Below are positions 1 to 31,837 of a stretch of 31,837 nt of DNA, piece after piece. The DNA comes from a virus: positions 1 to 31,837 of IMG/VR virus record IMGVR_UViG_3300044643_000665; one strand, 5' to 3'. Below the pieces are notes generated by a model. It had not been told where the DNA came from. It saw nothing but the letters and a program-made list of their open reading frames with translations, and ran no database searches. Within the stretch, counting starts at the first letter, position 1; every line of letters begins with the position of its first letter. Both the position numbers and the translations under genes were made by a program.

Positions 1-85
1 CTCGCATCGTTTTCATCGCATATAATTTATGCTAATTACGGTTTCAAATATATGATAGGTTTCTTGATTGTTTTTAGCTTTGTAT

Positions 86-508
86 ATGATTATTCCAACA
101 GATTGTTTTAAGAAATACGGGCAACCTACCCCCGATAATAAATCACTTGTTCTATGGGATGTGCCAGAGGAGCTAGAAATAGGAGTCATCCCAAAACGCA
201 TCTACTGTAATAAGGATATGGTGAAGCCGCTTACCAAGGCTTTCAAAAACCTAATTAAGTCGGGGGCGGTAAGTGAGTTAAAAACTTGGGATGGTTGCTT
301 CAATATCCGTAAAATGCGAGGCGGCAATCTAATGTCACTTCATTCGTGGGGTGTTGCCTTTGATGTAAACGCTTTTGAGAATGGCCTTGGCAGAGAGCCA
401 AAGCTTTCGGCTGATTTTGTCAAGTGCTTCACCGATGCTGGATTTGACTGGGGTGGTAACTGGAAAAGCCGAAAAGACGGTATGCACTTCCAGTTGGCCT
501 CTATATAA
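86..508 (+). CDS. M15-type peptidoglycan peptidase (endolysin)
   Basis: A 140-aa protein of the D-Ala-D-Ala carboxypeptidase / L-Ala-D-Glu endopeptidase (peptidase M15, VanY/CwlK-like) type, expected to cut peptidoglycan peptides at lysis. The zinc-binding pattern is visible: SLHSWGVAFDVN (His86, Asp93) and DGMHFQL (His134), with a Trp-rich stretch between them as in M15C enzymes. No signal peptide or membrane segment is seen, so release would need a holin, and none is recognised nearby. I chose the ATG at 86 because the upstream alternative is a TTG at 68 with no support. A TAGCTTTG box lies just before the start, but no -33 element accompanies it. A strong terminator follows the stop. Family confidence is high; cleavage specificity is not determined. 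Confidence 0.88.
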   Translation: MIIPTDCFKKYGQPTPDNKSLVLWDVPEELEIGVIPKRIYCNKDMVKPLTKAFKNLIKSGAVSELKTWDGCFNIRKMRGGNLMSLHSWGVAFDVNAFENGLGREPKLSADFVKCFTDAGFDWGGNWKSRKDGMHFQLASI

Positions 509-513
509 GACAA

Positions 514-541
514 GCCCCCAAATCTATGGGGGCATTTTTTT
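514..541 (+). terminator. Rho-independent terminator after the M15 peptidase gene
   Basis: GCCCCC, an 8-base loop, GGGGGC, then a run of seven T. It begins five bases after the peptidase stop. The minus-strand gene at 540-761 ends inside its T-run, so the hairpin may stop transcription from both sides. Confidence 0.85.
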
Positions 542-761
542 ACGGTCTAGCGGTCGGGCACATACTGTATTTTCCGTATGGATAAATAAACTCATCCCCA
601 TCAAAGGAGGTGTAAACTTTTTTACGGGCTATCAACCCATCTATTAACACTATTGCAAAGTTTCCTTTGCGCTCTAGTACAAAACAAGTGGCCTTTAAAT
701 CTGCATCACAAATAAAGCCAATGGTCAAAAGTTGCTTGTCGGTAATCAATTTTGCGTTCAT
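540..761 (-). CDS. Small hypothetical phage protein (73 aa)
   Basis: I do not recognise this 73-aa protein. It is soluble-looking, with alternating hydrophobic segments (FAIVLIDGLIARKKVY) suggesting a small beta-rich fold, and has two or three cysteines. Support for expression is good: the ATG is preceded by CAACAATT, the leader shared by several genes here, and a promoter of the conserved TTTGCAGTT family lies 24 bases further upstream. It is the only gene of its transcript and ends in the hairpin shared with the convergent peptidase gene. It probably acts early or in the middle of infection, judging only by its promoter class. Confidence 0.7.
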   Translation of the reverse strand: MNAKLITDKQLLTIGFICDADLKATCFVLERKGNFAIVLIDGLIARKKVYTSFDGDEFIYPYGKYSMCPTARP

Positions 762-784
762 AATTGTTGTTGCTTAATGGTCTA

Positions 785-815
785 CAAATATAGAGATGCT
801 TTCGGGAACTGCAAA
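785..815 (-). promoter_or_regulatory. Bacteroidota-type promoter, TTTGCAGTT family
   Basis: Read on the minus strand: TTTGCAGTT (807-815), then CCCGAAA within the spacer, then TATATTTG (785-792) as the -7 box (consensus TAnnTTTG). TTG to TA spacing is 19. It drives the gene ending at 540. Confidence 0.75.
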
Positions 816-920
816 TTTTAATTAGAAAAAAGGTAAGTTATTTTTAGTGCCAAAATTTTTGGTATGCGATGTTCTCCCAGTTTTATTGTGATTTATAACT
901 AATAATCTTGGTATGCCTTT

Positions 921-1024
921 CTCAGCCCCTCAGATGCGTTTTAACGGCACTTTGATAAAAGTGGTACTTACATACCATTTTTTTGTTTGCGCATTATTGC
1001 CTGTAAATCAACTACTTACAAAAC
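921..1024 (+). repeat. Dispersed intergenic repeat, copy A
   Basis: This lies in the 340-base gene-free stretch 762-1101. It shares blocks with 23969-24081: GATGCG.TTTAA.GGCAC (933-950), an AGCCCCTC block (923-930), an inverted repeat TGGTA-cttaca-TACCA (962-977), and a roughly 38-base core at 985-1023 beginning GTTTGCGCATTATTGCC and ending ACTTACAAAA. The core is about 85% identical to copy B by eye. The rest of 762-1101 holds two divergent promoters and a small CCAAAA/TTTTGG palindrome near 850-865. No convincing ORF is present. Confidence 0.6.
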
Positions 1025-1046
1025 TTAAAAAAATAATTAAAAATTA

Positions 1047-1077
1047 CTTGCAGTTATCAAAATTATGCCTAGATTTG
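1047..1077 (+). promoter_or_regulatory. Bacteroidota-type promoter, TTTGCAGTT family
   Basis: CTTGCAGTT (1047-1055) followed by ATCAAAA, spacer 19, then TAGATTTG (1070-1077). It lies 24 bases before the ATG at 1102 and drives the two small plus-strand genes up to the terminator at 1707. Confidence 0.78.
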
Positions 1078-1101
1078 CAGAAACATTTTTACTTAACAGT
1101 T

Positions 1102-1413
1102 ATGAAAACAGAAAACGCATCAAGCAAAGTGCATACCGCAGCACAAATTAGACAAGCTAACCCAAAAGGAGATATGTCCTATGTCTCTGGAACTTTGGAT
1201 ATAGTATTTAAAAACGGGGTGGTATTTACATCCGAAACCTCAAGGCAAAGAAAAACCCTTTGGAATAAATTGCAGAGGATGGGTTACAATAGGGGATACA
1301 ATTTCTCAAGCGATGAATTTGACGGGATATGTCAAGCAGCGCAATTAGGAGAAAACCCATTTGCATACAGTATAATCTGCGCTAACCCATCCCTAAACGA
1401 AATCTGTAAATAA
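1102..1413 (+). CDS. Hypothetical phage protein (103 aa)
   Basis: I do not recognise this 103-aa protein. The open frame extends upstream to 913, but the start at 1102 is preferred because it follows the promoter at 1047-1077 and the AACAGTT leader used elsewhere; the earlier codons would overlap the promoter and repeat. The middle is basic (RQRKTLWNKLQRMGYNRGYNF), which could suit nucleic-acid binding, but no named domain is visible. It is the first gene of a two-gene unit with 1422-1688. No membrane segment or signal peptide is seen. Confidence 0.7.
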   Translation: MKTENASSKVHTAAQIRQANPKGDMSYVSGTLDIVFKNGVVFTSETSRQRKTLWNKLQRMGYNRGYNFSSDEFDGICQAAQLGENPFAYSIICANPSLNEICK

Positions 1414-1421
1414 TTATAATT

Positions 1422-1688
1422 ATGAGTACCTACACAAAAGAAGAATGGATTTTAGTAGAAAACCCCGCCAACAACGGGTGGATGGTTTGGGATAACCAAG
1501 AAGGAACGAAGGCGGTAGTTATTGCCGAGATTCCAAATTACAGACGCAGCAAGAAGGCAGCCGCTGCCGACGCTAAACTAATTGCCGCTGCACCAGAATT
1601 GTTAGAGGCTTTGGTAGATGCCTTAGTCTGGATTCCGAAAGATGTCCAAAAGACTTTTAAAGAGGTAATTAAGAAAGCAACTAGTTAA
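1422..1688 (+). CDS. Small phage protein with AKLIAAAPELLEAL motif (88 aa)
   Basis: An 88-aa protein. Its centre has ADAKLIAAAPELLEALVDAL, a motif widespread in small phage proteins of unknown function whose usual form is NAKLIAAAPELLEAL. The N-terminal part is Trp-rich (EEWILVENPANNGWMVWD) and resembles a small beta sheet; the C-terminal half should be helical. The start follows TAATTATAATT, the typical leader of this genome. It is second in a two-gene unit, eight bases behind 1102-1413, and ends 18 bases before a terminator. Function is unknown. Confidence 0.78.
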   Translation: MSTYTKEEWILVENPANNGWMVWDNQEGTKAVVIAEIPNYRRSKKAAAADAKLIAAAPELLEALVDALVWIPKDVQKTFKEVIKKATS

Positions 1689-1706
1689 AGACTAGCCCCC
1701 GCTAGA

Positions 1707-1728
1707 AGCCCCGTAAATGGGGCTTTTT
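1707..1728 (+). terminator. Terminator between converging operons
   Basis: AGCCCC-GTAAAT-GGGGCT followed by five T. It ends the small plus-strand unit. The late minus-strand operon ends at 1733, facing it, so the hairpin may act on both. A weaker CTAGCCCCCGCTAG inverted repeat lies just before it. Confidence 0.75.
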
Positions 1729-1732
1729 CTAT

Positions 1733-2590
1733 TTAGGATTTTTGGGCTTCCTTTTCCTTCTTGTAGCGCAGTTCGCTTATTGGCTGGAGAAGGTGTCGGC
1801 AGTTATAACCGCCACAAGTTGAAAAGATTGTCGTTTTGTTAGTGCCACTCATTTTGCCTTGCCACTCCAGAGCAGCCCACGACTCAACCTCCTTCTGTGT
1901 GTAAACCTTGCCAGCACGAGCCACGCAAAACGGGCGGCTTTCCGCAATCTTAGTTCCTCGGTAACGGTAATGGTCAATCCCTAGGTCGCTGGTGATTGTC
2001 TGCATATACTCCCGATTGAATACCATAACAGAGTCGTTTGTGGTCTGCTTTATGTACCTCTGCAAGAATGGTAGGTTAGCATCCGTACCCTCAATAAACT
2101 GCGAAAGGGTTTTCCGTAACTGCGCTCTGTTGGTTGTTCCTGCGATGTTGGATTTTAAAACCTCTTGAATAGCGTTTCCAAAATTATCCCGAATGCCAAA
2201 CCCCAGTAAAGCGTCTTTTGTGACCGCTATGTTGGTTTCCAGTATTGCCTCATAAAGAGCCTTCCGCTTCAATGGCTGGTCAAGGATTGAGCCAATATAT
2301 AAATCGCTAAGTGCTGCCAGTTCCGAAAAGCCTGCTAGAAGTTCCTTCACTTGCGCTTGGTAGGCTTTATTCTCCACGATGGTGCTGGATATGTCCGCTT
2401 TCATTTTAATCATTTCACGCAGCGTTTTTGCGCGGTCATTTGGGTCTAGGCTGAGTCCGTCCGAAATACCCAGTACCTGAGTAGTAAGGTCTTTGAAAAC
2501 CTTTCCTAAACTGGAATCCATACTATTAATTAGAAGGTCTTGCTGCTCCTCTATGAGTTGCATTATTGCGTCCTCCTTACTGATAGCCAT
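1733..2590 (-). CDS. Phage Mu F-like minor head protein
   Basis: A 285-aa protein with the C-terminal signature of the Mu gpF / SPP1 gp7 minor head family: YRYRGTKIAESRPFC around residues 208-222 and CGGYNCRHLLQP at 259-270 (Cys222, Cys259, Cys264, His266). The N-terminal 200 residues are helical. In the family this protein binds the portal inside the procapsid and is ejected or acts in head morphogenesis. It starts with TAATG, its ATG overlapping the portal stop, which fits translational coupling and a portal partnership. It is the last gene of the long late operon, facing the terminator at 1707-1728. Confidence 0.85.
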   Translation of the reverse strand: MAISKEDAIMQLIEEQQDLLINSMDSSLGKVFKDLTTQVLGISDGLSLDPNDRAKTLREMIKMKADISSTIVENKAYQAQVKELLAGFSELAALSDLYIGSILDQPLKRKALYEAILETNIAVTKDALLGFGIRDNFGNAIQEVLKSNIAGTTNRAQLRKTLSQFIEGTDANLPFLQRYIKQTTNDSVMVFNREYMQTITSDLGIDHYRYRGTKIAESRPFCVARAGKVYTQKEVESWAALEWQGKMSGTNKTTIFSTCGGYNCRHLLQPISELRYKKEKEAQKS

Positions 2591-4563
2591 TATGCGATTT
2601 TATTCAATAACCCGTTTAACTTTTCGGTAACGGTTTTAGCCATTTCATCATTGCCTGATTCCTTGGCCCTCTGGGCGGCTAGACTTAGCTGCATTACCGC
2701 TAGTGGCAGTCTATCCAAACTAATTGAAGCAGGGGCATCAAAAGGGGCTTCAGCGGCTTGTTGGTTATCCTGCATAAGTGGAATTATGCCAGCATTGATT
2801 TCAGCCATTTTTGCATCAGCCATTTCCGTTACATTCAACAACTGAATTTCATACGGCAACCCCACCCACTCAGGGTTATCATTTATCAACTTAGTTAGGA
2901 AAGCAGTCAGGTTAGCGGACAAAATATAATCACGCTTGCTGCATCCATTTGAGTTTAGGATTAGGGTTTTCTCATCTATGGATTTAAACGGCAACGGGTC
3001 TAGGTCTGTAATTAACTTGAGGTAGCTTTTCTGCTTTGAGTTTTCCCCGTATAGTTTCTCCACATAGTCAATCTCAATTCCGTGTATAATCAACGGGTTG
3101 AATTTCCCAGCGGTTGCCTTTGCTAGCATATCAGAAACCACCGTACTAGTAAGGACATCAAAGTCTGTGGGGATGGTTAAAACTGGTATGCTTATCTCTT
3201 TGCGCTCTTGCGTGATAATTCCGCTTTCAAACAGCGGTTGATACCTTTGGCAAAGGATGTGGTAGGTTGTGATTTTATAAATTGACGCAAGGTGAACGCA
3301 AACTGAATAGCAGAAGGTGTTTAGTTCTTTGCGGTCGTATTCCTTAGCGATACCAGATTGGCTACTTGGAATTTGGCCTAGTATTTCCAGACCTATTGCC
3401 TTGAACCCTTGGTACTCTTTATAAACAATATCCTCTTGAAATAACTTGACTGCATCTACTGGACGCTCTATGTACCCTGCTGGTGGTAGAGGGGGCAAAG
3501 ACGGTGCAGGGTTTATAGCCGTTGAGCGGTCTACATTGACCTCAATTAAACTGAACGGGGTGCTGGAAGCCCTCCCTGAACCATTACATTCACGGCATTC
3601 AACTTTTTGTTTTGATGTGTTAGTTCCGAACCCAGTTCCGTTGCAGGTCTTACAAGCCGATAACTTTAATGCCCATTTCTGCGGTAGTGCGTGAATCGCA
3701 AAAAGAATGTTTAGGTCATCCGTGCGGTATAGAACTTCATTCCACGCTGGAAGGCACGGGGTAAGGACTGAGTCATATATTAAGTGACCATCCTCCTCCT
3801 CATAGACCACATTGCCAACTTTAATTACTGGTAGGTATTCAAATTGAAACGGGATTTCAAATATTTGAAAAGGGCTTGCGTCTGTAAATGGCCCAATCTG
3901 CCTAAATAGAATAAGCCCTTCAAGGGTTACCGCTAGATATTGTTTCCACTCACGCTTGTTTTTGTCCTTCCATTCCTCAACCTCAACCAGTACCCAATCA
4001 TCGTTTTCATAAAGGACATCTTCAACCCCAAAAATTTGAGGGTAAGGCTTATTCCAATCCAGTTGGATAACCTCCGAAGGATTTTCAATAAAGTCACCCA
4101 AAGTAGGGAGAACAATCACTATTCCATTAGGGTCAGATAGGTAGCATTTTAGGAAACTATTGAAAAGCCAACTATCAAGTGAGCCGTATAACGGCAATTT
4201 CTTTGTGCAGTAGTATTTAAGGGTGTTATCGTACCCGTCAACCTCCTCCGCAATGCCAGTTTTTTCAAACTGTGTTTCCCAACGGATTTTAAAATCATCC
4301 GCTTGCTGAATCTTTTGTAGAAACTGGTAAACCCTACCAGTAGCAATCATAGTTGGTGACTGCCAGCGACGCTTCCTATACTCCCTCATCCAAGGCTCTT
4401 CCGATGGATGTTGGGTAATCAATAGTTTTTCGGGGTACTCATTTTCAAAGTGGTACTCTAGAACTTCATACTTTTCTCTGGCTTCCTTGATATACTCAAC
4501 TTCACCATTGCGTACTTTATCCTTCAACAACTTGGAAAGAAGTACCCCGATGTAACTATTCAT
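2590..4563 (-). CDS. Portal protein with an inserted CxxCxGxG zinc ribbon
   Basis: A 657-aa protein judged to be the portal from its size, its position directly before a Mu F-like gene, and features such as the long helical C-terminal arm and the PPAGYIERPVDAVKLFQEDI segment after the middle (around 358-380). The portal forms the dodecameric ring through which DNA enters and leaves the head. Unusually, residues 304-330 carry CKTCNGTGFG and CRECNGSGR, two DnaJ-type CxxCxGxG half-sites that could bind one zinc. The ATG follows TAATTAAAAA at the stop of the previous gene. Without a structure search the portal call rests on context plus a remembered family look. Confidence 0.75.
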   Translation of the reverse strand: MNSYIGVLLSKLLKDKVRNGEVEYIKEAREKYEVLEYHFENEYPEKLLITQHPSEEPWMREYRKRRWQSPTMIATGRVYQFLQKIQQADDFKIRWETQFEKTGIAEEVDGYDNTLKYYCTKKLPLYGSLDSWLFNSFLKCYLSDPNGIVIVLPTLGDFIENPSEVIQLDWNKPYPQIFGVEDVLYENDDWVLVEVEEWKDKNKREWKQYLAVTLEGLILFRQIGPFTDASPFQIFEIPFQFEYLPVIKVGNVVYEEEDGHLIYDSVLTPCLPAWNEVLYRTDDLNILFAIHALPQKWALKLSACKTCNGTGFGTNTSKQKVECRECNGSGRASSTPFSLIEVNVDRSTAINPAPSLPPLPPAGYIERPVDAVKLFQEDIVYKEYQGFKAIGLEILGQIPSSQSGIAKEYDRKELNTFCYSVCVHLASIYKITTYHILCQRYQPLFESGIITQERKEISIPVLTIPTDFDVLTSTVVSDMLAKATAGKFNPLIIHGIEIDYVEKLYGENSKQKSYLKLITDLDPLPFKSIDEKTLILNSNGCSKRDYILSANLTAFLTKLINDNPEWVGLPYEIQLLNVTEMADAKMAEINAGIIPLMQDNQQAAEAPFDAPASISLDRLPLAVMQLSLAAQRAKESGNDEMAKTVTEKLNGLLNKIA

Positions 4564-4570
4564 TTTTTAA

Positions 4571-5440
4571 TTAGGCAACAATTATGGTAACTTGGTACTC
4601 ACCAAAAACGCAACCAGATGGTGATTCGGCAATAATAGTAAATAGATATGTTCCACTATCACCTACCCCAGCAACGAAATCAACAGTTCCTGCGCTATCA
4701 ATAGCCAAACTAATGTCAGTTATATTAGCTGAGTTAGCTAGTTGAACGATTGACCAGTTAGGAGAATCAACCCCCACCAAAGGGTGGTTTAGGGTTGCGG
4801 TCATATCTACGCTATATGTTCCAGAACTAACGCTCCAAACATTAGTGTTAAAAGTTGAACCAGTTTGTATTTCTACATCATAGTACAAGCCCTCAAGGAA
4901 TGTATCAGTATCAAAATCAAAAGGTAAAGGATTGCCCTTGGAAACCCATTGAATTGACACATCTGCCATTTGGTAGGTATTCAACTCTGCCGTAATTACT
5001 GGGTCTCCGATAACCGTAACATAATTTCCACTAGCATCCCAAATACGATTTGGAGTGAAGTAATAGAAATCATACTTAGCCGAACTGGAAAGCATATCAT
5101 TGTAGAATTGCACATTTGACTGTACTACTCCTTGCATATCTTGTACGGTTACGGTATGTGTCTTTGCTAGTGCCTTGGTAGTTTGCATACCCCGTCCTGA
5201 AACCGTAGCGGTATCGGGCTTTGGCTTTTCGCCAGAGGTATTAAATACAAGAAAAGCCTCGCCTAAAGCATAAGCCGAAAACAAAGATTCCATCCAATCC
5301 TCTGGTGTAGTTTTGATAATGTTGGATGCGTAACTTTTGCGAACAAATGCGACGGCTATAATTTTGTTTAGAAATTCAGGGTCACATTGGAAATTTTGGT
5401 AGCACCCGATAGTCGGGCAACTAAGTGAGTAAACGCTCAT
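4571..5440 (-). CDS. Tail-tube-like structural protein with Ig-like C-terminus
   Basis: A 289-aa beta-rich protein. The N-terminus is Cys-rich (CPTIGCYQNFQC). The centre contains PKPDTATVSGRGMQTTKALAKTH followed by an FYNDML and YFTPNRIWDASGN region, a pattern I associate with tail tube or tail structural proteins of Bacteroidota phages. The last 75 or so residues read like an Ig-like or adhesion domain. It sits between the 835-aa tail protein and the portal, each separated by a few bases and an AATTAAAAATG leader, so it is produced with the virion genes. An alternative is a capsid-associated protein; I see no HK97-type landmark in it. Confidence 0.6.
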   Translation of the reverse strand: MSVYSLSCPTIGCYQNFQCDPEFLNKIIAVAFVRKSYASNIIKTTPEDWMESLFSAYALGEAFLVFNTSGEKPKPDTATVSGRGMQTTKALAKTHTVTVQDMQGVVQSNVQFYNDMLSSSAKYDFYYFTPNRIWDASGNYVTVIGDPVITAELNTYQMADVSIQWVSKGNPLPFDFDTDTFLEGLYYDVEIQTGSTFNTNVWSVSSGTYSVDMTATLNHPLVGVDSPNWSIVQLANSANITDISLAIDSAGTVDFVAGVGDSGTYLFTIIAESPSGCVFGEYQVTIIVA

Positions 5441-5452
5441 TTTTAATTATGA

Positions 5453-7960
5453 TTAGCAATTTAAGCAAGTACTGTTTTTGGGTTGGTAACCCTGAACAAG
5501 TGCCGAGAATTTAACCTGAGATAAATCCTCAAATGAACTTTGTGTAGTGAAATCTTGGACGGTGGCAACCTCAATATCTCCGTTCACAAATAGGCTTTGA
5601 CCATTAACTACTAGGTACGGGTGTCGGGTGGCATCAACAAGCGCACATTGCGTTTCAAAGTCAAGAAAATCCGTATGCAAATCTATTGATAAATCTTGTT
5701 TGTTCTGTGGCCTTTTGTGGATTCCATTTGACTGCCTATAAACGCTTTCAATAATTACGGGTTTTTTTCCACCCCCGTTTATCCCTAGACGCACTTGCTG
5801 AAACCAGTTATTGTAATACTCAAATCCTTCCGCTATTGAATTATCAACAGACCAAAATTGCATTAGGGTACTAAAACAATCTGAATTATCAAGGTCTAGA
5901 CTGTTGCTAAGTGAATATAGTTCATCAATGTTTTCCGTTCCAGTGGGGTCTAATATATCCGAAAACAAGGATAGCGAAGTAAACACCGCAGACCCGTAGT
6001 CATAAAGCCCTATTTGGATGGTATAAAAGCCACTCACTAAATCTGTGTAGGGGTAAAGCGTTATAGTGATATTACTAAAAGCGTCTATTGATACCGTTCC
6101 GAAAGGTAGGTTGTTTTGAAGCCAAGTACCCAAGACCGTAAACGATGTTATCCAGTTAGGAATTGCAACTATATAATGAACGAAACCACTCCCGCTAACA
6201 AGTGCTAAATAGTAATTTAGGTTTGGCTCTAATGTTTGCGGTTCAAACTGCGATTCAAGCCCCCCTAGTGCGCTATCTTTCCGCAATAGCCCTAACCTAT
6301 AACAACCTTCTGAAAGGCTTGGAATAATGGCTGAGGCTTGTTGCTGCGTTCCAAAAACAAAAGGGGCATCAGGACAAGTTGCTGGTTCGCTTTCCCAAAT
6401 AATCGTAGGTTGTACTGGTTCAGATAATAAAATTAGGGTATTAACTATCCTATAAGACTTTTCACAAACTGCATTTGCAACCGTGTAAGACCATTCAAAA
6501 GATTGGGTTTCTGTATTTAAGATAAAGGATAGCCCAGCAATTTCTGATACATCTTCAACATCGCTAGTTGAAATTGAATTTGATGGCGCAAAAGAAAGTC
6601 CACCACTAGTAACTATATTATCCTCATTGTCAAGTACCGCAAAGTTTAAGCTATACCCAAACTCCCCCTCAAAATACTGATTTAGGCTTGCTAAATAATC
6701 AGCCCAAAAAGGCTCGTTTTGACTTATGCTATAAGTAAGTAACAAGGCGCACGGCTCACAAGCGCATTGATAAGATACTAATTCAGTACCTCCAATTTTC
6801 CTAATTAAATTACCAGCAGTATCAAAAACCCCAACCGATACCGCAGTATCCTCTAATATATTTGCGCTAGCACCAAGGACATTAAATTGAATAAAATCCC
6901 CTGCCTTGATTGGCATTGGATAAATCTCCTTTGGAGGATACCCGCACTCTTTGAAATCACAAAGGTCGTAGTCGTAAAAAGCATTGTAATACCTAACCAT
7001 ATAGTCAGGTGCTTCATAAGGGAGAGCCGTAAACCCGTCAAAGTCTACAAGGAAATTTACATCTGCATAAAATGGAGCGTAAAACCTTTGAAACATAAAG
7101 GTCGCCTCCTCCCGTAAAATCAATGTGTATCCAGCACCACCAAGTTGAAAAATATTAATCTGTAACCGTTGACCGCCACTAGTACTTTCCAAATATGAAG
7201 TAGAATACCCATCTGGCAGCGTCCAACTTTGGTAAAGGCTAAATAAATCTGCGTATAGAACGCCATCAGAGGCCGCTAGAGCGATTAGCTGCTCGTAAAG
7301 GCTAACAATGTACCGCCCATTCCCGTCAAGCGGTTGTAGCGCGATTTTGGGGCTGCTCCCACGAGGTAAGGTGTCAAGCGGTACTCGTACTGGATAACCT
7401 AATGCAGCGTCGTACTTACAGTCTTTAAACCGTGCTATGTATGATGTAGCCTCGCCAGTAACCGCATCAAATGAATAACCCTTTGGAAATATGGCAGAGC
7501 CGCTTTCATAATTAGAAACTAAGGCACGATAAGCATCACGCTCAATATCCAGTAAAGCGTCAGCATAGTTGTAGTATTGATTTAAAGTTCCTAGGAATGA
7601 AACCCTACTGAAAATTATAATTCCACTTGTATCGTATTCAAAAACCACGCTAATCCGCATTAATGGGTATTGCGTTACCACATTGGTATCGTAGACATAA
7701 AGTTGCCCACTAAACGGAAAAGACAAGGGTGAATTAAATCCTATGCGCTCACAAACAAAATGCGAATTATAGTTAAGATTCCATAACTGGATTGCGGAAT
7801 TTATAGTGGTAATTACATCGCTAACTAATTGACCTGAATAACTAGCATCAATATAGTAATAAAGCAAATCGGTGGCATTGGAAACACGCAATGCCCCCTG
7901 ACCCATAGACGCAACTTCTGGCGCATCCTCAAATCGGTAAAATGGGTTGATTGTTGCCAT
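5453..7960 (-). CDS. Large tail or baseplate structural protein (835 aa)
   Basis: An 835-aa protein with low charge, rich in Tyr, Ser, Asn, Phe and Leu, and mostly predicted beta structure, typical of distal tail or receptor-binding proteins. It has several isolated Cys pairs (CACEPC near residue 400, CLNC at the extreme C-terminus). The last 120 residues (GINGGGKKPVIIESVYRQSNG onward) look like a separate, more conserved domain that may attach it to the tail. It starts with TAATG, overlapping the stop of the fibre gene upstream. No enzymatic motif is seen. Its role in host binding or baseplate structure is inferred from composition and from its place among tail genes. Confidence 0.6.
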   Translation of the reverse strand: MATINPFYRFEDAPEVASMGQGALRVSNATDLLYYYIDASYSGQLVSDVITTINSAIQLWNLNYNSHFVCERIGFNSPLSFPFSGQLYVYDTNVVTQYPLMRISVVFEYDTSGIIIFSRVSFLGTLNQYYNYADALLDIERDAYRALVSNYESGSAIFPKGYSFDAVTGEATSYIARFKDCKYDAALGYPVRVPLDTLPRGSSPKIALQPLDGNGRYIVSLYEQLIALAASDGVLYADLFSLYQSWTLPDGYSTSYLESTSGGQRLQINIFQLGGAGYTLILREEATFMFQRFYAPFYADVNFLVDFDGFTALPYEAPDYMVRYYNAFYDYDLCDFKECGYPPKEIYPMPIKAGDFIQFNVLGASANILEDTAVSVGVFDTAGNLIRKIGGTELVSYQCACEPCALLLTYSISQNEPFWADYLASLNQYFEGEFGYSLNFAVLDNEDNIVTSGGLSFAPSNSISTSDVEDVSEIAGLSFILNTETQSFEWSYTVANAVCEKSYRIVNTLILLSEPVQPTIIWESEPATCPDAPFVFGTQQQASAIIPSLSEGCYRLGLLRKDSALGGLESQFEPQTLEPNLNYYLALVSGSGFVHYIVAIPNWITSFTVLGTWLQNNLPFGTVSIDAFSNITITLYPYTDLVSGFYTIQIGLYDYGSAVFTSLSLFSDILDPTGTENIDELYSLSNSLDLDNSDCFSTLMQFWSVDNSIAEGFEYYNNWFQQVRLGINGGGKKPVIIESVYRQSNGIHKRPQNKQDLSIDLHTDFLDFETQCALVDATRHPYLVVNGQSLFVNGDIEVATVQDFTTQSSFEDLSQVKFSALVQGYQPKNSTCLNC

Positions 7961-9471
7961 TAATAATTTGTTGTCTTGGATTGGTAGGTAAAAGTTCCGT
8001 TTACTAAAAGTCCTTGGTTGGAAGTAATCGAAGTACTATGTTTTGAACTTAACACGCAATACCAAGGTTCAAGGGAAACACCACTTACAAGTTCAATTAT
8101 TGCACCTTGGTCGGCAAAATTTCCTTGCGTTGTATTGCGAACAACTCCGTGTCCACTTACAACAAAATTGTCAGTATTTTGAAATGGTAATGGAAAATAA
8201 AGTAAAAATGTGTGTCCATTTGGGTTTTGATTAAATTTCCCCGTACAACTTACCATAAAACTTATTGTAACATTGTCGTTTACCACTAAATAGGTAGCTT
8301 GAACTTTGTCAATCGCAACTAAGGATGCGTTGCTAAAAACAACAATACTCCCACCCCCAACATTCAAATCATATAAATTATTGGCATCAAGACCATCCTT
8401 AAAATATTCAGAAATTCCCCATCCCGTTAAGTTGCTTCCCGTATGTGAATAAAATTCGGGAGGACTTGCAGTTCTTGATAAAAACCGACCAAAATAAGGT
8501 TCTTCCTTTTGAGCAATATTTTGGACATTCCTTAGAATTGGTCTTACTTGATTATCAAATATAACATTCCCTTGAAAATTTAATGTCGGTTCTAAAAGAT
8601 ATAGACTACTTCCCGCTTGGAAAATGGTGGTTGTTGGTTGGTCAATTAATATATTATTAAGTGAAAAAGAAGGGTTATTCCCTAAATTAGTATAAAAGTT
8701 AAATTCTTGTAATGCATTACTTGGTTCATTTCTTTTCGCTTGAATCGGATAATAATGATTAGTATCGGGATATCCGACTCGTACATTTTTTAAATCAAAT
8801 TCAAATTGCGTTTTTGCGAAAAATATAATATCCCATAGTGTACCAAAAATATCGTACCCTTGCGGAATAAGGTAATATGCGCCAATTTGTAATGCTTCTC
8901 TATCAATTAAGGATTGAAAGCCATTTAAAGAATTAAATTGGAAGAAATCACCTTGAAATCTCCGCAAACCAAGAATTGTAATTCTGTCTGATGCTTCAAA
9001 CTTAAAAATCAAAGTATCTCCACCATAGGTTTGAATATTCTGATTTGGTTGCATTGAAGACCCTGCGCCTGCATTTAAAGTACACCCATCTTGGAAAGTT
9101 GCGTAAAAAATTGAGCCTACAACTCCATTAAAATTGTCGATTGTAGTAGTTCCACTAATGAAAATCGAATTTCCATATACTGCGGTCAAATCAATATTAC
9201 TTGCACTTGCGATAGGGGTCGCAATTTGGTTTTGAACGAATTGGGCGGTCATTGTTACCGTATCCGTAAAATTCGCCCCACCATCGGATTGCAAAAGACC
9301 GCTAAAGGTGTTTTGCCCTTCAAAGGTGTTTGAATCCTTAAGGTTTGCCACCGATTCCCCGACATTGTCATTATAAGTCCGATGATTTTCGGGAATAATT
9401 TGACCCGATGAATTATCAAGAAAGGTAGCATCGCTTTCTGATTGTAGTTGCGCCCTTGTTTTTACTGCCAT
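7960..9471 (-). CDS. Tail fibre-like protein (503 aa)
   Basis: A 503-aa protein. I chose the ATG at 9471 although the frame stays open to 9693, because 9471 forms TAATG with the stop of the upstream gene, as at other junctions of this operon; the longer form would overlap that gene by over 200 bases. The N-terminus (VKTRAQLQSESDATFLDN) followed by NTFEGQNTFSGLLQSDGGANFTDTVTM repeats is the style of phage fibre proteins with a trimeric beta-helical or coiled shaft. The C-terminal 150 residues (from about SNLTGWGISEYFKDG) form a different globular beta domain that could recognise the host surface. Function is inferred. Confidence 0.7.
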   Translation of the reverse strand: MAVKTRAQLQSESDATFLDNSSGQIIPENHRTYNDNVGESVANLKDSNTFEGQNTFSGLLQSDGGANFTDTVTMTAQFVQNQIATPIASASNIDLTAVYGNSIFISGTTTIDNFNGVVGSIFYATFQDGCTLNAGAGSSMQPNQNIQTYGGDTLIFKFEASDRITILGLRRFQGDFFQFNSLNGFQSLIDREALQIGAYYLIPQGYDIFGTLWDIIFFAKTQFEFDLKNVRVGYPDTNHYYPIQAKRNEPSNALQEFNFYTNLGNNPSFSLNNILIDQPTTTIFQAGSSLYLLEPTLNFQGNVIFDNQVRPILRNVQNIAQKEEPYFGRFLSRTASPPEFYSHTGSNLTGWGISEYFKDGLDANNLYDLNVGGGSIVVFSNASLVAIDKVQATYLVVNDNVTISFMVSCTGKFNQNPNGHTFLLYFPLPFQNTDNFVVSGHGVVRNTTQGNFADQGAIIELVSGVSLEPWYCVLSSKHSTSITSNQGLLVNGTFTYQSKTTNY

Positions 9472-11885
9472 TAGTTGTATGCGTTTGAGTATGCGTTTGA
9501 ATAAGCCCCTGACTGGACTGGTGGTTCTGGGTCTGCTATATTGGATGATATTACCCTGAAAACCGTAGTACCGCCAGAATTGTCCTCTGGCTTGTTCTTT
9601 ATCTCCAATATCCACCCACTTACTGAAACGCTCCCTATGGTTACTTTTACCTTGCGATATGGGGTATAGTTTGCCAGTTGGATAAAGTCGCAAAACGCTT
9701 GCGGATATTCAAATTCAAAAATAATAGGTTTTAATAAATATTGCTTGTACTGCTCCGTTATTATTGAGGCATCCAAGTTGCCATCCTCAGCCAGTAATAC
9801 ATCAGGGTCTGTTATGATGCTGGTGTCCTCAATTACATAAGGTTGGATTTGCCTATTAACCGCAGAGTCAAAACGGGTTTTATATTGACCCACTTGAAAA
9901 CGGATTATAGGGCTTGCCATACCGTGCAGATTCATTCCCAGCATATTCCATTGCCTTAGCGATACTCGTGCACTAGAGTGGTATAGGTTGTAGCGAGAAA
10001 GGGTATCTCCCCAGCGTGAACTACTGCCGTTTTGTAAATTGCTTGCCCAAGATGCTCTATACTTAATTAGTAATACATCACCAGACTCCCCCTCAAAGCG
10101 GTACTCAGGGTTCTGCTCCCCTGCTGGAATTAAAACATCCTGCCTAATCGTCCAAATGATAAAAAACTGGTAGTCGTTTGGTCTATCGGATGAGCCTGAA
10201 TTGGTATCAAAGAACTGCAACCTTCTTGAGTACTCCACCGCTATGCCTTCCGCAATTATATCAGACTTCATTTCCAGCGTGCTTGTGCCACCGTTCAAAA
10301 TAGCCTTGTTACCGATAAAGTAATTACGGTCGGTGCAAATTGCATCAAGACCACCTAGGGCCATATTCTTCCAGTTATCCGAAAACCCTAACTTTAATTG
10401 ACCATAAAATTTATCAATTACTGCGGATTGCTTTAACTGCTCTACATTATCCAACGCCAACTCAACTTGGTTGACATAGAAATACTCGTAAGGCTCAACC
10501 CGTATTTTGTAAGACCCGTCAATTTGGAGTTCAAATGCCCAGCCCAAACCAAAGATTGCAGCAAGGCTTTCAAACGCTTTTTTAAATGATGTTTTTACTT
10601 GGATGTTTTGCCCGTTTTGAGGTAACCAGTTACGAAGTAGCAATCCAGTCGTAATTAGATTGTTTGCAAATATCCCATCGCTTGCCTCCCTAAAACAGTC
10701 ACTAACTAGACCTACTGGTTGCCCAGTTATTTGATAAATTAATCTATTTAAAAACCGCTCTACTGGTATGCAAGATGCGTTTGATGCGGATGCTGCATTT
10801 GACTCCCTTAGTGATATTTGCGCCCCTTGATAAATTTTGGCAATGCTAGTAACGGTTTGCGTTCCAGTAGATGTTATATTGTATTTTACCGTGCCGCCAG
10901 TACCCCATTGAATGTGGTACGACAATCTACCCCCAGCAGGAACGGTTACCGCTTGCGTTCCAGAAGGAACAAACCAATCTCTAGGGTTAGGTGTTCCAGT
11001 AGGCTCAAACATTGCAGAAGTGCCACTATCACTAGCGACTATGTATTGGTTCACAACCGCACCACCAGAGTCAAAAACATTAATTACTAAATCTAGGTTT
11101 AGCGTTTGAGCAGATTTGGGGGTTATGCCCGTGTAGTTGCTTTGCCAGAAGTAATAATTGACCCCTAGGCTAGCCCACGATATTGTGAAATCCCTTGGTG
11201 TAGTACCTCCTGAATTGTCTTGGAAAAACACATAACTACCAGACGGACGCTCTTGACCCATATCAATGGTGTCACCAAATATTCCATCAAAGTCACTTGA
11301 ATCCCAGTAGGTAGGGATTAGCATTTGAGCGAATGCGCCCTCCCAATCAAATCCCCCAGCAAAGTGATTAAATAGTGCTACCTCCCTATCCGCTAGAGAA
11401 CCCCCGTTACCAAGTAGACTAAGTTTTTGACCGTGAAGTCTGGTATTGACTGATATTGTTGAGCCATTTGGAATAGTGTTGCCGTCCAAATCTTTATTTG
11501 AAAACAAGTCAACCTCAACATCATAGCGTGCTTTGAATTTATCCCTAAATGAGTCCTGCAATATGCCAACGGATATAGACCAAGAGTCCGTATCACAACT
11601 ATTAATTTCCTCATAAGTACTAAAATCAACTACTCCTAGGTACTGGTAATTATTGGTTTCTACTTGCTGCGAACTTGTAATTAAAAGTGATACCGTAGCG
11701 GATACAAATGAGGTATCAAATGCCTCTTTGAGTATGTGCGCACCCTTACCATAGAATTGCAAAGCCGAACTAAACGGTTGGTCTATCCCGTGATTGTCGC
11801 TCCTTATAGCGGTGAACTCAACCGCATCCCAGCCGATAGGTTCTTCAACCTCTATGCCGTTCAGATAAAAACTCCATCCAGCCAT
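9471..11885 (-). CDS. Baseplate / distal tail protein downstream of tape measure (804 aa)
   Basis: An 804-aa protein encoded directly after the tape measure gene, where siphoviruses place distal-tail and tail-associated hub proteins. The N-terminus (MAGWSFYLNGIEVEEPIGWD) resembles Dit-like openings, in which a short beta motif is followed by a GxD/E segment. The rest is beta-rich with no lysozyme or peptidase motif that I can see. The C-terminus ends in SNAY repeats encoded by a perfect 12-base tandem duplication at 9477-9500. The stop overlaps the fibre start as TAATG. The baseplate role follows from position and size. Confidence 0.62.
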   Translation of the reverse strand: MAGWSFYLNGIEVEEPIGWDAVEFTAIRSDNHGIDQPFSSALQFYGKGAHILKEAFDTSFVSATVSLLITSSQQVETNNYQYLGVVDFSTYEEINSCDTDSWSISVGILQDSFRDKFKARYDVEVDLFSNKDLDGNTIPNGSTISVNTRLHGQKLSLLGNGGSLADREVALFNHFAGGFDWEGAFAQMLIPTYWDSSDFDGIFGDTIDMGQERPSGSYVFFQDNSGGTTPRDFTISWASLGVNYYFWQSNYTGITPKSAQTLNLDLVINVFDSGGAVVNQYIVASDSGTSAMFEPTGTPNPRDWFVPSGTQAVTVPAGGRLSYHIQWGTGGTVKYNITSTGTQTVTSIAKIYQGAQISLRESNAASASNASCIPVERFLNRLIYQITGQPVGLVSDCFREASDGIFANNLITTGLLLRNWLPQNGQNIQVKTSFKKAFESLAAIFGLGWAFELQIDGSYKIRVEPYEYFYVNQVELALDNVEQLKQSAVIDKFYGQLKLGFSDNWKNMALGGLDAICTDRNYFIGNKAILNGGTSTLEMKSDIIAEGIAVEYSRRLQFFDTNSGSSDRPNDYQFFIIWTIRQDVLIPAGEQNPEYRFEGESGDVLLIKYRASWASNLQNGSSSRWGDTLSRYNLYHSSARVSLRQWNMLGMNLHGMASPIIRFQVGQYKTRFDSAVNRQIQPYVIEDTSIITDPDVLLAEDGNLDASIITEQYKQYLLKPIIFEFEYPQAFCDFIQLANYTPYRKVKVTIGSVSVSGWILEIKNKPEDNSGGTTVFRVISSNIADPEPPVQSGAYSNAYSNAYN
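9477..9500 (+). repeat. Two 12-base tandem copies, GTATGCGTTTGA
   Basis: A perfect tandem duplication within the 3' end of the 804-aa gene (minus strand). It encodes the AYSNAYSNAYN tail of that protein and lies right at the junction with the fibre gene. Confidence 0.8.
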
Positions 11886-11903
11886 AAAGCAAAGGTATTT
11901 TAA

Positions 11904-14741
11904 TTACGAGTAAGCCTGAGGGAATTTATTATTTAGAACCTTTGTTGTGCGGCTTTCCGTTTTGATAAACTTTTGGAAACCTTTTTCATCCATTGTAATC
12001 TGGTGTATGGGTAATCCTTTCAAAATGCCGCCTATTTCCGACAATTTGTTTTCAATTAGGTTTGGCTTTTGCTGGACTTGCCCCCGTGACATTGATGCGT
12101 AAGCGATTTCCTGCCTTGACAGTAAGTGGTTTGGAATAACCTCCGAGCCGCTTGGCAAATCCATTAGGGTTGCGGTGGGTGGTGTATAATAAACCTTTCC
12201 AGACTGCGTCACAATGCGTTCTGTACCCCGTTCTCCTACCATAGCCTTACCACCTTTAAACTTCTTGCCCTTAGTACCCTCAGCAAACTCAGGAACGGGT
12301 TGAGCCATAATGAAACCAATCTGTGCGGCTTGCGCTGCAATGGCAATTACCGCCAGAGGCCCAGTAAGAACCCCTGCGATGTATCCTGCAATCAATGGTG
12401 CGGTGTTGAATATTACTTCTGCTATGGATTGCGCTCTGTTGGCTTCAAACTGCTTACGCTTAATCTCCTTTTCCTCCGCTGCCTTTTTGCGGTTGATGTC
12501 ATCCAGTTTCTGTTTGTTTCCATCTGCCAAGCGGATTTCCTCATCATACTTTTTTTGAAGTAAGGTTTGCTCATTGGCTAGTTGCTGCTGATATAAGTTG
12601 AAAAACCCTGCGGTGACTTGCGCACCTAGTTCCACCGCTGCATTAAATATCTCAAGCCGCTCCTTTGCGCTATCCTCATCCTGCTTTTTTAGTTCACGGT
12701 TTTTCTTTGCGTTTTCCTCTAGCAGTTTATCATTTCCAGTTTTGGCAGCATCTACTTCTAATTGGGAATATGAGTTATTAATGTCAATCCGCTCCTTATT
12801 GAATTTAATTTCATTTTGGGTGATTGCGGTTTGCAATTCCTTGTCCGATAGTCCGCTTTCCAGCAACTTGATTTGGGCATCCGATTGACGCTTATCAACC
12901 GCAGCCATTTCTTCCTCATACAGTACCGTCCAAAGGTCTTTTAAATCCTTAGCCCGTTGAGTTTTTAAAGCCTCATCATCTGTTTTATACTGGTTAGCTA
13001 TCTCCTTGTTTTGAGTAGCGATTATAGCTGGCAAAAGTTTAGCCGCCTCAGCCGCATCCGATACTTTTTTCTTTTCATAGTCTTTTGCTAGGGCTAGGAG
13101 TTCCAGATTAGTAGCCATTTCCAGTTCCTTTTTTGCCACCCCTTGACCCTCTGGTGACACTGTTTGTTTGATGCGCTCCTCCTCAAGTTTTTGATTTAGT
13201 TCTATTGCATCCTTCTTGTCTTTATACTCCTTCTGTGTAGCCGCCTCTCGTTTTTTAGCCGCAGCATCGGCTTTCCTATCAGCCGCTTCTTTTTTTGCAT
13301 CCGCTTTGGCTTGTGCTTTATCAGCCGCATCTTTTGCCTTGGCAGCGTCCTCCTCAGCCTTTTTGCGGTCATCCAGCCTTTTTATTAATTCATTGTGTGC
13401 GGCTTGGTTTATGGCCTCTAATGAGGAAAGCCTATTCTTTTCCGCTTTAATTGAGTTTTGAATAAATGTGTCATCCCTTTTTGACTTCAACATTCCAGAC
13501 TGGTTTCCAGCCATCATAGCCGCTTCATTAATATCTTGCGATTGTTTATTAGCAAGAATCTCAAGTTCCTTTATCTTTTTCTTTTGGATTTCAATTTCCT
13601 TGGCTGAATTGACTTCCGCATTGTTTACCGCAGCATCTGAGTTCTTTTTAAATTGCTCTGCATACTTATTAAAGGTTTTCCCCTGCTCTTCCTTGCGCCT
13701 TGCCTCATCCGTTTGAAATAGGTCTTTTAGGGTAAGCAAAAACGCAGCGGTTACCTTTACCGCCTTTTGATAAATTGGCCCTAGTGAATCCCCAATACTA
13801 ACTAGAAATGAATCCCACGCATCACCAAGGTTGCTTATAGACCCGTTTAGGGTTTCCGATTGAGCAGCCATAGCCCCAGTAACACCTTCAATACCGCCTA
13901 GACTAACGATATAATCTTGGATTGCTTTACTGGTAAAATTGACTTGCGTTTCCACCCCTTTAAATGTGAACTTGACTTTATCCCCCTCCTTTGAGGCACG
14001 GATACCAAACTCCTTTAAGCGTTCAAATTCCCCAGTTTGCGCATCAATCAAAGCCTCAGCCAACATATCAAAAGACTTGCCCGTGCTGGATGCTAGGTCA
14101 CCCATTGCGATAATCTGTTTGTTGGTAGGTTCAAACCCTTGGTTAGCCAACTTAACAAAAGATGCGGTTAGTTCCTCTACGGAGAAGGGTGTGGTAGCTG
14201 CAATCTCCTTAATTCGCAATAGAGCCCCTTGTGCTGCACTATCAGAGCCTAGGGTATTACGCAATACCGCCTCCAACGATTGGAAGCGTCCAGTCACATC
14301 TAATGCGGCTTTGCCAAATGATACCACCGCCCCAATGCTGAAAGCCCCAGCAATCGCAGGGCCAAGAGGGCCAAGTTTCCCCAGTAGACCTTGCAATCCA
14401 CCACCAGCAGAATTACCAGCATCTTTTATTTTTTTTCCTGCGGAAAATGCAGCCCGTTCAACCTTACCAAGTTCCTCAGTAACCTTTTTGAACTCCTTTG
14501 CTTTATTTTTGAACTCCTCACTTGCAGGACTTAATCTACTTAGCGAGGCCCGTAATTTATCAGACTGCGCTTGTAAGGATGCAAAACTGTTTATATCACC
14601 AGTGTCATCCAGTTCTTTATTGAATAACCTTAGTTGCGCGATTGCGTCTGCCTCCTCTTTGGTTAATTTATCAAAGGCAATTTGAGCCTTTAAAATATCT
14701 TCCGTATCAATGGTGTACTTAATCCGAATATCAGTAGCCAT
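11904..14741 (-). CDS. Tail tape measure protein
   Basis: A 945-aa protein with the layout of tape measure proteins. An N-terminal coiled region (1-115) is followed by a Gly/Ala hydrophobic segment (LLGKLGPLGPAIAGAFSIGA), then the TP901-type core with TGRFQSLEAVLRNTLG, AATTPFSVEELTASFVKLANQGFEP and GEFERLKEFGIRA (about 145-250). Next come a very long Lys/Ala/Glu coiled coil (350-760) and a second hydrophobic stretch (NTAPLIAGYIAGVLTGPLAVIAIAA) before a PVPEFAEGT / GERGTERI region. At roughly 1.5 angstrom per residue it would set a tail near 140 nm. It starts 33 bases after the end of the frameshifted chaperone frame, behind AAAGGATTAGACT, one of few starts here with a purine-rich AGGA upstream. 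Confidence 0.93.
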   Translation of the reverse strand: MATDIRIKYTIDTEDILKAQIAFDKLTKEEADAIAQLRLFNKELDDTGDINSFASLQAQSDKLRASLSRLSPASEEFKNKAKEFKKVTEELGKVERAAFSAGKKIKDAGNSAGGGLQGLLGKLGPLGPAIAGAFSIGAVVSFGKAALDVTGRFQSLEAVLRNTLGSDSAAQGALLRIKEIAATTPFSVEELTASFVKLANQGFEPTNKQIIAMGDLASSTGKSFDMLAEALIDAQTGEFERLKEFGIRASKEGDKVKFTFKGVETQVNFTSKAIQDYIVSLGGIEGVTGAMAAQSETLNGSISNLGDAWDSFLVSIGDSLGPIYQKAVKVTAAFLLTLKDLFQTDEARRKEEQGKTFNKYAEQFKKNSDAAVNNAEVNSAKEIEIQKKKIKELEILANKQSQDINEAAMMAGNQSGMLKSKRDDTFIQNSIKAEKNRLSSLEAINQAAHNELIKRLDDRKKAEEDAAKAKDAADKAQAKADAKKEAADRKADAAAKKREAATQKEYKDKKDAIELNQKLEEERIKQTVSPEGQGVAKKELEMATNLELLALAKDYEKKKVSDAAEAAKLLPAIIATQNKEIANQYKTDDEALKTQRAKDLKDLWTVLYEEEMAAVDKRQSDAQIKLLESGLSDKELQTAITQNEIKFNKERIDINNSYSQLEVDAAKTGNDKLLEENAKKNRELKKQDEDSAKERLEIFNAAVELGAQVTAGFFNLYQQQLANEQTLLQKKYDEEIRLADGNKQKLDDINRKKAAEEKEIKRKQFEANRAQSIAEVIFNTAPLIAGYIAGVLTGPLAVIAIAAQAAQIGFIMAQPVPEFAEGTKGKKFKGGKAMVGERGTERIVTQSGKVYYTPPTATLMDLPSGSEVIPNHLLSRQEIAYASMSRGQVQQKPNLIENKLSEIGGILKGLPIHQITMDEKGFQKFIKTESRTTKVLNNKFPQAYS

Positions 14742-14773
14742 AGTCTAATCCTTTTGGACAAAACTAATTAAAA

Positions 14774-15073
14774 TTAAGCGTTTGATGCGGCTTGTTTGCT
14801 ACGCTCTTTGCGCAGGTTTTTTACATAAAGCGAATACGCTAAGTAATACTCGTAGACGGGTCTTTCGACCAAGAATTTATAATCTTTAAGGTTTCCATTT
14901 GCCCAAGTAAGGCAGTCTTCAAATCGCTGCTTGAACCGTCTGATGGTAAACTGGTAGTAATATGCTTCAGTAGGTTTGTTAGATTTACCGTTTCGGCTTG
15001 TAAATAAGTCGGAAAACTCTGTGTCAATTCGTTGCCAGAGGGCAAGTACAGATACTGCGGCAGATTCAAAAAA
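14774..15073 (-). CDS. Tail assembly chaperone, -1 frame extension
   Basis: Reading -1 from the slippery run gives FESAAVSVLALWQRIDTEF, later RRFKQRFEDCLTWANGNLKD, FLVERPVYEYYLAYSLYVK and a basic end, stopping at TAA 14774. The composition (Trp, Tyr, Arg, Asp, Glu, Lys) is that of a real helical protein. There is no ATG of its own at the right place, so it is expected as a fusion: 175 zero-frame residues plus 98 from this frame, about 273 aa. In lambda and many siphoviruses the frameshifted GT form links chaperone to tape measure. A one-base deletion in the T-run would give the same picture. Confidence 0.7.
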   Translation of the reverse strand, partial: FFESAAVSVLALWQRIDTEFSDLFTSRNGKSNKPTEAYYYQFTIRRFKQRFEDCLTWANGNLKDYKFLVERPVYEYYLAYSLYVKNLRKERSKQAASNA

Positions 15074-15594
15074 AAACCTTCCACATCATTGTGCTTTGTC
15101 CAATGTTCAATCTTTTGCTTGTTGTATGGATACTCATAGTCTAATGGGTTTTCACGCTCATCAAAATAGACTACGGTTGCCAATTTTAGTTGACGAGTAA
15201 GCGAAAAGGAAAGTTCCATTTGCTCCTTTAATCTAGAGGCCAATATGCCCACCTCATAGAGTTTTTTCTCGCTGGAAAGTTTAGGATTGGTGATAGCATT
15301 TATAAGTGACTCAGTCCATCCTTTTAGGACGGTTGGGTCTATTTGCCATAGTTCCTCAGTAAGTATATCACGGGCCGCAATAGCCCTTTGAAACGGAATA
15401 TTAACCTCGGTGTTAAACTTGAAATAATTTACTCCCCCAGAGGTAAACGCATACTCAATTTGCGCCCAGCGTTCAGGGTTGCAGACCCCACAGTAGTTAG
15501 GAGTTTGGTTGGCTAGAGGTTCTTTGTCCAGTAACGGCTCTTGTAAAGGAGTACCAGAATTGCGAGGTGATTTATTCCTAAACCAAGAAAGCAT
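14839..15594 (-). CDS. Tail assembly chaperone, zero-frame product
   Basis: The zero frame gives 251 aa. The first 175 residues look genuinely coding: a CGVC pair near residue 36, then QIEYAFTSGGVNYFKFNTEVNIPFQRAI and a helical region. Position directly upstream of the tape measure gene is where lambda G/GT-type chaperones lie. After the nine-T run at 15068-15076 the zero frame becomes Leu/Thr/Ser-rich and less protein-like up to a TAG at 14839, while the -1 frame (14774-15070) carries convincing sequence. The zero-frame protein may still be the major product, as gpG is. The start overlaps the upstream membrane protein gene by 82 bases; no later ATG exists before residue 129. Confidence 0.72.
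   Translation of the reverse strand: MLSWFRNKSPRNSGTPLQEPLLDKEPLANQTPNYCGVCNPERWAQIEYAFTSGGVNYFKFNTEVNIPFQRAIAARDILTEELWQIDPTVLKGWTESLINAITNPKLSSEKKLYEVGILASRLKEQMELSFSLTRQLKLATVVYFDERENPLDYEYPYNKQKIEHWTKHNDVEGFFLNLPQYLYLPSGNELTQSFPTYLQAETVNLTNLLKHITTSLPSDGSSSDLKTALLGQMETLKIINSWSKDPSTSIT
15070..15076 (-). promoter_or_regulatory. -1 ribosomal frameshift heptamer U_UUU_UUU
   Basis: In the zero frame the codons are GGT TTT TTT TTG, so the first seven T form the canonical X_XXY_YYZ heptamer. Slipping back one base continues TTT GAA TCT GCC in the open -1 frame. A small hairpin, TTGCC-ctct-GGCAA, lies about 24 bases downstream (15032-15045), further than the usual 5-9 base spacer, so its role is doubtful. 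Confidence 0.65.
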
Positions 15595-15869
15595 ATTAAA
15601 AGAGGGATTTTAACTACAAAAAATGCGGTGGCAAGATACAACCAAGCACCAGAACAAAAAATGCACTCACCCAGCGGCTTGGCTAGGTTGGGCGGCATCC
15701 TCGTCAATATCCCAGCGTAATACTTTCCAAGTGGGTGTTCCTCCAGTAGATAATCTATGAATACAGACAATGCTGCGGATACTATTGCTATCAATAGGGT
15801 TTGGAATACCGTCACAAGGCAGTACCACGACCTTGCACCCTCTACGACCACATCTTGCATTAACTCCAT
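15513..15869 (-). CDS. Membrane protein with ECIFCSGAW motif (118 aa)
   Basis: A 118-aa protein with a first membrane segment at about residues 17-36 (LVTVFQTLLIAIVSAALSVF), a loop with HPLGKYYAGILTRMPPNLAKPLG, the motif CIFCSGAWLYLATAFF (Cys69 and Cys72) entering a second membrane region, and a third at 88-108. The KPLGxCxxCxxxW pattern recurs in small membrane proteins of Bacteroidota phage tail modules; the function is unknown, and envelope anchoring or a holin-like role is only a guess. The ATG follows TAACAAAA just after the previous stop. It is overprinted by a 71-aa ORF (15667-15882) in another frame and overlaps the chaperone start by 82 bases. The stop is TAG. Confidence 0.68.
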   Translation of the reverse strand: MELMQDVVVEGARSWYCLVTVFQTLLIAIVSAALSVFIDYLLEEHPLGKYYAGILTRMPPNLAKPLGECIFCSGAWLYLATAFFVVKIPLLICFLGLGINHLAILVLLYKSRYWTKNL

Positions 15870-15882
15870 TTTTGTTAATCAT
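15667..15882 (-). CDS. Possible overprinted small protein (71 aa)
   Basis: An alternative frame over the first two thirds of the membrane protein gene. It begins at an ATG three bases after the stop codon of the upstream gene. The sequence reads like a small soluble protein with four cysteines (CGRRGCKVVVLPCDG, then C) and a charged WKVLRWDIDEDAAQP end. Either this or the membrane frame, or both, may be used; the 13-base offset between the two ATGs would allow both from one mRNA. I could not separate them by codon use by eye. Confidence 0.42.
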   Translation of the reverse strand: MINKNGVNARCGRRGCKVVVLPCDGIPNPIDSNSIRSIVCIHRLSTGGTPTWKVLRWDIDEDAAQPSQAAG

Positions 15883-16267
15883 AAAAAGCGTTATCTATTG
15901 CGTTCAAATTAATTATTGAATTGGCAGCAGGATTATTGGCAAAGAAAAAATCAATGCCCCCGTATGTGTTACCGTCTTTAGCGATAAAGTCAATATGTTG
16001 AGTGCCGCTAGTATCCCAGAACTCCATCCTATATCGTGCATAAGGGGTAAAGAATCCTTCGGGGAAAAGCGTTACATCTAGCACCGCCCAGCCCGTTGAA
16101 ATGGTAACTACATTGTCAATGCTTGCCCCGTTTACTTGGTCGTTTTTAATTACTTTCAAGCGGATGTAGGTAGGCTCATAAGACGGTGGTGTCCTAACAT
16201 ATAGGAAATCAAAACACGGGATTAAGCCCGAGCAAGTTGAGTAATAACTATTGCAGCAGTTTTCCAT
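15875..16267 (-). CDS. Hypothetical virion-module protein with Cys-rich N-terminus (130 aa)
   Basis: A 130-aa beta-rich protein starting MENCCNSYYSTCSGLIPCFD, four cysteines in the first 18 residues, then TYIRLKVIKND, VVTISTGWAVLDVTLF and FFTPYARYRMEFWD segments. It is probably a small structural or assembly protein, since it sits between the terminase and the tail chaperone. I preferred the ATG at 16267 over the frame opening at 16336: it overlaps the terminase stop by only 20 bases, and the Cys-rich opening is the style of neighbouring genes. No named family can be given. Confidence 0.65.
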   Translation of the reverse strand: MENCCNSYYSTCSGLIPCFDFLYVRTPPSYEPTYIRLKVIKNDQVNGASIDNVVTISTGWAVLDVTLFPEGFFTPYARYRMEFWDTSGTQHIDFIAKDGNTYGGIDFFFANNPAANSIINLNAIDNAFYD

Positions 16268-17582
16268 TGAACTTTTCCAGATTGTAATTGCCAGTAATTT
16301 CAGCAAAGTTAGAAAAAACAAAGTACCTAAAAGCATCCAGAGCGTGCGACTTGTCAGGGTTTTTTAGTTTCCAAGGGTCAAGACTGCCTTTACGGTCAAC
16401 CTTTGCCTCTTTTAAGTCACCTAATAAATCCTCGCAATTTGGTTTACTTATTCTAACTACGCATTTCTGAAAAAATAATAATGTGACTAGGCGGCTAGCA
16501 ATGTGGCTAGGGTTTGCCCTTGGCACTTGGATTGATATTTCAGGTATCGCCATATAATTAGAAATTAATTGATAGGCATTTATATTGTCACTAGTGAATG
16601 CGCTCCTACTGCTTCCAGATGCGTCTCCATTAATTACAAATGTGCAGTTAGGATACTCCTCTCTAACCATTTGACAAAGCGTGGAAAGGTCGCCCACTCT
16701 ATACACTTTTAGGATATTTACTGTGGCATAGGTTTCCGCATCATTTGAGTTCTTTTGGTACTGGCAGACAATACAAGTGTTACTAACATTGAAGTCAAAT
16801 GCTAAATAGACTGGTAGACTGGTTACCGCTTTGATTTGCGCATCAACCCCGTGCGTTTGGTTGTCAAAACTAGATGCAAATAGGTTTTCCCTATCCCAAA
16901 CCCCCCATTGACCAAGCGCATAAACCTCATAGTAGGTTTGATTGACGGTCTTGAGTGCAGACATCCTAACTGGATACTCATCATCCAAAAATTCAAGCGC
17001 ATCTAGATAAGTGCCGTGCATAATTAGGATGTTGTCTTTCTCTATGGCAGGGGGCTTATCAAAGAACCTTTGCTTTATCCAATGGGAGTCTGATACGGGA
17101 TTGAAGGTAAGGTAGAACCGTTTAGGATGTTTTGACTTACCCCGTAGTCGTAGGGTGATTTGAGTGAAGTCATCCAGCGTTAGTTCGGTAGCTTCCTCAA
17201 TCCAGATATATTTTGCCTGACTAAGTGATTTTAGTTTTTCAGGGTCATCGCATCCAAGGAAGATAATTTTATTACTGCCTGAGTGTATTTCCAAATATCC
17301 CCTGCGAAACTCGACCATTGAGTCAATTCCCCAGCCCGTAACCTTATTCCTGAAATCCGCATAAACTGAATTACGCAGCGTTCCAGCGACCTTTCTAATT
17401 ACGAAGTATGTTTGGTTCTGGTTGGCTTCGTGGTTGCATATTTCCGAAAGGAATAGCTGAATCATTGTTTGACTCTTGCCACTCCCTGCGCCCCCGAAAA
17501 GGATATTGTAGGTCTTTGGGCTATGGGTTACCTCAATGTACTTCCTTTGCCATAGACGGGGGTTTGATAAGTCCAGAACCAT
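16248..17582 (-). CDS. terL: Terminase large subunit
   Basis: A 444-aa packaging ATPase-nuclease. Walker A is GGAGSGKS at residues 30-37, with an adenine-contact Gln at 12 (LWQRKY). Walker B is KYIWIEEATEL (Glu129, Glu130), with a coupling motif around LTFNPVS (158-164). The RNase H-like nuclease has candidate acidic residues Asp263 (LAFDFN), Asp320 (NGDASG) and Asp416 (HALDAFRY). The length suits the terminase_3/terminase_6 families. It pumps DNA into the procapsid through the portal and cuts the concatemer. The ATG overlaps the small-subunit stop as TAATG; the gene ends with TAG inside the next gene. Confidence 0.95.
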   Translation of the reverse strand: MVLDLSNPRLWQRKYIEVTHSPKTYNILFGGAGSGKSQTMIQLFLSEICNHEANQNQTYFVIRKVAGTLRNSVYADFRNKVTGWGIDSMVEFRRGYLEIHSGSNKIIFLGCDDPEKLKSLSQAKYIWIEEATELTLDDFTQITLRLRGKSKHPKRFYLTFNPVSDSHWIKQRFFDKPPAIEKDNILIMHGTYLDALEFLDDEYPVRMSALKTVNQTYYEVYALGQWGVWDRENLFASSFDNQTHGVDAQIKAVTSLPVYLAFDFNVSNTCIVCQYQKNSNDAETYATVNILKVYRVGDLSTLCQMVREEYPNCTFVINGDASGSSRSAFTSDNINAYQLISNYMAIPEISIQVPRANPSHIASRLVTLLFFQKCVVRISKPNCEDLLGDLKEAKVDRKGSLDPWKLKNPDKSHALDAFRYFVFSNFAEITGNYNLEKFNGKLLQ

Positions 17583-17878
17583 TACTCCTCGCTAGGTGGT
17601 TTAGGCATTATCACCGTTGATGCGTTTCCGTTTAGGACTATATCAGCTACCTTACCATAGGCCCGATTCAATAATAGTTCCGCAGCCCTTACATCCCCTT
17701 TGACTGCTTTGGCCCTCAAGCCCATTAGAATGGCCTCTGCTGCGCTTTTACCGTCCTTGGTATCCCCTAATACATTTGCAAGAAGTTCACGCAAGTCAGG
17801 GATGACTTTGGGCCTTCCTTTGGGGTTACCAGATTCTCCCTTAGCCCAAGGTTTCTTTAGGTTTTGAGGGTTTGCCAT
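17582..17878 (-). CDS. Terminase small subunit-like protein (DUF5681 type)
   Basis: A 98-aa basic protein beginning MANPQNLKKPWAKGESGNPKGRPK. The GESGNPKGRPK motif is the DUF5681 signature frequent just before large terminase genes. A helical part (DLRELLANVLGDTKDGKSAAEAILMGLRAKA) follows, with LLNRAYGK later on, a segment also seen in that family. It would recognise packaging DNA and recruit TerL; this role rests on position and motif. The frame is open to 17953, but 17878 is preferred because earlier codons run into the IbrB-like gene. The stop overlaps the terL start. Confidence 0.8.
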   Translation of the reverse strand: MANPQNLKKPWAKGESGNPKGRPKVIPDLRELLANVLGDTKDGKSAAEAILMGLRAKAVKGDVRAAELLLNRAYGKVADIVLNGNASTVIMPKPPSEE

Positions 17879-17900
17879 CTCGTTGTTTTCTCGGTGTAGA

Positions 17901-18425
17901 TTAACTAGGTATCCAAGCCTGCGAATAAGGCTTATCCAAGTCAGGGTGGTCAATTACTTTCAATCCAGCGGTAAGGCGAACAACCTCCTCCCGTTCCATT
18001 GATAACCGCTCCATCACCTCCTCTATTGATAGCCCTTCCTCTAGCATACTTCCAACAATGCGCCCCATAGCAAGAACCCCGTGCCGCCCTCTAGCCCTAT
18101 TGTGCCGAATGGTTGACATCTTTTGGTGTTCACGGTCTTTTGGCTCTAGAATAACTACTGGCACAAAACCGTCAGTAAGTGCAAAAATCTCTTTATGCCC
18201 AGATACCGTCCAGCGGTGAAACCCGTCTACTATTGTCATATCTGGGTTGGCTACTATTGGCTGCGTCCATCCGTCCTCTAAGATACTTGTTTTAAGTAGG
18301 GTTAGTTCAGGGGGCGCAACTGAATTAGGGTTGTAATCGTTTGGCGATAATTTACTGCGGTGAATCCACCTTACATTTTCTAGAGGCATTATCCTGCCAT
18401 CAGGCAGTTTCTTTTTGGTTTCCAT
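17901..18425 (-). CDS. IbrB/YbdM-like ParB-fold protein
   Basis: A 174-aa ParB/Srx-fold protein: NDYNPNSVAPPELTLLKTSI with DGWTQPIV, then TIVDGFHRW (66-72), the ParB phosphate-binding motif in its IbrB/YbdM form, then a helical C-terminal part with a helix-turn-helix look (GLSIEEVMERLSMEREEVVRLTAG). It follows an IbrA-like PP-loop gene with a 26-base overlap, the same pairing known as ibrA-ibrB and ybdN-ybdM in enterobacteria. ParB-fold proteins can be CTP or ATP hydrolases, kinases or nucleases; which applies here is unknown. The start could instead be the ATG at 18389. The frame to 18473 is not used, since it lies deep in ibrA. Confidence 0.78.
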   Translation of the reverse strand: METKKKLPDGRIMPLENVRWIHRSKLSPNDYNPNSVAPPELTLLKTSILEDGWTQPIVANPDMTIVDGFHRWTVSGHKEIFALTDGFVPVVILEPKDREHQKMSTIRHNRARGRHGVLAMGRIVGSMLEEGLSIEEVMERLSMEREEVVRLTAGLKVIDHPDLDKPYSQAWIPS

Positions 18426-19692
18426 AGTACCGTTTTTTATAAGTTTCTGACCCGTATTTATTAACCGCTTCATCCCTAGTTAGCCCAGCCTTCTCCCGTG
18501 CGGTTTTAGCCTTGAAAGGTATGCGCTGCAACTGCCTTTGCTTTGTGTCACCCCGTACCGCTATACGAGCAAGGAACTCCCACGATATACCAGTAAGGGG
18601 GCAAGCATCCTTCTCATTTTCGGATATAGGAAAGTCTGTTTGGTTTTTGTGCCAAGTGATAATCCTATTCATTTGCTCAACCGACATTTTTTTTGCTTTT
18701 GGGGTCATTGATTCCAAAATGCGCTTTGTATAGATTGACCACGGTACTTGTTCTTCCTTTTCTGGCTTAGTTCCCGTGTAGATTCCTTCATTGTGGTACA
18801 TCCTTGCGGTTTTGACTCCTTCAACCCGTTCCAGTATTTTATGCCAAAACTCCCCGTAAAGAATAGGCCATTGGTCTAGAGCCCTTAGTGACTCCTCTGC
18901 AAATATAGCACCGACCCTTTGCTGCTCAAGTTTATTGTAAGACTCGGTCATTTGCTTTAAGTCGTACTCTGTGTTGTATGGCAGCCCAGTTTCACGGGTG
19001 TACTTCCAGACATCCTTGGCAAACCAGTCGTAGATTGGGTACGCTACTGGCACATTTGAGGATATGTAGCACTCACTTTTTTTACGGGTCATAATGGTAA
19101 ACCGTGCAGGGCTTTCTGCGGCCCGTATTCCAGCAAGGTTGATGCAGGATATACCCCTCTTTGCGTAATTGTCAGCAATTAGGTCGCACATATCTTGCAT
19201 TACGCTACAATCTCTAACCGCATTAGATTTGAATGGTAATCCGTCAGGGTTTTTGTAATTAGGGTCGTAAATAAATTTACTTCCTGCTAGATGCGTGGTA
19301 GCCCACTCAGGAATTTCCCTTACCCAAATGTCTTTTTCAAGTGGATTCCAAGCGTACCAGAAAGGGCTGGTAATTGAGCAAGCATTTCTAACTATGAATG
19401 GGATAGCGTACCACTTCATTGATACCTCCTCCATATCAAAAACCTCCTTTACAAATTTTAGGGTGCTTTGCCCCTCTATTTCGTGGTCAAAAAAGGTAGC
19501 CTCTACTGGTAGTTTTCCAAGTTCCCGTGCTACCTCTATTGTCAAGTAAAGCAAGGCGGTTGAATCCTTACCCCCTGAAAAATTAACTATGACTTTGTCG
19601 TAGGTTTTATAAAGGTGATGTATCCTTTCCTTTGCTGCCTCAACTACATTTATGTCTAGGAAGTGTTTATCCTTATGAATAGTCTTTTTCAT
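18400..19692 (-). CDS. IbrA/YbdN-like PP-loop ATPase (PAPS reductase fold)
   Basis: A 430-aa member of the PAPS reductase / PP-loop superfamily, larger than true PAPS reductases (about 240 aa) and matching the IbrA/YbdN (DUF3440) layout. The PP-loop is SGGKDS at 39-44, then LAGIRAAESPARF (187-198) and YPIYDWFAKDVWKY (218-231), followed by a roughly 200-residue C-terminal extension with CPLTGISWEF. Such enzymes activate a substrate by adenylation and often transfer sulfur; the substrate here is unknown. It is translated next to a second PP-loop protein upstream and an IbrB-like protein downstream. It starts behind TTGTAATT. Confidence 0.85.
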   Translation of the reverse strand: MKKTIHKDKHFLDINVVEAAKERIHHLYKTYDKVIVNFSGGKDSTALLYLTIEVARELGKLPVEATFFDHEIEGQSTLKFVKEVFDMEEVSMKWYAIPFIVRNACSITSPFWYAWNPLEKDIWVREIPEWATTHLAGSKFIYDPNYKNPDGLPFKSNAVRDCSVMQDMCDLIADNYAKRGISCINLAGIRAAESPARFTIMTRKKSECYISSNVPVAYPIYDWFAKDVWKYTRETGLPYNTEYDLKQMTESYNKLEQQRVGAIFAEESLRALDQWPILYGEFWHKILERVEGVKTARMYHNEGIYTGTKPEKEEQVPWSIYTKRILESMTPKAKKMSVEQMNRIITWHKNQTDFPISENEKDACPLTGISWEFLARIAVRGDTKQRQLQRIPFKAKTAREKAGLTRDEAVNKYGSETYKKRYYGNQKETA

Positions 19693-19694
19693 AA

Positions 19695-20414
19695 TTACAA
19701 TTTGGCTAGGTACTGCTCAACCCGTGGGTCGTATTTGGCTGCGCAATTTAAGTAGGTAGGTGCGTGCCGTCTTACCGCATCAAAAGCATCCTCAATGCTG
19801 CCACGCTCTGCATACGCTTTGTGAGCAAGGGTTATCCAAGTGTGAAGGTGAGGACTTCCAGTCTTATAGCAGGACGGGTAATTTAGATTTTTGCTATTGA
19901 TGTACTCCCAAACTTCCTGCTTTGTCCAGTCGTGAATGGGGTGACACTGCGCAGTTCTCCCGTGTTTTGCAGTAAGATAAACGGGCCTTAATATGGTGTT
20001 TTCCTCTTTCCTCCTGCCATAAATTTGAAGCCTCAATTTGTTGGCCTTAGCAAACTTTGGCATAGATACCCAGTGTCGTACCTTGTCAAGGGTTGACGGC
20101 CTCCATTTGGCTGGTGGCATTTGATTCAACCAATGTAGTTCAGCAAACTTTTCTGGTGTATGTTGATGGTGGTAGGTAGGGTCTATCCCTATGGTTTCAG
20201 CAGCCTTTTGGATTTCAAATAGCGTGCCGTCTGGCAATAGGCTAGCCTCACAGAATGCTTTTGTTACTCCGATGGTTTCTTTTACCAGACTAGCCATAAC
20301 AATAGAGTCCTTACCCCCAGAAAACATTATTGCCGTTGTGTCAGGGGTTGCATCAAATACCTCATACGCATCCGCAATAATGCGTTTCGCAGAGTCTATT
20401 TTTTTTAAAATCAT
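19695..20414 (-). CDS. PAPS reductase-like PP-loop ATPase
   Basis: A 239-aa protein of the phosphoadenosine phosphosulfate reductase fold, with SGGKDS at 32-37, LQIYGRRKEEN (129-139) in place of the usual GxRxxES, and HPIHDWTKQEVWEYI (158-172). The catalytic ECGLH-type C-terminal motif of true PAPS reductases is not seen, so this is more likely an adenylating or sulfur-transfer enzyme, as in phage PP-loop proteins and DndC. Its ATG overlaps the cupin stop (ATGA) and it ends two bases before the IbrA-like gene, so the three are tightly coupled. The substrate is unknown. Confidence 0.82.
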   Translation of the reverse strand: MILKKIDSAKRIIADAYEVFDATPDTTAIMFSGGKDSIVMASLVKETIGVTKAFCEASLLPDGTLFEIQKAAETIGIDPTYHHQHTPEKFAELHWLNQMPPAKWRPSTLDKVRHWVSMPKFAKANKLRLQIYGRRKEENTILRPVYLTAKHGRTAQCHPIHDWTKQEVWEYINSKNLNYPSCYKTGSPHLHTWITLAHKAYAERGSIEDAFDAVRRHAPTYLNCAAKYDPRVEQYLAKL

Positions 20415-21196
20415 TTGGTCTGTATTTCCTTGATTAGACTTGCTGAAACTCCATCAACTATGGTACGGTTAATCATAGGGTGAACTTCATCCGTTGCTCC
20501 AAAATCACTATCGGGGTGAAACGCTATAACATCCATACTTGAGTCACGGGTTTCAAATGCGTGTTGACCTATTGGGTATATGCCACCATCTTGACCCACT
20601 GCGGTCGTTACCCCATCCCATTCTTTAATTATGAATATGTTTCCTTCATCCAGCGGTAAGTTGCCGAAAGGGGTAATACACCTACCTGACCCTTTTGCGA
20701 CCACTCCGATTCTATGACTTGGATGAGTGTGCTGCGTTTGGTCTATGTTGGTTGGAAAGTGCAAATGATTAAAGCAAGGGTCACCCATTTTAACTGGTGG
20801 TATCAAAAGACTATCCGTGCATCCGTCAATATATTTCAACCTTCCTTGCGCCTCAATTTTACCCCCTATTGAAAAAAAGGCTTTATAATCCTTGTACTCC
20901 TTTTCAGGGATAATTTCAATTATTATAGCCTTTCCAGACATATACTTGAGGATAGTTAGTTTACTATTTGACACAAAGTATTGACCGCTTTTTAAATGTG
21001 TATTAGGTAAGTCTGAGAAATTTATGTTTACCCCACCCTTGTAGATATATCCGAAATAACTGTGGTTTTTTTTGGGCTTGAAACCCTCTCCGTCAATTAC
21101 ATTGTAATACCTAATTGGGAATTTTGGGTGATTGCTTTCATCAAGTAATAGCCCTGAGGTATTATTGTCAAATAGTATAAAACTGCTAGTTTCCAT
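20411..21196 (-). CDS. Double-domain cupin protein
   Basis: A 261-aa protein with an N-terminal RmlC-like beta domain (about 25-110; HSYFGYIYKGGVNINF, LKSGQYF) and a C-terminal cupin (about 120-235) carrying NHLHFP, QHTHPSHRIG (His156, His158, His161 as likely metal ligands), a GSGRC..PFG..PLDEGNIFII core and a second His212 (GQHAFET). The SSMDVIAFHPDSDFG and HPMINRTIVDG segments near the end look family-specific. Metal-dependent oxidation or isomerisation is possible; no substrate can be named. It lies between the ParB-like gene and two PP-loop genes, which suggests a joint pathway. Confidence 0.72.
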   Translation of the reverse strand: METSSFILFDNNTSGLLLDESNHPKFPIRYYNVIDGEGFKPKKNHSYFGYIYKGGVNINFSDLPNTHLKSGQYFVSNSKLTILKYMSGKAIIIEIIPEKEYKDYKAFFSIGGKIEAQGRLKYIDGCTDSLLIPPVKMGDPCFNHLHFPTNIDQTQHTHPSHRIGVVAKGSGRCITPFGNLPLDEGNIFIIKEWDGVTTAVGQDGGIYPIGQHAFETRDSSMDVIAFHPDSDFGATDEVHPMINRTIVDGVSASLIKEIQTK

Positions 21197-21197
21197 T

Positions 21198-21782
21198 TTA
21201 ATTATAATTAGAAATTATGTGGAACAATGCTTCACCTAGCGAACCGCCTTTTGTTTCTTGAACGGATTTTAAAGCGGCTATTACTGTTTCTTTTTGCTCC
21301 TCTAGCATTACCACTTCAAACCGCACATACCCTTCATCCGTAATTTTAGGGTCTTGAATGGTTACAGAATCCCCGTCGTCATCCCCTAAATCTCCAAAGG
21401 AAAGTAAATCCGCAGCCGTGCCGAAATTGTACTTATCAACCCCCCACTCAACTAAGTTTTCCATATCCCAGTTATTCGCTAGGTCATCCCAATTCCAAGC
21501 CCCGAATTCAACATTATCTTTAATCATAAACTCCGCTTGTTTTTCAGGCGACCAGTCTACGATTTCAACTTTGGTTTCCTTTATCCCTGCTTCTTCCAAT
21601 GCCCTAAGGCGCATATTGCCACCTAGAACAATCAGTTGCTCATTTACTACTATTGGCCTTGCCTCTAGCATTTCAGGAAACTCCTTTAAACTTTTAACTA
21701 ACTTTTGAAACTTATCATCCTTAATGATACGAGGGTTATTCGGATGCGGTTTTAGGTTTGAAACCTTAATTACTTTCAACAT
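21198..21782 (-). CDS. ParB-like nuclease-domain protein
   Basis: A 194-aa protein with an N-terminal ParB domain: LKPHPNNPRIIKDDKFQKL (10-28), RPIVVNEQ and LGGNMRLRALEEAG (53-66), the phage variant of the GERRxxA motif. A short linker leads to an acidic C-terminal part (LGDDDGDSV). Phage proteins of this kind are usually encoded near the small terminase and have been suggested to act as nucleases or nucleotide-dependent switches; no direct function is known here. It begins TAAATG right behind the 48-aa gene and is the second gene of the late operon. Confidence 0.85.
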   Translation of the reverse strand: MLKVIKVSNLKPHPNNPRIIKDDKFQKLVKSLKEFPEMLEARPIVVNEQLIVLGGNMRLRALEEAGIKETKVEIVDWSPEKQAEFMIKDNVEFGAWNWDDLANNWDMENLVEWGVDKYNFGTAADLLSFGDLGDDDGDSVTIQDPKITDEGYVRFEVVMLEEQKETVIAALKSVQETKGGSLGEALFHIISNYN

Positions 21783-21929
21783 TTACTTGGATTTTTTTGG
21801 TTTTGCTTTTGATTTATATGCGGATGATAAGGCCATTGCTACGGCTTGCTTTTGAGGGTGGCCCTTTTTCATTTCCATCTTAATATTTTCGCTGATGGTT
21901 TTCTTACTGCTTCCTTTTTTTAGCGGCAT
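21783..21929 (-). CDS. Small basic [13 protein letters not shown] protein (48 aa)
   Basis: A 48-aa, very Lys-rich protein starting [20 protein letters not shown] and continuing [14 protein letters not shown]. This is a small family seen in many phages (DUF6496-like; from memory) with no known function. It is the first gene of the late operon, 18 bases after the -7 box of the promoter at 21947-21979, and its stop directly precedes the ParB ATG. The strong positive charge would suit nucleic-acid binding. Confidence 0.85.
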
Positions 21930-21946
21930 ATTCTTTGCATTTTTCA

Positions 21947-21979
21947 CAAAGGTAGTTCTGTTTAATTAAAAGCAAAAAA
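21947..21979 (-). promoter_or_regulatory. Probable late-operon promoter
   Basis: Read on the minus strand: TTTTTTG (21973-21979), an 18-base spacer, TACCTTTG (21947-21954). It fits the Bacteroidota -33/-7 consensus but lacks the GCAGTT extension of the other promoters. The -33 T-run is also the T-run of the terminator of the preceding unit, so termination and initiation sites are fused. Confidence 0.65.
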
Positions 21980-21997
21980 GCAGCCTAAAAGACTGCC
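21974..21997 (-). terminator. Terminator of the DUF932 transcript
   Basis: Minus strand GGCAGTC-TTTTA-GGCTGC followed by TTTTTT. It lies about 45 bases after the stop of the 79-aa gene at 22044. Its T-run overlaps the late promoter. Confidence 0.7.
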
Positions 21998-22043
21998 TCT
22001 TTATCTACCATACATTAGTCAATAGAAAAACCAAAAAAAGTGC

Positions 22044-22283
22044 CTACATCTTGAAATTGTCAATGTCTTTTAAATCCTTTCCAGCATACTCGGGTCGCTT
22101 GTACGGCTTTCCAGAATTTTCATAAATGGGGGTAAGCACCCTACCCCCGTTATGGTCAACATATAGCAGCATCGCATTGCCTTCATAGTCTTTGCCGTCC
22201 TCGCCATACATAAAGTAGGTTCGGTAAGGCAGTTCGTTAAACTGCTCAATTTTTTCGCCAACCTTAGCATAAAAGCGTTTCAT
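22044..22283 (-). CDS. Hypothetical protein (79 aa)
   Basis: A 79-aa soluble protein (MKRFYAKVGEKIEQFNELPY, then YFMYGEDGKDYEGNAMLLYV, GGRVLTPIYENSGKPYKRPEY). I do not recognise it. Aromatic residues and alternating charges suggest a compact alpha/beta fold. It is the last gene of the DUF932 unit, overlapping the preceding gene by ATGA, and ends with TAG before a terminator. Confidence 0.7.
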   Translation of the reverse strand: MKRFYAKVGEKIEQFNELPYRTYFMYGEDGKDYEGNAMLLYVDHNGGRVLTPIYENSGKPYKRPEYAGKDLKDIDNFKM

Positions 22284-22603
22284 AATGCGTTCAACTGGAA
22301 AGTAAAAATATAATCGTATCCGTAGATTTCAAAGTTTTCTACTAGGCTTTTAAAAGCCGCTATATTCAACTTTACCTCTTTGGTTGCATTTACCCGTCCG
22401 TCGCTTATGCGTCCAATGTGCTTGATTTCTTCCGCATCTGGATAGGTTATTTTCATTTCTACATCCAGCGGAACTTTAATCCCGATTTTATTAGAATCGT
22501 GGAAGTGGTCTACCCTCATCACTCGGTTTCCTTCAAAGGTTAAAAACCCGTAGACGGTAACTGTTGCACCGCTCTTTGTTACTTTTTCGTACTTTAAATT
22601 CAT
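22280..22603 (-). CDS. Hypothetical protein (107 aa)
   Basis: A 107-aa protein with beta-rich N-terminus (YEKVTKSGATVTVYGFLTF) and a helical C-terminus. No family is recognised. It starts behind AATTAAAATT and lies downstream of a G6/C6 hairpin that separates it from the DUF932 gene; it overlaps the next gene by four bases. Its position suggests a function alongside DUF932 early in infection. Confidence 0.7.
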   Translation of the reverse strand: MNLKYEKVTKSGATVTVYGFLTFEGNRVMRVDHFHDSNKIGIKVPLDVEMKITYPDAEEIKHIGRISDGRVNATKEVKLNIAAFKSLVENFEIYGYDYIFTFQLNAL

Positions 22604-22619
22604 AATTTTAATTAATAAA

Positions 22620-22638
22620 GGGGGGTTGTTAGCCCCCC
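22620..22638 (-). terminator. Hairpin after the DUF932 gene (attenuator or weak terminator)
   Basis: Minus strand GGGGGG-CTAACAA-CCCCCC followed by TTTATTAATT. The stem is strong and the T-run interrupted, so partial termination or RNA 3'-end protection between DUF932 and the two small genes is likely. Confidence 0.5.
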
Positions 22639-22650
22639 GTCGGTTAAACT

Positions 22651-23466
22651 TTATTTTGCTAGCGTTTCAAAAATTACGGTGTCAAGTTCCATACGCTTGT
22701 ACTCATCCGTTTTAATAGTTCCGTTGTGGTTTAATTCACCGTTAAACGCATTATAAATCAACCAGTCGGTAATTGGTAGCCCTAGGGAGTTTTCAAACAT
22801 TAATCGCTGCGTAACCTGCTCTACTTGCCTTGTCGGAAATCCGCTTGCAAGCACTACTTCCTCAATGCGCTCAGTCCAGTTATGTACCATACGGTCGGCC
22901 ATACCATTGTAGACCACCTCTATCTGTTTAACGCTTTCTAGTAGGCTTTCCATCTCAGCCACCATCACACGGTAAATTTCTGGGGTTGCCCCTACGGTAT
23001 TCTTTACCCTAGCACGCTGCTCAAACTTAAAGCCGTGTAGGCCATTAGTGCAGATTTGTCGCCACATTCCAATCTGGAAAGTAAATGGTATCCAGCTATC
23101 GTAGGAGTGCATCACCCTTATCTTAGGCGCAACATTGTCACCTTTAAAATTCAGGTTTCCTATACTTGTCATACGGCCTTTCAAAGTGTAGTCCGCATAG
23201 AACCTTTTGTAGTCCTCGTGGAAATATTGAACCTCGTAGTCAATCTTGCCATCCATTTCGGCCTCTAGCCGTCCAAAAAGTTCCGTAGTGGTATGCAGAC
23301 CGTAACTCTTGGATGCAAGGTTTACAATGCTTCTACCCCCGTCTGGCTTGGTAACTACCACGGCTTTACTGCGGTCACTCCGCACATCGTAAATTCCGTT
23401 TAAAATGCTGGCAGTATCAACCGCCTCTACTGGTGCAAAAAATCCGTTCTTATCTAGCGTTTTCAT
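22651..23466 (-). CDS. DUF932 (phage/plasmid-like TIGR03299) protein
   Basis: A 271-aa protein resembling DUF932. Landmarks are SKSYGLHTTTELFGRLE near residues 53-69, then PKIRVMHSYDSWIPFTFQIGMWRQICTNG, which matches the family's PxxxxxHS...R..CTNG pattern. The C-terminal half is helical. DUF932 proteins occur on phages and plasmids and their function is unsettled. It is the first gene behind a TTTGCAGTT-family promoter (23509-23540), with an AACAATT leader, so it is probably expressed early and strongly. Confidence 0.78.
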   Translation of the reverse strand: MKTLDKNGFFAPVEAVDTASILNGIYDVRSDRSKAVVVTKPDGGRSIVNLASKSYGLHTTTELFGRLEAEMDGKIDYEVQYFHEDYKRFYADYTLKGRMTSIGNLNFKGDNVAPKIRVMHSYDSWIPFTFQIGMWRQICTNGLHGFKFEQRARVKNTVGATPEIYRVMVAEMESLLESVKQIEVVYNGMADRMVHNWTERIEEVVLASGFPTRQVEQVTQRLMFENSLGLPITDWLIYNAFNGELNHNGTIKTDEYKRMELDTVIFETLAK

Positions 23467-23508
23467 AATTGTTAGCGTTCGGAAAGCCGTTCCCCTTTAA
23501 AGTTTTGG

Positions 23509-23540
23509 CAAATCTAATTAGCCGTTTTGATAACTGCAAG
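23509..23540 (-). promoter_or_regulatory. Bacteroidota-type promoter, TTTGCAGTT family
   Basis: Minus strand CTTGCAGTT (23532-23540) followed by ATCAAAA, spacer 20, TAGATTTG (23509-23516). It lies 43 bases before the DUF932 ATG. The first 16 bases are identical to those of the promoter at 1047. Confidence 0.8.
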
Positions 23541-23557
23541 TTTTTAAATAAAAAATT

Positions 23558-23827
23558 TTAGTGTTTGAAGGTTAGTGTATTCACCAACTTCCGCTTTTTA
23601 GCAATCTTAATCATAGCCTTCACGGATGCTAAAACTATGGTGTCACCGTTGTCAACGTGAAAGTTAGCGGTGTATTTAATTAGCACTCGCTCCGCAGAGG
23701 TATATGGCTCAAGCCCTACCTCAATCATTAAATTAGCCGCTTCCTTTTCCGAGTACCCTTGGCTTGCAAATGCCTCATAAACCATAAAAGCCTCGTGTTT
23801 TCCAAAATGTCCGTTTTCAGTAATCAT
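23558..23827 (-). CDS. Hypothetical protein (89 aa)
   Basis: An 89-aa helical protein starting MITENGHFGKHEAFMVYEAF, then GYSEKEAANLMIEVGLEPY, with a basic C-terminus (KIAKKRKLVNTL). Not recognised; the EKEAANLMIEVGL segment looks like a helix-turn-helix or small helical bundle. I chose the ATG at 23827, not the frame opening at 23929, because the promoter box at 23858-23889 lies between them and the ATG follows TAATTACAATT. It is a single-gene unit. Confidence 0.72.
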   Translation of the reverse strand: MITENGHFGKHEAFMVYEAFASQGYSEKEAANLMIEVGLEPYTSAERVLIKYTANFHVDNGDTIVLASVKAMIKIAKKRKLVNTLTFKH

Positions 23828-23857
23828 AATTGTAATTAATAATTGTTTAATGGTCTG

Positions 23858-23889
23858 CAAGTCTACAACCAAGTTTTGAGAACTGCAAA
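23858..23889 (-). promoter_or_regulatory. Bacteroidota-type promoter, TTTGCAGTT family
   Basis: Minus strand TTTGCAGTT (23881-23889) followed by CTCAAAA, spacer 20, TAGACTTG (23858-23865). The transcribed leader shares AGACCATTAA with that of the gene at 540-761. Confidence 0.75.
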
Positions 23890-23968
23890 TTTTATTTAAA
23901 AATTTTTTAACACCTTGATTTTTTGGCAATTAGACCCTTAGCCCTTTCACAATTACCAATATAATTAG

Positions 23969-24081
23969 GATGCGATTTAAGGCACTTCTGAGCCCCTCTG
24001 GCAAACGATGGCCCTTTTTGGGGTATATATACCAAAAAAAGTTTTGCGCATTAATGCCTAAGAATCAATTAGTTACAAAAG
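23969..24081 (+). repeat. Dispersed intergenic repeat, copy B
   Basis: This lies within the 268-base gene-free stretch 23828-24095, which otherwise holds only the promoter at 23858-23889. It shares GATGCGATTTAAGGCAC (23969-23985), GAGCCCCTC (23990-23998), an inverted repeat GGTATATATACC (24022-24033) and a core at 24041-24080 (GTTTTGCGCATTAATGCC...GTTACAAAA) with copy A at 921-1024, in the same strand orientation. Confidence 0.6.
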
Positions 24082-24097
24082 GACTTTTAATCCTTTT
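24077..24097 (-). terminator. Weak hairpin at the end of the GP88-like gene
   Basis: Minus strand AAAAGGA-TTAAAAG-TCCTTTT. It has a seven-pair stem and T-rich 3' arm but no separate T-run. It overlaps the gene's stop codon and the end of repeat copy B. Confidence 0.35.
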
Positions 24098-24785
24098 ATT
24101 CCTTTTTGATTTTGCCCTGCCACTCGCTGAAAGTTCTGTTTCCCATTTTTTTTATGAAATGAGATATGTTGTTTCTATATAGACCTATGCGATGGTTGGG
24201 TGAGGTAGCTGCTAGTGAGTCGTCATCGGCAATGTCAATATACCCTGCGTCTAGCATAGCTTGGTAATCTGGAAATACATCAGAATGCCTATCTATATTG
24301 CGGTCTATAAGGTGGTCTTGCTTACCCCCGAAGGAGTAAATCACGGTAAAGTTTGGCGGTAACTTGTCTTGCCCTTGAAGGTTTTTGAACATCATAACCT
24401 CCTTAGTGTATGTATAGAATTTCTTGTCTGGGTGATACCACGCTATCTCCAACCAGAGTTCAGCATACCACAAAGCAAAGAAATCCCCAGCGTCGTGAAT
24501 GCGAATAAACTTATCCTTGTACCTAGGATTGTGAAGTTCATTCTTCATAACCTCCCGCCACGAGTTAGGGTACTCCAGCACCATTTCTAATTTGGCTAGA
24601 TGCGAGGCCTTAACTTTTGGAAATAGATATGTCCCGTTCTTTGCATAGCAGAAAGCACCGCAGACCCCCGCATTAGGGCAAGTGTTGAACCGTTCCCCGT
24701 TTGATAAGGTTATGTTATGCGCTGGTATAGTCCATCCCCAAATGCCGCTTTTCTTTAGGTCTGCGTTTTGAGTTAGTAGTTTCAT
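24096..24785 (-). CDS. GP88-like phage protein
   Basis: A 229-aa protein resembling the phage Gene-product-88 family. A cysteine cluster, CPNAGVCGAFCYAKNGTY (Cys36, Cys42, Cys46), is followed by a conserved-looking helical stretch (LAKLEMVLEYPNSWREVM) and an RIHDAGDFF motif (about 93-101). The three spaced cysteines plus HDxGDF suggest a metal- or Fe-S-binding enzyme, but the family has no established function. It overlaps the Cys-rich 59-aa gene by ATGA and ends the short unit 25239 to 24096. Confidence 0.72.
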   Translation of the reverse strand: MKLLTQNADLKKSGIWGWTIPAHNITLSNGERFNTCPNAGVCGAFCYAKNGTYLFPKVKASHLAKLEMVLEYPNSWREVMKNELHNPRYKDKFIRIHDAGDFFALWYAELWLEIAWYHPDKKFYTYTKEVMMFKNLQGQDKLPPNFTVIYSFGGKQDHLIDRNIDRHSDVFPDYQAMLDAGYIDIADDDSLAATSPNHRIGLYRNNISHFIKKMGNRTFSEWQGKIKKE

Positions 24786-24961
24786 TCGTAATCCTGAGGA
24801 AAGTCCTCTTTATCCATTGGCATATAGTTGTCGCAATTACCCTCATCATCTTGAGCAAAGTCACTATATGATTGTGATACCCTATCAGGCGGTGCATTGA
24901 ACCTCCAGCAGTTTTCAGATAGACTGCATTCTTTGTTTTCGCACATTGAAAAATCTGGCAT
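24782..24961 (-). CDS. Small cysteine-rich acidic protein (59 aa)
   Basis: A 59-aa protein with CENKECSLSENCWRF near the N-terminus (Cys7, Cys12, Cys18), DDEGNCDNYMPM later and a very acidic C-terminus. The Cys spacing suggests a small zinc-binding protein. Short proteins of this CxxxxCxxxxxCxRF type are frequent in Bacteroidota phages but have no known role. It starts three bases after the TAG of the coiled-coil gene and overlaps the GP88-like gene by four bases. Confidence 0.75.
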   Translation of the reverse strand: MPDFSMCENKECSLSENCWRFNAPPDRVSQSYSDFAQDDEGNCDNYMPMDKEDFPQDYE

Positions 24962-24963
24962 AC

Positions 24964-25239
24964 CTATTTATCGTTACGGTCAAATATAGACATTAAAAAC
25001 GCAACAAAAGCACCGACAAAACCAGTAACCGCAGCCCATACCCTATGCGATGCGCCTTCCGAAATTTTTATGTGCTCAATCTTAATTACTTGCTCTTGGA
25101 GTAAATCAATCTTGTGATTTAACTTCTGCTTATCCCTAATTAGTTCAACAATAGTATCTTGGAGTTTTACTACTTCTGCCTCGTAGTTAGAAAGAAGTAT
25201 TTGGTACTGCTCAACCTCCGTTTTAGTAACCTCATCCAT
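24964..25239 (-). CDS. Coiled-coil protein with C-terminal membrane anchor (91 aa)
   Basis: A 91-aa protein with a long heptad-rich coiled coil (about 5-58: VEQYQILLSNYEAEVVKLQD and on) and a single membrane segment at about 68-86 (WAAVTGFVGAFVAFLMSIF), ending in a short charged tail. This topology is shared with the 162-aa protein at 28060-28548. It could be a spanin-like or membrane-attached accessory protein, but no lipobox or signal peptide supports a spanin. It starts 15 bases after a strong terminator, so it needs its own promoter or read-through; a TACCTTTG box lies just before it. Confidence 0.7.
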   Translation of the reverse strand: MDEVTKTEVEQYQILLSNYEAEVVKLQDTIVELIRDKQKLNHKIDLLQEQVIKIEHIKISEGASHRVWAAVTGFVGAFVAFLMSIFDRNDK

Positions 25240-25253
25240 AGCGGCTCAAAGGT

Positions 25254-25276
25254 AAAAAAAAAGGGGCTTTCGCCCC
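25254..25276 (-). terminator. Strong terminator after the DGQHR-type ParB gene
   Basis: Minus strand GGGGC-GAAA-GCCCC followed by nine T: a GNRA tetraloop hairpin with a full T-run, six bases after the stop of the gene at 25282. It ends the early unit that starts at about 28548. Confidence 0.9.
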
Positions 25277-25281
25277 AGTAA

Positions 25282-26022
25282 CTAATATCTCAAATTTACT
25301 TTTTCACTTCGCCTATAATTATAGATTCCTTCCATAACGCTTATGTATTCATTTACATCGGTGCAATGTTTCAAGGCGGTAGGCTGCTGCTTCAATTTGT
25401 GCATAAAGTCCTCAAAGTGGAATGTTTCCTTTTTCAATAGCTTTACCAATGCCCAGACAAACCAGCGTCTTTTATACCCGTCGTAATACTTACCTACTTC
25501 TTGAAGTTCCTTAACGGCTCTTTCAGCAAAATATAGGTCTTTTATCTTGTATGTACCAGCCTTGAAACTTTCAACTATCCTTCCGTTATCTCCCCCGTGA
25601 AGTAGGATGCTGGTAACTTGCCAACATATTTTATGTCGTTTCATAAAACGGTCAAACTCAATGTAATCCTCGTACCCTAATTGGCAGTATCCTGCTAGAT
25701 AGTCAGTGGTACTCCAAGTTTTGCTATTAGCGTTTAGCATTTGAACCTCATTGATTCCGTACCCACTACATATTACATAGTAGACTGGTAATCCAAGGTC
25801 TTTCAATACTTGATACCTATGTTGCCCGTCAATAATCTCATAGTTTTCATTAACTATAATTACCGTAAAAAGGTATCTAGATTTAATTGACTTCCGCAAC
25901 CGCTCCAAATGAAGGGTATTTTTATTTCGGTTTCCGTCAATGGACTTGAACAAGTCATAATTGTTCGTTTGATGCACTTGGGTACTATTGTTCTCCAGTG
26001 GTGCGTTTTTTGTAATCAACAT
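25282..26022 (-). CDS. ParB-fold protein with DGQHR motif
   Basis: A 246-aa protein with an N-terminal ParB/Srx domain: HLERLRKSI (38-46), TVIIVNENYEIIDGQHRYQVLKDLG (53-77) with the DGQHR motif, and IVxNANS-like LNANSKTWST shortly after (about 97-106). The helical C-terminal 130 residues are not recognised. The DGQHR form occurs in DndB/DNA-modification proteins and in many phage ParB-like proteins, so a role in DNA modification or DNA-bound regulation is possible but unproven. It is the last gene before a strong terminator. It is the third ParB-superfamily protein in the window, in a different operon from the other two. Confidence 0.8.
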   Translation of the reverse strand: MLITKNAPLENNSTQVHQTNNYDLFKSIDGNRNKNTLHLERLRKSIKSRYLFTVIIVNENYEIIDGQHRYQVLKDLGLPVYYVICSGYGINEVQMLNANSKTWSTTDYLAGYCQLGYEDYIEFDRFMKRHKICWQVTSILLHGGDNGRIVESFKAGTYKIKDLYFAERAVKELQEVGKYYDGYKRRWFVWALVKLLKKETFHFEDFMHKLKQQPTALKHCTDVNEYISVMEGIYNYRRSEKVNLRY

Positions 26023-26033
26023 ATAATTAAAAA

Positions 26034-26339
26034 TTAGTTGCTCGTTTGATAGCCTAGTTGATGTTTAATCAACTCCTGCTTTTTGTGTCGTTCTTTATAT
26101 AGTTTTCCTCTTAGTTCAGGATACTCCTCTTGCAGTTTTCTCCTTACCCTAGTTATGTAATCACTATTGGTCAATTTGCCGTTCGCATAAAGTTCCAGCA
26201 TAGCAAAGGCTGATATTGCAGATGGGTTTCCAATCTCATTATGCCAGACATTCGCTACCAGTTTCTCATCCGAATCCCGTAGATGTGGGTGCTGCTTCAA
26301 AAGGGTCATTACCCTATGCGTAATTTGCTCTGTAATCAT
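26034..26339 (-). CDS. Hypothetical helical protein (101 aa)
   Basis: A 101-aa helical protein: MITEQITHRVMTLLKQHPHL, then AFAMLELYANGKLTNSDYITRVRRKLQEEYPELRG and a basic end. The RRKLQEEYPELRGxxYxxR stretch recurs in phage proteins near replication genes, without a known function. It overlaps the preceding gene by ATGA and lies 11 bases before the DGQHR gene. Confidence 0.68.
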   Translation of the reverse strand: MITEQITHRVMTLLKQHPHLRDSDEKLVANVWHNEIGNPSAISAFAMLELYANGKLTNSDYITRVRRKLQEEYPELRGKLYKERHKKQELIKHQLGYQTSN

Positions 26340-26515
26340 ACTTTTTTCCTTAGTAGGTTTTCTAGGTAGAAAATTGTGGACTCGTAAAGGCAGGCAAGCC
26401 CCTCGTATTTTTTTTTGGTTGGGCCGCAGATACTATCTTCTGCTTTGAATTGCGCCTCTCGCAGTTTGCGTTTATAGGCGGCTAGAACCTCGTTATATGG
26501 CAATTTTGAGTTCAT
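26336..26515 (-). CDS. Small hypothetical basic protein (59 aa)
   Basis: A 59-aa protein (MNSKLPYNEVLAAYKRKLRE to LENLLRKKV), helical and basic, possibly a small DNA-binding or adaptor protein. Two starts are possible: 26515, used here, overlaps the upstream gene by 23 bases; 26539 (MITKSKYP) overlaps it by 47. It is translationally coupled to the next gene (ATGA). Not recognised. Confidence 0.6.
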   Translation of the reverse strand: MNSKLPYNEVLAAYKRKLREAQFKAEDSICGPTKKKYEGLACLYESTIFYLENLLRKKV

Positions 26516-27332
26516 CGGATATTTGCTTTTTGTAATCATTAATCATTTGGTCGTGGCTAACAAAATCAACCACCTCCTTCACCAGTTTGGCTTTAATTAT
26601 TGCCCTTGCCTTTCGCAGGATTGGGTTATCTCCCCACGACCCCCAGTTTACTGTTTTAGGCTCGGGAAGGTCACGGTAATAAGCCTTAAATAAATTTGCC
26701 GCTCTCCTTAAAGACCCGTCCTCAAAAATATCTTTGGGGTAGTGGTCAAGTAAGTGCTCTATTTCCTGCTTCATCATTTCCACCTTGCGCTCATCCGTTG
26801 TGTAGATGTAGCCCATTTTTAAAAAGCGGTCATAGTACAACATCTGGAAGTGTGGGTCGTTGGCTCTCCCGTTTAAAAAGTCCTTAAAGGCGGTTAGCAT
26901 CAAACTGTATTTTTGATGCGCTGGCATTTCTGCTTCTACAAAGGTATTTTTCATTTGCTCTCCTATTTTGTCTGGGTGATTTATGCGCAGTTCCTTATAC
27001 CATTGGAAGATATTGGCTGCGCTTATCGTGTTTAATTGGTCTGGTAACTTTATAATGCCAAAGGAGGCCATTTCTAGTGCCTTCTTAATGTCCTCTACCC
27101 ACGCAGTAGGGTAAACATCCAAAATCTTCTTCACGGCCTCCTGCGTAGTTACTGCGCTTTTCTCTCCGTCTAAGGAAATACCCATCACCAAGGCTGCTTT
27201 GTGAACCTCTCCAAGTATCTCAATTAGAACTTCCTTTTTCCGTCTGTTGTACTCAAAATATAGCCCCCCCTCTTTTGCTAGGTAAGGGTACAAGAAGTAC
27301 GCTTTTTCTGCTTTTGCTGGTATGTTGCTCAT
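26493..27332 (-). CDS. Hypothetical protein following the replication initiator (279 aa)
   Basis: A 279-aa, mostly helical protein with the notable segment AYFLYPYLAKEGGLYFEYNRRKKEVL at the start and a Trp/Pro region late (PEPKTVNWGSWGDNPILRK). It is soluble, with no catalytic motif I can name. It overlaps the DUF4373 gene by ATGA, and this pairing suggests a replication role such as helicase loading, but that is inference from context only. Confidence 0.65.
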   Translation of the reverse strand: MSNIPAKAEKAYFLYPYLAKEGGLYFEYNRRKKEVLIEILGEVHKAALVMGISLDGEKSAVTTQEAVKKILDVYPTAWVEDIKKALEMASFGIIKLPDQLNTISAANIFQWYKELRINHPDKIGEQMKNTFVEAEMPAHQKYSLMLTAFKDFLNGRANDPHFQMLYYDRFLKMGYIYTTDERKVEMMKQEIEHLLDHYPKDIFEDGSLRRAANLFKAYYRDLPEPKTVNWGSWGDNPILRKARAIIKAKLVKEVVDFVSHDQMINDYKKQISDELKIAI

Positions 27333-28060
27333 TTATCTGAATTGTTAATTATTTCTAGTGCCGTAAATAGGTTTCCCCTTGCAGAGTCTAGAGTGTTTTT
27401 AGGGGGGCTAGTTTTTCCCCATTTAGTCTGATTCCTTGACCAAGTTGCTAGGCGGTTTGGGATTTCAAAGGTGCGCTCAAGTTGCCACCGCATTTTCCCT
27501 TTTTGATTTGCCTCACTCCAATAATTGTAAAAGTCATCCAGTAAAGGTTTAGGATACTTGCTTTCCCCGTGTTGATTAATTAAATCTAAAAACTGCTCCT
27601 TAGATTGGGGCTTATTACTTATAGATTTACTTTCCTTTACTTTACTTTCCTTTTCTTTATTAGCATTGCGTTCGCTATGCGTTCGCATTGCATCCGCATT
27701 ATCAACCGTATCTTGTTGATTTCTATACTTTTGCCACCGTTGCTCTGCTGCCTTTTTAGCCCCATTTGACACTTGTATTTGCGCTTCTATCCTGCGGTCT
27801 ACCGAGGCACTCCAAAACGCATTTGCATCCATATCAAACAAACCAAAGTCCGCAATTACGCTTTCAACTAAGTCGCATTGCACTCGCAGTTCAAACGCTA
27901 TGCGTTCGCATTCCGTTCGCATAAGCCGCCCCTGCTCCTCATATAGCATTTCAACAATACACCAGTAAATACCTATACCAGAAACCCCGTGCGCCATTGC
28001 CAGCCGAACCATTTTGCGGTCATTACGGGCATTATGGTCGTGGCTAAAATACTCCTTCAT
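27329..28060 (-). CDS. DUF4373 (Lin1244/Lin1753-like) replication-associated protein
   Basis: A 243-aa protein. Residues 1-85 match the DUF4373 pattern: EYFSHDHNARNDRKMVRLAM, GVSGIGIYWCIVEMLYEEQGR. This is a winged-helix-like domain found in phage initiators related to DnaD. A charged, low-complexity linker (residues 125-155, NKEKESKVKESKSIS) leads to a C-terminal helical domain (LLDDFYNYWSEANQKGKMRWQ, then NRLATWSRNQTKWG) typical of phage replication initiators. It probably starts phage DNA replication with the downstream gene. The start overlaps the previous stop as TAATG. Confidence 0.82.
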   Translation of the reverse strand: MKEYFSHDHNARNDRKMVRLAMAHGVSGIGIYWCIVEMLYEEQGRLMRTECERIAFELRVQCDLVESVIADFGLFDMDANAFWSASVDRRIEAQIQVSNGAKKAAEQRWQKYRNQQDTVDNADAMRTHSERNANKEKESKVKESKSISNKPQSKEQFLDLINQHGESKYPKPLLDDFYNYWSEANQKGKMRWQLERTFEIPNRLATWSRNQTKWGKTSPPKNTLDSARGNLFTALEIINNSDK

Positions 28061-28548
28061 TATCTAATTAGGATTAACATTAGCACAAGCGTACCAATAA
28101 TCACCGTAGCGCAAGTAGTCATAAACTGGTGCTTTCTTTTTAGGCTTTCCAACTGTTCCTCTGCATCTAGGCACTCCAAACGGTAAACCTCCTTCTGCTC
28201 AATTTGGTTATTAACCTCCTCCGTCATCCAGTTTTTGGTTGCTTGATGTTTTGCGCACTCCTCATCCGTAATCCTCTTATAGGTATCCCGTTCTGTTTTG
28301 TAGTACGCTATTGATTTCCGTTGGCTATCGTTTTTGCGCCTAAGGTCATCCACTTGCGTTCGCAAGGTTGCCAGCCTATTTTCTGTACCTTTTACTGCGG
28401 TAATGTGGATGCGTTCGCACTCCCTTACCAGTTCCTCAGGTAGCCAAAAAAGCGTGGCATTTTGATTTTTAACTTGAACCCATCCAGTAGAAGGGTTGAC
28501 CGCCTCTTTCTCATAAATAAGGCTTCCAATTTTAATTAAGTTGTTCAT
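28060..28548 (-). CDS. Coiled-coil protein with C-terminal membrane segment (162 aa)
   Basis: A 162-aa protein with an N-terminal small domain (GSLIYEKEAVNPSTGWVQVK), a long coiled coil (about 55-140, LRTQVDDLRRKNDSQRKSIA and on) and a C-terminal membrane segment at 142-161. The frame opens at 28572, but the ATG at 28548 follows AAAACCAAAT and is preferred. A degenerate promoter (TTTTTTG, then TTCCTTTG) overlaps the end of the nuclease gene upstream. Not recognised; possibly a membrane-tethered early protein. It opens the unit that runs to the terminator at 25254. Confidence 0.68.
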   Translation of the reverse strand: MNNLIKIGSLIYEKEAVNPSTGWVQVKNQNATLFWLPEELVRECERIHITAVKGTENRLATLRTQVDDLRRKNDSQRKSIAYYKTERDTYKRITDEECAKHQATKNWMTEEVNNQIEQKEVYRLECLDAEEQLESLKRKHQFMTTCATVIIGTLVLMLILIR

Positions 28549-28586
28549 ATTTGGTTTTCTGCAAATTTCCACAAAGGAAAAGCAAA

Positions 28587-29003
28587 TTACCGTTCCAAAA
28601 AATTTTTTTTATAATTTCCGTAGTACCAGTCAATTAAGGCCAAAACTTCATCCAGCGACCAACTTACCCAGCAGCACCAGCCAAGTTTGTGCAACTTTTC
28701 TAGCCAGTTGATTTGGGTTGGTTTCAAATTGTTAGTTCCAACCTTTAATTCAATAGCCAAGCCTTGAAACCCTTGGTTGCGGTCTAGTATTAGGATGTCT
28801 GGAACTCCTGCTTTAACTCCCATTTGTTGAAACTTTTTCCCTTCGCCCTTATACCTAGTACCCCCATTAGGGCAATGAAAATAAATTGAGTTCATATAGT
28901 CAAGGTATAAGGCAACCCGTTTTTGAAAGTCATCCTCACTGCCTACATACTTTTTGTAATTCCCGTTCACGGCTTGCGGTATCTGTAAAAAAATGGGGCG
29001 CAT
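28587..29003 (-). CDS. VRR-NUC domain endonuclease
   Basis: A 138-aa PD-(D/E)XK protein of the VRR-NUC family. GVKAGVPDILIL (62-73; Asp69) and GLAIELKVGTNNLKPTQINWL (81-101; Glu85, Lys87) form the catalytic core, and WLEKLHKLGWCCWVSWSLDEVL is the typical end. Conserved Glu23 (EDDFQKRVALYLDY) fits the first motif. Stand-alone phage VRR-NUC proteins can act as Holliday junction resolvases or structure-specific nucleases. It is divergent from the putative regulator at 29044 with only 40 bases between. The T-rich stretch after the stop could contribute to the next promoter. Confidence 0.9.
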   Translation of the reverse strand: MRPIFLQIPQAVNGNYKKYVGSEDDFQKRVALYLDYMNSIYFHCPNGGTRYKGEGKKFQQMGVKAGVPDILILDRNQGFQGLAIELKVGTNNLKPTQINWLEKLHKLGWCCWVSWSLDEVLALIDWYYGNYKKNFLER

Positions 29004-29043
29004 AGTTTTTTGATGTAAATTTGCACTTTCTTAATCTATTAAA

Positions 29044-29391
29044 ATGGACAATTTATTGTTGATGCGTCACTTCTCTGAAAAGTATGGAATCCCCCAGCAT
29101 ACCCTATCCAGACGCATTTCTGAGTATCAAACTGAACTATTAACTGGATGCGTGAAACCTCGTATTGTTGATAGCCAATTCAACCGTGAACTAGCGGAAA
29201 AGCATAAATCAAACCCCGCTCATAGACCTTGCAAGGGGCAACTATCAATAGAGGACTTTTGCGCCAAGTACCAAATAGACCGCAGCCGTATAGAAATCCG
29301 TTATAGGTCATTAGAAAAGGTGCTAATAGGTGATTTGGTTCTCATTAAGGAAACCAGAAGCAACCTAAGGCACTGTAAATTAATACCTTAG
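29044..29391 (+). CDS. Putative DNA-binding protein with two HTH-like segments (115 aa)
   Basis: A 115-aa basic protein containing two similar segments: MRHFSEKYGIPQHTLSRRISEY (7-28) and SIEDFCAKYQIDRSRIEIRYRSL (68-90), each reading like a helix-turn-helix (KYxIxxxxxxxR). It could bind DNA as an internal dimer. Position supports regulation: it is the first plus-strand gene next to the divergent minus-strand early genes, with a -7 box TAAATTTG at 29016-29023 but no clear -33. It ends with TAG before an inverted repeat and the next promoter. The function is inferred. Confidence 0.65.
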   Translation: MDNLLLMRHFSEKYGIPQHTLSRRISEYQTELLTGCVKPRIVDSQFNRELAEKHKSNPAHRPCKGQLSIEDFCAKYQIDRSRIEIRYRSLEKVLIGDLVLIKETRSNLRHCKLIP

Positions 29392-29429
29392 TCTAGCGGC
29401 TAAAAAAAGTAAATATTCTTACTTAATTT

Positions 29430-29460
29430 TTTGCAGTTACCGAAAAAAGGTATAGATTTG
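29430..29460 (+). promoter_or_regulatory. Bacteroidota-type promoter, TTTGCAGTT family
   Basis: TTTGCAGTT (29430-29438) followed by ACCGAAA, spacer 19, TAGATTTG (29453-29460). It drives the plus-strand early genes from 29485. An inverted repeat AAGTAA-atattc-TTACTT (29408-29425) lies just upstream and could be an operator. Confidence 0.8.
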
Positions 29461-29484
29461 CTGAACAATTAATGATTAACAATT

Positions 29485-29778
29485 ATGGAAACAATAGCAA
29501 AGACAATTTACCAGCAGTTAGGCGGCAATAGATTTGCCTTTATGGTAGGCGCAAAATATTTTGCGTATGGCGACACATCCCTACAATTCCGAGTTATGCG
29601 CAATTCAAATAGGATTAACTGCGTAAAAATAACCCTCAACGGGGTGGATTTATACGACCTTGAATTTTACTGGTGCGATAAAAACGGATGTACTATAAAG
29701 TCTTCCTTTACGGATGTTTACGGAGACCAGTTACAGAAGTTTTTTACAATAGCGACGGGTCTTTACACCAGCCTATAA
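29485..29778 (+). CDS. Hypothetical phage protein, IYQQLGGNRFAFMVGAK family (97 aa)
   Basis: A 97-aa protein. The opening ETIAKTIYQQLGGNRFAFMVGAK, the FRVMRNSNRINCVKITLNGVDLYDLEF centre and the IATGLYTSL end match a small alpha/beta family I know from Bacteroidota phages and plasmids, of unknown function. It follows a promoter and an AACAATT leader 24 bases downstream of the -7 box, so it heads the early plus-strand operon leading to RecT. Confidence 0.78.
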   Translation: METIAKTIYQQLGGNRFAFMVGAKYFAYGDTSLQFRVMRNSNRINCVKITLNGVDLYDLEFYWCDKNGCTIKSSFTDVYGDQLQKFFTIATGLYTSL

Positions 29779-29788
29779 TTAGAAAACG

Positions 29789-30091
29789 ATGCCTATACAT
29801 CACTACGACAATGCGCCAGACCCTACTACCCATCTTGAGTTTGAGTGGGGGGAAAACTACGAGTATATGATTGATGCCGTTGTAGAGTGGTCTTTCCAAG
29901 GCCACGACGGGATTGGTAGTTACGAGTATTGGGGTCAACAAGGCTACGATGAAGGTAGCCCAGTATGGGAAATTGAGTCGGTGGTCTTTACCGTATGGGA
30001 TGAAAATTCCAACGAAGTTAAACTACCAGATGATATGCACGCTGACATTTTACAACAGATTTACGAGGTTGCCGAACCAAACTTTGATTAA
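29789..30091 (+). CDS. Hypothetical acidic protein (100 aa)
   Basis: A 100-aa acidic, Trp/Tyr-rich protein (HLEFEWGENYEYMIDAVVEWSFQGHDG, VWEIESVVFTVWDENSNEVKLP). It reads as a beta-sheet fold with no motif I recognise. Acidic early phage proteins sometimes mimic DNA or block host enzymes, but nothing here shows that. It lies ten bases after the previous stop. Confidence 0.7.
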   Translation: MPIHHYDNAPDPTTHLEFEWGENYEYMIDAVVEWSFQGHDGIGSYEYWGQQGYDEGSPVWEIESVVFTVWDENSNEVKLPDDMHADILQQIYEVAEPNFD

Positions 30092-30092
30092 T

Positions 30093-30302
30093 ATGAAAAC
30101 GAATAAAACTGCGGTTGAATGGTTAGTTGAGCAAGTAAAATCACCTGAATGGCAGGATTGCTTTATTTGGCATAAGGAAGAAATATTCCAACAAGCCTTA
30201 TCAATGGAGAGGCAGCAGATAATGGATGCTTACAATTATGGTCAGCAAATACCGCCTTTTGAATACGCAGAAAAGTTTTACAACGAAACATATAACAAAT
30301 GA
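30093..30302 (+). CDS. TAVEWL-family small phage protein, first copy (69 aa)
   Basis: A 69-aa helical protein, KTAVEWLVEQVKSPEWQDC, with ALSMERQQIMDAYNYGQQ and an EKFYNETY end. Proteins with TAVEWL...EKQQIxxAY...YYNET are very common in Bacteroidota phages and unnamed. The frame is open back to 29913, but the ATG at 30093 fits the family start. It overlaps the next, homologous gene by ATGA. Confidence 0.78.
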   Translation: MKTNKTAVEWLVEQVKSPEWQDCFIWHKEEIFQQALSMERQQIMDAYNYGQQIPPFEYAEKFYNETYNK

Positions 30303-30448
30303 CAGCAGTAGAATGGTTAAAGAAAAAGCTTGAAAACTACGGTTCATCATCACATTTAAATTTAGATTGGACAACTTTTGATGACCTATGTGAACAAGCC
30401 GAACAAATGGAGAAGCAGCAGATATTAATTGCTTATGATAATGGATAG
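30299..30448 (+). pseudogene. TAVEWL-family second copy, cut short by TAG (49 aa)
   Basis: MTAVEWLKKKLENYG to EKQQILIAYDNG, then TAG at 30446-30448. The same frame continues for 17 codons (ETVIYKPEQYYTETYVS) to TAA at 30500-30502, giving the family's usual YYTETY ending. Compared with the first copy (AYNYGQQ), TAG stands where CAG (Gln) is expected. So it is a one-base nonsense change or a read-through site. Full length would be 66 residues plus the stop-decoded one. TAG is used as an ordinary stop elsewhere in this genome. Confidence 0.65.
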
Positions 30449-30491
30449 GAAACTGTTATTTATAAGCCTGAACAATATTACACCGAAACTT

Positions 30492-30602
30492 ATGTTTCTT
30501 AAAATACTGGTGCATTCAGCACCCTTCTTGACAATGGCCTTTTATGGTGGCTTATGCCGTTTGTTGAGTAATGTAACCAAGTCGCCTTTTAAAAATTTAT
30601 GA
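30492..30602 (+). CDS. Possible small hydrophobic protein before RecT (36 aa)
   Basis: A 36-aa ORF (MFLKILVHSAPFLTMAFYGG, then LCRLLSNVTKSPFKNL) whose TGA overlaps the RecT ATG as ATGA, the coupling seen at other junctions. It begins inside the 3' end of the interrupted gene upstream. The first 25 residues could form a membrane helix. No homolog is known to me; it could instead be an untranslated leader. Confidence 0.4.
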   Translation: MFLKILVHSAPFLTMAFYGGLCRLLSNVTKSPFKNL

Positions 30603-31492
30603 GTACCATACCAGACAAGTACCCCGTGAAATCCTTTTTTGCTCAGGAGGCAATCAAGAAGAAATTTGATGAACTTTTAGGAAAACGAAGTTCCGCATTT
30701 ATGACTAGCGTTCTCCAGATTGTTGCTAGTAATAACCTACTGCAAAACGCAGACCCATCTAGCATATATAATGCTGCTTGCATTGCTGCGACGCTTGACC
30801 TACCGATAAACAATGCACTTGGATTCGCATATATTGTTCCATACGGTAAGTCTGCACAATTCCAATTAGGATACAAAGGTTTCATCCAGTTGGCGCAGCG
30901 AAGCGGACAATTCCAGACCATTTCCGCAACCCCTATTTTTGAGGGCCAAATGGTAGAGCAAGACCCACTACGGGGATTTACCTTTGATTTTACCGTTCCT
31001 AAATCGGGAACTCCTATCGGCTACGCTGCTTATTTTAAGTTGCTAAACGGATTTGAAAAGACGCTTTATATGTCCGCTGAGGATTTGCGCCAGCACGGGT
31101 TGAAGTTTAGCCAGACATATAAGAAAGGCTACGGGTTGTGGAAGGATGAGTTTGACGCTATGGCACAGAAAACCGTGCTTAAAATCCTACTTAGTAAATT
31201 TGCGCCTCTATCCGTGGAAATGCAGTCGGCTACCATAGTAGACCAGTCTGTAATAAATAACCCTGACACCCTTGATGTAAGTTACGCTGATAACATAGAG
31301 GTGGAAGTTGAGCCTATGGAAAATAGGATAGAGCAAATGATTTTAAATGCGGAAACCCTTGAGGAACTAACCGACATTAAAAAGCAGATTCCAAAAGAAT
31401 ATCTGGAACACATAGTGCTTGACCAGTTGTTCAAAACGCAAGAGCAAAAGTTTTTTAAAGCCGCAGCCGCCAAGAAAAATGATAAAGCCTAA
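30599..31492 (+). CDS. recT: RecT single-strand annealing protein
   Basis: A 297-aa RecT-family recombinase. Landmarks are SFFAQEAIKKKFDELLGKRSSAFMTSVLQI (11-40), CIAATLDLPINNALGFAYIVPYG (67-89), AQFQLGYKGFIQLAQRSGQF (91-110), and GYGLWKDEFDAMAQKTVLKILLSKF (about 177-201). It anneals single-stranded DNA for recombination and concatemer formation. The partner exonuclease gene starts 14 bases before its stop, the normal RecT-exonuclease pairing. The start follows AAAAATTT and overlaps the small ORF upstream. Confidence 0.95.
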   Translation: MSTIPDKYPVKSFFAQEAIKKKFDELLGKRSSAFMTSVLQIVASNNLLQNADPSSIYNAACIAATLDLPINNALGFAYIVPYGKSAQFQLGYKGFIQLAQRSGQFQTISATPIFEGQMVEQDPLRGFTFDFTVPKSGTPIGYAAYFKLLNGFEKTLYMSAEDLRQHGLKFSQTYKKGYGLWKDEFDAMAQKTVLKILLSKFAPLSVEMQSATIVDQSVINNPDTLDVSYADNIEVEVEPMENRIEQMILNAETLEELTDIKKQIPKEYLEHIVLDQLFKTQEQKFFKAAAAKKNDKA

Positions 31493-31837
31493 GTTTAGGT
31501 GCAGCAGTCTGCACAACCTAATGACTGAGCCAAAATTAAAGGCTGATAAGGAGGCAGGAAACCTATCAGAAGGCGCAAAGACGCACGCATTGGATGTATG
31601 GGTATCCGCTAGATATAGGCGGTATGAGGAGGCTTATAGTAAGTATTTTGAGAAGGGTAATGAGGTTGAGGAGGATAGCATTACTTTTTTAAGCCTTGCC
31701 AAAAAGAAACTCTACCGCAAAAATGAAGTCAAGTTATCTAATGAGTGGATTGCAGGAACTCCAGACCTATTTATTGGAGATGAGATAGTAAGGGCATCCG
31801 AGATAATTGACATTAAATCAGCGTGGGATATTTTTAC
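31479..31837 (+). CDS. PD-(D/E)XK exonuclease, 5' part (cut by window end)
   Basis: The first 119 residues of a RecE/YqaJ/lambda-exonuclease-type nuclease. MIKPKFRCSSLHNLMTEPK and LSEGAKTHALDVWVSARYRR resemble the N-terminus of the phage family. The active-site motifs are present: WIAGTPDLFIGDE (catalytic Asp of the GTPD motif) and EIIDIKSAWD (DxK). It would resect double-stranded ends for RecT. The frame differs from RecT and overlaps it by 14 bases. The rest lies beyond the window. Confidence 0.85.
   Translation, partial: MIKPKFRCSSLHNLMTEPKLKADKEAGNLSEGAKTHALDVWVSARYRRYEEAYSKYFEKGNEVEEDSITFLSLAKKKLYRKNEVKLSNEWIAGTPDLFIGDEIVRASEIIDIKSAWDIF

Follow-up and report, generated by a model that had tools for sequence, protein, structure and literature searches.

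Organization of the locus

Directly upstream of the gene for a tail tape measure protein (TMP), a viral reading frame crosses a run of nine thymines (T9), beyond which a second frame is also open. The question raised by this locus is which of the two frames is used after the run, and how the second one is reached. The window analyzed is the stretch of 31,837 bases of IMG/VR record IMGVR_UViG_3300044643_000665, in which the structural genes lie on the minus strand.

A sequence-only reading of the locus had called a 251-aa zero-frame product containing the nine-T run, and an open -1 frame of about 98 residues ending just before the TMP gene. The window sequence bears out both. The zero-frame ORF (14839-15594, minus strand; 251 aa) comprises the N-terminal domain common to the two potential products and a zero-frame tail of 78 aa, and its family includes at least 126 distinct relatives. 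The run occupies 15076 to 15068 on the minus strand, in the zero-frame phase GGT TTT TTT TTG, and includes a T_TTT_TTT heptamer (15070-15076, minus strand). From T9 the -1 frame runs uninterrupted until the stop codon at 14774-14776; its tail (14774-15076, minus strand) is 100 aa long plus the stop, FFF of the run included, and the corresponding fusion product has 273 aa. The dual-coded overlap of the two tails spans 14842-15067 (minus strand), and a gap of 32 nt separates the -1 stop from the start of the TMP gene at 14741.

The TMP gene (11904-14741, minus strand) was identified by its matches to PHROG tape measure families and by synteny, together with a Pfam TMP_3 match (1.4e-9) that falls just below the gathering cut-off. 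On the other side, g118 (118 aa; 15513-15869, minus strand) is syntenic in the relatives and shares 82 nt (15513-15594) with the beginning of the frameshift gene. The gene order across loci is TerL (terminase by Pfam), g153, g118, frameshift gene, TMP and g804, and 62 of the compared loci had a detectable TMP gene downstream. Neither g118 nor g153 matched a PHROG or Pfam family, and neither was recognized as the major tail (tube) protein.

Several features elsewhere in the window were also recorded. TerL and the 153-aa gene, the latter syntenic in relatives, overlap by 89 nt on the same strand (16248-16336). The region 1733-14741 (minus strand) has an unusual order, with portal and minor-head-like genes placed after those for the tape measure and the tail; no major capsid gene was recognized. 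At about residues 300-335 the portal-like protein (2590-4563, minus strand) has a zinc-finger-like stretch of the DnaJ type, CXXCXGXG. At 17901-21782 (minus strand) there are two adjacent genes of the PAPS-reductase family, one with a DUF3440 domain, and near this pair lie two ParB-like genes whose ParB matches do not reach the Pfam cut-off.

Conservation of the nine-T run

Relatives of the gene were collected by successive IMG/VR searches, which returned 2, then 70, then 172 sequences; a separate IMG/VR search with the -1 tail alone as query returned 182. None was found in the 85,000 bacterial and archaeal genomes searched, nor among the annotated phages searched.

Exactly nine T were present in all 126 distinct IMG/VR relatives that cover the slip site. 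The phase of the run was identical in every relative compared with the N-terminal part, except L175; this sequence, with an indel ahead of T9, was excluded from the comparison. Two positions of the run, T1 and T4, are synonymous in the zero frame; over 47 independent pairs they showed no change, against 18.7 and 6.3 changes expected at the synonymous rate of the N-terminal part. Since these positions stay unchanged despite being synonymous, this conservation shows that the slip run itself is under selection. T8 and T9 are likewise invariant among the relatives, though the heptamer does not need them.

One relative, L004 (930-1000), resembled a natural in-frame fusion of the two parts. Its downstream part is 100% identical to that of L066, whereas its upstream part is 70% identical to L066 and 89% to L045, and an additional base lies close to the junction. 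This candidate fusion was rejected: the sequence looks chimeric or recombinant, and the additional base creates the apparent fusion.

Entry into the -1 frame

In the non-redundant set of 90 sequences, the -1 frame always contained a stop 0 to 6 codons upstream of T9 (90/90), and its first 40 codons were always devoid of ATG, GTG and TTG (90/90). An independent start for the -1 tail was therefore rejected, and a change of frame at T9 is the only route into it. The relatives are thus split at T9 in the same way as the window, their -1 part lacking a start of its own, and the frame change proposed by the sequence-only reading is strongly supported by conservation.

Both frames are conserved after the run

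The zero frame was open for 69 to 87 codons past T9 in all interpretable relatives. It was interrupted only in the chimeric L004, in L175 with its upstream indel, and in one contig cut by its own end. Median identity to the window was 51% for the zero-frame tail versus 41% for the -1 tail. The pattern of substitutions also differed between regions. Codon position 3 took 82% of the substitutions in the single-coded part upstream, while in the overlap zero-frame positions 1, 2 and 3 took 17, 26 and 57%, the third being position 1 of the -1 frame. The overall substitution rate went from 0.100 per site in the upstream single-coded part to 0.060 in the overlap.

Substitutions in the 47 independent pairs were classed by their effect in the zero frame and then in the -1 frame (S, synonymous; N, nonsynonymous; X, stop), with single-coded controls on both sides of the overlap. 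In the N-terminal control, the values were 0.40 for SN, 0.48 for SX and 0.015 for NS. In the overlap they were 0.13 (0.09-0.17), 0.011 and 0.080 (0.06-0.11), respectively, and in the control beyond the zero-frame stop NS was 0.32 (0.24-0.40). Changes silent in the zero frame but altering the -1 frame were thus 3-fold rarer in the overlap than in the N-terminal control, and 44-fold rarer when a -1 stop would result. Conversely, changes silent in the -1 frame but altering the zero frame were 4-fold rarer than in the control coding for the -1 frame only. Codon shuffling was applied in both directions to 19 diverse genomes. With the zero-frame protein fixed, an open -1 frame had P ≤0.014 in each of the 19; with the -1 protein fixed, P for an open zero frame was 0.03-0.37 per genome, and this frame was open in all 19.

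Because silent-in-one-frame changes are depleted relative to the controls on both sides, these substitution patterns show that both frames are under purifying selection over the overlap, which covers about 226 bp or roughly 75 codons. The earlier statement of a degenerate zero frame beyond T9 is not borne out. It had also been proposed that homologs conserving the zero-frame tail instead of the -1 tail would speak against frameshifting; the zero-frame tail is indeed conserved, but not instead of the -1 tail, which is conserved too.

Two simpler accounts of the locus can be weighed against these data. The true run could be ten T, misread through a sequencing or assembly error, so that the gene would be a single continuous ORF. 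One window by itself could not rule this out, but T9 was found in all 126 distinct sequences, drawn from many metagenomes, and a continuous ORF would leave the zero-frame tail free of the selection that is seen; the ten-T alternative raised with the sequence-only reading is excluded by the relatives and has a practically negligible probability. The other account, implied by that same reading, is that function lies in the -1 tail alone, whose codons leave the zero frame open as a mere by-product. The position of the zero-frame stop is indeed tied to a conserved -1 motif, YEYYL, and with the -1 amino acids held fixed, a single genome has an open zero frame by chance with a probability of 3-37%. 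However, the third zero-frame position, which is position 1 of the -1 frame, is the most variable site in the overlap (57%), NS substitutions show the 4-fold depletion relative to the -1-only control, and conservation is higher in the zero-frame tail than in the -1 tail (51% versus 41%). The substitution classes, controlled on either side of the overlap, led to rejection of the by-product account, and we consider it very improbable.

Ribosomal or transcriptional slippage

A -1 change at T9 could take place during translation or during transcription. As the sequence-only reading proposed, T_TTT_TTT is an X_XXY_YYZ heptamer in the correct phase for ribosomal -1 slippage, and its synonymous positions T1 and T4 are conserved. 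This part of the proposal stands; the ribosomal mechanism itself does not follow, T9 being equally a classic run for transcriptional slippage. No stimulatory RNA structure was found after T9: the consensus fold of 19 diverse sequences contained no pairs, and single folds were mostly unremarkable. Downstream structures of this kind are common, but not obligatory, in -1 programmed ribosomal frameshifting.

RNA polymerase may instead slip on T9 and add a U, so that some mRNAs would carry U10 and be read conventionally into the -1 tail, with the same products and the same dual coding. The length of the run is canonical for this process, for which a homopolymer of 8 or more A or T is the criterion (PMC3711429). 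The invariance of T8 and T9, unneeded by the heptamer, and the lack of a detected conserved downstream RNA stimulator also point in this direction. Loss of one U would lead to the +1 frame and an immediate UGA; indeed, in 88 of 90 sequences the +1 frame meets a stop no more than 2 codons after the run, which is consistent with polymerase slippage. On the other hand, T8 and T9 may be held invariant by amino-acid constraint in two frames, and the well-studied tail chaperones rely on ribosomal frameshifting (PMC5009743). We regard polymerase slippage as a serious candidate that falls somewhat short of an even chance. Because the tail chaperones studied so far use ribosomal slippage, we lean towards that mechanism, and a ribosomal shift at T_TTT_TTT is ranked as somewhat more likely than polymerase slippage on T9.

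A putative tail assembly chaperone

The hallmark of lambda-type tail assembly chaperones is a conserved shift to the -1 frame in the gene just before TMP (PMC5009743). On the basis of gene position and frame change, a lambda G/GT-like tail assembly chaperone is the best functional reading of the gene, as the sequence-only reading had also suggested. The position upstream of TMP and the conserved frame change sustain this assignment, but sequence and fold comparisons do not add to it: the products had no match to tail assembly chaperones or other families in Pfam, PHROG, PDB sequences or Foldseek. AlphaFold modelled the products with low confidence, the zero-frame product at pLDDT 63 and the fusion at 47. 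The fusion model was built from the L004 sequence and had alignment depth only in the tail, because joint alignments of the N-terminal part and the -1 tail were misaligned and were kept out of modelling. Both tails were predicted to be helical.

The gene might alternatively encode another phage protein with two isoforms, preceding the tape measure gene by chance. This would fit with the lack of a family or fold match, with the fact that no adjacent tail tube gene was recognized, and with the unusual alternative-tail layout. However, a frame change into -1 in a gene just before TMP, in syntenic order, is the usual chaperone signature, and we judge a role other than tail chaperone to be rather unlikely.

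Comparison with known systems

The likeness to phage lambda gpG/gpGT concerns layout. Both genes lie directly upstream of TMP and specify two products with a common N-terminal part, and both have a slippery heptamer in zero-frame phase for a -1 change (GGGAAAG in lambda, T_TTT_TTT here), whereas homology between them is not detectable. The lambda zero frame closes 5 codons past the heptamer, giving a short and a long form; here it continues for 69-87 conserved codons, and the products differ little in size but have alternative tails. Phage P2 gpE/gpE+E' also has a T-rich slip site (TTTTTTG) with a -1 shift upstream of the tape measure gene T, but its zero frame ends 6 codons past the slip, compared with 69-87 here. 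The two frames are jointly open over at most 48 nt in HK97 and at most 219 nt in D29, so some known phages may have a longer overlap of the zero and -1 frames. Tail frameshifts were reportedly surveyed by Xu et al. (Mol. Cell, 2004; cited in PMC5009743).

Outside phage tails, the transframe region of HIV, gag p6 and pol p6*, is dual-coded over a long distance beyond a -1 slip site; the proteins are unrelated and the analogy is one of layout only. In Shigella mxiE, an extended product has been reported from RNA polymerase slippage, which is known for A or T runs (PMC5009743, PMC3711429); that gene is also unrelated, and slippage is reported there, whereas here it is a candidate only. No description of a layout with two alternative conserved tails was found in the literature searched, most subscription journals being outside that search. 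The layout is a variant of the known frameshifted tail gene arrangement.

Proposed mechanism and significance

Altogether, we think it quite probable that one start codon gives rise to two proteins with dual-coded tails through a programmed -1 change at T9, in the manner of lambda gpG/gpGT. An N-terminal domain of about 173 aa would be common to both products. Normal decoding would yield the 251-aa protein with its 78-aa zero-frame tail, and a programmed shift to -1 at T9 the 273-aa protein with a different tail of 100 aa. By likeness to lambda, the shared domain may coat the tape measure protein, and one of the tails may recruit the tail tube subunit.

Whether the system goes further and acts as a tail assembly switch seems to us about as easy to believe as to doubt. 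Instead of lengthening the chaperone, such a switch would exchange its C-terminal domain: in a large group of uncultivated phages, slippage at the invariant T9, perhaps by RNA polymerase, would choose between two dual-coded tails, one some 78 aa and the other some 100 aa long. If this is true, the zero-frame tail has a function of its own that is absent from lambda-type gpG.

Frameshifted tail chaperones are textbook knowledge, but in the best-studied cases, lambda and P2, as measured here, the zero frame ends a few codons past the slip. Here a stretch of roughly 75 codons specifies two conserved protein sequences. The phages concerned number well over a hundred and lie outside phage and protein family libraries, and automatic annotation will list one product and miss the other. 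The family thus offers a clean natural case for the study of dual coding. It also raises the question of whether tail length could be controlled by two alternative domains rather than by a short and a long form.
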